This document shows positions 1 to 64,000 of a DNA stretch of 64,000 nt, one piece after another. Source of the DNA: Vulcanimicrobiota bacterium (GTDB lineage Bacteria > Vulcanimicrobiota > Vulcanimicrobiia > Vulcanimicrobiales > Vulcanimicrobiaceae). How positions within the stretch are numbered: position 1 is the first letter of the stretch; each line of letters opens with the position of its first letter. The notes beneath the pieces were generated by a model. That model searched no databases and had not been told where the DNA came from. It worked only from the letters and a program-made list of their open reading frames with translations. The stretch covers positions 1-64,000 of the forward strand of contig DAHUXH010000014.1 in NCBI GenBank assembly GCA_027307235.1, in the 5' to 3' direction. The position numbers and the translations under genes are program-made.

Positions 1-630
1 TGTCCCGCCTGCCGGGCTTACCACGATCTTGTCGCCGAACTGCGGGTCGATCCCGGTTCCTTTCAGCGATGCCCGATCGTTGGGCTTGTAGTAGCCGAAC
101 CGGTTGACGTACGAAGCCGTGCGAATCGCGGCCGGCGGGCTATGCAGGTCGGTGAGCTTGCCGCCCATCGCACTCCAACCACCGTGCGCATCCACACCGA
201 ATTCATACGTACCGCTCGGACCGAGCACGACCAGCATGTGATCGTACCCGGTGCGCAAGTCGACCGTGTACACGTAGGGATAGGTTGAGGCCCCGATCTT
301 CACCGCGCCGCTCACGATCGCACCGCCATACGCGTCCCACATCGCCCCGCCGCTCATCGTCTTGACTGCAGCGAGCGCACTTGCCGGATCCTTCAGTTGC
401 GCATCCGTCAACGGCGGCAGCGTCGGAGCCGCGGTGGGTGAGGAGCTGGGAGCAGGTTGCACCGGTGACGAGGCTTGCGCGGGTGGGGAGGCTTGTACCG
501 CCGGTGCAGCCGACTGTGTTGCGGTTGGCGTTGGGGAGGGAGTCGGAAGCGGTGCGGCAGCGCGTGCTGCACTGGCGCAGCACATTGCGGCAGCGCATGC
601 GAACACAATCGATTTCAAAGCGAAGGACAC
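1..630 (-). CDS. Secreted protein of unknown function, C-terminus cut by the left window edge
   Basis: An open frame runs from a GTG at 630 to the window edge without a stop, so the gene is partial at its 3' end. The start is preceded by AAGGAAAG about 10 nt upstream. Residues 1-24 form a signal peptide (basic VSFALK, hydrophobic core, ASARA-type cleavage site). About 50 residues rich in Pro, Ser, Thr and Ala follow as a linker, then a folded segment with motifs such as MSGGAMWDAYGG and PYVYTVDLRTGYDH. I do not recognise the family. The pattern of export signal, low-complexity linker and globular domain suggests an envelope or secreted protein. An alternative GTG start at 666 would add 12 residues. 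The segment looks like a real gene because the codon positions are free of stops for over 200 codons and the signal peptide is convincing. Confidence 0.65.
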   Translation of the reverse strand, partial: MSFALKSIVFACAAAMCCASAARAAAPLPTPSPTPTATQSAAPAVQASPPAQASSPVQPAPSSSPTAAPTLPPLTDAQLKDPASALAAVKTMSGGAMWDAYGGAIVSGAVKIGASTYPYVYTVDLRTGYDHMLVVLGPSGTYEFGVDAHGGWSAMGGKLTDLHSPPAAIRTASYVNRFGYYKPNDRASLKGTGIDPQFGDKIVVSPAGGT

Positions 631-688
631 GGTCTTCTTCTTTCCTTTGGCACACCCGGCACGCACGCCGGAAGATCGAATGACGTAG

Positions 689-1087
689 CTAGGGCACGAT
701 GATGTAGAAAGTGACGGCGGAACCGTCGACCGTGATCGTCACGGTCTGCGTGCAATTGGGAACTGCATTGGCAAGGGCGGTAAACGTGAACGTGTAGTTG
801 GTCGGGCCAGGGACAAAACCGCTCGGACTTTGTTCCGTGACGCATGCGCCCGACCCATTGTTCACCGAGATGTTCTGCACGGGAAGCGCAGCCGTGATCG
901 AAGCCGTTAATCCGGACGCACGAGAAACGCTCAACGGCGCAGTCGGCGTACTCAGCGGGCCGAAGCTCACCGCCTGCTGCAACGGCATCCCACCGGGATT
1001 AAGCCGTTGATACACGGGGCCACTACACGCCGAAAGCACGAGCAACGGAGCCGCGATGCGGAACATCCAATCGCCTGTCTTTTTCAC
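689..1087 (-). CDS. Small putative lipoprotein, unknown function
   Basis: 132 aa. The N-terminus has basic residues (MKKTGDW), a hydrophobic stretch and a lipobox-like LSAC, so Cys21 would be lipidated and the protein anchored in a membrane. The mature part is rich in Ser, Thr, Val and Pro and reads like a small beta-sandwich. It contains two cysteines (near GACVTEQ and VPNCTQT) that could pair after export. It lies downstream of the toxin/immunity pair on the same strand after a 111-nt gap, and upstream of another secreted protein. Nothing ties it to the CDI locus except position. I do not recognise the family. An internal ATG (MFRIAAPL) is an alternative start that keeps the lipobox. Confidence 0.6.
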   Translation of the reverse strand: MKKTGDWMFRIAAPLLVLSACSGPVYQRLNPGGMPLQQAVSFGPLSTPTAPLSVSRASGLTASITAALPVQNISVNNGSGACVTEQSPSGFVPGPTNYTFTFTALANAVPNCTQTVTITVDGSAVTFYIIVP

Positions 1088-1198
1088 CGATCTTCGCCAT
1101 GAATGGATTCGCTCGCAATCGCAAATAGCTCGCCCCGCTCCGGACTTTTCTTAGCGATGTTCGACGTCGCTGCCCCACGAAGGTGCATCTTCCGCTTG

Positions 1199-1783
1199 CT
1201 ACGGTTGTGCTGCAAGCAGATTCTTCGCCCAGACATCGTAAATCTCAAGGAGAGCCGCTCCGGTTTCCGTGTGGTCGCCGAGCGAATAAGCGAAAGTAAC
1301 CATGACGCGCATAGGGTTGAGCTGAACTTTTCCGTGGCCTGCCAGAAGAGGCTGACCGTAATCTACAAACCTTAGACTTCTCGTCATGACTGTCCATTTC
1401 AGTCCAGTGATTTGCGTCCTTAGGACTTCCGCAAAATATATCCCAACATCAAACATGAGCGACACCGTTGAATCGACCAATTCGAATTCACGAACCTCAA
1501 CTGCATAGGGAACGCTCGCTTTCACTGCGTCAATTTCCGCTTGTGAACGCGGCCGGACTTGGATGTTTTGTTCCACCCATCTACCGAGTTCTATCAGCGA
1601 TGCTCGACGTAAGTCAGGCTCCCATCCCTCAAAGCCCGATGTAGAACGCACCGCACGCGCCAGTCGAGAGATTGCGGTCTCCGTTTGGGCGCAGTACCAC
1701 TTGAAATAGGTATTGATTTCCTGTCGTGACAAAGAGCGGAAGTCGGTGATGGGAAACGGCGTGATTATGACTTCATAATTCAT
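1199..1783 (-). CDS. Candidate immunity protein of the CdiA-type toxin
   Basis: 194 aa, no signal peptide or membrane segment, so probably cytoplasmic. It begins 25 nt after the stop codon of the giant exoprotein whose C-terminus is a nuclease-like toxin domain. This is exactly where CdiI/polymorphic-toxin immunity genes sit. The protein is mixed alpha/beta with many aromatic residues (TYFKWYCAQTE, WEPDLRR) and acidic stretches, which is compatible with binding a basic nuclease. I see no motif that names an immunity family. The role is inferred from context: the established rule is that each CdiA-CT toxin is followed by a cognate immunity gene. An unrelated downstream gene remains possible. 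Confidence 0.6.
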   Translation of the reverse strand: MNYEVIITPFPITDFRSLSRQEINTYFKWYCAQTETAISRLARAVRSTSGFEGWEPDLRRASLIELGRWVEQNIQVRPRSQAEIDAVKASVPYAVEVREFELVDSTVSLMFDVGIYFAEVLRTQITGLKWTVMTRSLRFVDYGQPLLAGHGKVQLNPMRVMVTFAYSLGDHTETGAALLEIYDVWAKNLLAAQP

Positions 1784-1808
1784 GTGAACAACGTCCCGTA
1801 CTCCTCAC

Positions 1809-4800
1809 TTATGGCGTTCGAATGATGACCTTAATGCCTGCATTCTCCAAGGCCTGCAAGAGTGGTGCAGATGGTCCGCCTTTGCCGGTAACTGGGCTGA
1901 CGAAGAAATTCCACACAACTTCTTTTACCGCTCGGTCCTTCATGAGTTTAACATCTTTCGCGATCTGCTTCGCAACGTCACTCGTAAGGCTTGTGTAGCC
2001 GACCTTTGATTCGTTGGCAACGTCGTCGACAAGCTGGTCTACAATTCGAGGCCCCAGGCTCGTGTCGAAACGGACCTGCGACTCGCCTCCAAGTGTTTTC
2101 AGGAAATCTTCGCCAACCTTTCCAGTCGATCCGATCGTCGTAAAGGCACTCTCGGCAGCGCCAGCAGCAACATCCTTGCCTGCTGCCGCTTGAATGGCAT
2201 CCAGTGCGTCGACGCCAGCCTCACCAACGGCACCCACGCCTCGCGCCTCGCCAACGCCCGGAATGGCAAGGGTCGCAACGGTCAGATCAAGTTGACCGAT
2301 TTGCTCACCCATTGCGCCAATGTTATCCGCGCCGCCGTCGACGATTGCTTTCATGTCCTTGTCGAAAGCAGCAAGCAGCGCTCCTTTCTGGTCCGCGATG
2401 AGCTTCGCACGCACGTTCGGGTCGGAGAGCAGCGCGGCGTCCGTCGATAGTTGTATCTCCGCCTCAATCTGAGCCGAAGTTCCATTCGCTCCGAGGGCCG
2501 CAAGGAACCCGATGCCTTTCAACGTGCCAACGACCGCGTTGCCAAACCCTTTCAGCTGTCCGGCATAAAACGCGCCATCTTGTTCGCTGTTGATTGCGGC
2601 GTATTTCAGCATCACTTGCAATTTGCAGGCTGTGGTCGCACACTTCTTCAGTTCATGAACCGCCGCCGTAACCTGATGCCATCCAAGCCAGTTGTTCTCA
2701 CTCGTGCTTTGCGCAGACGAGATGGTTGCGGCAAGGTTGCTCGTGCCGGCGGCTATGCCGATCGTTCCGGCTAGCGTGTCCGCGAGATTGGCCATCGCCT
2801 GTTTCTCGCTTTGCGTCATGTTCGGATCGTTGGGATTACCGAAGAGATTGGTTGCCGCACTTGCAACGCCCGCGCCAAGCGCCGATGAACTGCAGCTGCC
2901 GCCGCCGATCGTCGCCGTCGCGCATGCGCCCGCCGCGTGCATCAGGATACTCAGCGCTGAACCTTCGGGTACAGCACCCGTTGCCGCAAGGTTGCCGATT
3001 TGCGTGCTGACTTGCTCTTCTAAGAAGTTGCCGACACCGGCTTGAACCACTTGTCCGAGCGAACCGGTCGCGTTCCCGGTGAGCGCCCCGACCGCCGCAG
3101 TAAGCACCTGACGATCGAGGGAGCCGAAGCCCCATTGCTTTTGCAGCTTGCCGGCCTCTTCGGCATCGGCCCGACGCTGTTCTAGCGGAACATGATCGTC
3201 GTGAGCTGCCTTCATCAACGCGTCGATCTTCGCTGCTTGGCTCGCGAGGAAATCGCTCGCCTCGCTCCCGACCAGGCCGGCAAGCTGCATGTCTTCCTTG
3301 ACCTTGTTTAGATCGACTTGCGCAAGCGTGTTCGGCCCTTGGTTCGCGTCCCGGCTCAACCCCGCGAGGCTCTGCTGCTGCGCGTTTGGATCGGTGATCG
3401 CGATCGTCCCGTTACTGATCGCGCTGGACGTCGTCGAACTGCTAGCGCCGTGCGCATCCACCGCCGAGGGCGCAGAGGCGTTCCAGCCGTTGTACCCGGA
3501 TTGTTGCTGACCGGGCACATGCGAGTAGTTCATCCCGAAACTCGCGTTCTGACCGGCATACGACGACGAGTTCTGAATGTTGCTGTACGTCAGCGTGCCG
3601 GTGCTCAACGAGTTCAGCGAGGCGTTTGCCGTTGAACTGATGACCGCACCCACCAGGTTCGTGTTCCCGCCGACGTTGACGTTGAACCCGCCGCTGCCGG
3701 CAAACAAGCCCGCTTGCGTGACCACTGATTGCCAGTTGCTGTTGAGCGTATCGTTCGAGGAGTTGAACGATGCACCCAGGACGTTGCCCGTCATCGTCAC
3801 GCTCAAGCCCGCACTCGACGAGTTCGAATTGAACGTGTTGGTGTTCTGCAGGCTTTGTATGTCGAGATTGCCCGCGACCTTCACGTCGACGGTCGCTCCC
3901 TTGACCGCCGAACCCACGATGCTCGTGTTGCCGCCCGACTGCAACGACAGCGTGCCGGCTGCGTTGAGCGTGGAGCCCACCCATGTCGTGCTGCTCGCAT
4001 CCGTCGTCCCCTGCGACGTATTCACGTTCGCACTGAGCGTCGGCGCATTCCCAAACCCGAACTGCGACCCGACCGACGCACCAGAACTGCTGAAGCTCGA
4101 ATGCGAATCGGTCGTATCCTGCGCCGACAGTATGCTCAAGTTCTGCGCCGCCGTGATCGAGAGGTCGTTGCTCGCGCTCACGCTTGCGCCCACCAAAGTC
4201 ACGTCACCCGAGCGCGCGTCGATCGTGACGTTCTTGCCCGAAAGCGTGCTCCCGACCGCCGTCGAGGAGTCCGTCGTCGACGACGACTGCGAACTGCTCG
4301 TTCCCAGCGTGGCCGAGAACGACGAGCCGTGATCGATGCTCTTAAGGCTGCTGAGGTCACCCGGGATCTTCTGCACCTGCTGCAGCGCCTCGATGCCGAG
4401 CAACGCAGCCAAACGCGGGTCTTGCACCTGACCCGCGTGTTGCAGGTCTTGATAGGCCGTCTGACCGGCGCTCAACGCACTGTTGTTGAACCCGAATGAG
4501 AAGCCGCTGAACGACTGCGAACTGGTGCTCGTCGACTGATTGGTGTCGTTCGCGGCTGTGATCGTGACGCTCGCACCGCCGACGCTCAAGTCACCGGCAG
4601 CCTTGAGCGACGAGGCCGTGATCGTCGTCGCCCCGTTGGCGTTGATCGTCAGGTCCCCGTTCAGACTGCCGATCGTCGAACCGACTTGCTGCACCCCGCT
4701 GTTGGTCGTCGAGTGCGAACTCGATGCGCTTCCGAACGAGAACCCAAGCCCGCCGCTGCTGCCGCCGCCCAAGGTCATCAACCCGCTCTGCGAACTGGTT

Positions 4801-7800
4801 TGGCTAAAGCTGCTGCTAAACGTGTTCTGCGCCGGAGCGATCGACAGATTCCCCTGCGCGAGAAGACTCACCGCATTGGTCCCGACGATGCTCGAACCGG
4901 TCACCGACAGGTTGCCGCTCGACTGAACCACGACGGAATCGCCTGAAAGCACCGAACCGACCGCCGTCGTCGACGACATGCTCGCATCGGTCGTCTTGCT
5001 GCTCGAAGACAGCAACCCGCCGCTCGAGACGCTCGTATGATAGCTGGCCGACTGGCTATCCGTCGCCGTGCCGATGTTCACGGTCGCGCCGCTCACGGTG
5101 AGCGACTTGCTCGCGTTGAGATCGGCCGCGATGAGATTCACATTTCCCGCGCCGAGCACGGTCATGCTGCCGCCGCTCGAAATCGTGCTCGTTAGGTTTG
5201 TGACTTTGTCCTGGTTGTACCACCCGACCGCGTCGCGCGATTCGGCAACGGCCGTGTTGACGGTGAGATCTTTTCCGGCCGTCATCTTGAGATCGCCCGC
5301 CGAGGCGACGTTCGCGCCCGTGATCGTGAGATCGTTGCCCGCCTGAAGCGTCAACGTGCCGCCGCTCGAAATGCCGGCGGTCGCGTGAATCGTCGAGGTG
5401 CTCACGTTGCCGATCCCGGGATCGACCACCGTGATGTTCTTCAGATCGTGCGTCGCCTGAAGAACCACGTTCCCGCCTCCGGCGATCGTGCCGCTGGCGT
5501 TGATCAGGTCGTTGCTGGCCGCGAGTACCATGTCGCCGCCCGAAACGATACTTCCGCTGTTCGTGATGTTGGTCGCATCGATCGACACCTGATTGCCGCC
5601 GACGATCGTGCCGGAGTTCTGCAGATCGCCGGTCTTTAGGTTGATGTCGCGCGCGGAGATCAGCGCTCCGCCTTGCTGCAGATCGTTTTGATCGACCTTC
5701 GCCAAGTAGACTTTCGGAACGAGGACCTGCTGGCCGTCAACGTTCTGCCACACCAGCCACACCATGTCGCTGGTCAAGTGCGCCATCTGATCGGCGGTCA
5801 GGCCGATGCCCACTTCCAAGCCGAACTGCTTGGCGAACACGGCGCCATTGTCGAGCAGCGCTTGGTACTCGTTTTGATTCGATGCATAGCCCGGCAAGAA
5901 CTGACGCCCAGTCAGCTGCGTCACTTGCTGTTGCACTACTTGCTGTTCGTAGAATCCGTCGCCCAGGCGCTCACCGACAACGCTCGGATCGAGCTGCAAT
6001 TGCTGCAACAGATAATTGCTCGAGAGGAAGTTCCCGAGGTTAGCAAAGTCGGGATTGGTCTCGACTAAGTAGGCTTGGCCGGGTGCCTTGTTCACTGAAT
6101 ACAGGCCGTTGCTCGGCACCTGAATCGAGAGGTTGAGCGGCTGCGGCTGAACCGCGGCGCTCGACGCAACCTTGATCCCGGTCACGGCAACCGGCAGAAT
6201 GAGCGCCCCGACGAGAACACCCGCATGCCGGCCAGGGACGATAGTCGTGCGCGTGGTCAGCTCTGGGACGCCCGTAATCGGGGATGGCGTTGCGGCAGCC
6301 GCTACGCCGGACGTCGTGCCGGTCGCATTGCTCTGCGCGGCAACAGTCGTACCGATCAAGCGAACGCCGATGCCGGGCTTGACCGTGATCGGGGTCGCTC
6401 TCATGCCGTCATTCAGACGGGCGATAATCCCAGGGTCTGAAGGCGGCGGCGAAACCGACTGCGGGGCGCCGCCGGTGTTTACTGGTCCGGTGGGCGTGGG
6501 CCCGGCTCCGGTCGGAGCGGCGAACGGATTGAAGCTCGAGCCGTTGCTCGCGACAGAGTTCCCGCTTGCGTTTACGGTGAGATTGTCGATGCTGCCGACA
6601 TTTCCCAAAATGCCGCCGTTGACCATGATGATCGCGTCGACCGAGCCGATCTTGGTCGGATTGGGAATGACGTCGTTCTGCGGGAACGGCGGGCTCGACG
6701 TCGAGCACGACCCGAAGATGCCGAGAAAACCGCAACGCGTCGTTCCTTGGAAGTTCCAGACGCCGTTGGTGAACGTCTCGACTCGGTCGAGTTCAAGAGC
6801 GCGATTGGTGAGGGTGACATTGCTCTGCTGCGTCGTGCCGGAACCGTTGGATGCGCCGGTCACGACGCCACCCAGAAAGAGCGATCCGCCCGCCGAGATC
6901 AATGAGTAGTTATTTTCAATGTGGCCGCCGGCGCTTGCGTTGCCCTCGAGGAACATGTTCCCGCCGGACTCGAGTTGGGCTTGCGGCGATTCGGCGACCA
7001 CGACCGTCTGCGTGATCCTGTGATCGTACGTGAGCGAACCTTGGTTGTAACCGTTGGGCACGCCAATGCAGTTCCACGGCGCTGAACAATGCGCGCCGCT
7101 GCTGTCGTAGAATGCCTCGGTCTCCCCCGCTGTGAACGATTGCAGCACTTGCGTAGCGACCAGCGTCGTGCGTGCGTTAAAGATTCCGTCGGCTGAAATC
7201 GCGAGATCGTTTGACGCCTTGATCGTCGCCGACGCATTGTTGACGCTTTGTGCGTTGTCGATCAAGTTGCCGTTGGCATCGACCTTACCGTCTTTCGCAA
7301 TGGCGATGTTGCCGAGGCTGAAGATGTTCGCGCTATCCTGATTGGTCAGGCTGTTCACGTAGAGGTTCGCGGTTCCGGCAGCGGCGATCACTGCGGGTGC
7401 GCCGGCGTTCACCAGCGTTCCCGCGTTGAGCGTGAGGTTGCCGCCCATAATGGTTGCGGTATTGTAGAGGGCGGAGCCGTTGGTGGTGAGCGTCACGCCC
7501 TCCAACGTTCCCAAGTTGTAGATCGTGCCCGCGTCGATGACGGTGTTTCCGGAGCGGATCTTCGCACCGGCCATATTGTCGAGCGCTCCGGAGTTGATCG
7601 TCAGGCCGCCTAGTGCTTCGAGATCGGATTGGTTCTCGAACATGCCCTGGTTGCCAAGATTGAACGTCATCGTGCCATTGGCATGGAACTGGTTGCCCGA
7701 CAGATAGGTGAAGCTGCCCGGAAGATTGATCGTGAGGTCGGTTCTGGCGATGATCTTTCCGCCGGCCGTTGGCGCGGGATCGGGCGCGCCCGGCGGCGGC

Positions 7801-10800
7801 GTCGGCACAGAGCCGGTCACCATTCCGCTCGGCGGCGTGGGCGTCGGGTTCGGCGTGGACGGCGGAGGTGGAGGCAGTGTGCGCGGCGGGGGCGTCGGCG
7901 TAACGCCACCGCCGCCACAGGCGAAGGCGCAACGCGCAAATGGTATCGGCCCGCCGTGCGGAGTTCCGCCGCCACCGCCACCGCCACCGCAAGCCGGGCA
8001 CGGTGGCGTGAACGTGGGCCTCGGAGTCGGCGCCTGCGTCGGCACGGGAGCCGGCGGCGCAGGCGTCGGAGTCGCCGGGGTTCCGCCGGTTGCGAACGTG
8101 TTGGTCGTGATGATGATGCTGTTTTGCGACTCGATATCGCCCGCGCTATTCAGCAAGCTGCTCAGGTTCAGCGTCATGTTTCCGACTGCATCGAAAACAC
8201 CGTTGGTGTTGTCGAGCGTGGCTCCGCTCTCATTGAAATTGAGCGCGCCGCCTGCGAAGACGTTGCCGCCGTTGTTATTGAGCAACTGCGTGAGAAAGAA
8301 ACCGAGGTCTCCGCCCGTGACGTGACCCTTCGCGTTGGACAGCGTCGCGCCGGAGATGGAGGTTGCCCCATTTCCGCCGAGCGTGCCGCCGTCGTTGATG
8401 ATCGCCTGCGCTGCGATCGACGTCGCGCCCGTGCCGCTATTGCCGAGCAATCCGTTCTGCGTGTTGTCGAGCGTCCCGCCGGCCGTCACGTTGAGCGTGC
8501 CCTGGCTCTTGATGGAACCACCGGCATTGCCGAGCGCACCTCGCACCGCAAGATCCACGGCGGATCCGGCGCTGATCGTTCCTTTGGCATTGTTGAGCGC
8601 GCCGGTTGTGATCGCGATACCGCCGTTGCTCAGAATTTGACCGGTCGCACTGTTGTCGACGCTCTGCGCGGCGTTGATCGTGATCGTGCCGAGCGTGGCG
8701 GCGTTTTCGATGGTGCCGGGATTGAAGAGCGTCGGCGCGGTGAGCGTCAGCGCGCCATTCGCCCCGATCGTGCCCGCATTTGAAATACCTCCACCGGCTC
8801 CAATTGAGATATTTTGGCCGAACAGCTTGCCCGTGTTGCTAAACAAGCCACCGACGCCGAGTGCAACCGTTCCGTTTCCTTCAATGGTGCCATCGTTGGT
8901 GAAGGCGCCTCCGGCGTTGATCGACAGCGTGCCGCTTCCCGCATCGCGAATCGTGCCACCGGTGTTGATGAGCGAACCCGGCGCAAGCGTCAAGTCCGTC
9001 GCGTTCGTTTCGATGAGGCCGCCGGCATTATTCAGCGTGCCGCTGACCGCTAGTTGTTGCGCGCCGTTTCCGGTCTGGCGAATCGTGCCGGATGCGTTGT
9101 TGAGCGTGCCGGTTTGCAAGGCGAGCGCGCTCGAATCGATGGTGCCGCCGGTGCTATTGTCGATTGACGCCGCGTCAAACGCCAACCCGCCGATGGTCTG
9201 CAGCGTGCCGCCTTTGCTGTTGTCCAGAAGACCGGCGATGTGCGCGGTGCCGATATTCGCGGCAAAGATCGTGCCGCCGGCATTCGCTAGGCTCGCTGCG
9301 GTGATCGCGAACGAACCATTGGTCTCAAGCGTTCCGCCCGCATTCTGCAGCGCACCCGGGGTCGTGATCGTGAACGTGCCGCTGCCGGCAGCCTTGATCG
9401 TGCCGTTGTTGTTGATCAACGTCGCGGGCGTGAGCGTCAGGTCGGTCGCATTGGTGGCGATCGTGCCGTTGGTGTTGTCGAGCGTCCCGCTCACGGCGAG
9501 CGTCGTGATGCCGTTGCCAAGCTGCGTGATAGAGCTGCCGTTCGTGTTCGACAGCGCACCTGCGGTAATGCTCAGGCCCTGGCCGACGATCGTGCCTTGT
9601 CCCGCGGCCGTCCCGCCGTTGATGATGGTGGCAGCGTTCAGGGTCACATCATTGGCAGCCGCGAGGATTCCACCGGTGTTGTCGAGCGACGTCCCCGCCG
9701 CAACCGCCAGATTCTGGCCGGAGGTGATCTTGCCGCTGTTGCGCACCGTTCCCGCGACGAGCGACACGTCACCGTTCGCACCGATGGTGTTGCTGTTCGC
9801 GAACGACGTTTGCGCGCTGATCGATACGCCGCTGTTCCCAACCGACTGAATCGAGCCGCTGTTGCTCCCGCTTCCCAGATTGAAAGCGAGCGCTCCGGCC
9901 GTTTGGATCAATCCCGCGTTGCCGAGCGTGCCCGCAGTCAGACTTGCGGCGCCCATCGTCTGGATCGTTCCGGCGTTCTGCAGCGCGCCACCGACCTGCA
10001 ACGTGAGTGTACCCGTCCCGCCATGCCCAATCGTGCCGCCATTGGTGAGCGCGCCCGCGTTCATCGTCAGGTCGGTTCCGTTGCTCAAAATCTGTCCCGC
10101 GTTGTCGACGAGTCCGCTGAACGACAGTTGCGCCGCGCCGTTGCCGCCCTGCTCGATGATTCCGCCAACACCGTTGGAGAGCGTGCCGCCGCCAAGATTC
10201 AACAGCGCCGCGCCGATCGCACCGCCCGCGTTCTCGATCGAGAGACCGCGGATCGTGGCCGTGCCGCCGGATTGCAGCGAACCTCCGGCGTTATTCAAAT
10301 CCCCGCTCGCAGAAGCGTTGAGATTTCCGGTCGCGGTGATCTTGCCGCTATTTTGCAGGGAGCCCGCCGCGATCGTCACCGTGCCGTTGCCGCCGATCGC
10401 GCCGGTGTTGTTCAGCGCACCGGCGATCTGTAGCGACAATCCGCCGTTCCCGAGCGAGAGCAGCTGGCCGCCGGCATTCACAGCGCTTGCGGCCGACACC
10501 GACAGCGCACCATCCGCCTGGAACAGGCCGTTGGTGTTGTCGAAGACCTGCGCACTCACCGTACCGTCTCCATGCGCGAAGAGCGTCCCGCCCTGCGTGT
10601 TGACGATGTTCGCACCGGAGAGCGACAACGTGCCGTTCGTTTCGATCGAACCGCCGCTGTTCTGCACATCGCCGGAACTTGCGATCGTGAACGTGCCGCT
10701 CCCAGCATGCGCGATCGTACCACCGGTGTTGATCAACGCCGATGGCGTCAACGTGAAATCCGAGGAGGCCGTCGAGATCAGCCCGTTGGTGTTGTCGAGA

Positions 10801-13800
10801 ACGCCGCTGATCGCCAATTGCGTCGCGCCCGTGCCGCTCTGCACGATGCTTCCGTGCGCATTCGTCAACGCATTGGCTTGCAGATGAAGCAGCGCCCCCA
10901 TGACCGAGCCGTTCGAATTGTCGATCGACGACGCGGCAAGCGCGGTCGTGCCGGCCGCGGCGAGCGCGCCGGCGACATTATTCAGCGTACCGGCGACGCC
11001 GAGTTGAAGGTTTCCGGCGGACGTGATCTTACCGGAGTTTGCCAGCGTTCCCGCTGCGATGGCGACGTCACCGTTACCGGCAATCGTTCCGCTGTTGCTC
11101 ATGGCGCCGCTTACGCCGAGCGTCATGCCCGCGTTCGAGAGCGAGAATATCTGCCCACCATTGATCAAGGAGCTAGCGTTGAACGCTAACCCGCCGACGG
11201 TCTGCACCAGACCGCCTGTGTTGTCGAATGTTCCGGCGTCGGCAATCGTCCCTGACGCGCCCGCCGCGATCTGCCCACCGCTATTGTCAACGCTCGATGC
11301 CTGAAGGTTCAGCGCACCGCCGCTTGCGATGGTGCCCTTGGCATTCGTCAACGCACCGGTCGTCAGCGCGAAATTCAACCCATTGGTCGCGATCGTTCCA
11401 CCGGTGTTGTCGAGCATTCCGCGCAGCGCAATCTGCGTTGCGCCGTTTCCGCTCTGTGTTATCTGGCCGCCCGCGTTGCGCAACGTGCCGCCCTGCACGT
11501 TCAGCAATGCTGCGCCGATCGCACCACCCGTGTTATCGAGTGACGTGGCCGTCAACATTGCCGCACCGCCGGCTTGCAGGAGACCGCCTGCGTTCGTGAG
11601 ATCGCTTCCGCTTGCGACCTGCAAGTTGCCGACGGCCGTCACTTTCCCGCTGTTCTGAAGCGAACCCGCGGCAATCGACACGTTCCCATTACTGCCGATG
11701 GCACCGCTATTCGCAAGCGCGCCGTTGACCGCGAGCGTCATGCCGCCGCTTCCGAGCGCCATGAGGTTCCCGCCCAAGTTCTGAAGCGTTGCGGCAGTCA
11801 CCGCGAGCGAGCTTCCGGCTTGCATCGTGCCGCCGTTGTTGTTGAAGGCACCCGTTGCGACCGTGGCGGCCGTAGCAGCCTGGATCGTGCCGTTCCCATT
11901 TTCGATGCCGGCAGTACGTATGTTCAGTGCGCCGTTGCCGGCAATCAGGCCGCCGGCGTTCTGCAAGACCGCGTTTGCGGTGTCGATGGTGAGCGTGCCG
12001 GTGCCCGACAGCGCGATCGATCCGCCGGCATTGATCAACTGACCCGGCGCCAAGGCAAGGTCGAGCGCGTTCGAAGCGATTTGCCCCTTCGTATTATCGA
12101 GGGTGCCGCTGACCACGAGTTGGCCATCATTCGTGCCGCTCTGCACGATCACACCGCCGGTGTTGGTCAACGTGCCGGTTTGAACGTTGAGCAGACCACC
12201 GAATAGCGCGCCACCTGAATTGTCAATCGCCGATGCATCCAGTTCCAGCGTGCCACCGGCGCTGATCTTCCCGCTATTGCGCACCGTGTCGGCCGCGATG
12301 CTGACCGCACCATTTCCACCGATCACACCATCGTTGGCAAGCGCGCCGAGCACCGACAGCGTCATCCCGTCACCGGAGAGCGACACCACCTGCCCGCCGC
12401 TGTTGTTCAGTCCCACCGCATTGAATACCAGCCCCCCCACGGTCTGCACCGTGCCTTGGCTGTTGTCGAATGCACCCAACGATGCGATCGCGCCCGAACC
12501 TCCGGCCGCTATCGTTCCCTGCGAATTATCAACACCCGACGCGAGCAACGCGAGCGTGCCGTTCGTCGTGATTATTCCGCCGCTGTTCGCAAGCAATGAC
12601 ACGGGCGTCGCGATCGTCAGCGTTCCCGTGCCCGCGTGCGCGATCGTGCCGCCGATATTGATCAGTGTTGTCGGCGTAAGAGCGAGGTCGCTCGCATTGC
12701 TTTGCAACTTCCCATTGGTGTTGTCCAACGTCCCGCTTACCGCGATGCTGCCGACCCCGGTGCCCAGTTGCGTGATTTGCCCGGAAACGTTGCTCAGGTC
12801 GCCCGCTTGCAGATTCAGCAGACCGGCGCCAAGCACACCTTGCGTGTTGTCCAACGACGATGCCAGCACGTTCAGCGTGCCGGGTGCCGCTATCGTTCCG
12901 CTGTTTTGCACCACATTGCCGATGATGGATACGTCGCCGTTGCTACCGATGGTACCGCTATTCGAGAGAACGCCGGTAGCCAGTGACAACCCGTCGCTGC
13001 CCAGCGAGAGCAGTTGACCGCTATTCTGCATCGCTCCCGATGTCAACGAAAGCGCGCCCGCCGCCTGAACCACGCCCGCCGTATTATCGAACAGCCCGCC
13101 GACCGTGATCGTCGTCGCACCGGCCGTCGTCAACTGACCACCGGCGTTCAACATATTCGCACCGGTCGCCGTCAGACTGCCCGCGTTGGTCGTCGCGCCG
13201 CGAAGGTTTAGATCGCCACTGCCTGCGTTGAGCGTCGCCGATCCGCCGACGCCGGTGTGCGAGCCTGAAAGATCGATGCCGGAGCCGGAGAGCGAGAGTG
13301 AGCCTGCAGCGAAGTTCTGACCGTTCGCTGCGATCGCGCCCGGCGCAGCTACCGTCAAATCACCGCTGCCCGCAAATGTTCCGTCGGGATTGATGCCGGC
13401 CGCGAACGTTCCTGACGATGTTACCGACGAGGCGGTCACACCGAGATTCGAACCTGCGGCGATCGTACCGGAGTTGGCAAGCTGACCCTGTGCGTTCAGC
13501 GTCATCCCATCGCGTGCGTAGAGCGTGCCGCTCACCTGCGCGGCTCCGGCTGCGTTCAGCGTCGCGCTTCCAGCCGAGGTGATTGCGCCGCTCACCGTCA
13601 AATCGCCGTTGGCAGACAGCGTCAACGGCCCTGACTGTGTCGCGATCGTTCCCGCGCTATTGACGCCAACGCCCGCATCCGTAGCCAACAGGTAGATGCG
13701 GCCCGCATACATTCCGCCGAGATTCGAAACGTCGATCGCATACACGACCGGAGCCCCCGAGCCGGTTCCACCGATGTTCTGCGCGCCATGCGTCGCATAG

Positions 13801-14495
13801 TCGATCTGGTTGCTGCCGGCAATCGCGTTGAGCGTTTGCGCCCAGACCGGACCCGACACCGAGATCGACTTTCCAAGCAAATTGAGCTGGTCGACGTTCG
13901 TCCCGTTCAAACCGCTGCCCGTGATATTCAGCTGGCCTCCCGTGACCGAAAACCCGCTCAGCGAACCCCCGGCACCAAAGATCGGCGTACCGGTCGTCAA
14001 CGTCGCTTGCGAGGCATTGATGAACCCACACCCGTTGCACGTGATTCCAAACGGATTCGCGATCACGACGTCTGCCTTGCTGCCGGCGACCTCCATGTAT
14101 CCAAGCAGCGCGCTCGGATTCGCCACCGTCACCTGCGCCAAAATCACTTTGGCCGGCACCAAGCCCAAGAACAGATTGCCGGGAATATAGCCGGCCAATT
14201 GCGTTCCCGTGATTTGCGGACTGTTGTTGAAGATCAGGCCGCCCGGGCCGACGTTGAAGCTCGTGAATTGATTGTTCGACACACCTGCCGCCGACGGAGC
14301 CGTGATCTGAACGAGCGCCGTGCCGTTGGGAGCTTGCTGAACCACCGGCTGATTCTTCCCGGCATGTGGATCAGAGACAACACCACCGCTGGTATCACCG
14401 GCGAATGCCGCAAGCGGCTGCACCGCAAATGCAAACAGCAACACCGACGCTGCCGACTTCCTGAATCGCTCGATCGTACGTTTCCCGGTCTTCAT
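1809..14495 (-). CDS. Giant CdiA/FhaB-like two-partner secretion exoprotein with C-terminal nuclease-like toxin
   Basis: 4,228 aa. Residues 1-32 are an export signal. Residues ~35-320 form a TPS secretion domain with the family hallmarks ANPSALLG (about 125), ANPFGI (146-151) and CNGCGFIN. Residues ~320-2130 are filamentous-haemagglutinin repeats rich in N, G, T and short 'LDNTxG' units. A Pro/Gly/Cys block occupies about 2137-2244. Residues ~2810-2930 carry the conserved CdiA segment (VETNPDF, LGDGFYEQ, QLTGR, VWLVWQ). A second FHA repeat region follows to about 3700, then a pretoxin region. SENN at about 3932 takes the place of the usual VENN boundary. The last 100 residues look like a PD-(D/E)xK nuclease (Asp4153, Glu4162, Lys4164; then TSLT, WNFFVSP, GPS). 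The upstream gene encodes the matching TpsB transporter and the downstream gene is a candidate immunity gene. By analogy the protein is exported to the cell surface and delivers its C-terminus into neighbouring cells. Target specificity cannot be read from sequence. Confidence 0.93.
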   Translation of the reverse strand: MKTGKRTIERFRKSAASVLLFAFAVQPLAAFAGDTSGGVVSDPHAGKNQPVVQQAPNGTALVQITAPSAAGVSNNQFTSFNVGPGGLIFNNSPQITGTQLAGYIPGNLFLGLVPAKVILAQVTVANPSALLGYMEVAGSKADVVIANPFGITCNGCGFINASQATLTTGTPIFGAGGSLSGFSVTGGQLNITGSGLNGTNVDQLNLLGKSISVSGPVWAQTLNAIAGSNQIDYATHGAQNIGGTGSGAPVVYAIDVSNLGGMYAGRIYLLATDAGVGVNSAGTIATQSGPLTLSANGDLTVSGAITSAGSATLNAAGAAQVSGTLYARDGMTLNAQGQLANSGTIAAGSNLGVTASSVTSSGTFAAGINPDGTFAGSGDLTVAAPGAIAANGQNFAAGSLSLSGSGIDLSGSHTGVGGSATLNAGSGDLNLRGATTNAGSLTATGANMLNAGGQLTTAGATTITVGGLFDNTAGVVQAAGALSLTSGAMQNSGQLLSLGSDGLSLATGVLSNSGTIGSNGDVSIIGNVVQNSGTIAAPGTLNVLASSLDNTQGVLGAGLLNLQAGDLSNVSGQITQLGTGVGSIAVSGTLDNTNGKLQSNASDLALTPTTLINIGGTIAHAGTGTLTIATPVSLLANSGGIITTNGTLALLASGVDNSQGTIAAGGSGAIASLGAFDNSQGTVQTVGGLVFNAVGLNNSGGQVVSLSGDGMTLSVLGALANDGVIGGNGAVSIAADTVRNSGKISAGGTLELDASAIDNSGGALFGGLLNVQTGTLTNTGGVIVQSGTNDGQLVVSGTLDNTKGQIASNALDLALAPGQLINAGGSIALSGTGTLTIDTANAVLQNAGGLIAGNGALNIRTAGIENGNGTIQAATAATVATGAFNNNGGTMQAGSSLAVTAATLQNLGGNLMALGSGGMTLAVNGALANSGAIGSNGNVSIAAGSLQNSGKVTAVGNLQVASGSDLTNAGGLLQAGGAAMLTATSLDNTGGAIGAALLNVQGGTLRNAGGQITQSGNGATQIALRGMLDNTGGTIATNGLNFALTTGALTNAKGTIASGGALNLQASSVDNSGGQIAAGASGTIADAGTFDNTGGLVQTVGGLAFNASSLINGGQIFSLSNAGMTLGVSGAMSNSGTIAGNGDVAIAAGTLANSGKITSAGNLQLGVAGTLNNVAGALAAAGTTALAASSIDNSNGSVMGALLHLQANALTNAHGSIVQSGTGATQLAISGVLDNTNGLISTASSDFTLTPSALINTGGTIAHAGSGTFTIASSGDVQNSGGSIETNGTLSLSGANIVNTQGGTLFAHGDGTVSAQVFDNTNGLFQADGALSVSAASAVNAGGQLLSLGNGGLSLQIAGALNNTGAIGGNGTVTIAAGSLQNSGKITATGNLNASASGDLNNAGGSLQSGGTATIRGLSIENAGGAIGAALLNLGGGTLSNGVGGIIEQGGNGAAQLSFSGLVDNAGQILSNGTDLTMNAGALTNGGTIGHGGTGTLTLQVGGALQNAGTIQTMGAASLTAGTLGNAGLIQTAGALAFNLGSGSNSGSIQSVGNSGVSISAQTSFANSNTIGANGDVSLVAGTVRNSGKITSGQNLAVAAGTSLDNTGGILAAANDVTLNAATIINGGTAAGQGTIVGQGLSITAGALSNTNGSSITQLGNGITTLAVSGTLDNTNGTIATNATDLTLTPATLINNNGTIKAAGSGTFTITTPGALQNAGGTLETNGSFAITAASLANAGGTIFAANIGTAHIAGLLDNSKGGTLQTIGGLAFDAASIDNSTGGTIDSSALALQTGTLNNASGTIRQTGNGAQQLAVSGTLNNAGGLIETNATDLTLAPGSLINTGGTIRDAGSGTLSINAGGAFTNDGTIEGNGTVALGVGGLFSNTGKLFGQNISIGAGGGISNAGTIGANGALTLTAPTLFNPGTIENAATLGTITINAAQSVDNSATGQILSNGGIAITTGALNNAKGTISAGSAVDLAVRGALGNAGGSIKSQGTLNVTAGGTLDNTQNGLLGNSGTGATSIAAQAIINDGGTLGGNGATSISGATLSNAKGHVTGGDLGFFLTQLLNNNGGNVFAGGALNFNESGATLDNTNGVFDAVGNMTLNLSSLLNSAGDIESQNSIIITTNTFATGGTPATPTPAPPAPVPTQAPTPRPTFTPPCPACGGGGGGGGTPHGGPIPFARCAFACGGGGVTPTPPPRTLPPPPPSTPNPTPTPPSGMVTGSVPTPPPGAPDPAPTAGGKIIARTDLTINLPGSFTYLSGNQFHANGTMTFNLGNQGMFENQSDLEALGGLTINSGALDNMAGAKIRSGNTVIDAGTIYNLGTLEGVTLTTNGSALYNTATIMGGNLTLNAGTLVNAGAPAVIAAAGTANLYVNSLTNQDSANIFSLGNIAIAKDGKVDANGNLIDNAQSVNNASATIKASNDLAISADGIFNARTTLVATQVLQSFTAGETEAFYDSSGAHCSAPWNCIGVPNGYNQGSLTYDHRITQTVVVAESPQAQLESGGNMFLEGNASAGGHIENNYSLISAGGSLFLGGVVTGASNGSGTTQQSNVTLTNRALELDRVETFTNGVWNFQGTTRCGFLGIFGSCSTSSPPFPQNDVIPNPTKIGSVDAIIMVNGGILGNVGSIDNLTVNASGNSVASNGSSFNPFAAPTGAGPTPTGPVNTGGAPQSVSPPPSDPGIIARLNDGMRATPITVKPGIGVRLIGTTVAAQSNATGTTSGVAAAATPSPITGVPELTTRTTIVPGRHAGVLVGALILPVAVTGIKVASSAAVQPQPLNLSIQVPSNGLYSVNKAPGQAYLVETNPDFANLGNFLSSNYLLQQLQLDPSVVGERLGDGFYEQQVVQQQVTQLTGRQFLPGYASNQNEYQALLDNGAVFAKQFGLEVGIGLTADQMAHLTSDMVWLVWQNVDGQQVLVPKVYLAKVDQNDLQQGGALISARDINLKTGDLQNSGTIVGGNQVSIDATNITNSGSIVSGGDMVLAASNDLINASGTIAGGGNVVLQATHDLKNITVVDPGIGNVSTSTIHATAGISSGGTLTLQAGNDLTITGANVASAGDLKMTAGKDLTVNTAVAESRDAVGWYNQDKVTNLTSTISSGGSMTVLGAGNVNLIAADLNASKSLTVSGATVNIGTATDSQSASYHTSVSSGGLLSSSSKTTDASMSSTTAVGSVLSGDSVVVQSSGNLSVTGSSIVGTNAVSLLAQGNLSIAPAQNTFSSSFSQTSSQSGLMTLGGGSSGGLGFSFGSASSSHSTTNSGVQQVGSTIGSLNGDLTINANGATTITASSLKAAGDLSVGGASVTITAANDTNQSTSTSSQSFSGFSFGFNNSALSAGQTAYQDLQHAGQVQDPRLAALLGIEALQQVQKIPGDLSSLKSIDHGSSFSATLGTSSSQSSSTTDSSTAVGSTLSGKNVTIDARSGDVTLVGASVSASNDLSITAAQNLSILSAQDTTDSHSSFSSSGASVGSQFGFGNAPTLSANVNTSQGTTDASSTTWVGSTLNAAGTLSLQSGGNTSIVGSAVKGATVDVKVAGNLDIQSLQNTNTFNSNSSSAGLSVTMTGNVLGASFNSSNDTLNSNWQSVVTQAGLFAGSGGFNVNVGGNTNLVGAVISSTANASLNSLSTGTLTYSNIQNSSSYAGQNASFGMNYSHVPGQQQSGYNGWNASAPSAVDAHGASSSTTSSAISNGTIAITDPNAQQQSLAGLSRDANQGPNTLAQVDLNKVKEDMQLAGLVGSEASDFLASQAAKIDALMKAAHDDHVPLEQRRADAEEAGKLQKQWGFGSLDRQVLTAAVGALTGNATGSLGQVVQAGVGNFLEEQVSTQIGNLAATGAVPEGSALSILMHAAGACATATIGGGSCSSSALGAGVASAATNLFGNPNDPNMTQSEKQAMANLADTLAGTIGIAAGTSNLAATISSAQSTSENNWLGWHQVTAAVHELKKCATTACKLQVMLKYAAINSEQDGAFYAGQLKGFGNAVVGTLKGIGFLAALGANGTSAQIEAEIQLSTDAALLSDPNVRAKLIADQKGALLAAFDKDMKAIVDGGADNIGAMGEQIGQLDLTVATLAIPGVGEARGVGAVGEAGVDALDAIQAAAGKDVAAGAAESAFTTIGSTGKVGEDFLKTLGGESQVRFDTSLGPRIVDQLVDDVANESKVGYTSLTSDVAKQIAKDVKLMKDRAVKEVVWNFFVSPVTGKGGPSAPLLQALENAGIKVIIRTP
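7765..8085 (-). other. Proline/glycine/cysteine-rich block inside the giant exoprotein
   Basis: Residues about 2137-2244 of the exoprotein leave the FHA repeat pattern. They become alternating Thr-Pro and Ala-Pro runs with two poly-Gly stretches (eight and four Gly). Four cysteines lie close by in CPAC and CAFAC. The reading frame stays open and the FHA repeats resume on the GGK side. In characterised CdiA proteins a Tyr/Pro-rich periplasmic segment arrests export. Whether this block plays that part is not known. The clustered CxxC and CxxxC could bind metal or form disulfides. Confidence 0.75.
8105..13600 (-). repeat. Coding tandem repeats of the filamentous-haemagglutinin region
   Basis: The DNA here encodes many degenerate units of roughly 20 residues, seen as recurring 'LDNTxGxIxSNxxDL', 'NSGxIxxxGxL' and 'LQNAGG' phrases. 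Short near-identical stretches recur at the nucleotide level. One example is ccgttggtgttgtcgagc near 8,205 and 9,470, with a close variant near 10,785. These units build the elongated beta-helix of FHA-type exoproteins. The repetitiveness makes this segment prone to slippage and to short-read assembly error. Confidence 0.85.
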
Positions 14496-14530
14496 CGATC
14501 TTTTCGCGCTTTCTTCGTGATGTGGGTGCT

Positions 14531-16150
14531 TTATATCTGAACTTGAACGTCAACGCCGCCGGATGAATCGCCCGCCTGCGGACCCGGTGGCGCATGCAGC
14601 GGAACGCCGCTGAAAATATCGTAGGATATCCGCCCGCGATTGCCGCGCAGGCCAACCGCAAAGCCCGCAAGCGATGTGCCCGACAGGAACTGCGTATTCT
14701 GACCCCACACGGCACCGGTGTCCAAACCGAAATACACGGTCGTATTTTGATTGAGCGCCGACTCGATATCGTTGCGCCAAAAATACCCGCTCTCCGCGGC
14801 CAGCGAGGCAGACGGGCTGATACCGCGCACGGTGTACCGGTTGCCGATGGCAAACTGGTCATTGGGATACAACACGTCGCCCGTCATCTGACCGTGCAGG
14901 TGCGACTCCCAACGCAATCGTGTCCCACGCACCGGTAGTGACGACGAAATATCCGCTGTTTCGAGTGTATAAAAATTCGTCGGTGGATTGGCCAGGCTTT
15001 GAATGTCAGGCAGCGCGCCCAGAATCGGCAGCCCTAGCCGCAACCCGATCGACGTCTGAAGCGAACTGCGACCGTCGCCGGCGCTGCGCGACAATACCAC
15101 CTCGCCGTAGGTCTCGTCACGCTGCTGCACGCCGATTTCTGTATCGTCGAGAAAGCTGCGTCCCGTCGAGTTGACGAGATTGACCGTCAGGTCGGTTTTG
15201 ACTCGCTGCGTGCGATACAACATGCGCGTCGCTCCGAACGACGTTTGGTGCGTGACACCACTGAGGGTGTACGGCGAATTCAAACCCGAGATCGTCTGCG
15301 AGTAGTTGAAGCGGGTTGCACCGAATTGAAACGTCCAATACCCGTGTGGAATCGAGTAATACGCGCTGTCACCGAGCGTGTTTCCTCCGATCCCGCCTTG
15401 CACCGCGCTGTTCAGCGCGATGTTGAAGAGGTCGTTTGCATGAAACGGATTATCGAGCGCAGCGGTCAGCGACCCTTGAAGAGGACCGGTTTGGGCGCTT
15501 CCCGCGTCGTTGATGTCGGTCACAAAGCGCCACGGCTTGTTGTGCTTCACGTCCAACATGATGTTGGATTCGCCCGGGTGCGTATCGGGAGCGATCGCCA
15601 TCTGCACGTCTTGACTCGGAACGCGCTTCATCTGCTCCAAGCCTTGCTCGAGGTCGCGAATGTTCAGTAATTTTCCCGGACGTGTCGGATACGCGTCCTG
15701 CCACGTCGTTTGCGAATGAGGTCTTGCAAAGGCGATCGCGTGAATCACGCCGGGCGTGATTTCATAGTGCAGATCACCGGAAGCGAGGTTCTGCTGCGGA
15801 ACTCGCACGCGCGTGGTCACATAGCCGTGCGCGATCAAGTCGGCGGTCAACTCGGCACTGATGGCGTTGATCTCACTGACGCCGATGCACGTGCGGGCGT
15901 GACGATTCAGATCGCTCTGAAGAAACCCCAGTTCTTGCGGAATGCCGTCAGCGTGGAGGCGAGCGATCAGAAAGCACGGCGCTTGCGACGCAACGCGGGG
16001 AGCAGGCGTCGGCGCCACAGCGAGCGCAGCTGGTGGCGGGCTCGGCGAAGCGGCCGCTTCGTCAGCGGCACGCGCTCGAGCGCCCGTACTGCTAAGCGCA
16101 GCCAACGCCAATGCCATCACGGCTAGAGCTACGCGAATGATGCGCCCCAC
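14531..16150 (-). CDS. TpsB-type outer-membrane transporter (ShlB/FhaC/CdiB family)
   Basis: 539 aa from a GTG at 16,150 that follows AGGGGG with about 4 nt spacing. This start gives a clean signal peptide (GRIIRVALAVMALALAALSS, then ARA). A longer frame reaches a TTG at 16,213 but would bury the signal peptide. After a Pro-rich linker come POTRA-like segments (about residues 75-230; CFLIARLHADG, ITPGVI, DLEQGLEQMKRVPSQ) that bind the TPS domain of the substrate in the periplasm. The rest is an outer-membrane beta-barrel with the VRG motif of the family's conserved loop at about residue 438. It lies 35 nt upstream of the giant exoprotein gene on the same strand, the usual tpsBA order, and should export it. 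Confidence 0.92.
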   Translation of the reverse strand: MGRIIRVALAVMALALAALSSTGARARAADEAAASPSPPPAALAVAPTPAPRVASQAPCFLIARLHADGIPQELGFLQSDLNRHARTCIGVSEINAISAELTADLIAHGYVTTRVRVPQQNLASGDLHYEITPGVIHAIAFARPHSQTTWQDAYPTRPGKLLNIRDLEQGLEQMKRVPSQDVQMAIAPDTHPGESNIMLDVKHNKPWRFVTDINDAGSAQTGPLQGSLTAALDNPFHANDLFNIALNSAVQGGIGGNTLGDSAYYSIPHGYWTFQFGATRFNYSQTISGLNSPYTLSGVTHQTSFGATRMLYRTQRVKTDLTVNLVNSTGRSFLDDTEIGVQQRDETYGEVVLSRSAGDGRSSLQTSIGLRLGLPILGALPDIQSLANPPTNFYTLETADISSSLPVRGTRLRWESHLHGQMTGDVLYPNDQFAIGNRYTVRGISPSASLAAESGYFWRNDIESALNQNTTVYFGLDTGAVWGQNTQFLSGTSLAGFAVGLRGNRGRISYDIFSGVPLHAPPGPQAGDSSGGVDVQVQI

Positions 16151-16479
16151 ATGTCCCCCTCGGCTCACCCACAAGCGCACGGTTGGCGCTAACCGAGCAG
16201 CATAGCGGAGCAATGCTAACAGGGCCGGTGCCTAACCCACACCACCCTGGCGCGAGAACCCGCCGCCACCAAGGTTAGGGCGAAAGTACCATACAACTGC
16301 TCGCTCGTTCAATGGGGACCAGCCGCGACCGCCTCGCGGTTGCCCCCGGCAGCCTGATGACGCTACCTTATAAGCAACCGAAAACTTGGTCTCCTAACCA
16401 CGGCGGTTCCGACTGTAAAGGTTTCGTATGCTGCCGGCAAGAGACAAAATTCGAACGGACGGCGTTCTTTGGAGGGATG
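16151..16479. other. Divergent intergenic region between tpsB and a secreted-protein gene
   Basis: About 330 nt without a convincing gene. CCTAACCC (16,231-16,238) and its exact inverse GGTTAGGG (16,273-16,280) form an 8-bp inverted repeat. CCTAACC occurs again at 16,393-16,399. This could be an operator set but is unproven. A weak plus-strand promoter candidate is TTGCCC (16,340-16,345), 18 nt, TACCTT (16,364-16,369). No clear terminator or small RNA was seen. Confidence 0.4.
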
Positions 16480-17001
16480 ATGAAACGATTGGTCGGTGGC
16501 CTTTGTCTTGCCGCGCTGGCGTTGGGCGTCGCGGCGGCTCCGTTGCGTGACGGGGTGACGATCGTCGATACCGGCTCGACGAACGCGCTCGGGTATACGA
16601 TCAAGCTCTGGTCCGACGGAGCGGCGAGGGTGGGCGCGTCCAACAAGAGCGGCACGCTGGTCACGAGCACGCGACCGTTCTCGGTTCCTGGGGCGCTCGC
16701 CGTGCGGACGATCGCCGACGCGCGCGCGGCACGTGATGCCGGTGCGGCCGGTCATTCGTGCGTGAAAAGCGCGTCGTTCGGGACCGCCAAGTACGTGCGC
16801 TATCATGCATGGACCTCGGCCGACCTGACGTGTCCGCCGTTTGCGCCGGCGCTCGCCGCGCTCGCAACCGACGTGGCGCAGGTCGAGAAGCTCGCCGGCC
16901 TCGAGAAGCTGCCCAAGCGCATGATCCATCTGATGCCCAATGAACCCCGGCGCGTCCCCGACGATGGAGGGGCCTCGCCGAGTCCATCGCCAAACAGGTA
17001 G
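16480..17001 (+). CDS. Secreted protein of unknown function
   Basis: 173 aa. I chose the ATG at 16,480 because GGAGG at 16,471-16,475 is 4 nt upstream and the protein then opens with a signal peptide (MKRLVGGLCLAALALGVAAA). An ATG directly before it at 16,477 is too close to the Shine-Dalgarno sequence. A longer upstream extension has no export signal and looks non-coding. The mature protein has a strand-rich start (VTIVDTGSTNALGYTIKLW), two cysteines (HSCVKS and LTCPPF) that may form a disulfide, and a Pro/Ser-rich tail. The family is not recognised. It is 3 nt from the next secreted-protein gene, so the two are probably co-transcribed. Confidence 0.72.
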   Translation: MKRLVGGLCLAALALGVAAAPLRDGVTIVDTGSTNALGYTIKLWSDGAARVGASNKSGTLVTSTRPFSVPGALAVRTIADARAARDAGAAGHSCVKSASFGTAKYVRYHAWTSADLTCPPFAPALAALATDVAQVEKLAGLEKLPKRMIHLMPNEPRRVPDDGGASPSPSPNR

Positions 17002-17004
17002 GCT

Positions 17005-17598
17005 ATGCGTTTTCCGTGGTTTGCTCTTCCGGTCGCGCTCTGCGCGGCGATCCTCGTCGCCGGCGGCAGTGCGTCGGCCACGCTCGCGCGCCCCGTTGCG
17101 CTCGACACGCCGATTCCCGGCCTGCCCGCCGGCACCGGCGGCGGCGCACCGGTTCCGTACGTCGTCAACGCCAAGACGCATAAGGACACGCGCGTCGGCA
17201 TCGACGGCGTTTGGGAAGTGGCGATCCAGCAGCCCGACAAGACCGTCTACACGCACTTCAAACTCAAGCAGCTTGCCAACGCGAGCACCGCGACGCTCAC
17301 CGGCGTCTACATGGACAACAACGGAAAGATCTTCCCGGCGAGCGGGAAGGTTGAGGGCAAGAACGTCACGCTCACCGTCACGCTCAAAGACGGCACGGCG
17401 CTCGTCTTCGACGGTACGCTCGACGGCACGACCGACATGATCGGCATGCTGACGATGGGCGACAATCGCATCGCCTTCACCGCCGGCTACCGGCCGAAAT
17501 ACAATCCGCTCGACGACATCTCGCCCGGCCTCGGCGGCCTGGGCGGCGGCGGATTAGGCGCTCCCGGCGGCGGCGCCGGTGGCTACCCCCCGAAGTGA
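17005..17598 (+). CDS. Secreted glycine-rich-tailed protein of unknown function
   Basis: 197 aa. AGGTAGG lies just upstream of the ATG. A signal peptide (residues 1-26) precedes a segment resembling a small all-beta domain: GVWEVAIQQPDKTVYTHFKL, then NNGKIFPASGKVEGKNVTL. This is followed by a Gly/Pro tail with many GG pairs. The pattern 'TLTGVY...GKVEGKNVTLTV...GTLDG' is typical of exported beta-barrel proteins that report on substrate residue changes in many bacteria, but no named family is certain. It follows the previous secreted-protein gene at once and faces leuD tail to tail with 4 nt between stops. Confidence 0.72.
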   Translation: MRFPWFALPVALCAAILVAGGSASATLARPVALDTPIPGLPAGTGGGAPVPYVVNAKTHKDTRVGIDGVWEVAIQQPDKTVYTHFKLKQLANASTATLTGVYMDNNGKIFPASGKVEGKNVTLTVTLKDGTALVFDGTLDGTTDMIGMLTMGDNRIAFTAGYRPKYNPLDDISPGLGGLGGGGLGAPGGGAGGYPPK

Positions 17599-17602
17599 AG
17601 CG

Positions 17603-18118
17603 CTAGCGCGCGTTGGCAGTTTGCGCTAGGCGCTGTTCTACGTAGGGAACGAGACCGCCGGATGCGATGAGAGATTGCATGAACGGCGGGAACGCGGCGG
17701 CCTGGTATTGGGTGCCTTTTGTGAGATTGCGCACGACGCCGGTCGCGGGTTCGACTTCGATCTCGTCGCCGGTGGCGATCGCATCGACGGCTTCGGGACA
17801 TTCGAAGATCGGCAGACCGATGTTGAGCGCGTTGCGATAGAAGATACGCGCGAAACTCTTGGCGATCACCGCCGACGTGCCCGATCCTTTGATCGCGATC
17901 GGCGCGACCTCGCGTGAAGAACCGCATCCGAAGTTGGTGTCCGCGACGATGATGTCGCCGGGTTTCATCTTCGTCGTGTAATCAGCGTCGAGCCCTTCCA
18001 GCGCGTGTTTGCCCAACTCGGCGGGATCGATGATGTTGCAATACTTCCCGGGGATGATCACGTCGGTGTCGACGTTCTTCCCGTACTTGTGCGCGTGCCC
18101 GCGAAGCGTTTTTTCCAT
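17603..18118 (-). CDS. leuD: 3-isopropylmalate dehydratase small subunit (LeuD; or homoaconitase-type small subunit)
   Basis: 171 aa, the usual length for the short LeuD/HacB type. With the large subunit it isomerises 2-isopropylmalate to 3-isopropylmalate in leucine synthesis. Diagnostic features are GKNVDTDVIIPGKYC near residues 13-26, FGCGSSREVAP (about 63-73) and the AKSFARIFYRNALN swivel segment. It starts 3 nt after leuC, so the two subunits are translated from one message. The small-type LeuD is shared with archaeal and homoaconitase branches. The substrate could therefore be homocitrate-derived, but the leucine pathway is the default reading. Confidence 0.9.
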   Translation of the reverse strand: MEKTLRGHAHKYGKNVDTDVIIPGKYCNIIDPAELGKHALEGLDADYTTKMKPGDIIVADTNFGCGSSREVAPIAIKGSGTSAVIAKSFARIFYRNALNIGLPIFECPEAVDAIATGDEIEVEPATGVVRNLTKGTQYQAAAFPPFMQSLIASGGLVPYVEQRLAQTANAR

Positions 18119-18121
18119 GAT

Positions 18122-19405
18122 TTAGACTCCCGCCAGTTCGAGTACGCGAGGATCGGTGATCTTGCCGGTGAGCGCGGATGCGGCGCACGTCGCCGGTGAC
18201 GCGAGGTAGACTTCCGCTTTCGGTGAGCCCATGCGCCCGACGTAGTTGCGATTGGTCGTCGAGATGCAGCGCTCGCCGTCGCCGAGCGTGCCCATGTGAC
18301 CGCCGAAGCACGCGCCGCAACCGGGAGTGTTCACCACGCATCCGGCGGCAGCCAGCTTCGTGAGCACGCCTTCTTGCGCGGCCTGCATCCAGACTTTTTG
18401 CGAACCCGGGTTGACGATCACGCGCAGGTTCGACGCGATCTTCTTCCCGTCGAGAATCTTCGCGGCGATACGCAGATCGTCGATGTACCCGTTGGTGCAC
18501 GAACCGATGAAGACCTGATCGACGGCGATGTCATCGCGCGTGACCTGCGAGATCGGATGCACGTTATCGGGCGTGTGCGGGCACGCGACCTGCGGTTCGA
18601 GCGCGCCGACGTCGATCGCCATGACGCGTTCGTACACGGCGTCAGCGTCGGCTTTTTCAACGACGAACTCCCGGTCGGTGCGCTCCTTCACGAAGGCGAT
18701 CGCTTTGGCGTCGGCGTGGAAGATGCCGTTCTTAGCACCGGCTTCGATCGCCATGTTCGCCATCGTGATGCGGCCGGTGATGGAAAGATCGTCGATCGTG
18801 CTGCCGTGATACTCGATGGCGCGGTACGTCGCGCCGTCGATGCCGAGCGTGCCGACCGTGCTAAGCATGAGGTCTTTGGCGTACACCATGTGTCCGAGAG
18901 ACCCGCTGTAGACGATCTTGATCGATGCCGGAACCTTCAGCCAAACTTCGCCGAGCACGAAGGCGGCGGCGATGTCGGTCGAGCCCATTCCGGTCGCGAA
19001 CGCGCCAAGCGCACCGTAGGTGCAGGTGTGGGAATCTCCGCCGACGATCAATTCGCCCGGCGCCACCAGACCTTCTTCGGGCAGCACCACGTGCTCGATG
19101 CCGCCGCGCCCAACGTCGAAGAAGTGCACGATCTTCTGCTCGGCCGCGAAATCTTTCATCAGCTTGGCGAGCTTGGCCGACTGGGCGTCCTTGGCCGGAA
19201 CGAAGTGGTCTTCAACCAGTGCGATCTTGGTCGGATCGAAGACGCGGCTCGCGCCTTTGATCCCGCGCATCACGCCGATCGCCACGGCCGCCGAGAGTTC
19301 GTTGGCGAGGACGAGATCGACTTTCGCGTTGATGATCTGCCCCGGCTCGACGCGGTCCAGACCCGCGTGCCGAGCGAGAATTTTTTCGGTGAGCGTCATT
19401 CCCAT
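18122..19405 (-). CDS. leuC: 3-isopropylmalate dehydratase large subunit (LeuC, short archaeal-like type)
   Basis: 427 aa, an aconitase-superfamily 4Fe-4S enzyme. Cluster ligands are visible as GSCTNG, where one Cys sits, and NTPGCGACFGG, which gives the other two. The N-terminal GGDSHTCTYGALG motif binds substrate. At ~425 aa it belongs to the shorter LeuC/HacA group rather than the ~470-aa E. coli form. The frame begins MGMTLTEK, and the second ATG (19,399) could equally be used. leuD follows with 3 nt spacing. The promoter must lie in the 58-nt gap shared with metY, which is transcribed the other way. Confidence 0.92.
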   Translation of the reverse strand: MGMTLTEKILARHAGLDRVEPGQIINAKVDLVLANELSAAVAIGVMRGIKGASRVFDPTKIALVEDHFVPAKDAQSAKLAKLMKDFAAEQKIVHFFDVGRGGIEHVVLPEEGLVAPGELIVGGDSHTCTYGALGAFATGMGSTDIAAAFVLGEVWLKVPASIKIVYSGSLGHMVYAKDLMLSTVGTLGIDGATYRAIEYHGSTIDDLSITGRITMANMAIEAGAKNGIFHADAKAIAFVKERTDREFVVEKADADAVYERVMAIDVGALEPQVACPHTPDNVHPISQVTRDDIAVDQVFIGSCTNGYIDDLRIAAKILDGKKIASNLRVIVNPGSQKVWMQAAQEGVLTKLAAAGCVVNTPGCGACFGGHMGTLGDGERCISTTNRNYVGRMGSPKAEVYLASPATCAASALTGKITDPRVLELAGV

Positions 19406-19463
19406 AGAAGACGGTTTTTACCAAAGGCTGCTGCCGCTCCCGCAGCAAAACGTCATCAAGACC

Positions 19464-20762
19464 ATGAACGACCACGCTTTCGGCTTTTCCACGCGCGCCA
19501 TTCACGCCGGAACCCCGCCCGACGCCGCCTCCGGTTCGCGCGCCATGCCCATCTATCAGACGGCCGCCTACGTCTTCGAATCGAGCGAGCAGGCGGGTGA
19601 GCTGTATCAGCTCCGTTCGTACGGGCACATCTATTCGCGCATCTCCAACCCGACCGTCTCGGCATTCGAAGAGCGTATGGCGAGCCTCGAAGGCGGGCTC
19701 GGCGCGGTCGCGTTCGCGAGCGGTCACGCGGCGCAAATCTGTCTGTTTCTGTCGCTCGCGCAAGCCGGCGATCACATCGTCTGCTCGCAGAATCTCTACG
19801 CGGGCACGGTCACGCAACTCAACGTCACGCTGCGCCGCCTCGGCATCGAGACGACCTTCGTTCCGGTAAACGATCTCGATGCGATGCGCGCGGCGATTCG
19901 GCCGAACACCAAACTGCTCTTCGCGGAGACGATCGGCAATCCGGCGAGCGTCATCGCCGACATCGCCGAACTCGCGCGGATCGCGCACGATGGCGGCATT
20001 CCGCTCGCGATCGACAACACGTTCGCCTCGCCGTATCTGTGCCGCCCGATCGAACACGGCGCCGACATCGTGCTGCATTCGGCGACCAAGTTCATCTGCG
20101 GGCACGGCACGACGATGGGCGGCGTCGTCGTGGACTCCGGCCGCTTCGATTTCTCCTCACCGAAGTTTCCGCTGCTCTCCGAATCAAGCCCGGCCTATCA
20201 CAAGAAAGTCTTCAGCGAAACCTTCGGTGAGTATGCGTTTCTCATGCGCTTGCGCTCCGAGGTCCTGCGCGACGTCGGCGCGCAGATGTCGCCGATGGAC
20301 GCGTGGCTCATGCTGATGGGGCTTGAAACGCTGCCCGTGCGCATGAACGAACACGTGCGCGGCGCCGCTGCGATCGCACAGTTCTTGCGCGACCGACCTG
20401 AGGTCGCATGGGTTCGCTATCCGGGCTTCACCGATCATCCGCAGCACGCGCTCGCGCAACGCTATCTGCGGACCGGCGCGAGTTCCATCTTCACCTTCGG
20501 TATTCGCGGCGGACGTGACGCCGGTCGCCGCTTCATCGATGCGCTGCAGTTATGGAGCCATGTCGCCAACGTCGGTGACGCGAAGAGCCTGGTCATCCAT
20601 CCGGCTTCGACGACGCACTCGCAACTCACCGACGAGGAGTTGCACAAGGCGGGTGTCGAGCCCGAGATGGTGCGGCTCTCGGTCGGCCTAGAAGACGTCG
20701 CCGATCTCACGTGGGACCTGGACAACGCGCTGCGCACGGCCGCAAGCACGGTGACGGCATGA
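19464..20762 (+). CDS. metY: O-acetylhomoserine aminocarboxypropyltransferase / sulfhydrylase (PLP, Cys/Met metabolism family)
   Basis: 432 aa. PLP enzymes of this type combine O-acetylhomoserine with sulfide (or another thiol) to make homocysteine. The start ATG is the first that yields the conserved opening GFSTRAIHAG. Other landmarks are YSRISNPT, ASGHAAQ, a DNTFASPYLCRP segment and the PLP lysine in HSATKFICGHG (Lys209). The C-terminal HPASTTHSQL matches the family. It is the first of six plus-strand genes in which each neighbour overlaps the next. Its stop overlaps the next ATG as ATGA. A role as ordinary methionine enzyme is most likely, but the neighbours leave room for a thiol- or amine-forming specialised role. 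Confidence 0.92.
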   Translation: MNDHAFGFSTRAIHAGTPPDAASGSRAMPIYQTAAYVFESSEQAGELYQLRSYGHIYSRISNPTVSAFEERMASLEGGLGAVAFASGHAAQICLFLSLAQAGDHIVCSQNLYAGTVTQLNVTLRRLGIETTFVPVNDLDAMRAAIRPNTKLLFAETIGNPASVIADIAELARIAHDGGIPLAIDNTFASPYLCRPIEHGADIVLHSATKFICGHGTTMGGVVVDSGRFDFSSPKFPLLSESSPAYHKKVFSETFGEYAFLMRLRSEVLRDVGAQMSPMDAWLMLMGLETLPVRMNEHVRGAAAIAQFLRDRPEVAWVRYPGFTDHPQHALAQRYLRTGASSIFTFGIRGGRDAGRRFIDALQLWSHVANVGDAKSLVIHPASTTHSQLTDEELHKAGVEPEMVRLSVGLEDVADLTWDLDNALRTAASTVTA

Positions 20763-21235
20763 TCCTGCGCACGGTGGCCGAGCGTTTCGCGCTCCTGAAT
20801 CGCAGCAAGACCGTCGCGATGGTCGGCGCGTCGAACAACCCGATGCGCCCGAGCTACACCGTCTTCTCCTATCTTCGCACGCAGGGCCGCTTCACGGTGG
20901 CACCGATCAATCCGACCATTGCGCAGATCGACGGCGTGAAAGCCTATCCGTCGCTCGCGGCCTACGCGGCCGAGCGCGGCGCACCCGACATTGTCGACGT
21001 CTTTCGCAAACCGAGCGAAGTGCTTGAACTCACCAAAGAAGCAATCGCGGCCGGCGCCAAGGCGATCTGGTTTCAGTACGGCGTCATCAACGACGAAGCG
21101 ATTGCGCTGGCCGATGCGGCCGGACTTGCGGTGGTCGTCGATCGCTGCATCAAAGTGGAGAGCGCGCGGTTGGACGGCGGGCTCGCGGTCGGCGGCATGA
21201 ACAGCGGGCTGATCACCAGCCGCCGCCATGTCTGA
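20759..21235 (+). CDS. CoA-binding domain protein (YccU-like)
   Basis: 158 aa, a single Rossmann-type CoA_binding domain related to the N-terminal part of succinyl-CoA synthetase alpha. The opening MVGASNNPMRPSY supplies the nucleotide-binding loop. Later DVFRKPSEV and WFQYGVINDEA match the family's small stand-alone members. No catalytic function is established for this group; binding of CoA or an acyl-CoA is the usual inference. The ATG overlaps the metY stop (ATGA) and the 3' end overlaps the next gene by 8 nt, so its product is probably made together with those of the LuxE/LuxC-like genes, both of which handle activated acyl groups. Confidence 0.85.
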   Translation: MILRTVAERFALLNRSKTVAMVGASNNPMRPSYTVFSYLRTQGRFTVAPINPTIAQIDGVKAYPSLAAYAAERGAPDIVDVFRKPSEVLELTKEAIAAGAKAIWFQYGVINDEAIALADAAGLAVVVDRCIKVESARLDGGLAVGGMNSGLITSRRHV

Positions 21236-22301
21236 TCTCGACGGCGAGATTCTTCGCGTCATCGAGCGCTGGCACACGCGCGGACAGTCACTCGACGAGC
21301 ATGAGTTCGACGATCTGGCGTTGCGGGTCTTCGACTACCAACTGCGCCACAACCACCCGTATGCGCGCTTCTGCGCGAGCGCCGGCATCTCGCCGCAGCG
21401 CATGCCGTCGTCCTGGCGAGAGATACCGCCCGTTCCATCCTCAGCGTTCAAGGAAACGACGCTCGCGACCTTCGACGTGTCGCACGCCGCGCTCGCCTTC
21501 GTGACCAGCGGTACGACGCGCGGAACCGGCGGCCGTCACTACATGGAGACGCGCGCTCTATACGAAGCCGCGCTGCTCGCCGGCTTCGACCGCTTCATGC
21601 TCGCCGACCGCGCGCGCCTCCGCTACCTGAATCTGGTGCCCAATCCCCACGATCGTCCCGACTCCTCGCTCGGCTACATGATGGGCTGCGTCAGCGCGTC
21701 GCGCGGTGACGCACACACCGGCTGGTATCTGCGCGGCGACGACTTCTTCTTCGATGCGTTCGTTGCCGACGTGCATGCGGCGCTCGACGACGCGCAACCG
21801 GTATGCATCGCCGCGACCGCGTTCGCGCTCGTGCATCTGCTCGACGCGATGCGCGAACGCGATCTGCGCGTGGCGCTCCCGGCCGGGTCGCGCATCATGG
21901 AGACCGGCGGTTTCAAGGGCCGCGCGCGCATCGTCGATCGCGACACGCTCTACGCCGATCTCTCCGATCGCCTCGGCGTCGCTCCGGCGATGATCGTCGC
22001 CGAATACGGCATGACCGAACTCACGTCGCAATACTACGACGACGTCGCCGCCGGTCGCGTGAAGGTGTCGCCGCCGTGGCTGCGGCCGCGCGTCGTCGGC
22101 CTCGACGGCGCGGACGTTCCGCACGGCGTCGTCGGCGCGCTCGTTCACGTCGATTGCGCCAATCGCTCGTCGTGCGTCGCTATTTTGACCGAAGACCTCG
22201 GCGCGATCGTCGACGGCGGCGTGATACTGCTCGGGCGCGAGCAGGGCGCGGCGTTGCGCGGCTGTTCGCTTGACGCAGAGATGCTGCGCGCGCGTGCATA
22301 G
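21228..22301 (+). CDS. LuxE-like acyl-protein synthetase / adenylate-forming enzyme
   Basis: 357 aa. The family activates a carboxylic acid as acyl-AMP and passes it to a protein thiol or to the partner reductase. Seen in the sequence: a P-loop-like TSGTTRGTGG starting near residue 92, an MGCVSASRGD segment, and an adenylate-forming EYGMTEL motif near residue 258. The length matches LuxE proteins (about 370 aa). It overlaps the previous gene by 8 nt and the LuxC-like gene by 8 nt. The LuxE-LuxC pairing is the reductase part of the bacterial luciferase aldehyde supply, but no luxAB genes are near. The acid substrate is unknown. LuxE-like proteins also occur in polysaccharide or specialised clusters. 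Confidence 0.82.
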   Translation: MSDLDGEILRVIERWHTRGQSLDEHEFDDLALRVFDYQLRHNHPYARFCASAGISPQRMPSSWREIPPVPSSAFKETTLATFDVSHAALAFVTSGTTRGTGGRHYMETRALYEAALLAGFDRFMLADRARLRYLNLVPNPHDRPDSSLGYMMGCVSASRGDAHTGWYLRGDDFFFDAFVADVHAALDDAQPVCIAATAFALVHLLDAMRERDLRVALPAGSRIMETGGFKGRARIVDRDTLYADLSDRLGVAPAMIVAEYGMTELTSQYYDDVAAGRVKVSPPWLRPRVVGLDGADVPHGVVGALVHVDCANRSSCVAILTEDLGAIVDGGVILLGREQGAALRGCSLDAEMLRARA

Positions 22302-23502
22302 GCTGCGCGCGCGCCAGATCGTGCGCGCGATCGCGGATGCGGCCACGCGCTGGCACGATGCGGATTTTCCACCGCGCGTGCGCGTTCTGGACGGCATCTG
22401 CGCGCGCACCGGCTACTCCGTGCCGGTCGTCGAGTACGCACTCGACGCGCTCTTCGGTTCGATCGGCGAAGCCGCGCTTGTCGAGACGATCGCGCGCGAA
22501 CTCGGTACGCTCGACGTCCTCGACCGGCTCACGCCGCGCGGCGACGGCATGAGCGCGCAGGCGCTGCCGGTGGGCACCGCGTGCATCATCTCCAGCCGCA
22601 CGACCATCGGCGTCGCGATCGTCCCGGCCGTCTTCGCGCTCTGCGCGAAGAACGCGGTCGTCGTCAAGGACCGCGAAGACGGCCTGGTGCGCGCGTTTTT
22701 CGACACGCTCGCGCAAGAACACGACGCATTCGCCGAAGCGGCAACCGCGCGTGTGTGGAGCGGCGCCAGCCAAGATCTCGGCGAGTACGACGCTATCGCT
22801 GCCTTCGGCAGCGATGACACCTTGCGCGAGATTCGCGCACAGACCTCAATTCACGCGCGCTTTATCGGCTTCGGTGCGAAGGCGAGCGCCGGGTACGTGA
22901 CGCGCGAAGCGCTTGGAGACGAACGCACGCTGCGCGGCGTTCTCGAAGCTGCGGCGCGCAGCTTCGTGCTCTATGACACCGAGGGATGCCTCTCACCGCA
23001 CGTGATGTTCGTCGAGCGATCCGCACACTGCCCTCCCGAGCGCGTCGCCGAGTTGCTCGCCGCCGCCACGGAACGCGCCGGCGTCGAATTTCCGCCGGGC
23101 AAGCGCGAAGCCTCGGTTGACGCCGCGTTACTGCAGGCGCGCTCGCTCGCGGCGTTTCGCGCAGCGAGCGGTCAGGGCCGGCTCTTCAGCGACGAGCGCG
23201 GCTCGTTCCTGATCGTGCTCGATCCGCCGCTGGACGAGCCGCCGCTCTTCCTTGTGCGCGCACTCGCCGTCTACGCGGTCGATTCCACCGCCGACGCGCG
23301 GCGGTATCTGCAGCACCACGGCGTCACGCTCGAAGCGCTCGCGGCGCCCAGCGCGCGCGCCGACGTGGTCGAACTCGCGAGCGCACTCGGCGCGTCGCGT
23401 GTCACGCCGTTTCACGGGATGCAGCGGCCCATGCTCGGGGGAAATCACGGCGGCCGCCCGCGCATCGTCGATTTCGTCCGCTGGATCACGGTCGAATTAT
23501 GA
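22294..23502 (+). CDS. LuxC-like acyl-CoA/acyl-protein reductase
   Basis: 402 aa from a GTG at 22,294. A TTG at 22,270 is an alternative. This family, related to aldehyde dehydrogenases, uses NAD(P)H to reduce an activated acyl group to an aldehyde through a cysteine thioester. Cys232 in TEGCLSPHVMFVE fits the catalytic cysteine. ISSRTTIGVAIVP and AKNAVVVKDREDG match the cofactor-binding region. It overlaps the LuxE-like gene (8 nt) and the aminotransferase gene (ATGA), so the three are translationally coupled. The order synthetase, reductase, aminotransferase suggests acid to aldehyde to amine. Chain length and identity of the acid cannot be seen. Confidence 0.82.
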   Translation: MHRLRARQIVRAIADAATRWHDADFPPRVRVLDGICARTGYSVPVVEYALDALFGSIGEAALVETIARELGTLDVLDRLTPRGDGMSAQALPVGTACIISSRTTIGVAIVPAVFALCAKNAVVVKDREDGLVRAFFDTLAQEHDAFAEAATARVWSGASQDLGEYDAIAAFGSDDTLREIRAQTSIHARFIGFGAKASAGYVTREALGDERTLRGVLEAAARSFVLYDTEGCLSPHVMFVERSAHCPPERVAELLAAATERAGVEFPPGKREASVDAALLQARSLAAFRAASGQGRLFSDERGSFLIVLDPPLDEPPLFLVRALAVYAVDSTADARRYLQHHGVTLEALAAPSARADVVELASALGASRVTPFHGMQRPMLGGNHGGRPRIVDFVRWITVEL

Positions 23503-24791
23503 GCGATCTTGAATCTCTCGCGGGTCCCATCCCCGGACCGCGCACCAAAGAATTGCTCGCCTCGTTGCGCGCGCACGAATCACGCAACGTCACCTACATG
23601 GCCGATGATTTTCCGGTCTTTTGGGATAGCGCGCATGGCGCTACCGTGGTCGACGTCGACGGCAACCGCTACATCGACTTGACGGCCGCGTTCGGCGTCG
23701 CCAACGCCGGGCATTCCAATGCGCAGGTCGTCTCCGCCGTCGCCGCTCAAGCCGCGCGCGTGATGCACGCGATGGGCGACATTCACCCCTCGCTCACCAA
23801 AGCGCAGCTCCTCGAACGGCTGCCCGAGATTCTTCCGCCGGGCCTCACCAAGACGTTCCTCACCTCGACCGGCGCCGAAGCCGTCGAGGCCGCGATGAAG
23901 ACCGCGATGCTCGCCACCGGGCGTTCGTCGTTCATTGCGTTTCGCGGCGCATACCACGGACTCTCATTTGGAACGCTCGCCGTCGGCGGCATCGAGAAGT
24001 TCCGCACGCCGTTCGCACACGCGCTCGCACATCGCACGACCTTCGTCGACTATCCGCGCATCGGCGTTCACGGCAGCGCCGAGGCCGCGCTCACGCAGAT
24101 CAGCGACGCGCTGCGCGGATCGCACGACGTTGCCGCAGTCATCATCGAGCCGATTCAAGGCCGCGGCGGCAACCACGTTCCGCCGCCCGGCTTTCTCGCC
24201 GCACTGCATCACCTGTGCGCGCAGCGCGGCGTGCTGCTCGTTCTCGATGAAATCTACACCGGGTATGGACGCACCGGTGCGTGGTTCGCGGCGCTCACCG
24301 AACAGGTGGTGCCGGACGTCATCTGCATCGGCAAGGCGATGGGCAATGGTTTTCCGATCGGCGCGACCGTCGCAAAACCGGAGATCATGGACGCCTGGCC
24401 GGTCTCACGCGGCGAAGCGCTGCACACCTCGACGTATCTCGGCAATCCGATGGCCTGCGCGGCGGCGCTTGCAACCATCGACGAGCATCAGCGCCTGCAA
24501 CTCGCGCAACGTGCTCATCAACTTGGGCACACGCTCGCGCGCCGTTTGGATGCGCTCGGAACGCATGCGGTCGCGGGGCCGGCGCGCGGCCGCGGCTTGA
24601 TGTGGGGGATCGAACTCGACAACGCGCAGGCGGCGGAGGCGGTCGTGAAGCGCGCGCTCGCGCGCGGGGTCATGGTGCTGCAAGCCGGTCTTGAAGGCGA
24701 GGTCATCGCATTGACGCCGCCGCTGGTGATCACCGAAGCGCAGCTCGTGCGCGCTCTCGACATTCTGGAAGAGGAAATTGCCCGTGTCTAA
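23499..24791 (+). CDS. Class III PLP aminotransferase (GabT/ArgD-like)
   Basis: 430 aa. Class III enzymes transfer amino groups to or from omega-amino acids, diamines or aldehydes. Visible landmarks are the FLTSTGAEAVEAA phosphate-binding loop, a FRGAYHG segment, EPIQGRGG, LVLDEIYTGYGRTG and the PLP lysine in CIGKAMGNG (Lys279). The ATG overlaps the reductase stop by 4 nt and the 3' end overlaps the oxidoreductase gene by 8 nt. Because the preceding gene pair should release an aldehyde, an amine-forming role on that aldehyde is attractive. 4-aminobutyrate or ornithine-type substrates are the ordinary alternative. Confidence 0.88.
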   Translation: MSDLESLAGPIPGPRTKELLASLRAHESRNVTYMADDFPVFWDSAHGATVVDVDGNRYIDLTAAFGVANAGHSNAQVVSAVAAQAARVMHAMGDIHPSLTKAQLLERLPEILPPGLTKTFLTSTGAEAVEAAMKTAMLATGRSSFIAFRGAYHGLSFGTLAVGGIEKFRTPFAHALAHRTTFVDYPRIGVHGSAEAALTQISDALRGSHDVAAVIIEPIQGRGGNHVPPPGFLAALHHLCAQRGVLLVLDEIYTGYGRTGAWFAALTEQVVPDVICIGKAMGNGFPIGATVAKPEIMDAWPVSRGEALHTSTYLGNPMACAAALATIDEHQRLQLAQRAHQLGHTLARRLDALGTHAVAGPARGRGLMWGIELDNAQAAEAVVKRALARGVMVLQAGLEGEVIALTPPLVITEAQLVRALDILEEEIARV

Positions 24792-25821
24792 TATCTATCG
24801 CGTCGGCATCGCCGGCGCCGGTTTCGGCGTGGCCGCCCATCTGCCGGCGCTGCTCGCGCATCCGCGTTTCGACGTGGTCGCGCTCGCCTCGCCGAACACG
24901 GCGGCGGCGATTGCGAAGGCGCGCGGCATCGCGCATGCGTTCACGTCGTGCGCGGCGATGATCGAGGGCGTCGATCTCGACGCGGTCGTGATCGCATCGC
25001 CGCCGTTCGCGCATCGTGACGACGTGCTGGCCGCGACCCGCGCGCGCAAGCACGTGATCTGCGAAAAACCGTTCGCGCTCAACCTCGCGCAGGCAAACGA
25101 GATGCTCGCGGCTGCACGCGAGGCCGGGATCGCCGCCGGTGTCGCGCACGAATTTCGCTTCGTGCCGCAGCGGGCGGCACTGCGGGAATTGATCGCCAAC
25201 GGTCATCTCGCGCCGCTGCGCGAGATCGAAGTGACGCAGCTTGGGACCTCGTTGCGCGCCGGCGCGGCGCGCCCGCGCAGCTGGTGGTTCGAAAAGCGCT
25301 TGGGCGGCGGCGTGGCCGGTGCGCTCGTCTCGCACCTGATCGACACGGCGAATTGGCTTGCCGGGCGTTCGCCGGTTACCAGCATCGGTTTCTTGCGTAC
25401 CGCCAACGCGCAACGGCGCGATGCGAACGGACCGTTCACGACCGATGTCGACGACGGCGCGTTCGCGCTGCTGAACTACGGCGAGGGGCTGGTGGCGCGC
25501 ATCACCGCCGACGCCGCTACCGCAGTCGAATCAGTGACGCTCGCCGTACATGCCGAGAACCGCACGGCGGTCGCGTCCGGCTCGGACCTCGACGACATGC
25601 GCCTGTTCGCGGTCGACGCCGACGAAACGTCGGAACTCGATTGCAAGGAATCGCCGTACGCGAAGTTCGCGAGTATCGGCGGCAACGTTCCGCTGCTGAT
25701 GGAACTCTACGACGAATGGGTCAAGGCGATCGAGCAGCAGCCGCATGCGCTTCCGACGTTCGAAAACGCGGTTGACACGCAGCGCGTGCTCGAAGCGATC
25801 GGCTACACTACGGCAGGCTGA
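24784..25821 (+). CDS. Gfo/Idh/MocA-family NAD(P)-dependent oxidoreductase
   Basis: 345 aa from a GTG at 24,784 with GAGGAA 8 nt upstream. A TTG at 24,778 would add two residues. The N-terminal Rossmann fold has GAGFGVAAHLP and the family's EKPF motif (Glu94-Lys95-Pro96), whose lysine is normally catalytic. The C-terminal half has the mixed alpha/beta fold with GGGVAGALVSHLIDTANWL. Members oxidise or reduce sugars, inositols, imines or biliverdin. It is the last gene of the overlapping operon. An imine or amino-sugar substrate would fit next to an aminotransferase, but this is inference. Its stop codon overlaps tail to tail with the subtilase gene on the other strand. Confidence 0.88.
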   Translation: MSNIYRVGIAGAGFGVAAHLPALLAHPRFDVVALASPNTAAAIAKARGIAHAFTSCAAMIEGVDLDAVVIASPPFAHRDDVLAATRARKHVICEKPFALNLAQANEMLAAAREAGIAAGVAHEFRFVPQRAALRELIANGHLAPLREIEVTQLGTSLRAGAARPRSWWFEKRLGGGVAGALVSHLIDTANWLAGRSPVTSIGFLRTANAQRRDANGPFTTDVDDGAFALLNYGEGLVARITADAATAVESVTLAVHAENRTAVASGSDLDDMRLFAVDADETSELDCKESPYAKFASIGGNVPLLMELYDEWVKAIEQQPHALPTFENAVDTQRVLEAIGYTTAG

Positions 25822-27958
25822 ACGACGATCCGGTCACGAGCGACACGTTGATGCCGGTCGCGCTCGCGCACGGCGCCGACGGCGTGCACGGCCCGGATGC
25901 ACCGAACAGATCGCCCGCGTCGATCTTCCCGTCGCCGTTGGCGTCGTACCACACACCGATGCGATACGACGGCGCGCTCGCCGGAATATCCGCGATGCGG
26001 AAGCTTCCGTTCGCGTTGACGAGCATGCCGCCGGAGAACGTCACGTCGGCGATCTGCGGCGCCGCGTTGACCGCGCCGGAATTGGTGTACGCGAACGCAA
26101 CGAGCTGTGTCGTGCTCGGCAGATACGACGGCGGTTTCGGATCGCGCGTGAGCGCGGCGAGTGCGCGATAGACGTTGAGCCGTCCGTGCCCTTGATTGGG
26201 ATCGCTGAGGTTGTCGGCGGTCGATTCCAAGAGCGATGCGATCTGCGGCGGCGCCAGCGACGGATTCACCGAGAGCAGCAGCGCGGCGGCGCCGCTCACG
26301 TGCGGCGTCGCCTGCGACGTGCCCGCGATCAGCACGCGGCAGTCGGCCGGCGTCGTGCACGGCGGGTTTCCCGTCGTCGAGTAGACGTTGCCGATCCAGT
26401 GCAGGAAGTCGGAGTCGTTGTTGCTGCCCGGATCGCCGCCCGGCGCGACCAGGGCCAGATTCGGACCGGAGTTCGAATAGCTCGCGACGTACTCGGTCGC
26501 GCCGCTCGGATTTCCCGAATTGTTGTCGCGCAACGACGTTGCACCGACGGCGATCACGCCCGGATAGGCTGCCGGGAATTCGATGCCGGAGATACCCGAC
26601 GCGCGATCGTTTCCGGCCGCCGCGACGACGGTGACGTTGTGCGCGAGCGCATACTCGACCGCCGCCTCTTCGGTCGGGTCGGGTGCCGCCGCGATCGTCA
26701 GCGACTCACCCAAGCTCAGGTTGATGACCTGCGCGCCTTGTGCGACCGCATCCAGAATCGCTTGCGCTTCATCGGCGGTGGTCGCGTTACCGGTGCTGTC
26801 GAAGATTTCAAAGATCTGCACGTCGACGTTCGGCGCGACACCGGCGTAACCGGCGTTCCCGATCGCGGCGGCAGCTATGCCCGCGACATTGGTTCCGTGA
26901 CCGTCGTGATCTTGCACGGCCGCGCAACCGGTAATCGGAAGCGTCGCGCAGACCGTCTTGACGCCGCTCAGGTCTTGCTCGGCGTAGGTGACATGCGCGA
27001 TCAAATCGGTCTGCACGTCGGTGTTGATCGCGGCGGTGTCGATGCCGGTGTCGATCACCGCGACCTTCACAGACGGCGATCCAAACGCGGGCGGGCTGTA
27101 CGCCCATGCGTTGGGCATGCCGATTGCGAACATGTCCCACTGTTCGTCGGCGGTGAAATGCGGGTTGGACGGCAGGGGCGAGATCGGTGCCGTCGTCGCG
27201 GGACGTCGATACGCGACGCGATCGACCGAGACGACCCCGGGTTCGCGCGCGGCCGCCTGCATCGCACTCGCAAGCTGCGCGGCGCTCACGCGCACCACTT
27301 GCAACTGACGCGGAGCATCGGCGGGCGTCATCGTCTTGGCAAACAGCGCACCCGCATGCGCGACCGCAGCCGCTACGCGCAGGTTGGTCGTGCGCGCCGC
27401 GTCATAGGCAACGACGAAGACATCCGGAACGAACGCCTGCCCGTCGCGCGCAGGCGCGACCGGACGACGCACCAGCGCGGCATCAGCCGAAGCCTCCGCG
27501 CGACGCGCGTTCGCGGTCGATTGCACGGTTCCGGTCGAACCGGTGGTGTCGGCCACGCGATTGAAGAAGATCGTCGCCGGCGTTTGGCCGTTTTGTTGAA
27601 AACAGGTGAAGAAATCTTGGCCGCCCGCGCCGTTGAGCACCGTGATCTTGTGCAGCGCCGAACTGAAGATCAGCGCTTTCGTGAGCGGGGTTTGACCGGC
27701 GAACACGCTGTCGATTTCAACGGTGAGCCCCTGCGGATTGGAGTCGATCGTCACCGGCGCGGGCGCGGACGGAAGCGGCGATGGCACCACCGTGCCGGCC
27801 GTCGATGCGCCTTGAACGCACGCGCCCTGCGCGAGCGGCGTCAGCGGAATCGGCGTGAAGCTCGGTACCGGTGGACTCGACGACTTGCCCCCGCACGCGC
27901 AGAGAAGCAGCGCCGTCAGCATCACCGCCGAAGGCGCCGCGATTCTTCTTGCGTACAT
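25808..27958 (-). CDS. Subtilisin-like (S8) serine protease lipoprotein, second of a tandem pair
   Basis: 716 aa. I start at the ATG at 27,958 because it gives a lipobox (LTALLLCACGG) and overlaps the upstream gene's stop as TGATG. A longer frame adds Arg-rich sequence with no domain. Residues ~40-110 look like a PEGA-like carbohydrate- or surface-binding segment (IDSNPQGLTVEID). The S8 domain has its triad in VAVIDTGID, HDGHGTNVAG and GTSQATPHVSG (about residues 301, 352 and 547). The C-terminus has a beta-rich part and a calcium-loop-like YDANGDGKIDAGD, as in EF-hand or dockerin loops. Probably an exported, membrane-anchored protease; substrate unknown. Confidence 0.88.
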   Translation of the reverse strand: MYARRIAAPSAVMLTALLLCACGGKSSSPPVPSFTPIPLTPLAQGACVQGASTAGTVVPSPLPSAPAPVTIDSNPQGLTVEIDSVFAGQTPLTKALIFSSALHKITVLNGAGGQDFFTCFQQNGQTPATIFFNRVADTTGSTGTVQSTANARRAEASADAALVRRPVAPARDGQAFVPDVFVVAYDAARTTNLRVAAAVAHAGALFAKTMTPADAPRQLQVVRVSAAQLASAMQAAAREPGVVSVDRVAYRRPATTAPISPLPSNPHFTADEQWDMFAIGMPNAWAYSPPAFGSPSVKVAVIDTGIDTAAINTDVQTDLIAHVTYAEQDLSGVKTVCATLPITGCAAVQDHDGHGTNVAGIAAAAIGNAGYAGVAPNVDVQIFEIFDSTGNATTADEAQAILDAVAQGAQVINLSLGESLTIAAAPDPTEEAAVEYALAHNVTVVAAAGNDRASGISGIEFPAAYPGVIAVGATSLRDNNSGNPSGATEYVASYSNSGPNLALVAPGGDPGSNNDSDFLHWIGNVYSTTGNPPCTTPADCRVLIAGTSQATPHVSGAAALLLSVNPSLAPPQIASLLESTADNLSDPNQGHGRLNVYRALAALTRDPKPPSYLPSTTQLVAFAYTNSGAVNAAPQIADVTFSGGMLVNANGSFRIADIPASAPSYRIGVWYDANGDGKIDAGDLFGASGPCTPSAPCASATGINVSLVTGSSFSLP

Positions 27959-29751
27959 CACGGCACGGATGGATCGTTGATCGCTTTGGCGACGGCGCGG
28001 TACGCATCGACGCGACCGCAGCCTTCCTTGGGATCGCCGATGTCCACCGCGCTTGCGCACAGCATCTGCCCGATCTGCGCCGGCGTCAAAGTGGGATTGA
28101 CGCCGCGCATGAGCGCGACGATACCGGCGACGTGCGGCGACGCTTGCGACGTTCCATTGATTTCGAGACGGCAATCGCCCACCGGCTCCGGCACCGTCGG
28201 CGTTGTCGCACCGCTCGGCGGGCTGCAATTGATGGTGCCGGGCGCCGCCGTCGTCGTCCAAATGTGTTCGATGTAATGCAGGGAGTCATTGTCGTTGCAA
28301 CTCGAAGACGTGCAGTTTTGCGCGTCCCCTCCGGGCGCAACCACACCCCATGTCGTCGCATGCGTGACGTCGTAGTCGGAGTAGCTCGCCACGCTTTCGG
28401 TCGTCGTGCCGGGGTTGGTGAAATCGTTGATCGCCGATGCGCCGACCGGGATGACGCCGGGGTCGCCGCCCGGACAATCGAGTGAGTTCGTGCCGTCATT
28501 CCCCGCCGCCGCGACCACGACGATGTTGTTCGCCACCGCGTTGCTCACAGCGGATGCAACCGCCGGATCGTCCGGGCACGGACCGCCGAGCGAGAGATTG
28601 ATCACGCTCACCTTCTGCGCGACGGCGTCGTTGATCGCCGCCGCGATGTCGGCCGTGGATGACTGACAGGCGGGTGAACTGGTTCCCGGCGGGCAGCCCG
28701 CGTCGGGGCCGCTGGTCGGCGGATCGGGAAAGACCTTGTACGGCAGGATCTTCGCGTTGTAGCCCGCGCCGACGAAGCCGATGCCGTTGTTCGTATCGGC
28801 GGCGGCGATGCCCGCGACGTCGGTTCCGTGGCCGTCGTTGTCGTGCATCGACTCGGTCGTGACTTCTTGTCCGAGCCCTTTGTCAAACACTTTCCCGGTT
28901 GAGAGCACCTTGTTCGCGAGATCCGGATGCGTGGGATCGACACCCGTGTCGATGACGCCGATCGTCATGCCGGTTCCGATCGCGCCCGCGTTCGCGACGC
29001 CAAGCGTGTTGTCGGCGGCAACCGCGTACGCCCACGCGTGCGAGAGGCAGATCAGATGCATGTCCCACTCGCCGCCGTCGCCGCTGTTTTGGAAAAACGG
29101 CGATGCCGGCGCGGGTTGTCCGGTCACGATCAAACCGTCGTAGAAATTGTCGTTGGGGAAATTCGCGGTGGTCGCCGAGGTTTTCGAACGATACATCGGG
29201 CGGCTCACCGAGACGACACCCGGCTGCGCCGAGAGCGCGGCGATCGCATTGCCTTCGGTGCCGGGCGCCACCGACAACACATGCGTCGTCAAACCTAAGC
29301 GATCGAAGGTCAGCGTGCTCGTGAGTTGACTGCCGACCGCGCGTTCTTGCACCGACATCGTCGAACGCTGCGTCATCGCAGCGGTGTGGTACGTCACCTC
29401 AATAGCGCCCGGAACGTAGGTCACGCCGCGCGCCGGCGGCGTGGCGCGATACCGCGGCAGGCCGCCATCCGGCTGCGTCACCGCGCTCATCGCCGCCTGC
29501 CGTGCGATGCTCTGCTGTTGGGTTGTCTGATTCACATTGCAGAACGCGCTCGCGACCGCCAGCGTGCGGCCCGTGGTGCCGATACTGTTGGTACCGCCCG
29601 CAGTCGCATTATTGCTCGGCAACGGCGTCGGCGTGGGCGCCGCGGTTGGCGGCGGCACGCTCGATCCCCCGCCTCCGCCGCCGCAGGCGGCGAGCAGCGC
29701 GGTGGCGAGCATCAGGGATGCCGTGCGGACGAGTGTCGATTGAAAGCTCAT
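27958..29751 (-). CDS. Subtilisin-like (S8) serine protease lipoprotein, first of a tandem pair
   Basis: 597 aa. The ATG at 29,751 follows AGAAGG and opens a lipoprotein signal (LATALLAACGG) with a Gly/Pro/Thr linker after the Cys. Residues ~110-210 resemble an inhibitor-type propeptide. The catalytic triad is visible in GVIDTGVDPTHPDLA (Asp, about 268), NDGHGTDVAG (His, about 307) and NGTSQASPHVAG (Ser, about 535). Several cysteines in loops (CPPG, CQSS, CPGG, CSPPSG) suggest disulfides after export. The stop overlaps the ATG of the second subtilase, so the two are made together. The pair is similar in layout but differs in N- and C-terminal parts, as expected from an old duplication. Confidence 0.9.
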   Translation of the reverse strand: MSFQSTLVRTASLMLATALLAACGGGGGGSSVPPPTAAPTPTPLPSNNATAGGTNSIGTTGRTLAVASAFCNVNQTTQQQSIARQAAMSAVTQPDGGLPRYRATPPARGVTYVPGAIEVTYHTAAMTQRSTMSVQERAVGSQLTSTLTFDRLGLTTHVLSVAPGTEGNAIAALSAQPGVVSVSRPMYRSKTSATTANFPNDNFYDGLIVTGQPAPASPFFQNSGDGGEWDMHLICLSHAWAYAVAADNTLGVANAGAIGTGMTIGVIDTGVDPTHPDLANKVLSTGKVFDKGLGQEVTTESMHDNDGHGTDVAGIAAADTNNGIGFVGAGYNAKILPYKVFPDPPTSGPDAGCPPGTSSPACQSSTADIAAAINDAVAQKVSVINLSLGGPCPDDPAVASAVSNAVANNIVVVAAAGNDGTNSLDCPGGDPGVIPVGASAINDFTNPGTTTESVASYSDYDVTHATTWGVVAPGGDAQNCTSSSCNDNDSLHYIEHIWTTTAAPGTINCSPPSGATTPTVPEPVGDCRLEINGTSQASPHVAGIVALMRGVNPTLTPAQIGQMLCASAVDIGDPKEGCGRVDAYRAVAKAINDPSVP

Positions 29752-29779
29752 ATTCGTACCTTCTCTACGATTGGTCGGT

Positions 29780-31033
29780 TCAAACGGTTCCCTGAGTGAG
29801 CCGTTGCCAGAGCCATCCGAGCGCGGCCACCGTCGCCCGCGCCTGAATTGCCGCACGATCCCCCCGGAACTGCGAATGGCGGGCGCTCGCGCCGGTCGCG
29901 TCGGCGAGCCCGAACCACACGAGCCCGACCGGCTTCTCCGGCGAGCCGCCCTCCGGCCCGGCGATCCCGGTCGTCGCGACCGCGTAGTCGGCGCCGAAAC
30001 GCCGGCGCGCCCCGCTCGCCATCTCGAGCACAACGCTCTCGCTCACCGCACCCTCACGCGCGATCTTCGCCGCATCGACGCCGAGACTTGCGACCTTCAC
30101 CGAATTCTCATAGGCGACCACGCCGCCGACGAAACTGCGCGACGCCCCCGGCACCGCCGTCAGCGCGGCCGCGATGCGTCCGCCGGTGCACGACTCGGCG
30201 ACGACGATGCGCTCGTTGCGCTGCCGCAACAGCCCGAGAATCGCCGATTCCAGCGTGTCGCCGTCGTAGCCGAAGACGTGACCGTCCAAGCGCGACACGA
30301 TCTTCTGTTCGAGCGGTTCGATCAGCGCGTGCGCCGCTTGGGCGCTGGCGGCCTTCGCCATGAGTTTCACGTCGCACCGGTACTCGTGCGCCAGCACGGC
30401 GATCTTCGGGTTCTCCATCGAAGCGAACAGATCGCCGATGCGGTGATCGATCTCCGACTCCGCGATTGCGACGGTGTGAATCACGCGCGTGAAAATCGCC
30501 TCACGCAGATTCCAGCGTGCTTGAAGCCAGGGCACGAGCTGTTCGGTCAGCATCGGTTTCATCTCGCGCGGAACGCCCGGCATGCACGCCACGAATTTCC
30601 CCTCGGCGCCGAACGCGATGAACCCGGGCGCCGTGCCGTTACGATTTTCGAGCACGATCGCGCCGCGCGGAATCTGCGCCTGCTTACGATTGTTTTCGCG
30701 CATCTCGCGCCGCATCGACGCGAAGAGCCGTTCCATCGCGAGCAGCGCCGGTTCGTGCATCTCGGTGTCACAACCGAGAGCATCGCAGACTGCTTCCTTG
30801 GTGAGGTCGTCGACGGTGGGGCCGAGACCACCGGTGGTGACGACGCCATCTGCGCGGGCGAGCGCTTCGCGCAGCGCATCGGCGATGCGCGCACGGTTGT
30901 CACCGACGGTCTGCGTCCGGTAGACGTCGATGCCCGCGTTCGCAAGCTGTGCTGCGATGAAGACCGCGTTGGTGTCGACGAGTTGCCCGAGCAACAGCTC
31001 GGTTCCGACCGAGATCAGCTCAACGTTCGGCAT
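29780..31033 (-). CDS. cinA: CinA: nicotinamide-nucleotide amidohydrolase / ADP-ribose pyrophosphatase-like protein
   Basis: 417 aa, the usual two-domain length. The N-terminal MoeA/MoaB-like domain (VELISVGTELLLGQ, TTGGLGPTVDD) belongs to the COG1058 group with ADP-ribose or CoA pyrophosphatase activity. The C-terminal domain (AESCTGGRIAAAL near residue 278, TTGIAGPEGG) is PncC-type NMN deamidase, which returns NMN to NaMN. It overlaps the precorrin-2 dehydrogenase-like gene by 14 nt and sits two genes downstream of nadE, so its NMN recycling product can feed NAD synthesis. Older literature links cinA to competence and recA in Gram-positive bacteria; there is no recA here. Confidence 0.92.
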   Translation of the reverse strand: MPNVELISVGTELLLGQLVDTNAVFIAAQLANAGIDVYRTQTVGDNRARIADALREALARADGVVTTGGLGPTVDDLTKEAVCDALGCDTEMHEPALLAMERLFASMRREMRENNRKQAQIPRGAIVLENRNGTAPGFIAFGAEGKFVACMPGVPREMKPMLTEQLVPWLQARWNLREAIFTRVIHTVAIAESEIDHRIGDLFASMENPKIAVLAHEYRCDVKLMAKAASAQAAHALIEPLEQKIVSRLDGHVFGYDGDTLESAILGLLRQRNERIVVAESCTGGRIAAALTAVPGASRSFVGGVVAYENSVKVASLGVDAAKIAREGAVSESVVLEMASGARRRFGADYAVATTGIAGPEGGSPEKPVGLVWFGLADATGASARHSQFRGDRAAIQARATVAALGWLWQRLTQGTV

Positions 31034-31598
31034 CGAACCAGCGCGGATACGTGAACCGCACCTCGGCCGAGAATCCCTCCGCCGCCTCGATCATCGCCGT
31101 ACGGCGAATCTCCGATTCCTCCGCGGACGGATGCTCGCGTTTGGTCTGCGCGCGCATCTGCGCCAACCGCTCGACGAAGCGTGCGAAGGTCGCATCCATC
31201 GCCGCTTGCAACCCTTCTTTGAGCCGTTTGCCGACGCGCGGCGCAAGACCGGTGGTCGAGATGGCGATGCGCACCGGGCCGGCCTTGGCGATCGCCGCCA
31301 TCGCGACGAATCCGAACGCCGGTTGATCGATGCAGCACAGCAGAAAGCCGTGCACGTCGGCGAGCGCGCGCAGACGCGACGACAGCGCGGCGTCCTGCGG
31401 AGTCGAGATCACGAAGAAGGCGCCGGTCACGTCGTCGTCGCGCAGCGACGCGACGTCCTGCACCCACAGCACATTCGCGCCCGCTTCGCGCAACGCGGCG
31501 TCTTTCTCGATCGCTTCGCGATCGCCGACGGGACCGATGACGACGCACCGGCGTCCCTGGAGATTCAGACTCACCGGAAAGAACGGCGTGTAGGACAT
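31020..31598 (-). CDS. Precorrin-2 dehydrogenase / sirohydrochlorin ferrochelatase-like protein (Met8p/SirC type)
   Basis: 192 aa from the ATG at 31,598, one nucleotide after the nadE stop. Upstream in-frame sequence is Cys/Arg-rich and lacks a domain, so I exclude it. The family oxidises precorrin-2 to sirohydrochlorin with NAD+ on the way to sirohaem. Landmarks are PVSLNLQGRRCVVIG, a Rossmann strand and glycine, FFVISTPQDAAL and the characteristic AISTTGLAPRVGKRLKEGL. The usual GGG of the nucleotide loop is altered (IGPVGDRE), so NAD binding may be weaker or different. It overlaps cinA by 14 nt. Confidence 0.8.
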   Translation of the reverse strand: MSYTPFFPVSLNLQGRRCVVIGPVGDREAIEKDAALREAGANVLWVQDVASLRDDDVTGAFFVISTPQDAALSSRLRALADVHGFLLCCIDQPAFGFVAMAAIAKAGPVRIAISTTGLAPRVGKRLKEGLQAAMDATFARFVERLAQMRAQTKREHPSAEESEIRRTAMIEAAEGFSAEVRFTYPRWFDAER

Positions 31599-31599
31599 C

Positions 31600-32448
31600 T
31601 CAGTAGTCGACCGGACGCAGATAAAACTCGTTGATGGCGGTGTTGGTGAGCATCGCCGTCGTCGGCAGATGCCGCTTCCAATGCGTGCCTTCCACACGCC
31701 GCCGAACGAGCTGCACGTCGGCCGCTGCAAAGCCGTGCGCGACCAGTTGGTCGTCACTGTAGCCGAGCAGCAGCTGCGCGAGAATCGCGTCGGCGCGCGC
31801 GTACGTGATGCCCAGATCGGCTTCGTCAGTTTGGCGAGCTTCCAGATCGGCGCTCGGCGCTTTCTCGATCAGCGCGGGCGGTACGCCCAGATAGCGCGCC
31901 AGCTCCCACACTTGCGTCTTGAAGAGATCGCCGAGCGGGTTGACCGGCGGTGCGTCGTCGGCGTGCCAGGTGAAGTATCCGAACAATCGCTCGGTCTTGT
32001 TCCCGGTGCCGATCGGCAGTGCGTCGAGTTTGGCCGATTGATCGAAGAGCACGATCATGCGCGTGCGCGCCATGACGTTGCCGCGCCGGCGCGCGTCGGC
32101 GTCCGGCTCGTTCTGCAGATAGCCGTCCACCGCGGCCGTGATGTCGAGGGTGCGCTCGTGGATGCCGAGCGCTTCGACGACCAAGGCCGCGTCGGCGAGA
32201 CTGGCCGGGCTTGACGTACGATACGGCAAGCGAAACGCGAAGACGTTGTGCGCCCCGAGCGCGCGTGCGCACAAGTATGCCGTCACCGCCGAGTCGACGC
32301 CGCCCGAAAGACCGATCACCGCGCGTGCGATCCCGCGCCGTCCGAGAAGTTCGTCGCGTAAGAATGTTTCGAGCCAGCGTGCCGCAAGCGGCGCATTGAT
32401 GCGCGGCGGGTGCAGCGCGGTGCGCGGTGCTTCAACGATCGGAAGCAT
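31600..32448 (-). CDS. nadE: NAD+ synthase, ammonia-transferring subunit/domain
   Basis: 282 aa. It converts nicotinate adenine dinucleotide to NAD+ with ATP and ammonia. The P-loop SGGVDS lies near residues 48-53, and later GTGNKTERLFGYFTWHAD and PLGDLFKTQVW are typical of the family. The protein contains only the synthetase domain. The amidohydrolase-like gene immediately upstream overlaps it by 17 nt and could supply ammonia from glutamine. I start at the ATG at 32,448; a GTG directly before it would add one residue. In order the run is glutaminase-like gene, nadE, precorrin-2 dehydrogenase-like gene, cinA. Confidence 0.93.
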   Translation of the reverse strand: MLPIVEAPRTALHPPRINAPLAARWLETFLRDELLGRRGIARAVIGLSGGVDSAVTAYLCARALGAHNVFAFRLPYRTSSPASLADAALVVEALGIHERTLDITAAVDGYLQNEPDADARRRGNVMARTRMIVLFDQSAKLDALPIGTGNKTERLFGYFTWHADDAPPVNPLGDLFKTQVWELARYLGVPPALIEKAPSADLEARQTDEADLGITYARADAILAQLLLGYSDDQLVAHGFAAADVQLVRRRVEGTHWKRHLPTTAMLTNTAINEFYLRPVDY

Positions 32449-33352
32449 CACGCCGGCCGCGTGGAAGCGGCAACTCCTCGTCGAGCAGCAGATCGGGCAG
32501 CACGGCGCGCAGATCGCCGAGCAGCGGAAGATTCGCGCGCGCGAGATCGATCTCGCGCGGATCGAGCGCCGCGCGCACGATGCAGGCTTCGTCGGGCGGC
32601 GCGGCGACCACCGTGTTGCCGCGCGGATCGACGATGCGCGACGTCCCGCTCATGCCTTTCCCGCCTTCAAAACCGGTCAGACCCGCATATACGACGTAGA
32701 CGCCGTGTTCCGCCGCGATGTTTTCGAGAATCTCGCGCCAGCGCACGATGCTCTCCAACTCGTCGCCGCCCTCGATGCCGCGCCCCGGCGCGGCGCTCGG
32801 CACGAGCAGCACGCGCGCGCCCTTGAGCGCCGCGATCGTCGGCACGATCGCATGCCAAATGTCTTCGCAGATCAGCATCGCGGTCGCCCCCAGGGACGAG
32901 GCGAAGACGCCCATGCGGTGGCCGCGTGAGAGAAAGCGTTCTTCGTCGAAGACGCCGTACGTCGGCAAGAACAGCTTGCGATGCAGGTGCAGCACCTGCG
33001 CCCGGTCGCTCTCGACGCGCACGTACGCGGCGCTGTTGTAGTACGTGCCGCCGTCGTTTTCGAAGAAACCGCAGGCGATCTCGACCGGTCGAGTCGCGCC
33101 GGCTTCACGCCACATGCGCGCCAGATCGTCGGCGAAGTGCTGCACGGGCAACGCGAGATCGTAGACCGCGCCTTCGAGAAAGTAGCCGGTCAGCGCGGCT
33201 TCGGGCAGCACGATCACGTCAGCGGCGCCGTCGTCCATGACGAGCGCAAACGCATCGCGCAGGTCGTTCAGATTCTCGCTGTAGCGTCCCTTGCGCGGCT
33301 TCGTCTGCACGATCGCGACGCGCACGGGGCCGCCGATGCCGTTACCCGACAC
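32432..33352 (-). CDS. Nitrilase-fold amidohydrolase, probable separate glutaminase partner of NadE
   Basis: 306 aa. The nitrilase catalytic set is complete: Glu51 (LPEAALTGY), Lys126 (HRKLFLPTYGVFDE) and Cys162 (ICEDIWH). The lysine motif LPTYGVFDE is close to that of the N-terminal glutaminase domain of glutamine-dependent NAD synthetases (LPNYGVFDE in many). Here the domain is a separate protein whose stop codon lies inside the start region of nadE. Reaction expected: glutamine to glutamate plus ammonia, or amide hydrolysis in general. The start is a GTG overlapping the flavoprotein gene by 11 nt. Other nitrilase-family specificities cannot be excluded. Confidence 0.85.
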   Translation of the reverse strand: MSGNGIGGPVRVAIVQTKPRKGRYSENLNDLRDAFALVMDDGAADVIVLPEAALTGYFLEGAVYDLALPVQHFADDLARMWREAGATRPVEIACGFFENDGGTYYNSAAYVRVESDRAQVLHLHRKLFLPTYGVFDEERFLSRGHRMGVFASSLGATAMLICEDIWHAIVPTIAALKGARVLLVPSAAPGRGIEGGDELESIVRWREILENIAAEHGVYVVYAGLTGFEGGKGMSGTSRIVDPRGNTVVAAPPDEACIVRAALDPREIDLARANLPLLGDLRAVLPDLLLDEELPLPRGRRDASDR

Positions 33353-34760
33353 CGGCCCAACTCGCCCGCGCTTGCGCGGCAGCCGCGTCGAGCTTCGCCG
33401 CGCAGTCCTCGGCCGGATACGTCCAGATCTCCGCGAGCGTCGGATGCAGATGCGGAATACGCATGAACTCGTGCACCGTGGCGCGGTAGTTCATCGCCAC
33501 GATGACTTCGTGAATCAGTTCGGCCGCCTGCGGGCCGATGATCGACGCGCCGATGATGCGGCCGTCGGGCGCGGATGCCAGCATCTTCACGAACCCTTTG
33601 GTCTTGTTCAAGCATTCGGCTTTGCCGTGCTCGGCAAAGTCGTACGTGCCCGCGACGTAGGGGATGCCGTTGTTCTGCAACGCGCGCTCGGTCTCACCGA
33701 CCACCGCGATCTGCGGGTCGGTGAAGATGGTATGCGTCTTCACCAAGTCGTAGACCGCGCGCTCGTCACCGCCGCCGATCGCGTTGCGCGCGGCAATCTC
33801 GCCCTGGTAGATCGCTACGTGCACGAGTTGGTAGAGACCGGTGACGTCGCCGACCGCGAAGATGTTCGGGTTGGACGTGCGCAGCGTGTCGTCGACCTCG
33901 ATGCCCTTGATCGCATGATAGGCGACACCGGCCTTCTCGAAATCGAAACCCTCCACGTTCGGCACGCGCCCGAGCGCGTAGAAAATCTCGTCGGCTTCGA
34001 TCGCTCCCTCGACGCCATCGACGACGACGTAGACGAATTTCTTGCCGTCGCGCCTTTCCACGCGCAACAGACGGGCGCCGGTCACGACGTCGATGCCGTC
34101 CTCGCGAAAGTACTGCGTGAGCGCGTGCCCGATGTCGTGATCTTCACCCGAGAGCAAATGGTCGGCGCGAATCACCATCGTCGTCTTCGCGCCCATGCGC
34201 GCCAGATGCTGACCGAGTTCGCATCCCACATACCCGCCGCCGAGCACGACCACCGACTTCGGCGTGTGCGCCAGTTCGAGCACCTCGTCGCTCGTGAGAT
34301 AGCCGGCTTGCGCGAGTCCCGGAATCGCCGGCGGCGCGACGATGCTCCCGGTGTTGATGATGAACTTCGGCGCGGTGATCACGTCCTCACCGGCCTGCAA
34401 TCGCGTCGGCGAAAGAAAGCGCGCCTCGCCACGGTACAGCGGAAAGCGCGAGATGCCATCGATGCGGTAGTCGGCGAACTCTTTGACCAGCGCGCGCTTG
34501 CGTTCGAGCACGTACGGCTCGTCGATGCGGATGCTGCCGACGTGCACGCCGAGACCTTTGGCCTCGCGCGCATCGGCCAGCGCGTCGCTGGTCGCCAGCA
34601 GCGCTTTGCTCGGCATGCAGCCGCGCAGAATGCACAATCCGCCGAGGGGGCCTTTGTCTACCAATGCGACGTTCGCGCCGAGGTCGCGCGCGGTGCGCGC
34701 GGCCGCGAAGCCGCCCGAACCGGCTCCGACGACGATCAGATCGTATGCCGGTTCGCTCAT
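33342..34760 (-). CDS. Class I pyridine-nucleotide disulfide oxidoreductase (mercuric reductase / dihydrolipoamide dehydrogenase-like)
   Basis: 472 aa, a homodimeric flavoprotein. The FAD loop is VGAGSGGFAAA (residues 11-21), the redox pair is GLCILRGCMPSK (Cys43 and Cys48), the NAD(P) loop is VVVLGGGYVGCELG, and the second FAD motif is NIFAVGDVTG. The C-terminal interface has HLHPTLAEIW, the usual His plus acid. It differs from E3 subunits in having no 2-oxo-acid dehydrogenase genes nearby, so the disulfide substrate is unknown. Mercuric-reductase-specific C-terminal cysteines are not seen. glpX lies 4 nt upstream and the nitrilase-like gene overlaps downstream, so this is part of the same operon. 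Confidence 0.9.
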   Translation of the reverse strand: MSEPAYDLIVVGAGSGGFAAARTARDLGANVALVDKGPLGGLCILRGCMPSKALLATSDALADAREAKGLGVHVGSIRIDEPYVLERKRALVKEFADYRIDGISRFPLYRGEARFLSPTRLQAGEDVITAPKFIINTGSIVAPPAIPGLAQAGYLTSDEVLELAHTPKSVVVLGGGYVGCELGQHLARMGAKTTMVIRADHLLSGEDHDIGHALTQYFREDGIDVVTGARLLRVERRDGKKFVYVVVDGVEGAIEADEIFYALGRVPNVEGFDFEKAGVAYHAIKGIEVDDTLRTSNPNIFAVGDVTGLYQLVHVAIYQGEIAARNAIGGGDERAVYDLVKTHTIFTDPQIAVVGETERALQNNGIPYVAGTYDFAEHGKAECLNKTKGFVKMLASAPDGRIIGASIIGPQAAELIHEVIVAMNYRATVHEFMRIPHLHPTLAEIWTYPAEDCAAKLDAAAAQARASWAGVG

Positions 34761-34764
34761 GACG

Positions 34765-35715
34765 TCAGCGCACGGCGCGAGGCCGCGCGGTCAAACGATG
34801 CGTCGATTCCACGAACCGCACCGTGCCGGTGGCCTGCACGATGATCGAATGCGTGCGCGCATGGTTGCCGAAGAACCGGACGCCGCGCAACAAATCGCCG
34901 TCGGTGATGCCGGTCGCGCAAAACACAACCTCGTTGCTCTTGACGAGATCGTCGATCATCAGCACGCGATCGAGATCACCGAAACCCATCGCCTGCGCGC
35001 GCGCCGCTTCTTCCGCGTTGCGCGGCTTGAGGCGTCCCATGAAGTTGCCGCCCAGACACTTGATCGCGGCGGCAGCGAGCACGCCTTCGGGCGCGCCGCC
35101 GATGCCCATTGCGACGTGAACGCCGGTCGATTCAATCGTCGTCGCGATACAGGCATCGACGTCGCCGTCGGAGATCAGCTTGATGCGCGCACCGGCACTG
35201 CGAACGGCGGCGATCAAATCGGCGTGACGCGGACGGTCCAAGATGACGACACACACGTCGTTGATCGGCTTTTCGAGGGCGTTCGCGACCGCTTCCAGAT
35301 TCTCGCGCACCGGTGCGTCGATGTGCACGTACGGCGCGGCCTTGGGTCCGACCGCGAGTTTCTGCATGTACGAATCGGGCGCGTGCAGCAGACCGCCGCG
35401 CTCGGCGATCGCCATGACCGCGATCGAGTTGGGCAATCCGTTGGCGACGAGATTCGTGCCTTCGACCGGATCGACGGCGATGTCCACCGCCCGACCGCCC
35501 GCGCCGAGTTCTTCACCGATGAACAGCATGGGCGCTTCGTCGCGCTCGCCCTCGCCGATGACGATACGGCCCGATATCTCCATCTGGCCGAGCGCTTCGC
35601 GCATCTGCTCGACGGCCGAACCGTCGGCGGCGTCGCGCTCGCCGCGACCCATCCAGCGTGAGGCGGCAAGTGCGGCGCTCTCGGTCACTGTCACAAAATC
35701 GAGAGAACGTACCAT
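34765..35715 (-). CDS. glpX: Fructose-1,6-bisphosphatase class II (GlpX)
   Basis: 316 aa from the ATG at 35,715 (MVRSLDFVTVTE). A longer frame to 35,742 is possible but adds only a few residues. It hydrolyses fructose-1,6-bisphosphate in gluconeogenesis, with sedoheptulose-bisphosphatase activity in some relatives. Visible features are IGEGERDEAPM (residues 53-63) and the metal-binding VDPVEGTN (81-88; Asp82, Glu85), plus SDGDVDACI and GGAPEGVLAAA. It begins the minus-strand operon that leads to cinA. The promoter should lie in the 40-nt gap shared with the divergent mannosyltransferase gene. Confidence 0.93.
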   Translation of the reverse strand: MVRSLDFVTVTESAALAASRWMGRGERDAADGSAVEQMREALGQMEISGRIVIGEGERDEAPMLFIGEELGAGGRAVDIAVDPVEGTNLVANGLPNSIAVMAIAERGGLLHAPDSYMQKLAVGPKAAPYVHIDAPVRENLEAVANALEKPINDVCVVILDRPRHADLIAAVRSAGARIKLISDGDVDACIATTIESTGVHVAMGIGGAPEGVLAAAAIKCLGGNFMGRLKPRNAEEAARAQAMGFGDLDRVLMIDDLVKSNEVVFCATGITDGDLLRGVRFFGNHARTHSIIVQATGTVRFVESTHRLTARPRAVR

Positions 35716-35755
35716 CAGGCGCCAGCTACAAGGGAAGGCCAACGATTCCTTTAAG

Positions 35756-37282
35756 ATGGTGGCCGTGTTCGCCCATACCCACGACGCGTCGAGCGTGCGC
35801 GTGCGCTTTGACTTTTCCGACTATCGCGCGGCCGGAAACGCGCCGCTTGCGGTCGTCGCGTTCGCCGGGCTGACCTTGGGCTTTTTCGGCTGGTTCGCCG
35901 CCATCGTCCCACGCCACGATCTGCTGCTCTCGAACCTCGCGCTCCCGCTCGGCGTGCTCGGCGGCATCGCGATCGCCCTGCAAGCATGGCGGCTCTACGC
36001 GCGCTACTTCTGCCGCCGCACCGGCATCACATTGGCGCGCTCGTTACGCTACGACGCGCTGACCTGGGCGCCGTTCGCCCTGCTGTGGCTGACGTTCTTT
36101 TTGCCGGCGCAACTGACACACGGCGCACGCTTGCTCGCGATCGGCGCCGGACTGTTTTGCGTCGGCAAGCTGTTCTTCGCCGCGCGCTTCAATCAAACGG
36201 TGCGCGAGGTGACGATCGACTTCGTGAGCACGCGATTGGCGATCATCGTCATCGCCGAACTCGCCGCCGTCATCATCGGGCAGCGCGCCGGACAGCATGT
36301 CGAAGAATCGCGTCATCTCTTGCTCGCGGTGTGGGGGCGTTGGGACGCGGTGCACTACATCGACATCGCCGCGCAAGGCTACCAAGGAACGGACATGGCG
36401 TTCTTCCCGCTCTACCCGATGCTCGTCGCGGCGGTGGGAAGCGTGCTCGGCAGCCATCTTATCGCCGGATTGTTGATCTCCAACGCCTCGTTCTTCTTCG
36501 GCTTGCTCTTCTTGTACAAGCTGCTCGAACACGAAGACGACCGGACGGTAGCGCGCCGCGCGATCTTCTACGTTTCGATCTTTCCGACGGCGGTCTTCTT
36601 CTCAGCGGTGTACACCGAGTCGCTGTTCTTCATGCTCACGGTCGCGTCGTTCTACTATCTGCGCGAGCGCAAATGGCCGCTCGCGGCGATGCTCGGCTTC
36701 TTCGCGGCGATGACGCGCGTCGAAGGCGTGCTGCTCGCGGTGCCGTTTCTCATCGAATGGTGGGGTGCCAACCGAACGCGTGAGCGCGCGGAGGTTCGTA
36801 CACTGTGGTATGGCGCGCTGATCCCGCTCGGTTTGGCGTGCTATATGGCCTACCTCTGGGTGCTGCGCGGTGACCCGCTGTACTTCTCGCACGTGCAGAT
36901 CCATTGGAACCGCCATCTGGCGATGCCGTGGACGAGCATCATCAACGCGCTCGGGCAGATCTTCACCTCGACCTCGGCGCAGACGGTCGCCAACCAATCG
37001 CTCGAAGTCGCGTTCACGGTGCTGATGATCGCCGTGCTGCTGCTCGGCTGGAAGCGCCTGCGGCCGTCATACGTCGCCTATATGGCCCTCTCGATTTTGA
37101 TTCCGATGTCGACGTCGAGCCTGATGTCGATGCCGCGCTTCGCGCTTGTCCTCTTCCCGATGTTCGTGATCCTCGCACGCTGGGGTGAACGTCCGTGGAT
37201 CAACAACATTGTGGTCGCGCTCTCACTTCCGCTCTTAGGATTATTCACCGTGCTCTTTGCCGACTGGTATTGGGTTGCCTGA
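35756..37282 (+). CDS. PIG-V-like integral-membrane mannosyltransferase
   Basis: 508 aa with about ten or more hydrophobic segments. The motifs GRWDAVHYIDIA (Trp196-Asp197) and MAFFPLYPML match the PIG-V/GPI mannosyltransferase-II-like bacterial family, where Asp in RWD is essential. The donor is expected to be a polyprenyl-phosphate sugar and the acceptor a lipid or envelope glycan. I start at the ATG at 35,756; the sequence upstream in frame runs into glpX. There is no strong Shine-Dalgarno sequence. The next gene starts within 2 nt of its stop, then another membrane glycosyltransferase follows, so this is an envelope-glycan operon. Confidence 0.85.
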   Translation: MVAVFAHTHDASSVRVRFDFSDYRAAGNAPLAVVAFAGLTLGFFGWFAAIVPRHDLLLSNLALPLGVLGGIAIALQAWRLYARYFCRRTGITLARSLRYDALTWAPFALLWLTFFLPAQLTHGARLLAIGAGLFCVGKLFFAARFNQTVREVTIDFVSTRLAIIVIAELAAVIIGQRAGQHVEESRHLLLAVWGRWDAVHYIDIAAQGYQGTDMAFFPLYPMLVAAVGSVLGSHLIAGLLISNASFFFGLLFLYKLLEHEDDRTVARRAIFYVSIFPTAVFFSAVYTESLFFMLTVASFYYLRERKWPLAAMLGFFAAMTRVEGVLLAVPFLIEWWGANRTRERAEVRTLWYGALIPLGLACYMAYLWVLRGDPLYFSHVQIHWNRHLAMPWTSIINALGQIFTSTSAQTVANQSLEVAFTVLMIAVLLLGWKRLRPSYVAYMALSILIPMSTSSLMSMPRFALVLFPMFVILARWGERPWINNIVVALSLPLLGLFTVLFADWYWVA

Positions 37283-37283
37283 C

Positions 37284-37688
37284 GTGCTCTCGTCCATCGC
37301 TCAACGCCGCGGCGTGCGGCAATTCGTGAAATTCGGCATCGTCGGTGCCTCCGGCCTGATCGTCAATTTCATCATCGCGCACGCCCTCGAACGGAGCACC
37401 TCGTTCTCCGGCTTCGTCGATTTCGCGATCGGCTTCATGGCGGGCGGCGTGTCGAACTACGGGCTCAACCGCGTGTGGACGTTTCGCTCGCAGCGCAATC
37501 CCGCGATCGAGGGCGCGCAGTTCCTGGTCGTCTCGCTGGTCGCGCTGGTCTTCGGCAAGGTGGTCTTCACGCTGGCCGATCACTACCGGTTTCATCACTT
37601 CACGACGACATGGCTTGCGGCCACGCTCGCAGGCGTTTTCGTCAACTTCTTCATGAATAAATATTGGACGTTCAAGCACCTGAACTGA
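37284..37688 (+). CDS. GtrA-family small membrane protein
   Basis: 134 aa with four predicted transmembrane segments. GtrA proteins help move or retain polyprenyl-phosphate-linked sugars, as in O-antigen glucosylation, and often pair with a glycosyltransferase. FVKFGIVGASGLIVN and SNYGLNRVWTFR, with the repeated theme NKYWTF, are the family hallmarks. A GTG at 37,284 is the likely start, 1 nt after the previous stop. A TTG at 37,275 is also in frame. Its 3' end overlaps the next glycosyltransferase gene by about 25 nt, which supports the pairing. Confidence 0.85.
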   Translation: MLSSIAQRRGVRQFVKFGIVGASGLIVNFIIAHALERSTSFSGFVDFAIGFMAGGVSNYGLNRVWTFRSQRNPAIEGAQFLVVSLVALVFGKVVFTLADHYRFHHFTTTWLAATLAGVFVNFFMNKYWTFKHLN

Positions 37689-39316
37689 CGCTCTTCGGCC
37701 GCCGCGTTTCGTGGTGGCCGATCGGCCTGCTGATTATCGTGCTTGTCGCTGCCGCTCTGCGGCTCGCGCACGTCACCGCGCCCATACTCGACCATCCGGC
37801 CTGGCGGCAGGGCGACACCGCGAGCATTGCGCGCAACTTCGCGCTCTTGCGCTACAACATTCTGTATCCGCAGACGATGTACAACGGCCCGCCGCCCAAC
37901 TACGTCGAGCTGGAGTTGCAGTTGGTGCCGTTCCTCGCCGCGACGCTCTACAAGATCGTCGGCGTCCACGCGGTCATCGGCCGTTTGATTACGATTGCGT
38001 TCAGCACCGCCACCGTTGCGGTCGTCGGCATCTTCGCGCGCTGGATGTTTCGCTCGTGGATCGCCGGCCTGTTCGCCGCGATCTTCTACGCGATCGCTCC
38101 GGGAAGCATCTACTACGGCCGCACGTTCACGCCGGATGCGACGATGGTCTTCTTCCTCACCGCCGCGCTCTACGTGAGCGCGCGTTTCTTGGTTGAAGAC
38201 GAAGCACTCTCGCCGCGCAATCTCGCGCGCGCGACCGGGTTGTTGACGCTCGCCTATCTCACCAAGCCGGTGGCGCTGGTCGCGTTCCTGCCGGTCGCGG
38301 CGCTGGCATTCGAACGCTGGCGCGCGGGCCGGACCGTGCGAGCGAGCGCGATCGCGGTGCTGCTCGCCGTGCCGCTCTTCGTGCTGTGGTCGTACGACCG
38401 GGCAGTTGCGGCACATGCGGAATGGCATTGGGCCAGCGGCATCACGACGCTGCACGTGCTTCCCGCGTTGCGCGACGCATTCACGTCGCCGCACGCTTTC
38501 ATCGCGAAGGCGCAAGCATGTGCCGGCGCCCTCGGTATGCTGTGGCACACCATGCTCGGCCCGGCCATCACTCTGCTCGCCATCGCCGGATTCGCGCTGC
38601 TGCCGTGGTCGAACGCGCGATCGAAGACGCTGCTATGGACATGGCTTGCCGGCGGACTGCTCTACACGTATGCGGTCGTGACCGTCGAACGCGTCGACTA
38701 CTATCTCTTTCTGATGGTGCCGCTGGCCGCGCTGGTCGCGGGCCTCCTGTTCGCGAGCGCCGTGCGCGCGATCGAGACGCAGCACCTGCCCGCGCCGCCG
38801 CGCACCGCGCTCTACGCAGTCATCGGCATCGCGTTGCTCGCGATGCTGCTGCAGAGCCGCTCGATCGCGGCACCGTACTACCGCTACGAGCCGTCCGTTC
38901 TCGAAAACGCGCGCATGCTCGACCGGCGGCTTCCGCGTAACGCGATCGTGGTCATCGGCCATTACGGCCCCGACGTGCAGTACTTCGTCAACCGTTTCGG
39001 CTGGGAAGAAGACCCGCTGCTGTGGACGCCGTTCGACGAACAGAGCGCGATCCGCAAGGGCGCCCGCTTCTTCATCTCCATCGAAGACAACCGCTTGCGC
39101 CGCAACCTCGAACTGTGCGCGTGGATGCAGCGCTTTCCCGTGATCGACGCCGGAACGACGTGGACGGTGTACGATACAGACCCTTCGCTCGTCGCGCCTG
39201 ACGCCGAACGGTGGTGGCAGCAGTTTCGCAGCGCCGGCCGCTCCGGTCGCGGCCGCGCCTTTCTCGACGCGCACGACATGTGCAAGGAACACGATCATGC
39301 AACCACTCGAGCTTGA
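37664..39316 (+). CDS. GT39/ArnT-like integral-membrane glycosyltransferase
   Basis: 550 aa from a TTG at 37,664 (MDVQAPEL), overlapping the GtrA-like gene. It has about ten to twelve hydrophobic segments followed by a soluble C-terminal part of roughly 150 residues. The early loop LDHPAWRQGDTASIARNF carries an acidic residue in the position used by ArnT/PMT enzymes. GRTFTPDATMVFF and YLTKPVALVAFLP are typical. Such enzymes take a sugar from a polyprenyl-phosphate carrier on the outer face of the inner membrane. Acceptor and sugar are unknown. The start is uncertain because no ATG or good Shine-Dalgarno site precedes the first membrane segment. Confidence 0.8.
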   Translation: MDVQAPELTLFGRRVSWWPIGLLIIVLVAAALRLAHVTAPILDHPAWRQGDTASIARNFALLRYNILYPQTMYNGPPPNYVELELQLVPFLAATLYKIVGVHAVIGRLITIAFSTATVAVVGIFARWMFRSWIAGLFAAIFYAIAPGSIYYGRTFTPDATMVFFLTAALYVSARFLVEDEALSPRNLARATGLLTLAYLTKPVALVAFLPVAALAFERWRAGRTVRASAIAVLLAVPLFVLWSYDRAVAAHAEWHWASGITTLHVLPALRDAFTSPHAFIAKAQACAGALGMLWHTMLGPAITLLAIAGFALLPWSNARSKTLLWTWLAGGLLYTYAVVTVERVDYYLFLMVPLAALVAGLLFASAVRAIETQHLPAPPRTALYAVIGIALLAMLLQSRSIAAPYYRYEPSVLENARMLDRRLPRNAIVVIGHYGPDVQYFVNRFGWEEDPLLWTPFDEQSAIRKGARFFISIEDNRLRRNLELCAWMQRFPVIDAGTTWTVYDTDPSLVAPDAERWWQQFRSAGRSGRGRAFLDAHDMCKEHDHATTRA

Positions 39317-40358
39317 CGGCGTCTGGATGTGGTCGTCCTGGCAAGACGACCGCGCGATGGCGTTCAATAGTTATTTCATCGCTCGTGAGGACGGGAACAT
39401 CGCCGTCGATCCGTTGCCGCCGTCTCCCGCGACGCTGGCGGAGATGGAACGCCTGGGCGGCGTGCGCACGATCGTCTTGACCAACCGCGATCATCGTCGC
39501 GACGCCGCGGCCTTTCGCGAGCGCTTCGGTGCGCAGGTGATCGCTTCGGCACGCGAAGCCGGCCTCTTCGACGTGCCGATCGACGCGACGGTACGCGATG
39601 GCGAGGAGGTCTTCCCCGGCGCTATCGCCGTTGCGATCGAACACGGCAAGACGCCCGGTGAAATCGCGATCTATCTTCCGCGCAGCGAGACCGCGATCGT
39701 CGGCGATGCGATCATCGGCTCCCCGGCCGGAAGCCTGTCGTTTCTCGCCGACGAGAAGATCGGCGATCCGGTCGCGCTCGCGCTCTCGCTGCGGCGTCTG
39801 TGGGCGCGGCGGCTGCGCGCGCTGTTGCTCTGCGATGGCCAGCCGCTCTTTTGCGGTGCCGACGATGCGCTCGCGACGCTGCTCGAAACGCACGGCGGTC
39901 CCGCCGTCAATCGTATCAACATCGACGATGCCGTGCTCATGGCCGATCGCGATCACGCCCACTACGTGAGTCACAACCGTGAAATCGGACTGCTCATCGG
40001 CGCACGCAAACTTGGATATCAGGTGACGGAACTGCCGCCGGGCGCCACCTACTGTCCGCTGCACGCGCATGCCAAGGAAGAAGAGATGTTCTTCGTTCTT
40101 TCCGGCGAGCCGACGATTCGCACGACACGCGGCTCGCTGCGCGCTCGGCCGGGCGATGTCATCGCCTTCCCGACGGGCGATCGCGGCGCCCACCACGTGC
40201 TCAATGAAACCGGCGCCGTCTGCCGCCTGCTGCTCTTAGGCATGCACTGCCATGACGAAGTTGCGTACTACCCCGACTCAAACAAACTGCTGATTCGCGA
40301 CCGCAAGCTGATGCTGCGCGCCGAGCCGAACCTCGACTACTTCGACGGCGAAGAGTAA
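39297..40358 (+). CDS. Fusion of a metallo-beta-lactamase-like domain and a cupin domain
   Basis: 353 aa. The N-terminal ~200 residues resemble an MBL fold (IVLTNRDHRRDAAAFRERFG, EHGKTPGEIAIYL, TAIVGDAIIG). The canonical HxHxDH metal motif is reduced to RDHRRD, so full zinc hydrolase activity is doubtful. Residues about 225-345 form a cupin with metal-type motifs PLHAHAKEEEMFFVLSG (about 254-270), then GDVIAFPTGDRGAHHVLNE. The cupin half could act as an isomerase, dioxygenase or sensor. It overlaps the end of the glycosyltransferase gene by 20 nt, so it is the fourth gene of the glycan operon. I do not recognise this exact domain pairing as a named protein. Confidence 0.75.
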   Translation: MQPLELDGVWMWSSWQDDRAMAFNSYFIAREDGNIAVDPLPPSPATLAEMERLGGVRTIVLTNRDHRRDAAAFRERFGAQVIASAREAGLFDVPIDATVRDGEEVFPGAIAVAIEHGKTPGEIAIYLPRSETAIVGDAIIGSPAGSLSFLADEKIGDPVALALSLRRLWARRLRALLLCDGQPLFCGADDALATLLETHGGPAVNRINIDDAVLMADRDHAHYVSHNREIGLLIGARKLGYQVTELPPGATYCPLHAHAKEEEMFFVLSGEPTIRTTRGSLRARPGDVIAFPTGDRGAHHVLNETGAVCRLLLLGMHCHDEVAYYPDSNKLLIRDRKLMLRAEPNLDYFDGEE

Positions 40359-40374
40359 CTCCGCGCGCGACCGT

Positions 40375-41034
40375 CTACGGCAGCGGGAGCAGGGAGCCCG
40401 CGGTGGACGTGCCTTCCGAGGTGCCGGGTTCGCGCGGCGCACCGGATTCGACGAGCTGGCGGTAGGCGATCAATCGATTGGTGTTGCGGGCAAGATCGAG
40501 TTGCAGGTCATACGATTTCTTGATCGCGTCGGTGAGGTCGTCGGAGTTGTAGGTGTAGGAAAAACGCTGGATCGCGGTGAGGAGCGCGCGGTTTGAGACG
40601 TCGAGCTGCTGGTATGCGCGCGCGATCGTCACTCCGGCTTCACGGTAGGTCGGATAGTTGGAGACCACGATCTCGCGTTTGAGGCGCGCTTCTTCGATCG
40701 TCGCGCGCAAGCCCTGAAGCCGGACGCTGGCGGGATCGTATTTCGCGGCCTCGTTCAAAGCCGAGAGCGCATCGTCAAACTGACCCTTCGTGTAGTCGAG
40801 CTGCGCCAACTCCGCTGAAGCGTCGACGTAGCCGGCGCGAGCGCGTTGATCGGCGGGATCGACCCGCAAGGCAAGCCGGTAGGACAACTCGGCGTCTTGA
40901 ACGTTTCCGCGCGCGAGCGCCACCTCGCCCTGATGCACGCGTGTGTCGACGATCCATCGTTCGATCGGGCCGGCGCAGCCGGTGGATGCGAGCACCGAGC
41001 ACGCAGCGACGATCAGGGAGAGCCGTTTAACCAT
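40375..41034 (-). CDS. TPR-repeat lipoprotein
   Basis: 219 aa. The start MVKRLSLIVAA gives a lipobox ending in STGC, so the protein should be lipidated and face the periplasm. ATGs at 41,040 and further upstream are alternatives. Residues ~30-130 contain two to three tetratricopeptide-like helical pairs (GEVALARGNVQDAELSYRLAL, then ALSALNEAAKYDPASV), which usually mediate protein-protein contacts. A longer coiled or helical region follows, with an unstructured tail. The frame overlaps the stop of the Amj flippase gene by a few nucleotides. Its partner is unknown; an envelope scaffold role near the flippase is inference. Confidence 0.75.
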   Translation of the reverse strand: MVKRLSLIVAACSVLASTGCAGPIERWIVDTRVHQGEVALARGNVQDAELSYRLALRVDPADQRARAGYVDASAELAQLDYTKGQFDDALSALNEAAKYDPASVRLQGLRATIEEARLKREIVVSNYPTYREAGVTIARAYQQLDVSNRALLTAIQRFSYTYNSDDLTDAIKKSYDLQLDLARNTNRLIAYRQLVESGAPREPGTSEGTSTAGSLLPLP

Positions 41035-41959
41035 GGACATGATTGAAGAATCGTGCAACCTCTTCGATGACGACGGCGGCCGGATAGAAGATCACCTGCG
41101 AGAGAAGCGTTCCCACAATCGCCGTCAACGACAGATAGAACACCATCGCCCGGACTTCCTCGATGGTGCGCCGCCCGTGAATGGCTTGATCGGAGATCAT
41201 CGAGGACGACGGATCGACGAACAGGGTGAACGCGATCGTGCCGATCCCGTTGATGATGCCGGAGAGCCCGAGCGCCGTGCGGGCGGCGTCCACGTCGAGC
41301 ACGGAGGCGTAGTACGAGGCCTGCACGCCGATCGCGTAGACGCCGGTGACCACCACGTTGAAGACCAGCATGCGCATCGGCAGCGAGCGCCAGTCGAACT
41401 CGAGCAGACGCCGCATGGACGGCATACGCTGCGCCTTCACGACCTGGGCGATCACCGCCGGATCGAACAAGCGCACCGCGGAATGCGGAACCGAGCCGCG
41501 CTGCTCGAACGATGAGATCCCGCGCCGGAAGAGATAGGTGAACATCGGCAAGAAGATCGAGAAGACGATCATGCCGAGGGTTCCCGCGAGAATGATCAGG
41601 CGAAGCTGAAGATCGAAATTGTGCTGAAACTGCGCGACACCGGCCGCGTCATTCGCGTGCTGCAAGACGCCGACCGCGTGTCCCGCTCCATCTGAGAGCG
41701 GCCCGACCATGACGACGGAGAACAAGTTCGCCAGGCGCCCGGCGGTCATGAACAGGTTGAACAGCGAGATCGAGGTCGCGATGCGGTGCGTCTGCACGCC
41801 GGCCAGCCGCGCCGCGTAGGCGCCGATGGTCACACCCTGCACGATGAACGTAATCGCCATCGCACCGGCGAGTTTCCAGGACCACAGGTGAGGCGTGACG
41901 TCGACGACCTCTTTGGTCGTCGTTACGATCGTGACGAGGTGATCGCCGCTAAGCGGCAC
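41027..41959 (-). CDS. Amj-family lipid II flippase (DUF2837)
   Basis: 310 aa from a GTG at 41,959 that overlaps the M16 protease stop. An ATG later (MAITFIVQ) would give a protein closer to the ~270 aa of Bacillus Amj. Several hydrophobic segments are present. The hallmarks are AYAARLAGVQTHRIATSISLFNLFMTAGRLANLF, matching the conserved front of the family. Amj moves the lipid-linked cell-wall precursor across the cytoplasmic membrane and can replace MurJ. No murJ gene is in this window. The overlaps with the M16 and TPR lipoprotein genes suggest co-expression. Confidence 0.82.
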   Translation of the reverse strand: MPLSGDHLVTIVTTTKEVVDVTPHLWSWKLAGAMAITFIVQGVTIGAYAARLAGVQTHRIATSISLFNLFMTAGRLANLFSVVMVGPLSDGAGHAVGVLQHANDAAGVAQFQHNFDLQLRLIILAGTLGMIVFSIFLPMFTYLFRRGISSFEQRGSVPHSAVRLFDPAVIAQVVKAQRMPSMRRLLEFDWRSLPMRMLVFNVVVTGVYAIGVQASYYASVLDVDAARTALGLSGIINGIGTIAFTLFVDPSSSMISDQAIHGRRTIEEVRAMVFYLSLTAIVGTLLSQVIFYPAAVVIEEVARFFNHVHG

Positions 41960-43205
41960 TGCTGCGCCATGCGACGGCCGCTTCGTCGAGCGGACCGAGA
42001 ACGCACAACCCGACGCGTTCGTCACCCAAGAGTTCGGCCGCCAGCGACCGCACGTCCTCGGCGCTGACCGCGTCGATGCGCTCTTCGATCTCTTCAGGCG
42101 TGACGTGACGGCCGAGCGCGAACTCATTGCGGCCTAAGCGAATCATCCGGCTCGACGTGGACTCAAGCGAGAGGGTGATGCTGCCTTTGATGTGTTCTTT
42201 TGCCAGGTGCAGTTCGTCGTCGCTCACGCGGTGTTCGCGAAGCAACTCGAACTGCTCGGCGATGAGATCGACGCACGGCTGCACGTGCTCGGGCGATGTT
42301 CCGGCATAGACGCCGAAGAGCCCGGCCCCGCGATAACCAGCTTGAAACGTGTAGACCGAGTACACCAGGCCGCGCTTCTCGCGAATCTCTTGAAAGAGCC
42401 GGCTCGACATCCCGCCGCCCAGGATCGTGTCGATGATCGAGAGCACGTACCGGCGCTCGTCGCGCACCGAGAGCCCGCCGACGCCAAGCACGAGATGGGC
42501 TTGCTCGCTGTCTTTGCGGCGAACGAAGGTGTCCGGGATGGTCATCGGCGATTCCGCGTCCGGCAGCGCGCACGTTCCCGAAAAATCTCTGAACTGCGCC
42601 GAGGCCAATGCAACGATCTGATCGTGATCGACATTCCCGGCGGCCGCGACCAGCACGGAGTTGGGAGCGTAATGGCGGCGCATGTGCGCGCGCAAGTCGT
42701 CGCTCGTCAACCGGGTTACCGTCTCTTCGAATCCGATCGTCGGATCGCCGAGATTCGCTCCGCTCCACATCGTCTGGATGAAGAGGTCGTGGATCAGCTC
42801 GTCGGGCGTGTCCTCGTACATCTTGATCTCTTCGAGGACGACGTTCTGTTCTTTGGCAAGCTCGTGCGGATCGAACGTCGAGCGCAAGAACATGTCGGAG
42901 AGCACGTCCATCGCGAGCGGCACGTGCGTGTCGATCGTGCGCGCGTAGTAGCAGGTGGTCTCTTTGTCGGTGAACGCATTGAGATTGCCGCCGATCCGGT
43001 CCATCGTCTCGGCGATCTCGCGCGCCGAGCGCGTCGTCGTTCCCTTGAAGAGCATGTGCTCGACCAAATGCGAGACGCCGCGCTGCGCTCGCTGCTCGGC
43101 CGCCGAGCCTACATCTGCCCAAATGCCGATCGATGCCGAGCGGAACGCGGGCATCGTCTCGGTGATGACGCGCACGCCGTTGCCGAGGATTGTCTTCTTA
43201 TACAC
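41949..43205 (-). CDS. M16-family zinc metallopeptidase (pitrilysin/processing-peptidase type)
   Basis: 418 aa. The inverted zinc motif HLVEH (His46, Glu49, His50) is present, with the downstream Glu in EEIKMYED. Two homologous halves are visible as in single-chain processing peptidases. The RGLVYSVYTFQAGYRGAG segment belongs to the C-terminal half. The start is a GTG at 43,205, overlapping the upstream gene by 8 nt. Bacterial homologues near ispG/dxr or proS are common and cytoplasmic. The substrate is unknown. It overlaps the flippase gene downstream. Confidence 0.9.
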   Translation of the reverse strand: MYKKTILGNGVRVITETMPAFRSASIGIWADVGSAAEQRAQRGVSHLVEHMLFKGTTTRSAREIAETMDRIGGNLNAFTDKETTCYYARTIDTHVPLAMDVLSDMFLRSTFDPHELAKEQNVVLEEIKMYEDTPDELIHDLFIQTMWSGANLGDPTIGFEETVTRLTSDDLRAHMRRHYAPNSVLVAAAGNVDHDQIVALASAQFRDFSGTCALPDAESPMTIPDTFVRRKDSEQAHLVLGVGGLSVRDERRYVLSIIDTILGGGMSSRLFQEIREKRGLVYSVYTFQAGYRGAGLFGVYAGTSPEHVQPCVDLIAEQFELLREHRVSDDELHLAKEHIKGSITLSLESTSSRMIRLGRNEFALGRHVTPEEIEERIDAVSAEDVRSLAAELLGDERVGLCVLGPLDEAAVAWRSSAA

Positions 43206-43749
43206 GTTGTCTGCTTGGTTTGAAGGCGCGATGGGCCCACTCCTGGTCGAGGAAGAGATTCGTTTGTGACCGCAGCCGCCGCGTCAGCGCCGCCGCACTC
43301 TCGCCTCGCCGCACGCTCACGGCGAAGACGGTACGATCGGTGGGCTGCGCCAGGTCCCCGCTGACGATCGTGCCCTTCGCGACCGGGATCGGCACTGCGG
43401 CCCAAATATCGGCCTCCTCGGCGGTGGAATGCGCGAAGGTGACCGCGGCGAGCGCCGCGATCTCGTCCAAGAACGCATCACGCGTCGTGCCGGCGTGAAA
43501 TTTCACGCCGGAGAGCATCAAGCCGACCACCAGGTGCGCGGCGTGCACGTTAGCTTCCACGTGCAGCACTTGCGCGTTCCAGGATCGCGCGAAGATCGCT
43601 TCACCGATGCGCACGGCGGTCGCGCGCGCGTTGCCTTCGGCACGCGCGGTCGCGTTGACCAGCGCCAGCGCCGGACGAGCGGCGTCGGCGCGGCCGCCGA
43701 GGAGAGCGAACAGCGCGATCAGCGCGAGCGGGCTAGTAACTCTGCGCAA
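43198..43749 (-). CDS. Secreted protein of unknown function downstream of proS
   Basis: 183 aa. The start is a TTG at 43,749 inside the end of proS. It opens a signal peptide (RRVTSPLALIALFALLGG, then RADA). The mature part is Ala/Val-rich and includes HVEANVHAAHLVVGLMLSGV and FAHSTAEEADIWA. That suggests a compact alpha/beta domain; I do not recognise the family. The 3' end overlaps the M16 protease gene. The run proS, this gene, M16 protease and Amj flippase is a tight minus-strand operon. Reading frame and overlaps argue for reality, but the non-ATG start lowers confidence. Confidence 0.6.
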   Translation of the reverse strand: MRRVTSPLALIALFALLGGRADAARPALALVNATARAEGNARATAVRIGEAIFARSWNAQVLHVEANVHAAHLVVGLMLSGVKFHAGTTRDAFLDEIAALAAVTFAHSTAEEADIWAAVPIPVAKGTIVSGDLAQPTDRTVFAVSVRRGESAAALTRRLRSQTNLFLDQEWAHRAFKPSRQRV

Positions 43750-45193
43750 AGTAGGCTCGTACCGTCGCGGGTTCTCCGCACGCGACGCAGGTCAACTCAT
43801 CGCCGTCGAGCGGGCGCGTGTTGCGGGTCGTGGCGCCGGTTTCGGCCTTGACGAGTGCCTCGCACTCCGGCTGGCCGCACCACGCGGCGTCGATCATCCC
43901 CGCGCGGTTGCGGCATTTCTCGAAGAACTCGGCGCGATCGGTCACGACGAAGGTGTGCTCGCGCAGGAAGTGCGTCGCCTGCTCGAAGAGCGACGCTTCG
44001 ACCTGGTCGAGAACCTCGCGCAGAACGCTCCCGAGCACGGCATGGCCGACGGTAATTTTGGCGCCATCCTCACCTTTGCGTTTGTCGCGACGCACCAGAA
44101 CGACCGTCCCGGCATCGACATCGCGCGGACCGATCTCGATGCGCACCGGAACGCCCCGCATCTCCCAGTCGGAATACCGGTACCCCGGCGATTCGTCGCG
44201 ATCGTCGACCTTCACGCGCATGCCCTCGCGGCGCAGTCTCGCCGCCAGGTCCTTGGCGGCCGCCAGCGCGCGGTCGTCGCCGCCTTTGACGATCGGCACA
44301 AACACCGCTTCGAGCGGCGCGAGCTTGGGAGGCAGACGCAGACCCCGGTCGTCGCCGTGCGTCATGATCACAGCGCCGAGCATGCGCCACGACATCCCCC
44401 ACGAGGTCGTGTAGGCGTACTCGATCTCGTTGTGCGTGTCGGTGAACGTGATGTCGTAGGCGCGGCTGAAATTCTGTCCCAAGTCATGAGAGGTCGCCGA
44501 TTGCAACGCCTTGCCGTCGGGCATGAGCGCTTCGATCGAATAGGTCTCGACCGCGCCGGGAAACCGTTCGCTCGCGCTCTTCACACCGGCGTACACCGGA
44601 ACCGCGGCGACGTGCTCGGCAAAATCCTGATACACGTCGAGCATGCGCAGCGTCTCTTCACGCGCTTCTTGCGCGCTTGCGTGCGCGGTGTGTCCCTCTT
44701 GCCAGAGAAATTCCATCGTGCGCAAGAACGGGCGCGTCGCTTTCTCCCAACGCAACACGTTGCACCACTGATTGATCAGAATCGGCAGGTCGCGATGCGA
44801 TTGCACCCACTGCGCGTACATCGTTCCGATGATCACCTCAGAGGTCGGCCGGATCGCCAGGCGCTCGGTCAACTCTTCCTGCCCGCCGTGCGTGACCCAG
44901 GCCACCTCGGGCGCGAAGCCTTCGACGTGCTGCGCTTCCTTCGTGAGCAGACTCTCGGGGATGAGCAGCGGAAAATAGGCGTTCTCGTGTCCGGTCTCTT
45001 TGAAGCGCGCGTCCAGGTGCTTCTGGAGGTTCTCCCACAGCGCATAGCCGTAGGGTCGCAGGACGACGCAACCGCGCACGGGTGAATACGACACCAGTTC
45101 AGCCTTGATGCAGACGGCGGTGTACCAGGCCGAAAGGTCGTCGCCTTTGGGCGGAATCTCTTTGATGACGGGTTGCTGGAGCAGCTCGGACAT
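43733..45193 (-). CDS. proS: Prolyl-tRNA synthetase, archaeal/eukaryote-type (ProS3)
   Basis: 486 aa, far shorter than the ~570-aa bacterial ProS with editing domain. It charges tRNA-Pro with proline. Class II motifs are visible: RPYGYALWENLQ with FKETGHENAYFPLLIP, then RPTSEV with LINQWCNVLRWE (motif 2 area) and the class II motif 3 GDDRG. The C-terminus has a zinc-binding region with CxxxxC (WCGQPEC) and CxxC (CVAC). The archaeal-type ProS is found in scattered bacteria such as Deinococcus-Thermus, mycoplasmas and some uncultured lineages. It starts 76 nt from the divergent adenosyltransferase gene. Confidence 0.93.
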   Translation of the reverse strand: MSELLQQPVIKEIPPKGDDLSAWYTAVCIKAELVSYSPVRGCVVLRPYGYALWENLQKHLDARFKETGHENAYFPLLIPESLLTKEAQHVEGFAPEVAWVTHGGQEELTERLAIRPTSEVIIGTMYAQWVQSHRDLPILINQWCNVLRWEKATRPFLRTMEFLWQEGHTAHASAQEAREETLRMLDVYQDFAEHVAAVPVYAGVKSASERFPGAVETYSIEALMPDGKALQSATSHDLGQNFSRAYDITFTDTHNEIEYAYTTSWGMSWRMLGAVIMTHGDDRGLRLPPKLAPLEAVFVPIVKGGDDRALAAAKDLAARLRREGMRVKVDDRDESPGYRYSDWEMRGVPVRIEIGPRDVDAGTVVLVRRDKRKGEDGAKITVGHAVLGSVLREVLDQVEASLFEQATHFLREHTFVVTDRAEFFEKCRNRAGMIDAAWCGQPECEALVKAETGATTRNTRPLDGDELTCVACGEPATVRAYFAQSY

Positions 45194-45269
45194 GACCCGC
45201 GTCGATTCCCGTCAGCCCGCCGGGGCGCCTGCGCGGGCGTGGCGCAGACGCGCCGCGAAGCCAGGAGAC

Positions 45270-45869
45270 ATGCCAAAATTGACCCGCATCTACACGCGAA
45301 CCGGCGACGATGGGACGACCGGGCTCGTCGGCGGGCAACGCATCAGGAAGAATGCGCTGCGCATCGACGCGTACGGCACCGTCGACGAACTATCGAGCGC
45401 GATCGGCATGGCGCGCGCCGAACTGCGCCCGCTGCTCGCCGAACACACCCGCATCGCGGACCTGGACGCGTGGCTAGCCTGGACGCAAGACGTCCTCTTC
45501 AACCTGGGGAGCGACCTCGCGACCCTGCCGCAGGATCGCTGGGAGGATATGCCGTTGATCACGAGCGCGGACGTGGCCGCGCTCGAACGCTCCATCGACC
45601 GATGCCAAACCGACCTCGTGCCGCTCGCGAACTTCATTCATCCGGGCGGATCGCGTGCGGGCGCCGCGTTGCACGTGGCACGCACGATCTGTCGCCGCGC
45701 CGAACGCCTCCTGGTGACGCTGCGCGAGACCGACGACGCGGTCTCGCTTGACTGTCAGCACTACCTCAATCGCCTCTCCGATGCGCTCTTCGTCTGGGCG
45801 CGCTGGGTTAATCACGAGGTGGGCGTGCCCGAACACCTCTGGCAACCGAAGACGTCGCCGCCCGGATAA
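45270..45869 (+). CDS. Cob(I)alamin adenosyltransferase, PduO/MMAB type
   Basis: 199 aa. AGGAGA lies just before the ATG. The enzyme transfers adenosyl from ATP to cobalamin. The ATP motif IYTRTGDDGTTGL is near the N-terminus. The helical bundle carries GTVDELSSAIG, ARTICRRAERLL and YLNRLSDALFVWARW. It starts divergently from proS. No cobalamin-dependent enzyme is in the window, so the B12-using pathway must be elsewhere. The frame ends about 60 nt before the permease. Confidence 0.93.
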   Translation: MPKLTRIYTRTGDDGTTGLVGGQRIRKNALRIDAYGTVDELSSAIGMARAELRPLLAEHTRIADLDAWLAWTQDVLFNLGSDLATLPQDRWEDMPLITSADVAALERSIDRCQTDLVPLANFIHPGGSRAGAALHVARTICRRAERLLVTLRETDDAVSLDCQHYLNRLSDALFVWARWVNHEVGVPEHLWQPKTSPPG

Positions 45870-45928
45870 CGCACGCGCGCACGCGCCTGCGGGGGGACGT
45901 GCCGCCCCTCCGTGCGAACTGCCGCCGA

Positions 45929-47443
45929 ATGTCTTTTGCCTCGCGCATGTTTGCCACCACCAACCTCGAACAGCTTCGCGCGCTTTCGCAGCGCAGGATT
46001 CTTCGCCGCGTCCTTACCGGAAAAGACCTGATCGCGATCGGGATTGGCACGATGATCGGCGGCGGTATCTTCACCACGATCGGCACCGGCGTCAAGGGCG
46101 CGGGGCCGGCGGTGATCATCTCGTATCTGCTCGCCGGCGTGACGTCATTCTTCGCCGCGCTGTGCTACGCCGAACTCGGTTCGATGGTGCCGATCGCGGG
46201 CAGTGCGTACACGTACGCCTACGCAACGCTCGGAAAGCTCTTCGCATGGATCATCGGCTTCGCGCTCATCTTTGAGTACGGCATCAGCGCCGCGCCGGTC
46301 GCGCAGCAGTTCTCGGCCGCCGTGCAAGACGTGCTCAAGACGTTCGGCATCGTGCTGCCCGACTGGGCGCAGCAGTCGAATCTGGTGATTCACGGCAACT
46401 GGTGGCAACTGAGCAGTTGGGATTTTCTGCATTCGCAGTACGACGTCGTCGGCGCGCTCTTCGTGATCGGGTTGAGCGTCGTCCTCGCCATCGGCATTCG
46501 CGAATCCGCCACCACCAACAACATCTTCGTCGTATTGAAGATATCCGCGCTGATCGTCTTCATCATCGCCGGCGCCTCGCTCTTTCACATCGCGAACCTG
46601 CACGACTTCAATCCGATGGGCTGGGGCGCGCTCAAGCCGTTCGGCGGAGCGGTCGAGTCGACGCAGCCCTACGGCATCATCGCGATTGGTGCCTACGTGT
46701 TCTTCAGCTACATCGGCTTCGACACGGCCACGACCACCGCCGAAGAGTGCAAGAACCCGCAGCGCGACATTCCCTTCGGTGTGATCGGCGCGCTAGCGGT
46801 CGGCACCGTGCTCTACTGCGCCACGGCGATTGTGCTGGTGGGAGCGCTTCCGTGGGGCCAGGTTCCGATCAAAAATCCATTGGTATACGCGCTTGCCCCG
46901 CTGCACATGCCGCTGCTGAACTGGGTGATCACGATGGGCGTGCTCGCCGGGACGACCAGCGTCGCGCTCAGCTCTCTGCTCGGCCAGACCCGCATCTTCT
47001 ACGTCATGGCGCGCGACAAGATGCTGCCGCCGGTCGTCGCATACGTCCATCCGCGTTTTCAAACGCCGGTCATCACCACCATGCTGACCGGTTTCGCGGT
47101 CGCGGTGCTCACGTTGATCGTGCCGTTGAACACGCTGCTGAACTTGGTGAACATCGGCACGCTGATGGCATTTGTCGTCGTGTGTGCAGGCGTGCTCTAT
47201 CTGCGCCGCCGCCGCCCCGACTTGCCGCGCACCTTCCGCGTCCCGTTCGTGCCGCTCTTTCCGCTGCTCGGCATCGCGTTCTCGCTCTTCTTAGCCGTAT
47301 TCGGCCTCTCGCGGGCGACCTGGATCTGGTTTGCTCTCGCCCTCGCACTCGGCCTGATCTTCTTCTTCAGCTACGGCTACCGGCACTCAAATCCCGAAGA
47401 CATCAAACCCGAAGTCTCCGACGTCCTCCCCGACCTCGCCTAA
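45929..47443 (+). CDS. APC-family cationic/amino-acid permease
   Basis: 504 aa from an ATG at 45,929 (MSFASRMFATT). An ATG at 45,947 would also do and a GTG at 45,899 is less likely. Twelve to fourteen hydrophobic segments are present. The front end TGKDLIAIGIGTMIGGGIFTTIG and the later YIGFDTATTTAEE match the CAT/YfnA branch of amino acid-polyamine-cation transporters, in which TM1 GxGxxIGxGIF binds the substrate's carboxylate. The likely role is proton-coupled uptake of amino acids. It is followed by the toxin-antitoxin pair. Confidence 0.9.
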   Translation: MSFASRMFATTNLEQLRALSQRRILRRVLTGKDLIAIGIGTMIGGGIFTTIGTGVKGAGPAVIISYLLAGVTSFFAALCYAELGSMVPIAGSAYTYAYATLGKLFAWIIGFALIFEYGISAAPVAQQFSAAVQDVLKTFGIVLPDWAQQSNLVIHGNWWQLSSWDFLHSQYDVVGALFVIGLSVVLAIGIRESATTNNIFVVLKISALIVFIIAGASLFHIANLHDFNPMGWGALKPFGGAVESTQPYGIIAIGAYVFFSYIGFDTATTTAEECKNPQRDIPFGVIGALAVGTVLYCATAIVLVGALPWGQVPIKNPLVYALAPLHMPLLNWVITMGVLAGTTSVALSSLLGQTRIFYVMARDKMLPPVVAYVHPRFQTPVITTMLTGFAVAVLTLIVPLNTLLNLVNIGTLMAFVVVCAGVLYLRRRRPDLPRTFRVPFVPLFPLLGIAFSLFLAVFGLSRATWIWFALALALGLIFFFSYGYRHSNPEDIKPEVSDVLPDLA

Positions 47444-47477
47444 GCAAGGTCCCGGAAAACCAGGGCCTGGTGTCTTA

Positions 47478-47502
47478 TAGACTGGTCTGATAGACTAGTC
47501 TA
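47478..47502 (+). promoter_or_regulatory. Double palindromic operator over the toxin-antitoxin start
   Basis: TAGACTAGTCTA at 47,491-47,502 is a perfect 12-bp palindrome ending one base before the antitoxin ATG (47,504). TAGACTGGTCTG at 47,478-47,489 is a related imperfect copy, 13 bp away start to start. Phd/YefM-type antitoxins repress their own operons through such paired palindromes, so this is the likely autoregulatory site. No Shine-Dalgarno sequence is visible, so the mRNA may be leaderless or translated weakly. Confidence 0.7.
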
Positions 47503-47503
47503 T

Positions 47504-47743
47504 ATGAAAACCGTCGGTGCATTTGAAGCGAAGACCCATCTTCCCGAGTTGCTCAAGCAAGCGGAAGCCGGGGAGACCATCGTCGTCACGCGTCACGGCC
47601 AGCCCGTCGCGCAGATCAGCCCGGTCGCTACCAAGCCCGCCATCCTCTCGCCGAAAGACGCAATGCGACGGCTCCGGTGCCTCAAACTACGCATCGACCG
47701 CGACGAAATTGCAGGCCTTCGGGATACCGGACGACGCCGGTGA
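47504..47743 (+). CDS. Phd/YefM-family antitoxin
   Basis: 79 aa. The N-terminal half has the family signature: FEAKTHLPELLKQAEAGETIVVTRHGQPVA, read as the Phd_YefM DNA-binding and dimerisation fold. The C-terminus, which usually wraps the toxin, ends in a basic DTGRRR. The stop overlaps the start of the PIN-domain gene (GTGA). Expected role: neutralise the toxin and repress transcription from the palindromes directly upstream. Phd-type antitoxins are often paired with VapC PIN toxins. Confidence 0.88.
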   Translation: MKTVGAFEAKTHLPELLKQAEAGETIVVTRHGQPVAQISPVATKPAILSPKDAMRRLRCLKLRIDRDEIAGLRDTGRRR

Positions 47744-48162
47744 CCGGCGCGGGACCGGCAATCGTTGTCGATGCGTCCACCACAATCGGGTGGATGCTTG
47801 CCGATGAGCGCGATCGCTACTCCATTGCCGTCGCAGCATATGTCGAGGAGAACGGAGCTCGCGTGCCCGCACTCTGGCGTTGGGAAGTGCAGAACATCCT
47901 GCTGACGGCCTGCCGCCGAAAGCGGATAACAGAGGCACAGATGACCGAGGCGGTCATGCTTCTAGCGCACATACCGATCGAGATTGATCCCCCGATGATG
48001 TTCGGCGCGGAACTTGCACTTGCACGTCAATACGGCCTCACCGCCTACGATGCAGCCTACCTCGAACTCGCGATGCGCTCAAACTGCAAACTCGCGACAA
48101 ACGACAAAGCACTTCGAAAAGCCGCGAGTAGCGCGAGCCTGCTCTACGAAGTCCAGGCCTAA
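47740..48162 (+). CDS. VapC-like PIN-domain toxin (RNase)
   Basis: 140 aa from a GTG at 47,740 that overlaps the antitoxin stop. The acidic PIN residues are in place: Asp11 (IVVDAS), Glu49 (WRWEVQN), Asp104 (TAYDAAYLE) and Asp122 (ATNDKAL). VapC toxins cut specific RNAs, most often tRNA or 23S rRNA loops, and bind Mg2+ or Mn2+. The target here cannot be predicted. Immediately after it a convergent gene starts on the minus strand with about 18 nt between stops. Confidence 0.9.
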   Translation: MTGAGPAIVVDASTTIGWMLADERDRYSIAVAAYVEENGARVPALWRWEVQNILLTACRRKRITEAQMTEAVMLLAHIPIEIDPPMMFGAELALARQYGLTAYDAAYLELAMRSNCKLATNDKALRKAASSASLLYEVQA

Positions 48163-48180
48163 GAGCCTAGCGGATCCACG

Positions 48181-48657
48181 TTACTCGGTTGTCGTGTCGA
48201 TGCTGACGACGCCGGGGGTGCGCACGTCGATGCGTGCGCTGCGTGCGTCATAGTGAACGCGCACGTCGAAAGCGGTTGCTACCGCTTTCAGTCCGATCAT
48301 GATGCGGCCGCGTACGCGAAAGGGCTCGTGTGAGAGCGTCAGGGGCATGCCGTTGAGCGTTGCGTGACGATCGCCCACACGAATTGCGAAGGTGCGCTCG
48401 CCGCGCGTCACGACGACGGCGTCGTTGTCGCCACGCACCTCGCTCACCGTCACGCGCGCACCGAGAGCGCTCGCAAAGGCACGTAACGGCACAAAGACGT
48501 TGTCTGAGGCGGTGGTGACCGGAGCGACGTCGCTCTCCATCGTGTGCCCATCGATACGAACGTCGACCGGCCGCGAAAACGCGAGCAGCGCGGAGGCGAC
48601 CAGTGCGCTTGCGGCAGTGAGCGTCACCGTCTGCCACGTCACCGGCCGATAGTTCAC
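48181..48657 (-). CDS. Protein with a copper-amine-oxidase N-terminal-like domain
   Basis: 158 aa starting with GTG in a GTGA overlap with the ispG stop. Residues ~10-30 are a hydrophobic segment that can act as a signal or anchor. The rest follows the Cu_amine_oxidN1 pattern: VRIDGHTM, FVPLRAFASALGARVTV, DAVVVTRGERTFAIRVG, and a second similar half (MIGLKAVATAFDVRVHYDARSARIDV). In bacteria this domain is a common stand-alone cell-surface or exported module of unknown function, not an oxidase. The overlap with ispG suggests translation coupling. Confidence 0.75.
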   Translation of the reverse strand: MNYRPVTWQTVTLTAASALVASALLAFSRPVDVRIDGHTMESDVAPVTTASDNVFVPLRAFASALGARVTVSEVRGDNDAVVVTRGERTFAIRVGDRHATLNGMPLTLSHEPFRVRGRIMIGLKAVATAFDVRVHYDARSARIDVRTPGVVSIDTTTE

Positions 48658-49796
48658 GCCGGCATGCCGATTTCGTGAGCGTACTGCGGATATTTCTCGG
48701 CGATGACTTTCTCGATCTCCAGCCGCAACGCGCCGAGCAACTCTTCTTCAGGAAATGTGCCGACCAGCTCGCCGGCGCGATAAATCGCGCCTTTGCCTTT
48801 GCCGCCGGCCACGCCGACGTCGGCCATCTTCGATTCACCGGGACCGTTGACGACGCAGCCCATGACCGCGACCTTCACCGGCGCGGTGTACTGCTTGGCG
48901 ATCGCTTCGACGGCGCGGCCGAGTTCGAGGACGGATATTTCCGCGCGGCCGCACGACGGGCACGCGGTGATCTCGAAGCCCTTCTCCCGCAATCCGAGCG
49001 ATTTGAGAATCGACCAGCAGACCGGCACTTCTTCAATCGGATCGGCCGCAAGCGAGACCCGCAGCGTGTCCCCAATGCCTTCGAAGAGCAGGATGCCAAG
49101 ACCGATCGACGACTTGATCGTGCCGTCGCGCAGCAATCCAGCCTCGGTGATGCCCAGGTGGAGCGGATAGGGCGTGTTGCGCTCGCGCAGGCGCGCGTCC
49201 ATCAGCCGATAGGCATGCACGGTCGTCGTCACGTCGTGCGCCTTGAGCGAGATCACGATGTCGTCGTGTCCGTGCTCTTCCAGCATCGCGACGTGGCGCA
49301 AGGCCGATTCCACCATCGCAAGCGCAGTATGACCGTGCTGCTGCTCCAGATCGGGTGCAAGCGATCCCATGTTGACGCCGACGCGCACCGGAATGCCGCG
49401 CTGCTTGGCGGCCGTCACGACTTGCGCGACCTTCTGGGGATCGCGAATGTTTCCGGGATTCAAGCGCAATTTCGCCACACCGGCGTCGATGGCCGCGAGC
49501 GCCATACGATGATCGAAATGAATGTCAGCGACGATCGGCACCGGGGAGCGATGCACGATCGCGGGCAGCCCGGCGGCATCGGGCGGATCCTTCACCGTGA
49601 CGCGCACGATCTCGCAGCCTTCCATCGCGAGCGCATACACTTGTTCCAGCGTCGCGTCGGCGTCGGCGGTATCGGTCGTCGTCATCGACTGCACGGCGAC
49701 GGGATGATCGCCGCCGATCCACACGCTCTTGGCGTCCGGTTTGCCGGTTTTGTTTTGCAGGAAGACCGGTTTGCTTTTACGCCGCAGGTGAATCAT
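48654..49796 (-). CDS. ispG: 4-hydroxy-3-methylbut-2-en-1-yl diphosphate synthase (IspG/GcpE)
   Basis: 380 aa. The enzyme makes HMBPP from MEcPP in the non-mevalonate isoprenoid pathway and carries a 4Fe-4S cluster. Visible: VAVQSMTTTDTADADAT at the front, and cluster ligands in ACPSCGRAE and VMGCVVNGPGE near the C-terminus. It is 5 nt after rseP and its stop overlaps the following gene. With dxr two genes upstream, two MEP-pathway steps are in one operon along with uppS, which uses their product. Confidence 0.94.
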   Translation of the reverse strand: MIHLRRKSKPVFLQNKTGKPDAKSVWIGGDHPVAVQSMTTTDTADADATLEQVYALAMEGCEIVRVTVKDPPDAAGLPAIVHRSPVPIVADIHFDHRMALAAIDAGVAKLRLNPGNIRDPQKVAQVVTAAKQRGIPVRVGVNMGSLAPDLEQQHGHTALAMVESALRHVAMLEEHGHDDIVISLKAHDVTTTVHAYRLMDARLRERNTPYPLHLGITEAGLLRDGTIKSSIGLGILLFEGIGDTLRVSLAADPIEEVPVCWSILKSLGLREKGFEITACPSCGRAEISVLELGRAVEAIAKQYTAPVKVAVMGCVVNGPGESKMADVGVAGGKGKGAIYRAGELVGTFPEEELLGALRLEIEKVIAEKYPQYAHEIGMPA

Positions 49797-49801
49797 GGTC
49801 G

Positions 49802-50932
49802 TTAGAACGGTCCTTGTCCGCTGGCGATGCGCGCGATGTCGTGGAACGCCACCACGAGCATCAGCACCATGAGCGCGGCAAAACCGGCGAGATGCACGAA
49901 CGCTTCCTTCTCGGCGTCGACCGGCTTGCCGCGCAGCAGTTCGGCGACGATGAAGATGCCGCGTCCGCCGTCGAGCGCCGGCAAGGGCAACAGATTGAAG
50001 AGACCGAGCGCGAACGAGATCAACGCCGCGAGCCGCAGATACGGCCCCCAGCCGAACTCGAGCACCGTCACCGCCGCCTGGCCCATGCCGATCGGGCCGC
50101 TGACTTGGTCGGCGTACTTCGTGAAGTGCGTGACCAGCAATCCCAGACTGCCGACGACTTGGTACGCGACGTCGCCGTACTCGTGAAAACTCTGCGAGAA
50201 CGCCTGCGCGGGATCCACACGCACGAACGCATTGGCCGGATTGAATCCCAAACAGCCGTCATGCTCGAGTCCCGGAACCTTGCACGGCTCGGCTTTCACG
50301 AACACCTCGTTGCGCTCGCCGTTGCGTTCGTAGACGACGTCGAGCTTCTTGCCGAGCGATGCGTGAATGGTGTCGACCAGCATCTTGCCGTTGGTGACGG
50401 GAACGTTGTCGAGCACGACGATGCGATCACCCGCGCGCAAACCCGCCACGTCGGCCGGCGAGCCGTGGACGACTTGTGCGATGACCGGCTGAAACGTGTC
50501 GCTCGCGACGCCGAACGCAAACGCTCCCACCAGTAAAATCACGTAGGCGAGGATGAAGTTCGCGATCGGACCCGCGACCACGATCGCCAACCGCTGCCAT
50601 GGCGTCTTCGCCTGAAAGTTGCCGCCGTCGGCGGCCGGCGCCTCACGAAACTCGCGCTGCTGCTCGGCCTCGCTGCTCTTCCCGTCCTCGCCCTGCATCG
50701 CGCAGTAGCCGCCGATCGGCAGCGCGCGAATCGACCACAGCGTGCCGGTCTTCGGGTTGGTCCACCCCAGGAGCTTGGGACCCATGCCGACCGCGAATTC
50801 GTTGACTTTCACCCCGACGCGCCGCGCCACCGCGAAGTGGCCGAGTTCGTGGAGGACGACCAGCACCGAGAGCGTCACCAAGAAGATGATGACGCCGGTT
50901 CCTGTCAGACTGGCAAGTGCGAAAACGACCAT
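49802..50932 (-). CDS. rseP: RseP/S2P-type intramembrane zinc metalloprotease
   Basis: 376 aa. HELGH (His28, Glu29, His32) in the first membrane segment and LPALDGGRG near the C-terminus are the site-2 protease pair that bind zinc inside the membrane. A PDZ-like domain lies between (about 140-230; GSPADVAGLRAGDRIVVLD). RseP cuts anti-sigma factors and cleaved signal peptides. The start ATG follows AAGGA with 4 nt spacing. The 5' end overlaps dxr by 28 nt. No anti-sigma target is visible in the window. Confidence 0.93.
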   Translation of the reverse strand: MVVFALASLTGTGVIIFLVTLSVLVVLHELGHFAVARRVGVKVNEFAVGMGPKLLGWTNPKTGTLWSIRALPIGGYCAMQGEDGKSSEAEQQREFREAPAADGGNFQAKTPWQRLAIVVAGPIANFILAYVILLVGAFAFGVASDTFQPVIAQVVHGSPADVAGLRAGDRIVVLDNVPVTNGKMLVDTIHASLGKKLDVVYERNGERNEVFVKAEPCKVPGLEHDGCLGFNPANAFVRVDPAQAFSQSFHEYGDVAYQVVGSLGLLVTHFTKYADQVSGPIGMGQAAVTVLEFGWGPYLRLAALISFALGLFNLLPLPALDGGRGIFIVAELLRGKPVDAEKEAFVHLAGFAALMVLMLVVAFHDIARIASGQGPF

Positions 50933-52080
50933 GTATTCCTTTTGCTTTCAATGAGCGCCGCCGCGCGCATCCGAGCTTGCGCGTCGACCGCCCGGACATT
51001 CTCTAACGTTGCATCGCGCACCGGGGTTTCGACCAGCACGCGCTCGACGACGTGCGCGATCCCCAAGAAGGGCAGTTCACCGCCGACGAAAGCTTCCACC
51101 GCTACTTCGTTCGCGGCTGAGAGCGCCGTCGCCGCCGTCCCGCCGGCCGCGAGCGCCGCGTACGCCAGCTGCAGGCAGGGGAATCGATCCAAATCGGGGC
51201 GTTCGAAATCGTACCGAAGCTCCCTGACGAGCGCCTGAGCGCCCGCCGCCGCCAGCGGATCGAAGCTTGCCGCCGAGTGCGTCGGCTCGGCGTTCCAGAC
51301 CAAGCGATCGGGGTAGGCAAGCGCGTAGCCGATCGGAACCCGCATATCCGGCGCGCAGAGTTGCGCCTTCACGCTCCCGTCGGTGAAGACCACCATGCCG
51401 TGCGCGACCGACTGCGGATGCACCACCACCCCGATGCGCTCGCCCGGCATCTCGAAGAGGCGGCTCGCTTCGATGACTTCGAGCCCCTTGTTCATCAGCG
51501 TCGCCGAATCGACCGAGTTCTTCACCCCCATGCGCCACGTCGGGTGCGCCAGCGCCTGGGCTACGGTGACCCCCGCCATCTCCTCGAGGCTGGTGCAGCG
51601 AAATGGCCCGCCCGAGGCCGTCACGACGATACCGCTGACGCGGGCGCGATCTTCTCCGAGCAGGCACTGGAAGATCGCCGAGTGCTCACTGTCGACCGGA
51701 AGCAAGCGCGCGCCGCTGCGCCGCGCACGCGCGACCAGCAACTCGCCGGCCGCAACCACTAATTCTTTGTTGGCGACCGCGATGTCGATGCCGCGATCGA
51801 CGGCCGCGAAGACGGCGTCGAATGCCACGGTTCCGTCGGTCGCCGCCAGGACGATATCCGCACCGCTCTCTACGGCCACGCGGTGCAGCCCCTCGAGGCC
51901 GTCGTCGATCGAGGTCGCCACCTCGGGCGCGAAGCGCGCCGCTTGCTCGCGCAGCAGCGCGACGTTGCGTCCCGCGGCCAGGCCCACCACCGTGAAGCGG
52001 TCGCGGTGGCGCGCGATGACATCGAGCGCCTGCGTGCCGATCGAGCCGGTCGAGCCGAGAATCGCAATTTTCCGACGCAT
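50905..52080 (-). CDS. dxr: 1-deoxy-D-xylulose 5-phosphate reductoisomerase
   Basis: 391 aa. It converts DXP to MEP with NADPH in the second step of the non-mevalonate isoprenoid pathway. The N-terminal AILGSTGSIGTQALD binds NADPH. LPVDSEHSAIFQ and the VDSATLMNKGLEVIEA segment contain metal and substrate residues. The start ATG is 12 nt after the cdsA stop. Its 3' end overlaps rseP, placing it squarely in the lipid/isoprenoid operon. Confidence 0.95.
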   Translation of the reverse strand: MRRKIAILGSTGSIGTQALDVIARHRDRFTVVGLAAGRNVALLREQAARFAPEVATSIDDGLEGLHRVAVESGADIVLAATDGTVAFDAVFAAVDRGIDIAVANKELVVAAGELLVARARRSGARLLPVDSEHSAIFQCLLGEDRARVSGIVVTASGGPFRCTSLEEMAGVTVAQALAHPTWRMGVKNSVDSATLMNKGLEVIEASRLFEMPGERIGVVVHPQSVAHGMVVFTDGSVKAQLCAPDMRVPIGYALAYPDRLVWNAEPTHSAASFDPLAAAGAQALVRELRYDFERPDLDRFPCLQLAYAALAAGGTAATALSAANEVAVEAFVGGELPFLGIAHVVERVLVETPVRDATLENVRAVDAQARMRAAALIESKRNTWSFSHLPV

Positions 52081-52092
52081 GGTGTGTCCCCG

Positions 52093-52926
52093 CTACGGTA
52101 GGGCTAGAATGCCGAGCAGATGCAGCACTCCAAAAAATGCCATGCCGCCGAAGAAGTATGAATCGAACCGGTCGAGCACCCCGCCGTGACCTTGAATCAT
52201 CGAGCCCGATTCCTTGACCCCGGCATCGCGTTTGAGCGCCGACTCGACCAGATCACCGGCTTGCGCCGCGAGCGACGTGGCAACACCGAGCACCGCCCCT
52301 TGCCACCAGGCGAAATGCAAGGGCACCTGCACCGCGATCACGGTCCCCGCGAGCGTTGCCACCGCGAGCGCGCCGAGCGAACCTTCGACCGTCTTGTGCG
52401 GCGATATCTTGGTGAGCTGCGTGCGCCCGATCATGGTTCCGATCAGCATGCCGCTCGTGTCGGTCAGCGCGATGACGACGATGACGAATACCGTGAGCCA
52501 TATGCCGATGTGCGGCACGTCGCGAATGAAGACGAAGTACGACACGAGTTTGCCGAGATAGAGAACGGCGAGCACCGTGTACGCGGTCCGAGCGAAGTAG
52601 CTCTTCTGCTCGCCGTACATGCCGATCCAGAACGCGGCGATGGTGATGCCCGCGAGCAAGACGCCTTCCCACTTGTGCATTTGATCGAACGCCGCAAGGC
52701 CGATATAACCGACGACGCCGATCACGGCCACCGGGTACTCCAGCGGCTGTCCTTTGATCTCGCAGAGCGCGTTCAGTTCAAAGAGCGCGGAGAGCGCAAT
52801 ACCGAGCACCAAGAGCGTGAACAGCCACGGCAGGGCGACGCTGCTCAAGCCGATCGCTGCGACCAGAAACCCGACCAGCACGCGCCGCACGGTGATCGGT
52901 CGCTGATCGCGCGCGACGGCGGTCAC
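52093..52926 (-). CDS. cdsA: Phosphatidate cytidylyltransferase
   Basis: 277 aa with about eight hydrophobic segments. It makes CDP-diacylglycerol, the precursor of phospholipids. The PROSITE-type signature SALKRDAGVKESGSMIQGHG followed by GVLDRFDS is clear near the C-terminus. The start is a GTG that overlaps the uppS stop as GTGA. An inner-membrane enzyme, placed as usual between uppS and dxr. Confidence 0.93.
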   Translation of the reverse strand: MTAVARDQRPITVRRVLVGFLVAAIGLSSVALPWLFTLLVLGIALSALFELNALCEIKGQPLEYPVAVIGVVGYIGLAAFDQMHKWEGVLLAGITIAAFWIGMYGEQKSYFARTAYTVLAVLYLGKLVSYFVFIRDVPHIGIWLTVFVIVVIALTDTSGMLIGTMIGRTQLTKISPHKTVEGSLGALAVATLAGTVIAVQVPLHFAWWQGAVLGVATSLAAQAGDLVESALKRDAGVKESGSMIQGHGGVLDRFDSYFFGGMAFFGVLHLLGILALP

Positions 52927-53666
52927 GTTCCTCCGAAGCGGCGATTTCGTTTTTGAAACTCGACGATCGCCCCCGTGAATTCATCGGGTGAAAAATCCGG
53001 CCAGAACACGTCGGTCATCACGAGTTCGGTGTACGCCGCCTGGTAGAGCATGAAATTGGACAAACGATGCTCGCCGCCGGGGCGGATCAGCAGATCGGGG
53101 TCCGGCATCTGCGCGGTGTAGAGCGCGCGCGAGATGGTCGCGTCGTCGATCGCCTCGGGAGCAAGACGGCCTTGCACGATGTCGCCGGCGAGCAGACGGA
53201 CCGCGCGCACCAGCTCGGCGCGCGACGAGTAGTTCACCGCGAGATTGAGCAGAAGTCCGGTATTATTCTTCGTGCGCTCCTGCAACGCGGCGAGCGCGTC
53301 GCGCGAGGAGGGCGGCAACTCGGCCCACGCGCCGATGACGTTGACGCGCACGTTATTGCGATTGAGTTCATGCACTTCCGTGCGCGCGAAGAAAACGCAG
53401 AGATCGAAGAGAAACGAAATCTCGCTGGCGTCGCGCCGCCAGTTTTCGGTGGAGAAGCCGTAGACGGTGAGAATTTTGATCCCGATATCACTTGCGACCC
53501 GCGTGATCTTGCGCAGCGCGATGATGCCGCGGCGATGGCCCTCGACCGCCGGCAAGCCGTGCGCACGCGCCCAGCGGCGGTTGCCGTCCATGATGATCGC
53601 CACGTGCGCTGGCACGTTCTCGGGTTCGATGCGCACGGCGTCGGCATGCAGCGGCAGGCTCGTCAT
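52923..53666 (-). CDS. uppS: Undecaprenyl diphosphate synthase (isoprenyl transferase)
   Basis: 247 aa, the usual size. Adds isopentenyl units in cis to farnesyl-type primers to give the lipid carrier of cell-wall and glycan synthesis. Conserved: AIIMDGNRRWA (catalytic Asp27), GHRRG, TVYGFSTENW, and the C-terminal DLLIRPGGEHRLSNFMLYQ. It overlaps the 80-aa gene upstream by 4 nt and cdsA downstream. It links the isoprenoid genes to the envelope genes elsewhere in the window. Confidence 0.95.
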   Translation of the reverse strand: MTSLPLHADAVRIEPENVPAHVAIIMDGNRRWARAHGLPAVEGHRRGIIALRKITRVASDIGIKILTVYGFSTENWRRDASEISFLFDLCVFFARTEVHELNRNNVRVNVIGAWAELPPSSRDALAALQERTKNNTGLLLNLAVNYSSRAELVRAVRLLAGDIVQGRLAPEAIDDATISRALYTAQMPDPDLLIRPGGEHRLSNFMLYQAAYTELVMTDVFWPDFSPDEFTGAIVEFQKRNRRFGGT

Positions 53667-53905
53667 CGTTCACCCGCGCGCACCGGCTCGTAGGACTCGT
53701 AGCCGCACATCAACTCGACGCACTCGGTCTGCTCGCCGTCCGGCGAGGTGATCGTGCGCGACAGTGCGCGCAACACGCGCAGCTCGCCCATGCCGAGCCA
53801 CGCCCCAACCGGCGCCAACAGCGAAAAACGCACGTGACGCGCGCTCAGCGTGCGTCGTGCGTGCGTCTGCGAAAGCATCACGAGATCGTCGGCCGGAAGC
53901 GTCAT
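53663..53905 (-). CDS. Small protein of unknown function between frr and uppS
   Basis: 80 aa. Its ATG overlaps the frr stop (TGATG) and its stop overlaps the uppS ATG, which is strong evidence of a translated, coupled gene. The sequence has no signal peptide; it reads as a small beta-rich domain (HVRFSLLAPVGAWLGMGELRVLRAL, then TECVELMCGYESYEPV). I do not recognise a family. The surroundings suggest cytoplasmic function, but nothing further can be read. Confidence 0.6.
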   Translation of the reverse strand: MTLPADDLVMLSQTHARRTLSARHVRFSLLAPVGAWLGMGELRVLRALSRTITSPDGEQTECVELMCGYESYEPVRAGER

Positions 53906-54465
53906 CAGACTTCCATAATCTCTTTCTCTTTGGTTGCGACGAGCAGGTCGATGTCCTTGACGAACTTGTCGGTCATCTTCTGCAGTTGTTCCTGCATGCG
54001 CTTGCTCTCGTCTTCGGTAATCTCACCGTTCTTTAATTGAAGCTTGAGGTCGTCATGGGCTTTATGGCGGACGTTGCGCACCGCGATTTTGCCGTCTTCG
54101 GCTTTCTTTTTCACGACTTTGACGAGGTCTTTGCGGCGTTCCTCGTTGAGCGGAGGCACGACCAGGCGAATCGTCTGGCCGTCGATATTGGGTGTCAGCC
54201 CGAGATCGCTCTTCTCGATGGCTTTGCGGATGTCGCCGACGACGCCTCTATCCCAGGCCGCAATCACCAGGGTGCGGGCGTCGGGCGTCGAGACACCGGC
54301 CACTTGCTTGAGCGGGACGGTTTGCCCATAGGCCTCGACGTGCAGGCGGTCGAGCAACGCCGGGGTCGCGCGCCCGGTGCGAATCGAGGCGAATTCGCCC
54401 CGCGTCGCCTCGACGCACTTGTTCATCCGTGATTCAATATCCGTGAAGAGTGCTTGTGCGGTCAT
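53905..54465 (-). CDS. frr: Ribosome recycling factor
   Basis: 186 aa, full length. With EF-G it splits the post-termination ribosome. Family features: FASIRTGRATPALLDR, VEAYGQTVPLKQVA, PNIDGQTIRLVVPPLNEERRKDL (read as separate short motifs), and the C-terminal helix with KMTDKFVKDID. The ATG at 54,465 is 14 nt after the pyrH stop. The stop overlaps the next ATG as TGATG. Confidence 0.96.
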   Translation of the reverse strand: MTAQALFTDIESRMNKCVEATRGEFASIRTGRATPALLDRLHVEAYGQTVPLKQVAGVSTPDARTLVIAAWDRGVVGDIRKAIEKSDLGLTPNIDGQTIRLVVPPLNEERRKDLVKVVKKKAEDGKIAVRNVRHKAHDDLKLQLKNGEITEDESKRMQEQLQKMTDKFVKDIDLLVATKEKEIMEV

Positions 54466-54478
54466 CGGTCCCTCATCA

Positions 54479-55222
54479 TCATCTTACTGCCGGCGCCGTT
54501 TCGCTCTTGCCGACGTACGTGCCGATTCCGTCACCCCACACGACGCGCCGGATATTTCCCGGGACGCCCATGTCGAAGACGATAATCGGCAACTGATTGT
54601 CCATGCACAGTGCCATGGCGGTTGAATCCATCACTTCCAGCCCGCGCTGCAGCACGTCCATGTAGTCCATGCGCTCGAAGCGCGTGGCGGTCTTGTCCTT
54701 CAACGGATCGGCGGTGTAGATGCCGTCGACCTTGGTCGCCTTGAGAATCGCTTGCGCATTCATCTCGACGGCACGCAACGCAGCGGTCGTGTCCGTCGTG
54801 AAGTACGGGTTGCCCGTGCCTGCGGCAAAGATGACGACGCGCCCCTTTTCCAAATGGCGCATCGCGCGGCGGCGGATGTACGGCTCGGCGATTTGATGCA
54901 TCGCAATCGCCGTCTGCACGCGCGACGGAACACCCAGGCGTTCCAGCGCATCTTGCAGTGCGAGTGCGTTGATCACGGTCGCGAGCATGCCCATGTAATC
55001 GGCGGTCGCACGATCCATGCCGGCTTCTTCGTGCACCTTGCCGCGCCAGATGTTGCCGCCGCCGACGACGACGGCGATGCTCACGCCGTCGGCATGAACG
55101 TCGGCGATCTGCTGCGCCATCTCGCGGGTGGTGGTAACGTCAACACCGCTCTCCGTCCCCGAGAACGCTTCGCCGGAGATCTTGAGGAGGATGCGCTGGT
55201 ACTTGGGGCGATCTCCGTTCAC
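54479..55222 (-). CDS. pyrH: Uridylate kinase
   Basis: 247 aa. It phosphorylates UMP to UDP; bacterial enzymes of this amino-acid-kinase fold are hexameric and regulated by GTP and UTP. Front motif [13 protein letters not shown], then [10 protein letters not shown], and later [19 protein letters not shown]. The start is a GTG 5 nt after the tsf stop. Part of the standard tsf-pyrH-frr block. Confidence 0.95.
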
Positions 55223-55227
55223 GACGA

Positions 55228-55839
55228 TCAGATCTCGCCGAGCGCGTACTTCGTGAAGCGCCGAACCTTGATGTTCTCGCCGAGCGCGCCCACCGCCGCG
55301 TTGATCAAATCGTTCACGCTCATGCTGTCGTCCTTGACGAATGCCTGATCGAGCAGCACGTGCTCTTCAAACCATTTGTTCAGTTTGCCTTCGACGATCT
55401 TCTCGGCCACGTCGGCCGGCTTGCCGGCCGGCACCGCACCGCGAAATTCTTCGCGCATCTGCGCGATGACGTCGGCGGGCACGGCTTCGCGATCGAGATA
55501 GCGCGGGGACATCGCCGCGATGTGCATGGCGATGTCGCGGGTGAGTTCGCCGAACTTGGGGTTGCGGGCGACGAAGTCGGTTTCGCTGTTCACTTCGACC
55601 AGTACGCCGATCTTGCCGCCGGCATGGATGTAACAGGCGACGAGGCCTTCGTTGGCCGAGCGATCCGCTTTCTTCTGAGCTTGGGCCGCGCCGCGTTCGA
55701 GCAGCAGCGCCCTAGCGCGCTCGAAGTCGCCCTGCGCCTCGATGAGCGCCTTACGGCAATCCATCATCGGTGCGCTGGTCTGTTCGCGCAGGTTCTTGAT
55801 CTCATCGGCTTTCGGTTGATACGTCATTGCGGTGGACAC
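55228..55839 (-). CDS. tsf: Translation elongation factor EF-Ts, short form
   Basis: 203 aa. Nucleotide exchange factor for EF-Tu. Contains the N-terminal UBA-like [16 protein letters not shown] and the core motif SETDFVARN. Its length is that of the short EF-Ts of cyanobacteria, Thermus/Deinococcus and others, rather than the ~280-aa E. coli form. The start is a GTG with GGGAG 6 nt upstream; an ATG 12 nt downstream is the alternative. A terminator hairpin lies just upstream, between rpsB and tsf. Confidence 0.95.
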
Positions 55840-55873
55840 GAGTTTCTCCCCGTGGCGTCGAGTTGCTTTTTCT

Positions 55874-55901
55874 TAAAAAACAGAGGCCGCGAGGCCTCTG
55901 T
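55874..55901 (-). terminator. Intrinsic terminator/attenuator between rpsB and tsf
   Basis: ACAGAGGCC at 55,880-55,888 pairs perfectly with GGCCTCTGT at 55,893-55,901 around a 4-nt loop. In the minus-strand transcript the 9-bp stem is followed by a run of U residues (TTTTTTAAG read on that strand). That is a textbook rho-independent terminator located after rpsB and before tsf. It probably terminates part of the transcripts and sets rpsB above the downstream genes. Confidence 0.85.
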
Positions 55902-55931
55902 GAACCGGGTGATCGCTGTCGTCGCGGCGGC

Positions 55932-56726
55932 CTAGCCTGCCGCGGCTTCCGCGTCGGCCATCGTGGTGATCGGCTCCTCTTCGATCGAGGCGACGAAGTC
56001 CGGGGCGGCCTCGGTGTAGGTTGCGGCTTCGTACGAGCTTTCACGCTCGGTGCGGCCCTCGACGATCGCGTCGGCGATCTTGCCGACCATCAACTTGACC
56101 GCGCGGATCGCGTCGTCGTTGCCGGGGATCGGGTAGTCGATCTCGTCGGGATCGCAGTTGGTGTCGATCACGGCGATGATCGGAATCTTGAGCTTGCGGG
56201 CTTCCATCACGGCGATCCGTTCTTTTTTCGGATCGACGACGAAGACGGCGTCGGGCAAGCGGTGCATGTCCTTGATGCCGCCGAGGAAGCGTTCGAGTTT
56301 GTTCAACTCGTCTTGCAGCTTGGCGACTTCCTTCTTGGGCAGACGGTCGAAATCGCCCTGAAGCTTCATGTTCTCGAGTTCGCGCAAGCGCGCGATGCGC
56401 TTCTGAATCGTCGCGAAGTTGGTCAGCGTGCCGCCCAGCCAGCGCTGGTTGATGAAGTAGGTGGACGCGCGCTCCGCCTCGGTGCGCACGACGTCCTGCG
56501 CCTGCTTTTTGGTGCCGACGAACAGAACGACCTTGCCTTCACGCGCCATCTGTTTGACCGCCTCGTAGGTATGGCGGAGATGGCGAACGGTGAGCGCCAG
56601 GTCGATGATGTAGATGCCGTTACGCTCCTGGAAGATGAACGGCTTCATCTTGGGGTTCCAGCGACGGGTCTGATGCCCGAAGTGAACGCCTGCCTCGAGG
56701 AGTTCGCGCATGGTGATGACCGACAT
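55932..56726 (-). CDS. rpsB: 30S ribosomal protein S2
   Basis: 264 aa from the ATG at 56,726, which has GGAG 8 nt upstream. A GTG 9 nt further up would give MKFMSV but sits too close to GGAG. Typical motifs are [23 protein letters not shown], read as [11 protein letters not shown], then [19 protein letters not shown] and VIDTNCDP. S2 is a primary small-subunit protein and the start of the rpsB-tsf block. A tail of ~40 residues rich in Glu and Ala follows the core. Confidence 0.96.
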
Positions 56727-56834
56727 GAATTTCACTCCATTCTGGCCCCCGCCGCGGTGCCGTCATGGCGGAGCGGGCGTGTCGCGGAGCCATCATCGCC
56801 CCCCGTCCGTGCGGGGCGTATTGACAACCGGCAG

Positions 56835-56864
56835 AGTATACCACGGCCGCCCACACCCCCGCAA
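56835..56864 (-). promoter_or_regulatory. Candidate sigma-70-type promoter of rpsB
   Basis: Read on the minus strand, TTGCGG (56,859-56,864) and TATACT (56,835-56,840) are separated by 18 nt. The -10 matches the consensus in five of six bases; the -35 in three. Transcription would start near 56,828 and give a leader of about 100 nt before the ATG, long enough for an S2-binding autoregulatory structure, which I could not fold here. Confidence 0.45.
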
Positions 56865-56873
56865 ACAAGTTTA

Positions 56874-56889
56874 GCGAACGCATGTTCGC
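56874..56889. repeat. Inverted repeat in the rpsB-rfbB divergent region
   Basis: GCGAAC (56,874-56,879), GCAT, then GTTCGC (56,884-56,889) form a perfect 6-bp inverted repeat with a 4-bp spacer. It sits 10 nt upstream of the candidate rpsB -35 and about 70 nt before rfbB, so it could be an operator for either gene. No family is suggested by the sequence. Confidence 0.3.
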
Positions 56890-56956
56890 AACGAGCTACG
56901 CCGGGGCGCCCCTTTGCTTTAAGGTTTTTGAACTGACGCGACGAAACGGAGCGGCG

Positions 56957-57961
56957 ATGCGCTGGTTAGTGACGGGCGGCCTCGGTTTCATCGGGTCCAA
57001 TTTCATTCGCGTTGTGCTGCGCGAGCGGCCGGACGTGAGGATCGTCAATCTCGACGCGATGACCTATGCCGGCAACCCGGCCAACCTGCGCGATCTGGAA
57101 GACAACCCGCGCTACCGCTTCGTCCACGGCGACATCGGCGACGTGAACGCGGTAGAATCGGCGATCGGCGACGGCGTCGACGCGATCGTGAACTTCGCCG
57201 CCGAGACGCACGTCGATCGGTCGATTCTCGATCCCGAGGCGTTCTTGCGCACCGACATTCTCGGCACGCACGTGCTGCTCGAAGCGGTACGCCGGCGCGG
57301 CATCGCGCGCTATCTGCAAGTCTCGACCGACGAAGTCTACGGCGACGTCGAGCGCGGCGAGTCGTCCGAAGACGATCCGCTGCGTCCGCGCAGTCCGTAC
57401 AGCGCGAGCAAAGCCGGCGGTGATCTGCACGTGCTTGCCTATCGCAGCACCTACGACACGCCGGTGCTGATCACGCGCGGCAGCAACACGTACGGCCCGT
57501 ATCAGTATCCCGAGAAGTTGATCCCGCTCTTCGTCACCAATCTGATCGACGACCAGCAGGTTCCCGTGTATGGCGACGGGCTGCAGATTCGCGACTGGCT
57601 GCACGTCGAGGACCACGCGCGCGGCATTCTGCACGTGCTCGAACACGGCACGCTCGGTGAAGTCTACAACGTCGGCGGTGGGAATCCGCGCACCAATCTG
57701 GAGATCACGCGTCTGCTGCTCGAGGGCTGCGGCCGCTCGCACGACACGCACGTGCGGCACGTCGTCGACCGGCCCGGACACGACCGCCGGTACGCCGTCA
57801 ACACCGCGAAGCTGAGCGCGCTCGGCTGGGCGCCGCGCGTTCCGTTCGCCGACGGCATCGCCGCGACGATCGTGTGGTACCGTGAGCACGAGTCGTGGTG
57901 GCGGCCGCTCAAGAGCGGCGAGTTCCTCGAATACTACAAGCGCCAGTACGCGCATCGTTAG
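56957..57961 (+). CDS. rfbB: dTDP-glucose 4,6-dehydratase
   Basis: 334 aa from the ATG at 56,957 with GGAG 5 nt upstream. A longer frame upstream overlaps the rpsB promoter area and has no conserved sequence. The SDR fold shows the NAD loop VTGGLGFIGSNF, FAAETHVDRS and the catalytic YSASK (Tyr148, Lys152), and NTYGPYQYPEKLIP is diagnostic of RmlB. It makes dTDP-4-keto-6-deoxyglucose, the branch point to dTDP-rhamnose and other deoxysugars. rfbA follows at once. No rfbC or rfbD is in the window. Confidence 0.95.
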   Translation: MRWLVTGGLGFIGSNFIRVVLRERPDVRIVNLDAMTYAGNPANLRDLEDNPRYRFVHGDIGDVNAVESAIGDGVDAIVNFAAETHVDRSILDPEAFLRTDILGTHVLLEAVRRRGIARYLQVSTDEVYGDVERGESSEDDPLRPRSPYSASKAGGDLHVLAYRSTYDTPVLITRGSNTYGPYQYPEKLIPLFVTNLIDDQQVPVYGDGLQIRDWLHVEDHARGILHVLEHGTLGEVYNVGGGNPRTNLEITRLLLEGCGRSHDTHVRHVVDRPGHDRRYAVNTAKLSALGWAPRVPFADGIAATIVWYREHESWWRPLKSGEFLEYYKRQYAHR

Positions 57962-57976
57962 GGAGGGCAGATCATC
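57962..57976 (+). promoter_or_regulatory. Shine-Dalgarno sequence and non-canonical ATC start of rfbA
   Basis: Directly after the rfbB stop comes GGAGGG (57,962-57,967). No ATG, GTG or TTG occurs in frame between that stop and the conserved RfbA N-terminus. The codon ATC at 57,974 is exactly where the initiator of 'MKGVILAGG' should be, 6 nt from the GGAGGG. ATC starts are known for a few bacterial genes such as infC. A single-base assembly error of an ATG is the alternative. Confidence 0.6.
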
Positions 57977-58705
57977 AAGGGCGTCATTCTCGCAGGCGGG
58001 TTGGGCTCGCGCCTTCGCCCCCTGACCAAGATCACGAACAAGCATCTGCTGCCGATCTACGACCGGCCGATGATCTACTATCCGATCGAAACGCTGTGCA
58101 AGGCGGGCATTCGCGACATCATGATCGTCACCGGCGGCAATTCGGCCGGAGATTTCTTGCGCTTGCTCGGCAACGGCTCCGAATTCGGCTTGAAAGACAT
58201 CTACTACACGTATCAGGAAGGCGAAGGCGGCATCGCCGACGCGCTCAAGCTCTGCGAGCATTTCGCCGAGGGACAGCGGATCGTCGTCATTCTCGGCGAC
58301 AATATCGTGCAAGACGACATCGGTCCGTACGTGAGAAAATTCGAGCAACAGGATTCAGGCGCGCGCATCTTGCTCAAGCAAGTCGACGACCCCGAGCGCT
58401 TCGGCGTCGCCGAACTCGACGGCGAGCGCATCGTCAACATCGTCGAAAAACCCGCGACGCCCAAGAGCCGCTATGCGGTCACCGGCATCTACATGTACGA
58501 TCGCCGCGTCTTCGACTTCGCGCGCAAACTCAAACCCTCCGATCGCGGCGAACTCGAGATTACCGACGTCAACAACCAGTACATCAAAGAAGGCGACCTG
58601 CACTACGACGTGCTCGACGGCTGGTGGACGGACGCCGGAACGTTCGAGAGCCTCTATCGCGCGAGTTCACTCGTCGCCGGCGAAAACACCGGCCGGCGAT
58701 CGTAG
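57974..58705 (+). CDS. rfbA: Glucose-1-phosphate thymidylyltransferase (RfbA/RmlA type)
   Basis: 243 aa if translation starts at the ATC at 57,974. The next usable codon, TTG at 57,998, would remove the KGVILAGG strand that carries the nucleotide-binding glycines. The enzyme makes dTDP-glucose from dTTP and glucose-1-phosphate, the substrate of the upstream rfbB product. Motifs: LAGGLGSRLRPLT, NKHLLPIYDRPMIYYPI, VILGDNI, and EITDVNNQYI near the end. It is the short (~240 aa) RmlA form. Stop at the convergent methyltransferase gene. Confidence 0.9.
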   Translation: MKGVILAGGLGSRLRPLTKITNKHLLPIYDRPMIYYPIETLCKAGIRDIMIVTGGNSAGDFLRLLGNGSEFGLKDIYYTYQEGEGGIADALKLCEHFAEGQRIVVILGDNIVQDDIGPYVRKFEQQDSGARILLKQVDDPERFGVAELDGERIVNIVEKPATPKSRYAVTGIYMYDRRVFDFARKLKPSDRGELEITDVNNQYIKEGDLHYDVLDGWWTDAGTFESLYRASSLVAGENTGRRS

Positions 58706-58720
58706 GCGTAAGAGCCTATG
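58701..58720. terminator. Possible bidirectional hairpin between rfbA and a methyltransferase gene
   Basis: CGTAGGC (58,701-58,707) and GCCTATG (58,714-58,720) form a 7-bp stem with one G-T pair and a 6-nt loop, spanning both convergent stop regions. There is no clear U-run on either side, so termination strength is uncertain. Confidence 0.35.
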
Positions 58721-59456
58721 CGGGGACGGCGTCGATCAGAAATTGCAGTGTACGAAACTCATCCATGTCGCGCTGCGTCACGCCGCGTAACGTGAAGCCC
58801 TTCGTGTCGATGTTCACGGCCTGACCGGCCGGCACCGCTAGATTCGGCACGCGCGCGTCCGGATTTGTCCCGGCGCGCATAATGCGATAGCCGGTTCTTT
58901 CGAAGAGTTCGACGATACTGTTCATCGTGAAGAAGCGAATGTGCGTGACATCGAGCAAGCCTTCTTCGACGTAATCCCAATTGCCGTTCATCAGTTGATC
59001 GATGAGCCACAGATTGCGCACGTTTGGAATGCTCGCCAGAACCTGCGCGTCGGGAGCAAGCAGCGGCCGCACCCGCTCCAACACCCTCCATGGATTGACG
59101 AGATGTTCGAGCACGTCGGGAAAAAATACGAGATCGAGGCTTCCGGGGCCGAGACCGACCGCTTCGAAATCCAGCGTCTCGACACTTTCGACATGAACGT
59201 GATCGATTCGCGCAGCAGCGATCTGCGCAACTTCCTTGTTGAGTTCAACGCCGTGAACCACGGCATTCGGAAAGCGGTCTTTTACGGCGCCGCTCGTTGC
59301 CGCACCGGCACAGCCGACATCCAGCACAACACGCGGCTCATGACGGATCAGCACCAACAACTCGCTGCGCACGTGCTGATAGTACTCCGAGGTGAAACCA
59401 CGCTGGGCCGCCGGCGTCGGATCGGAAAGTTCTTTCCAGACAGGCCGTGTACTCAT
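58716..59456 (-). CDS. Class I SAM-dependent methyltransferase
   Basis: 246 aa from the ATG at 59,456 (MSTRPVWKELSD). Longer starts to 59,543 overlap the divergent dioxygenase start and add no domain. The SAM loop is VLDVGCAGAATSG, followed by GVELNKEVAQIAA, FFPDVLEHLVNP (motif near the post-I/IV strands) and a C-terminal NIDTKGFTLRGVT segment. Type 11/23 methyltransferases like this modify sugars or small molecules in glycan loci. Its C-terminal half is clearly related to the C-terminal part of the large protein at 60,098-62,071. Confidence 0.85.
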   Translation of the reverse strand: MSTRPVWKELSDPTPAAQRGFTSEYYQHVRSELLVLIRHEPRVVLDVGCAGAATSGAVKDRFPNAVVHGVELNKEVAQIAAARIDHVHVESVETLDFEAVGLGPGSLDLVFFPDVLEHLVNPWRVLERVRPLLAPDAQVLASIPNVRNLWLIDQLMNGNWDYVEEGLLDVTHIRFFTMNSIVELFERTGYRIMRAGTNPDARVPNLAVPAGQAVNIDTKGFTLRGVTQRDMDEFRTLQFLIDAVPA

Positions 59457-59535
59457 CGAAGCCGACTTCGCGCCCTCAGAAGCCCTCCCTCCGATGCCGA
59501 TAACCGGGAGAGGTCGTCGAAGGATATCGTGTGAC

Positions 59536-60108
59536 ATGCGCATGGATGTAAGTCAGCTCGTCCGGACCCTGCGAGGGATCGATCCGCTCGCCTATGGCCC
59601 CGCTACGATCGGCACCCTGATGCGCGACGTTCGCATTGGCCTCGGCGAGGTGGAGCCTTTCATGTCGGTCCGCAAGGGCGGATACACACGCAACTTGGTG
59701 TACGCCGACGCGCACTTTGAGTTGATGGTCCTCGTCTGGGACCAAGACGCGACGACGGCCATCCACGATCATGCCGGTCAACACTGCTGGTTCACCGCGC
59801 TGTCGGGGACGTTTGATTTGCAGAACTATCGCCGGGTCAGCGGCGGCCGGGCGCCGGGGGCCGCGCGAATCGCTCCGGCCGAAACGCTCCGCGGCGTCAG
59901 CATCGGTGAACCCGACTACCGCCACGGCGATAGTGACATTCACCGCGTGGCGGTCGCGCCCGGATGCGAGCAGGCAATATCGCTGCACGTGTATGCGAAT
60001 CCGCTTGCGACCTGCCTCGTGTTCGACGAGGAGCGCGGTGTGTGCGGTCTCAAGCAGCTCAAGTATGACACCGTCGCGGTCGATCGGCTCGCCGCGATCA
60101 ATCCGTAG
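59536..60108 (+). CDS. Cysteine dioxygenase-type cupin enzyme
   Basis: 190 aa. The iron ligands are in place: His77 and His79 (IHDHAGQHCW) and His136 (DIHRV). Cys84 sits five residues after His79, where mammalian CDO has the cysteine of its Cys-Tyr crosslink. Tyr155 (LHVYA) is a candidate partner. The enzyme would oxidise cysteine to cysteine sulfinate; a related 3-mercaptopropionate dioxygenase activity is possible. It is a single plus-strand gene between two minus-strand methyltransferase-type genes. Its 3' end overlaps the next gene tail to tail by 11 nt. Confidence 0.88.
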   Translation: MRMDVSQLVRTLRGIDPLAYGPATIGTLMRDVRIGLGEVEPFMSVRKGGYTRNLVYADAHFELMVLVWDQDATTAIHDHAGQHCWFTALSGTFDLQNYRRVSGGRAPGAARIAPAETLRGVSIGEPDYRHGDSDIHRVAVAPGCEQAISLHVYANPLATCLVFDEERGVCGLKQLKYDTVAVDRLAAINP

Positions 60109-62071
60109 ACGCCGTCACATCTTCCACGACGGCCTCGACGTAGTAGCACAGGGTGCGGATTTCCTCATAGTTCCCGGCGGTCACGTTCTTCAACGAGAAT
60201 TTCGCCGTATCGATGTTGCACGTTGCGCCTTCGGCCAATGCTTGTGCCGGCAGGCGCTCGTCGAGCGCACGTTGCAGCCGCGTTATGCGATAGCCGGTCT
60301 GCTCGAAAAGCTCGCCGATACTCTTTCTCGTGAAGAATCGCAGATTGGTGATGTCGAGGAGGCCGTCGAGCGCGTACTCCCAACGTCCGGCGAGCACGTT
60401 GGTGATCGTGTCGATCGTCCGCAGGTTCGGGACGCTTGCGAGCAGCACAGCCTCGTCGCAGAGAAAGGGCTTGAGCCGCTCCAGGAAGCTCCACGGATCG
60501 TACATCTTCTGCAGTACGTCTGCCAGCATGACGAGATCGACACTCCCGCGCTCGATGCCACATGTCGAGAGATCGAGCGCCTCGCTGAGCGTCAACGTGA
60601 TGACTGTCGCCCCGCTGTAGCGCTCTTGCACGGCGGCTCCGGTTGAAGCAGCGCCGATCGTGAGCACGCGTTGCGGCGGTTTGGCGATTATGGCAACGAG
60701 ATCCAAGGATGCCGGTGTGAGCCGCTCAGCGGGCCGCGTCACATCATCCCACACATGCCGCGTCGAACCGTTCGCCGGCGCGGTGTCCACCGGTGGCATG
60801 AGTCGCTGCGCGATCGCCTGCGCGCAGCGTACAGCAGAGTTGCCGTCGTTCGCTATCTGAAAATACGGCAAGCGCGCCGCCTGATTGCGCAATACGTCCT
60901 GACGAATCTGGGCATTGGTGAGGAGCTGCTGCAGAACGTCGGCCAAGCCTTCGGCGTTGCCGTGCTGGACGCACGGTATCGCGTCCTCTGCCCCAAACGC
61001 CGGGCCGGAAAACCACGAGGCCGGCATCCAGAGATTCACGGCAGGTACGCCGGCCATCATGGCTTCAACGATCGCCCCTGAATCGTGCGCGACCAGCACG
61101 TCCGCGCCGATCACCACCGACGCGAGATCGCCGAACCCAAATGAAATCGTCATCGTGCAGCCAACCTCGGCGGCGATGCGCTCGACAGCCTCACGCGCAA
61201 AATCGGCATTTGGCGGGCGGTCCTTGATCAGCGGGTGAACCGAAACGCCGCGCCGCTGCAGCACCGCGCAGGCGCTCAAGAATGCGCGCAGCGATGCTTC
61301 GTAGACGTCTGCGTCACGCAGCGCAGTCAGCTTGGCATTCCATGTCGTAGCAAAGACGACGATGGGCGCGTTTGCCTGCGCATTGACCTCCGCTCGCAGT
61401 CGTGCGCGCAGGTCGTTGCGTCGCGTCAGCAGCGCCGGGAAACCGTCCCATGCCGGGCTGCCGGTGACGATCATGCGCTCGCGCGGGAAGCCCACATCCA
61501 GGTACGGCTCCATGCCGCGCTCGCCGGCGAAGGTCATAAAATCGGCGTGAAAGTCCGCTGTAACGGTGTAGGGGGTGCCCAGTCCCACGGCGTGGCTGAC
61601 CAGAAACACCGGGATGCCGTGCCGCTTGGCCCAAAGGGCCGCGGTTTTTCCGGTGAGCGCCTCACTTTCGTTGAGCACCACCGCGGCGACCCGTTCCTTT
61701 TCGCGCACGCGTTCGAGCACATTGACGAGATGCAGGGCCAACGGAAGCCGCCGATTCGCGGTATCGAGTATGGCCTCAACCGCACGCGCTCCCTGCGGCT
61801 TGCCGTCGATGGCGCCGGTGAAGTGGTCGCGAAGTACGTGTGCTGCCTCTTCCACGCGAACCGCACCGTCGAGCCGGGCGCTCTCGCTATCCGAAGCCAG
61901 CTCGCCTTGGCCGAGCACAAGCCAGCGCCGCCCCAAGCGTTCGAACTCCGACCGCAACGATTCCGAGAGCGTGTATTCGCAGGCAATGTCAAAGCCGTGA
62001 CGCGCGGCCAGCTCCACGCCAACCCGTGCAAAGGGCTGCCACAGGAGCGAGATGATGACCGGCCTAGCCAC
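60098..62071 (-). CDS. GT-B-like glycosyltransferase fused to a degenerate methyltransferase-like domain
   Basis: 657 aa from a GTG at 62,071 in a GTGGCTAG overlap with the upstream gene's stop. Residues ~1-430 form a GT-B-like body: an HGIPVFLVSHAVGLGTP segment, a Rossmann-like VVFATTWN, and a C-terminal nucleotide-sugar region VAHDSGAIVEAMMAGVPAV. Residues ~450-657 resemble a SAM methyltransferase but the glycine loop reads LTIGAASTG, lacking the usual GxGxG with its acidic partner. The segment NIDTAKFSLKNVT parallels that of the neighbouring methyltransferase. Probable glycan-modifying protein. The methyltransferase part may be inactive or serve in binding. Confidence 0.7.
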   Translation of the reverse strand: MARPVIISLLWQPFARVGVELAARHGFDIACEYTLSESLRSEFERLGRRWLVLGQGELASDSESARLDGAVRVEEAAHVLRDHFTGAIDGKPQGARAVEAILDTANRRLPLALHLVNVLERVREKERVAAVVLNESEALTGKTAALWAKRHGIPVFLVSHAVGLGTPYTVTADFHADFMTFAGERGMEPYLDVGFPRERMIVTGSPAWDGFPALLTRRNDLRARLRAEVNAQANAPIVVFATTWNAKLTALRDADVYEASLRAFLSACAVLQRRGVSVHPLIKDRPPNADFAREAVERIAAEVGCTMTISFGFGDLASVVIGADVLVAHDSGAIVEAMMAGVPAVNLWMPASWFSGPAFGAEDAIPCVQHGNAEGLADVLQQLLTNAQIRQDVLRNQAARLPYFQIANDGNSAVRCAQAIAQRLMPPVDTAPANGSTRHVWDDVTRPAERLTPASLDLVAIIAKPPQRVLTIGAASTGAAVQERYSGATVITLTLSEALDLSTCGIERGSVDLVMLADVLQKMYDPWSFLERLKPFLCDEAVLLASVPNLRTIDTITNVLAGRWEYALDGLLDITNLRFFTRKSIGELFEQTGYRITRLQRALDERLPAQALAEGATCNIDTAKFSLKNVTAGNYEEIRTLCYYVEAVVEDVTASTD

Positions 62072-63347
62072 GTGCGGATATCCCGCTCGCCGGCGAGAAC
62101 GCGTCGAACGCGCGATCGAGAATTTCACTGGCCGCGTCGTATGAGAGCAGCGTCACGAGGGGCACCCCCTCATGCGTCCACCGCGCGCCGAGCGCGTCAA
62201 CCTTGCCCAGCTCGCTCAACAACTCAAGCATCTGCGCATCGTGACGCCCCGCCTGCAGCACGCGCTCGAGGACGCGGCACTGCGATTCTTCCAGAAAATC
62301 GTGGTAACGAATCGGCCACCGCCATGCGAGGTTCGCGAGCGCAATTCGCGCCAGCGCGTACATGCATGGCTCATGCGCAAGAAGGTTCGAAAGACGTTCG
62401 CGCATCTTCGGCGCATCGGCGCCGCCGCGCGCTGCCAGAAGATCAGCCGTCAAACCGCCGCGCAGTTCGCCTGCGTACTCGGCGTTGCGTTCCAGCCATC
62501 GGCTATTCGCCTGCGAATCCGCGCGCCGGTCGAATACCGCCATGTAGCGGCTCGCGGTCTCGCTGGTGGTGCGCGCAACAATCTCCTCTTCCAAGAAAAC
62601 AAACAGCTCAAACAACTTCGGATCGACGCTCACCCACGACAACAGGCGATCCCAACTAAACCCGCTCACCGCACCGCCGGTCAGGAAATGATTGAATCCC
62701 GCGCGTCCGAAGAACACACCATAAGGTACGACGGCCGAGATCGTAAAGCCAAGCTCGTCGGCAAACGACACCAACTCGTCGATGGGAAGACGCAGAAAAA
62801 ACGAGCCGACGTCTTTGGGTGCGAAATGCGACACACCGTATTCCGCCGGTTTGCCGACGGCTCGTGCATACGCAATATCGTGATCGAGCGAGTAGACGTC
62901 GAAGATGACGCGCCCGCCGGGACGAACGACGCGCACCCATTCCTTGAGGATCTCCCGCCAGTGCGGGAAGTGCGCGAAGGTATTGAGCGCCATGACCGTG
63001 TCGAAGCTGTCGTTCGGAAGCGGCAGGCGCGCAACATCGCCGGGCAAAAGGGTGATCGGCACCGGTCCGGCAAGCTCTCGGCACTTGTCGAGCATCGCTT
63101 GTGAGCTGTCGATGCCCGTGACGTTGTACCCGCGGCGCGCAAGCGGCAGGCTCGCGCGACCGGTTCCGATGCCGATGTCGAGAACGTCGCTTCCGCAAGC
63201 GAAGCGTTCGAATATCCGTGTTTCCACGTGATTCTTCAGCACGTTCCAGCCGCTGCGCTCAGCCATGCGCTGCGCATAGCCGGACACCATACCGGCATCT
63301 TTCCATGCGTTGGTCTTCCACGCGATGTGCGCGGCTTGGTCGTTCAC
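62064..63347 (-). CDS. Class I SAM-dependent methyltransferase with long C-terminal extension
   Basis: 427 aa from a GTG at 63,347 preceded by GGAG. Residues ~40-150 are a Methyltransf_11 domain: VLDIGIGTGRASLPLARRGY, GIDSSQAML, LPLPNDSFDTVMALNTFAHF. The last ~170 residues (after FFGRAGFNHFLTGG) have no recognised domain. They contain Glu/Arg-rich helices and may recognise the acceptor. The 3' end overlaps the glycosyltransferase/methyltransferase fusion gene, and the 5' side is 12 nt from the deacetylase gene, so the three form an operon. Confidence 0.85.
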   Translation of the reverse strand: MNDQAAHIAWKTNAWKDAGMVSGYAQRMAERSGWNVLKNHVETRIFERFACGSDVLDIGIGTGRASLPLARRGYNVTGIDSSQAMLDKCRELAGPVPITLLPGDVARLPLPNDSFDTVMALNTFAHFPHWREILKEWVRVVRPGGRVIFDVYSLDHDIAYARAVGKPAEYGVSHFAPKDVGSFFLRLPIDELVSFADELGFTISAVVPYGVFFGRAGFNHFLTGGAVSGFSWDRLLSWVSVDPKLFELFVFLEEEIVARTTSETASRYMAVFDRRADSQANSRWLERNAEYAGELRGGLTADLLAARGGADAPKMRERLSNLLAHEPCMYALARIALANLAWRWPIRYHDFLEESQCRVLERVLQAGRHDAQMLELLSELGKVDALGARWTHEGVPLVTLLSYDAASEILDRAFDAFSPASGISARG

Positions 63348-63359
63348 GAACGTACTCCG

Positions 63360-64000
63360 TTATTCAACATGGCGAGCGATGATGAACGCTTCTGCGGCGT
63401 CCAGCCCGACGCACGCGCCGCGCCAGCGGGCCAAATGTTCGACGGCTGCGATCGAACGCGCGTGCGGCCACGGACGCATCTCGCTGTCGTACTCTTGAAG
63501 CGCTGTGAGCTTGCGTTCGAGTGTCGCCCCGGCATCGACGAAGAGATTGGGAGCAAAAGTCACCGCTCCGGCGTGCGGCGGGCGCCATTCCGTGCTCGAC
63601 TGCACCTCGAAATAACGAATCGACCGAACCGTCGAGCCCGGAGTCGGACGGCACGCCACATTCACGGCGTCGCTGATGCGAGCGTGATCGATGTTCAAGT
63701 CCCCAGGAAAATGCGTGTAGACGATCTCGGGGTCGTAACGTGCGACGGCCTCTTCGACCGCTTTGGCCAGATCGAGCATCGCAATGGTATCCAGCCGATT
63801 ATCCGGGTACTCCAACAGGTCGACGGTCGCAGCGCCAAGGACCGCGTTCGCACGCCGCGCTGCGCATCGCAACTCCTCGAGTGCATCACCGTTGGCACTT
63901 CCATCGGTGCGGCTGAAGATGCCCTGTGCGGCGATGAGAACGTGAACGGCATCGCCGCGCTGCGCGTGACGTGCCATCGTCGCTCCGCAGCCGAGCACTT
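63360..64000 (-). CDS. PIG-L/LmbE-family N-deacetylase, N-terminus cut by the right window edge
   Basis: At least 213 codons remain. The visible opening VLGCGATMARHA is what follows the zinc motif HPDDE in this family; that motif lies beyond the window. The downstream histidine motif is present (THFPGDLNIDHARISDAVN). The family removes an acetyl group from N-acetyl sugars attached to lipids or small molecules, using zinc. Context with methyltransferases and a glycosyltransferase points to glycan or glycolipid tailoring. Confidence 0.85.
   Translation of the reverse strand, partial: VLGCGATMARHAQRGDAVHVLIAAQGIFSRTDGSANGDALEELRCAARRANAVLGAATVDLLEYPDNRLDTIAMLDLAKAVEEAVARYDPEIVYTHFPGDLNIDHARISDAVNVACRPTPGSTVRSIRYFEVQSSTEWRPPHAGAVTFAPNLFVDAGATLERKLTALQEYDSEMRPWPHARSIAAVEHLARWRGACVGLDAAEAFIIARHVE

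What the first reader, a model, noticed from the sequence alone, without database searches (positions are those of the whole stretch)
1199..16150. Complete CDI-type locus in what looks like a non-proteobacterial diderm
TpsB, a 4,228-aa TpsA with TPS domain, CdiA-specific core segment, pretoxin and nuclease-like C-terminus, and a candidate immunity gene are all present in order. CDI is well known in proteobacteria; neighbouring core genes here (short tsf, archaeal-type proS, Amj) suggest a different phylum.
Basis: partly seen in the sequence, partly recalled or inferred. Interest (0 to 1): 0.6.

Follow-up and report, generated by a model that had tools for sequence, protein, structure and literature searches.

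The report
Contact-toxin locus in a Vulcanimicrobiota bacterium
This stretch encodes a complete, recognisable contact-dependent growth inhibition system (exporter, giant toxin-tipped filament, matching immunity protein) in a bacterium of the little-known phylum Vulcanimicrobiota (Eremiobacterota), very probably acquired sideways from other outer-membrane bacteria; it is a known kind of weapon in a phylum where I found no earlier report of it.

Summary
On the minus strand, cdiB (16213-14531), a 4,228-aa cdiA (14495-1809) and cdiI (1783-1199) are intact and in order. CdiA has a TPS domain, FHA-1 repeats, the core before FHA-2, Fil_haemagg_2 repeats, a pretoxin segment ending in SENN, and a C-terminus whose last ~106 aa carry an E/D/ExK/Q signature and model as a PD-(D/E)XK nuclease. 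The toxin and P0003 families are adjacent in all nine other toxin loci found, including two with a small secreted toxin instead of CdiA, so P0003 is very probably the cognate immunity protein. Neither matches Pfam.

The host is not proteobacterial. Its phylum has 149 held genomes; one in its own family (3,508,363 bp, one contig, ~68.5% GC, pufL/pufM) matches Vulcanimicrobium alpinum, giving Vulcanimicrobiota (Eremiobacterota). The CDI core occurs in 1 of 149 genomes. The locus sits between gene blocks adjacent in relatives, and its nearest kin are Beta/Gammaproteobacteria and Negativicutes: a horizontally acquired island, with a compositionally younger toxin-immunity cassette. CDI-type loci were already known in Negativicutes and Fusobacteria, so this extends a known kind to another phylum. 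No activity was tested.

The parts
14531..16213 (-). cdiB (TpsB): outer-membrane exporter with two POTRA domains and ShlB barrel; 560 aa from first TTG, in-frame GTG starts at 16168 and 16150 more plausible
   Evidence: Pfam ShlB 1e-76, POTRA_3 6.7e-20, POTRA_2 6.4e-12; nearest CdiBs in Lucifera butyrica and Burkholderiaceae
1809..14495 (-). cdiA (TpsA), 4,228 aa
13596..14381 (-). TPS secretion domain (aa 39-300)
   Evidence: PF05860 9.3e-49; mostly about 190-280 bits by phmmer to proteobacterial/Negativicutes TPS, no match to own-phylum TPS loci
8106..13595 (-). FHA-1 beta-helical repeats (about aa 300-2130)
   Evidence: TIGR01731, 30 stretches; aligned in 59-74 relatives
7746..8108 (-). Pro/Gly-rich low-complexity stretch (aa 2130-2250)
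   Evidence: sequence
6096..7745 (-). Region where a receptor-binding domain would lie (aa 2250-2800); contains the least conserved part of the stalk
   Evidence: number of aligned relatives falls from 61 to 38 and 9 at aa 2500-2700; role inferred from position only
5499..6098 (-). CdiA core before FHA-2 (aa 2800-2999); position of the secretion-arrest domain of CdiA
   Evidence: 42-55% identity to CdiA-type proteins among the best hits; position as described in PMC11630599
3396..5498 (-). FHA-2 (Fil_haemagg_2) region (aa 3000-3700)
   Evidence: PF13332 1.5e-40, 4 stretches
2691..3395 (-). Pretoxin domain (aa 3701-3935) ending in SENN (aa 3932-3935; VENN position)
   Evidence: PT-VENN sub-threshold 15.2 bits, DUF637 11.2 bits; Herbaspirillum alignment E 1e-16
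2130..2690 (-). N-terminal part of CdiA-CT (aa 3936-4122); position of a cytoplasm-entry domain
   Evidence: position only; no relatives found among loci held
1812..2129 (-). Toxin domain (aa 4123-4228), predicted PD-(D/E)XK nuclease
   Evidence: invariant E7, D31, E40xK42, Q55; AF2 pLDDT 80, pTM 0.77; Foldseek EndoMS, SfsA, BamHI, Mus81
1199..1783 (-). cdiI: immunity protein P0003, 194 aa
   Evidence: homologue directly downstream of every homologous toxin found
17005..17598 (+). Right flank: native family gene (P0008) next to the leuD/leuC block
   Evidence: present in 92 of 99 genomes of the family; syntenic
1..630 (-). Left flank: lineage gene (P0006) cut by the contig end; paralogues at the start of contig C16 of the same genome

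Best explanation
A horizontally acquired, chromosomal CDI (cdiB-cdiA-cdiI) locus in a Vulcanimicrobiota bacterium. Proposed working: CdiB exports CdiA through the outer membrane; FHA-1 forms a surface stalk carrying a receptor-binding region; export pauses at the core/secretion-arrest segment; on contact with a target, FHA-2 carries the C-terminus into the target periplasm; cleavage after SENN frees a 293-aa CdiA-CT whose N-terminal part enters the cytoplasm and whose last ~106 aa cut nucleic acid as a PD-(D/E)XK metal-dependent nuclease; CdiI (P0003) neutralises it in siblings. Shown here by sequence: gene order, domains, toxin-immunity linkage, host phylum, insertion site. Inferred: every step of delivery, nuclease activity, neutralisation.
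For: Domains and order. Core matches CdiA-type proteins. Pretoxin/ENN. Toxin signature and fold. Toxin and immunity families adjacent in nine of nine other loci: Rhizobium beringeri, R. tumorigenes, Burkholderia multivorans, B. cenocepacia, three further genomes of the Burkholderia locus's family, two IMG/VR contigs. Host. Island: CDI core in 1 of 149 genomes; flanks adjacent in relatives (in G092 the next conserved gene starts ~70 nt beyond the P0007 homologue), while in this genome that block starts contig C16. Composition: GC3 of CdiA body 73-83% against about 78-86% in neighbouring genes, falling to 61, 57 and 53% in entry region, toxin and cdiI.
Against: No activity tested. No known receptor-binding or entry domain recognised. 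PT-VENN only sub-threshold and the motif is SENN, not VENN. The best fold match is modest (E 2.9e-3) and no PDB sequence relative was found. CdiB sits on a long branch (1.15-1.31); with distant own-phylum TpsBs included, an AU test does not reject grouping it with them (p 0.63), so the donor is not resolved by the tree. The C14-C16 junction is inferred from synteny, not assembled.
Confidence: 0.85

Rival explanations
1. A TPS adhesin/filamentous haemagglutinin without toxin delivery, whose C-terminus and downstream gene are incidental.
For: Very long repeat stalk; no activity shown; TPS proteins without the CdiA core occur in 14 other genomes of the phylum.
Against: The C-terminal domain and the next gene form a pair that recurs together in nine other loci on different carriers; nuclease fold; FHA-2, core and pretoxin present.
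Confidence: 0.06
2. A decayed or silent CDI locus kept mainly for immunity against neighbours.
For: An orphan P0003 homologue exists in a related genome (G050, L032) with no TPS gene, showing that immunity alone can be kept in this family.
Against: All three genes are intact, including a 12.7-kb frame; catalytic residues are conserved.
Confidence: 0.06
3. Contamination or chimeric assembly: a proteobacterial CDI locus joined to a Vulcanimicrobiota contig.
For: Locus lies near a contig end; own phylum lacks relatives.
Against: Same contig as native syntenic genes; the gene left of cdiI has paralogues on contig C16, next to the block expected by synteny; CdiA body GC3 close to that of the genome; at most about 55% identity to any proteobacterial core found; genome contamination listed as 0.01.
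Confidence: 0.03

Closest known systems
CDI systems (cdiBAI type) of Proteobacteria, with CDI-type loci of Negativicutes such as Lucifera butyrica
   Same: Gene order B-A-I, TPS, FHA-1, core, FHA-2, pretoxin with ENN, CT toxin, adjacent immunity
   Different: Host phylum; 4,228-aa CdiA with Pro/Gly-rich interruption; SENN; toxin-immunity family without Pfam entry
bcpAIOB systems of Burkholderia
   Same: TPS-delivered CT toxins; the same toxin-immunity cassette occurs in Burkholderia-type TpsA proteins (L036, L122)
   Different: Gene order here is B-A-I and the motif is ENN at the VENN position, not the NExLNN-type motif seen in L121/L122
Tox-REase polymorphic toxin clades (Tox-REase-1, -6, -7; Zhang et al. 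2012, PMC3482391)
   Same: Residue pattern GxxxE, IxD, ExK, Q listed for Tox-REase-7; restriction-endonuclease fold
   Different: No match to the Tox-REase-7 model PF15649 or to any Pfam model; P0003 matches no immunity family in Pfam

Membership tests
CDI (cdiBAI) | CdiB/TpsB Omp85-type exporter next to cdiA | tested here: met
CDI (cdiBAI) | CdiA with TPS domain and FHA repeats | tested here: met
CDI (cdiBAI) | CdiA core/secretion-arrest region between stalk and FHA-2 | tested here: met
   core matches; arrest function itself not testable
CDI (cdiBAI) | Recognisable receptor-binding domain | tested here: inconclusive
   aa 2500-2700 poorly conserved in relatives; not compared with named RBD classes
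CDI (cdiBAI) | Pretoxin domain with VENN-like motif | tested here: inconclusive
   sub-threshold PT-VENN 15.2 of 20.3 bits, motif SENN; relative aligned at E 1e-16
CDI (cdiBAI) | Variable C-terminal toxin followed by a cognate immunity gene | tested here: met
   linkage in nine of nine other loci; function not tested
CDI (cdiBAI) | Contact-dependent growth inhibition of unprotected neighbours | not testable with these tools
   needs an experiment
PD-(D/E)XK nuclease toxins | E, D, ExK, Q active-site residues on an alpha/beta core | tested here: met
   invariant in six sequences; AF2 model; Foldseek top hits EndoMS, SfsA, BamHI, Mus81
Tox-REase-7 (PF15649) | Match to the family model | tested here: not met
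   no match at E <= 1 in the genome
Vulcanimicrobiota (host phylum) | Shares GTDB family with Vulcanimicrobium alpinum | tested here: met

The most novel reading that the evidence does not exclude
A functional CDI system in Vulcanimicrobiota, a phylum from which none seems to be reported, armed with an uncatalogued PD-(D/E)XK toxin and matching immunity family that moves between CDI carriers of diderm bacteria and small secreted toxins of probable Gram-positive bacteria.
Probability: 0.6. Interest if true: 0.5.

Novelty: new member of a known kind. Interest (0 to 1): 0.42.

Why it matters
It adds another outer-membrane lineage to the range of contact-dependent toxin delivery, in a Bacillati phylum of oligotrophic soils with a cultivated relative. 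If it works, the CDI machinery and its receptors function in an envelope outside the proteobacterial line. The toxin-immunity pair is a clean uncatalogued family ready for annotation and biochemistry.

Tried and rejected
16S identification failed: no SSU rRNA in this genome. The named genome-contig scan left out the window's own genome, so no name came from it. PF15649 did not match. Sequence search of PDB gave nothing convincing for toxin or immunity. The immunity model is poor (pLDDT 56) and its fold search uninformative. The viral-contig scan with the immunity alignment found nothing by itself. I first read the CdiB tree as excluding vertical descent, but the AU test did not reject grouping with own-phylum TpsBs; the transfer claim therefore rests on patchy distribution, synteny and similarity rather than on the tree.

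Full report
WHAT IS THERE. The minus strand holds cdiB (16213-14531), cdiA (14495-1809) and cdiI (1783-1199), separated by 35 and 25 nt. CdiB has POTRA_2, POTRA_3 and ShlB domains. CdiA has a signal peptide, the TPS domain at aa 39-300, about 30 FHA-type repeat stretches, a Pro/Gly-rich interruption at aa 2130-2250, a highly conserved core at aa 2800-2999, Fil_haemagg_2 repeats, and a pretoxin segment. The pretoxin domain is below Pfam's cut-off (15.2 of 20.3 bits) but its match ends close to SENN, and a Herbaspirillum TpsA aligns over the same segment to TENN at E 1e-16. The core lies where recent work places the CdiA secretion-arrest domain, between the receptor-binding region and FHA-2 (PMC11630599).

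TOXIN AND IMMUNITY. The last ~106 aa are 57-63% identical to C-termini of TPS proteins on Rhizobium beringeri and Burkholderia replicons. A homologue of P0003 (30-38% identity) lies immediately downstream in each. A viral-contig scan found two more copies of the toxin domain at the end of a 247-aa secreted protein, each again followed by a P0003 homologue; their carriers look like Gram-positive bacteria, an inference from the sequence alone. Three more copies came from 300 genomes drawn from the family of the Burkholderia locus L116. In all, nine of nine other toxin loci have the immunity homologue next door (in L035 and L123 the frames are partial or split). This is the strongest evidence that P0003 is cognate immunity. 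Six toxin sequences share G3, E7, R28, D31, E40xK42, Q55 and KD58-59. The AlphaFold2 model (pLDDT 80) has an alpha-beta-beta-alpha-beta core, and the top Foldseek matches are dominated by PD-(D/E)XK nucleases: EndoMS (E 2.9e-3, probability 1.00), SfsA, Mus81, BamHI; a CdiA-CT structure (4g6u) appears lower. No Pfam family matches toxin or immunity, NCBIfam gives none above its cut-offs for them, and Tox-REase-7, whose published signature the toxin resembles, does not match either (PMC3482391).

HOST. The genome is 2.41 Mb in 20 contigs, 96.6% complete. Its phylum has 149 held genomes, which excludes Pseudomonadota. Its rpsB is 64-68% identical to Bacillus and Listeria but 49% to an alphaproteobacterium. 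A genome of the same family, G118, is 3,508,363 bp in one contig, 68.5% GC over 200 kb sampled, and carries pufL- and pufM-type genes. Vulcanimicrobium alpinum is described as a complete 3.50-Mb, 68.4% GC aerobic anoxygenic phototroph with an LPS-covered outer membrane (PMC9758169). I therefore place the host in the family of Vulcanimicrobium, phylum Vulcanimicrobiota (Eremiobacterota).

ORIGIN. TPS domains occur in 15 of 149 genomes of the phylum, but the CdiA core and the toxin occur only in this one. CdiB scores 18-48 bits against own-phylum TpsBs and up to 370 against Lucifera butyrica and Proteobacteria. A careful tree without the distant rows puts CdiB in a group with Lucifera, Rhodanobacteraceae and Burkholderiaceae (support 96/87). 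With the distant own-phylum rows included, an AU test does not reject grouping with them (p 0.63), so the donor and the root remain open. The right flank (P0007, P0008, leuD, leuC, Cys/Met enzyme, CoA-binding, LuxE, LuxC, aminotransferase) is largely syntenic throughout the relatives examined. In relatives a second conserved block lies on the other side of P0007, about 70 nt away in G092; in this genome that block is at the start of contig C16, next to paralogues of the gene that ends contig C14. The CDI genes therefore sit as an insert between two ancestral blocks. GC3 of the CdiA body (73-83%) is close to that of the genome, whereas it drops to 61% in the entry region, 57% in the toxin and 53% in cdiI: the cassette looks younger than the carrier, as expected of CT-cdiI exchange.

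COMPARISON. Proteins of this kind were reported in Proteobacteria, Fusobacteria and Negativicutes (PMC8510554), and T5SS toxin neighbourhoods in proteobacteria, bacteroidetes, fusobacteria and negativicutes (PMC3482391). My own scan finds close cores in Lucifera, Propionispora and Megamonas, all Negativicutes (class of the first two from general knowledge), and in Leptotrichia plasmids. I found no paper on CDI in Eremiobacterota/Vulcanimicrobiota in the library searched, which does not hold most subscription journals. The finding is a new member of a known kind in a new phylum, with an uncatalogued toxin-immunity family as its most useful detail.

Noticed in passing
L032:1489-2229 (genome G050, same family): Orphan homologue of the immunity protein (36% identity) beside a HigBA-like pair, in a genome with no TPS gene and no copy of the toxin; may protect against the toxin of relatives.
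   Followed up: partly
window 20711-24791: CoA-binding, LuxE-like, LuxC-like and class III aminotransferase genes in a row, conserved across the family; a possible long-chain aldehyde/amine pathway.
   Followed up: no
L139 (G000 contig C16, 1-6000) and window 1-630: The two contig ends carry paralogous P0006-like genes; the two contigs are probably adjacent and the assembly broke in this repeat.
   Followed up: partly
genomes G134-G139 (family f14 of the phylum): Large genomes (7.7-8.4 Mb) with 4-11 TPS-domain genes each, none with the CdiA core: an unexplored set of TPS proteins.
   Followed up: no
L033 7283-13720 (Rhizobium beringeri plasmid): Tandem toxin-immunity cassettes behind a FHA-type gene, including a colicin E5-related ribonuclease with its immunity gene.
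   Followed up: no
L131, L135, L140: The site next to P0007 carries another shared two-gene insert in some relatives, suggesting an insertion hotspot.
   Followed up: no

Follow-up and report, generated by a model that had tools for sequence, protein, structure and literature searches.

A fusion of a metallo-beta-lactamase-fold domain with a remodelled site and a metal-type cupin

The window analysed here, a 64,000-nt stretch of DNA from a Vulcanimicrobiota bacterium, carries a gene for a 353-aa protein that joins a metallo-beta-lactamase (MBL)-fold half to a cupin (Table 1) and is present as one copy in this genome. A sequence-only reading had proposed this very layout, which the open reading frame (ORF) and Pfam matches bear out, and the residue strings it quoted are all present (RDHRRD at residues 64–69, PLHAHAKEEE at 254–263, GAHHVLNE at 297–304). 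The frame opens with ATG, 8 nt after the end of the putative ribosome-binding site, and orthologue alignments run from this start codon, with many orthologues starting MQ. A chance or misframed ORF is ruled out by the Pfam matches, the orthologues in many genomes and the alignment from the start codon; both halves were matched at 36–60% identity in 63 other genomes (149 searched), far above chance. As the sequence-only reading had also observed, the gene overlaps an upstream glycosyltransferase ORF, namely by 20 nt and in a different frame. Farther upstream, on the opposite strand (27961–35742, minus), lie genes for a subtilase, CinA, NAD synthase, a carbon-nitrogen hydrolase, a flavin disulphide oxidoreductase and a GlpX fructose bisphosphatase; none of these housekeeping-type genes hints at the fusion gene's role. 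The window further encodes an Amj (‘alternate to MurJ’) family protein (41030–42127, minus; PF10997, E 9e-68), whose gene adjoins one for an M16 peptidase, and a very large filamentous-haemagglutinin-type exoprotein (1809–14495, minus), whose 4228-aa ORF matched PF05860 (TPS secretion domain, E 9e-49) and PF13332 (haemagglutinin repeat, E 1.5e-40).

Table 1. Features of the fusion gene and its upstream neighbour, in window coordinates
Feature	Position	Strand	Basis
PMT_2-type membrane glycosyltransferase ORF, upstream; not a conserved neighbour	37664..39316	+	ORF, Pfam, tblastn
AAGGA, ribosome-binding-site-like, within the upstream ORF (putative)	39284..39288	+	sequence
MBL-fold (PF14597) + cupin fusion gene, 353 aa	39297..40358	+	ORF, Pfam, orthologue alignment
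Lactamase_B_5 domain, residues 1–200	39297..39896	+	Pfam; sequence and structure match to 2p97
TNRDHRR, residues 62–68, in place of zinc motif THxHxDH	39480..39500	+	profile alignments, conservation
GKTPGE, residues 117–122; K118 replaces the His of GHTPG	39645..39662	+	profile alignments, conservation
GD, residues 136–137; D137 at the metal-bridging Asp position	39702..39707	+	profile alignments
CDG, residues 179–181 (GDG in most orthologues); D180 replaces the last metal His (GHG)	39831..39839	+	alignment to canonical relative L175
Junction NRINIDD, residues 205–211	39909..39929	+	resembles the N-terminus of two standalone cupins (INLDEL, MNLDEL)
Cupin half, residues 206–353	39912..40355	+	Pfam; sequence and structure match to 3l2h
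Cupin motif 1, PLHAHAKEEE, residues 254–263 (H256, H258, E262)	40056..40085	+	alignments
Cupin motif 2, GAHHVLNE, residues 297–304 (H299, N303)	40185..40208	+	alignments
Tail motif YPDSNK, residues 325–330	40269..40286	+	common to standalone cupins

The N-terminal half matched PF14597 (Lactamase_B_5) well above the curated cut-off (residues 2–198; E 1.2e-34; 119.9 bits against 28.4) and also matched PF00753 (E 3.9e-08); PF14597 was matched by all 48 family members at E 0.001; the C-terminal half matched Cupin_2 (residues 243–313; E 3e-12). An AlphaFold2 model computed with the 48 family members reached a mean pLDDT of 94.4 and a pTM of 0.88. Structure comparison of its residues 1–200 revealed the MBL fold, with Z ~20 to LACTB2, IMP-1 and flavodiiron chains, among many other MBL-fold chains. 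Over the whole N-terminal half, the model aligned with 2p97 (Ava_3068 of Anabaena variabilis, a PF14597 protein) at Z 30.9 and an rmsd of 1.3 across 199 residues, a match also found by sequence (E 1.6e-27) and by profile (E 2.6e-52). This protein likewise has TNSDHVR, KTPGE and GDG, but it is a standalone chain of 201 aa that lacks the cupin. It was deposited as a putative metal-dependent hydrolase; judging by their titles, the papers naming it concern crystallographic phasing. The whole C-terminal half aligned with 3l2h (AFE_0303; E 2.5e-12, Z 20.3, rmsd 2.0 across 149 residues) and 3i7d (SPO2919; E 1.2e-11, Z 19.8). Both share its HxH..E and H..N motifs but are standalone proteins, and their designation as (putative) sugar phosphate isomerases is the depositors' title only. 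A CDD family named cupin_SPO2919-like may cover this half. The junction is similar to the beginnings of two standalone cupins, which suggests that the fusion arose from two complete proteins joined end to end.

In profile alignments with canonical MBL proteins, the first zinc His corresponds to N63, the GHTPG His to K118 and the bridging Asp to D137, while D180 fell on the last His in an alignment to the cyanobacterial relative L175 (THRDDVADH, GHSPG, GD, GHG). For D65, H66 and R68 the mapping depends on the alignment: two profile alignments gap the loop and set D65–H66 on the DH pair, whereas the L175 alignment does not. Among the motifs of di-metal MBL hydrolases, HxHxDH, the GHTPG His and the final metal His are thus absent and only the bridging Asp is present; a di-metal reading of this half fails three of four motif tests. 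L175 itself, a weak PF14597 relative and a cyanobacterial MBL with the unusual THRDDVADH, might represent an intermediate between canonical MBL and PF14597 sites.

Conservation of the altered residues was scored in 32 fused orthologues, the high-scoring copies of the window's class (L028, which is cut, was left out). N63, D65, H66, R68, K118 and D180 each occur in 31 of them and E122 and D137 in all 32, one and the same sequence (L013) being the exception at every changed position. In 16 standalone PF14597 proteins (10 from the HMM search and 6 from a motif-based scan), N63, H66, R68, K118, E122, D137 and D180 are invariant, and residue 65 is Asp in 13 and Glu in 3. Such conservation in fused and standalone copies rules out a zinc-motif degeneration peculiar to the window gene. 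The sequence-only reading was right that the zinc motif is altered, but ‘degenerate’ misses its nature: far from decaying, it is a conserved hallmark of PF14597 (31–32 of 32 fused and nearly all standalone copies). Judged by its residues, the altered MBL site is remodelled and conserved rather than randomly decayed. N63, D65, H66, R68, K118, D137 and D180 form a putative single pocket, whose ligand could be one metal, an anion held between R68 and K118, or an organic molecule. In most lineages, and in the standalone proteins, this pocket matches the cupin ligands in conservation, from which we infer that the MBL half performs its own function in them.

Metal-type cupins follow the consensus HxH(x)3E and H(x)3N, and the C-terminal half matches both parts (H256, H258, E262; H299, N303). 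H256, E262, E263, H299 and N303 are present in all 32 fused orthologues, confirming the earlier impression of intact metal-type motifs. Position 258 is His in 26 and Glu in 6, so the metal site may differ between lineages; the copies with Glu for the second His of HxH are L003, L011, L013, L025, L026 and L029. The C-terminal cupin of every copy examined was shown to hold a complete set of predicted metal-ligand residues (H256, H258 or Glu, E262, H299).

To place the fusion phylogenetically, matches were counted across phyla. In the window's phylum, both halves were matched—starting by residue 8 and ending at or after residue 330—at 65 places in 64 of 149 genomes, all within three families of one class. 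PF14597 scored above its cut-off in 68 of 147 genomes of this phylum, at 69 places, 64 of which lie in frames of at least 340 aa, indicating that here PF14597 nearly always comes with the cupin; at least one of the five shorter frames lies at a contig end (G056, on what appears to be the contig of L043). A scan of public genomes used patterns holding TNRDH or GDA.GxPAG and kept the best 80 of 161 relatives, of which 72 are fused, 2 cut and 6 standalone. Pocket counts from these 80 loci are biased by the patterns and were left unused, except for the 6 standalone proteins included in the 16 above. The 72 fused proteins come from Vulcanimicrobiota (30), Poribacteria (23), Chloroflexota (5), Gemmatimonadota (5), Latescibacterota (4), contigs labelled Pseudomonadota (2) and unplaced contigs (3), and the 6 standalone ones from Nitrospirota (4), Myxococcota (1) and Melainabacteria (1). 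The closest named relatives belong to Candidatus Eremiobacterota (NCBI phylum Vulcanimicrobiota). The two contigs with a Pseudomonadota label (L041 and L062; Proteobacteria, Rhodospirillales) carry a fused protein that falls within the Eremiobacterota clade, for which reason their labels are probably wrong (mislabelled bins).

Searches of further phyla returned both forms. In the Poribacteria phylum (that of the genome carrying L068), 70 of 84 genomes scored above the PF14597 cut-off, and 69 of the 84 had a match at ≤7.7e-29 whose frame spans 353 aa or more; for the phylum of one Chloroflexota genome, 9 of 301 genomes matched at E 1.6e-46 or better, in frames of at least 362 aa. The phylum of L102 (cyanobacteria in the wide sense) yielded 16 strong full-length matches in 194 genomes, all in frames of 198–231 aa, and the strong cyanobacterial and Nitrospirota matches are the first half alone. 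A quick MBL-half tree with 67 rows requires 2 changes between the fused and standalone states, suggesting very few fusions or splits. Within the flanks searched, none of the six standalone PF14597 loci had a cupin gene of this kind nearby. A scan of viral contigs gave 13 pattern matches and no relative of the fusion protein. Among plasmids there were 39 matching records, all with coverage below 80% of the query; all of the matches listed involve the cupin half only, and no common theme was seen in the surroundings of three plasmid standalone cupins.

In some orthologues the PF14597 score is far below that of the whole protein, and 16 regions were taken with these included. The window's class provided 46 distinct fused copies (duplicates L188, the same place as L032, and L191, the same as L014, being set aside), which were scored for the seven pocket residues: 37 keep at least six and 9 keep none to two, a proportion that is no frequency because several pocket-less copies were picked for their low PF14597 score. 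All 46 retain H256, E262, H299 and a His or Glu at position 258. In eight of the nine pocket-less copies the MBL half is 29–35% and the cupin half 45–56% identical to the window's protein; in the ninth, L013, the figures are 43% and 54%. On the cupin-half tree the nine copies represent 3 changes, a single origin being rejected (p-AU 3.5e-44), and the quick MBL-half tree agrees (3 changes; single clade, p-AU 4.8e-4). A further 28 copies were drawn from HMM hits in two other phyla: 20 from the Poribacteria phylum, mostly lower-scoring and including the lowest full-length score, and 8 from the Chloroflexota phylum (8 of 9 strong rows); some of them lie on contigs also met in the public-genome scan. 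The pocket is kept in 27 and the cupin residues in all 28. The one exception, L195 (the lowest full-length Poribacteria score), retains only R68 and D137 of the seven and groups with the intact L054 (support 100/99), bringing the count to 4 changes over 46 labelled rows, with 4 also in the bootstrap range. The putative pocket has thus been lost at least four times with the predicted cupin ligands retained, and the reverse pattern was found in none of the 74 copies. This one-sidedness suggests that the cupin is indispensable and the MBL pocket an extra function.

Substitution rates were compared between the two halves (L188 was left out here and from the loss trees). At amino-acid-changing sites, the ratio of MBL-half to cupin-half rates was 1.45–2.81 in the largest pocket-less clade (21 non-independent pairs). 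Among 630 intact pairs, from which L190, a second copy in its genome, was excluded, the ratio had a median of 0.97 and did not exceed 1.48. With a dN/dS of ~0.2–0.3 in the three pairs computed from that clade, the MBL half is evidently maintained as a protein after pocket loss. The ratio for L186 was about 1.7, and the speed-up was absent from L013 when set against its intact sister L003 (1.10).

On balance, we regard it as probable that the cupin is the protein's working core, with the lactamase-fold half serving as an accessory domain that has a remodelled pocket. The cupin's metal centre would do the main job, as a mononuclear metalloenzyme or a metal-dependent binder, presumably on a small polar metabolite. 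The remodelled pocket of the accessory domain would bind a ligand, an anion or one metal ion; it would help in most lineages, and where it was lost the MBL domain would persist as a scaffold for the cupin. Two observations run against this division of labour: across most lineages, and among standalone proteins, the pocket is conserved to the same degree as the cupin ligands, and the MBL half of L013 is not faster.

Another reading is a bifunctional enzyme, which we judge possible but doubtful. Here the MBL half would be catalytic too, holding one metal in the second site (D65, H66, D137, D180) in the manner of subclass B2 beta-lactamases, and the two halves would perform consecutive steps. N63 at the first His position, the acidic site-2 residues D137 and D180 and the near-complete conservation of the pocket, standalone proteins included, fit this scheme, and an excerpt of the literature on B2 enzymes describes them as active only with one zinc and as having Asn116 (PMC5018959). 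Yet N63 and K118 take the place of site-1 His residues and D180 that of the last His, the placement of D65–H66 on the DH pair appears in two profile alignments but not in that with L175, and at least four losses of the pocket left the cupin in place. A bolder version, to which we give slightly less credence still, has in the MBL half a novel type of active site that comprises N-x-[DE]-H-x-R, K, E, D and D, is devoid of a di-zinc centre and works in series with the cupin metal centre. Were this true, lineages with no need of the first step would keep the empty domain as a scaffold, and the same enzyme would exist in natural one-step and two-step forms.

That neither half is an enzyme—the cupin binding a small ligand and the MBL-fold half relaying the signal as part of a sensor or regulator—strikes us as improbable. 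Twelve of the 48 family members do match AraC_binding (PF02311), a ligand-binding cupin, but these matches are weaker (best E 9e-06) than those to Cupin_2, found in 44 of 48 (best E 4.3e-17; the other four are standalone first halves). Moreover, Pfam detects no DNA-binding domain in the fusion protein, and a metal-ligand set present in every copy examined speaks for metal chemistry.

When the six window neighbours from both sides were searched by tblastn (E 1e-3) against the flanks of 133 loci, only the window's own copy was returned, with none at the other 132; flanks spanned 1.5 kb at many loci, up to 6 kb at public-genome loci and ~9 kb at ten, shorter at contig ends, and the farther of the six could be tested only in the 6-kb and ~9-kb sets. 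Nor did ORF clustering around the 80 public-genome loci bring in any neighbour from the window, the only window frame joined being the one opposite the fusion gene itself. Pfam-named neighbours comprise uvrB, aspartyl protease, ABC transporter and alpha-mannosidase genes in Eremiobacterota and, elsewhere, sulfatase, 2-hydroxyacid dehydrogenase, GFO/IDH/MocA, sugar-isomerase-like, isochorismatase and D-serine-dehydratase-like genes; the neighbour genes are crude ORF picks, 10 of 30 scanned having no Pfam match at 1e-5. Outside Eremiobacterota there is a tilt towards small-molecule and sugar catabolism, but it is too loose to support a claim. The glycan-linked role in a glycosyltransferase operon that the sequence-only reading suggested, to which the 20-nt overlap with the PMT_2-type gene and a GtrA gene upstream had pointed, is very unlikely given that the six neighbours are absent beside the 132 other loci within the flanks searched and that the genes named beside other copies include those for uvrB, an aspartyl protease, an ABC transporter, a sulfatase and a dehydrogenase.

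Widespread though it is, the fusion protein is uncharacterised; it occurs in most searched genomes of one phylum (69 of 84) and commonly in another (64 of 149). Among open-licence papers, outside of which most of the subscription literature lies, we found no characterised or named protein with the PF14597–cupin layout, no paper naming PF14597 or Lactamase_B_5, and none on the cupin structures 3l2h and 3i7d. The earlier statement that no named protein of this layout was known therefore stands for open-licence papers, but with 64 of 149 genomes of the phylum carrying it, the layout is not rare. Both parts are known families; what is new is the spread of the fusion, its remodelled site and the repeated loss of that site. 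Natural pocket-less copies beside close pocket-bearing relatives provide ready controls and make the role of the remodelled MBL site directly testable. Meanwhile, such proteins should not be annotated as metallo-hydrolases.

Two groups of MBL-fold proteins with altered metal sites invite comparison, not membership, and we claim no beta-lactamase identity. Subclass B2 beta-lactamases such as CphA combine the MBL fold with an Asn (Asn116) in place of a site-1 His and are active only with one zinc, bound in the second site; CphA has His118, His196, Cys221 and His263 (excerpt of PMC5018959). The fusion protein shares the Asn at the first zinc-His position and possibly the one-metal principle, but has K118, D137 and D180 at the last three positions and lacks His118. 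If Cys221 occupies the bridging-Asp position, as we assume, the B2 zinc ligands Cys221 and His263 are both absent from the N-terminal half, with D137 and D180 in their stead. In some flavodiiron proteins, of the cyanobacterial Flv1 type, the di-metal ligands are likewise replaced within an MBL fold, Lys and Arg being among the replacements (excerpt of PMC6616624). An Flv1 structure (6h0d) was among the fold matches of our model; flavodiiron proteins differ in their partners, flavodoxin and flavin reductase in place of a cupin, and in the replacement residues themselves.
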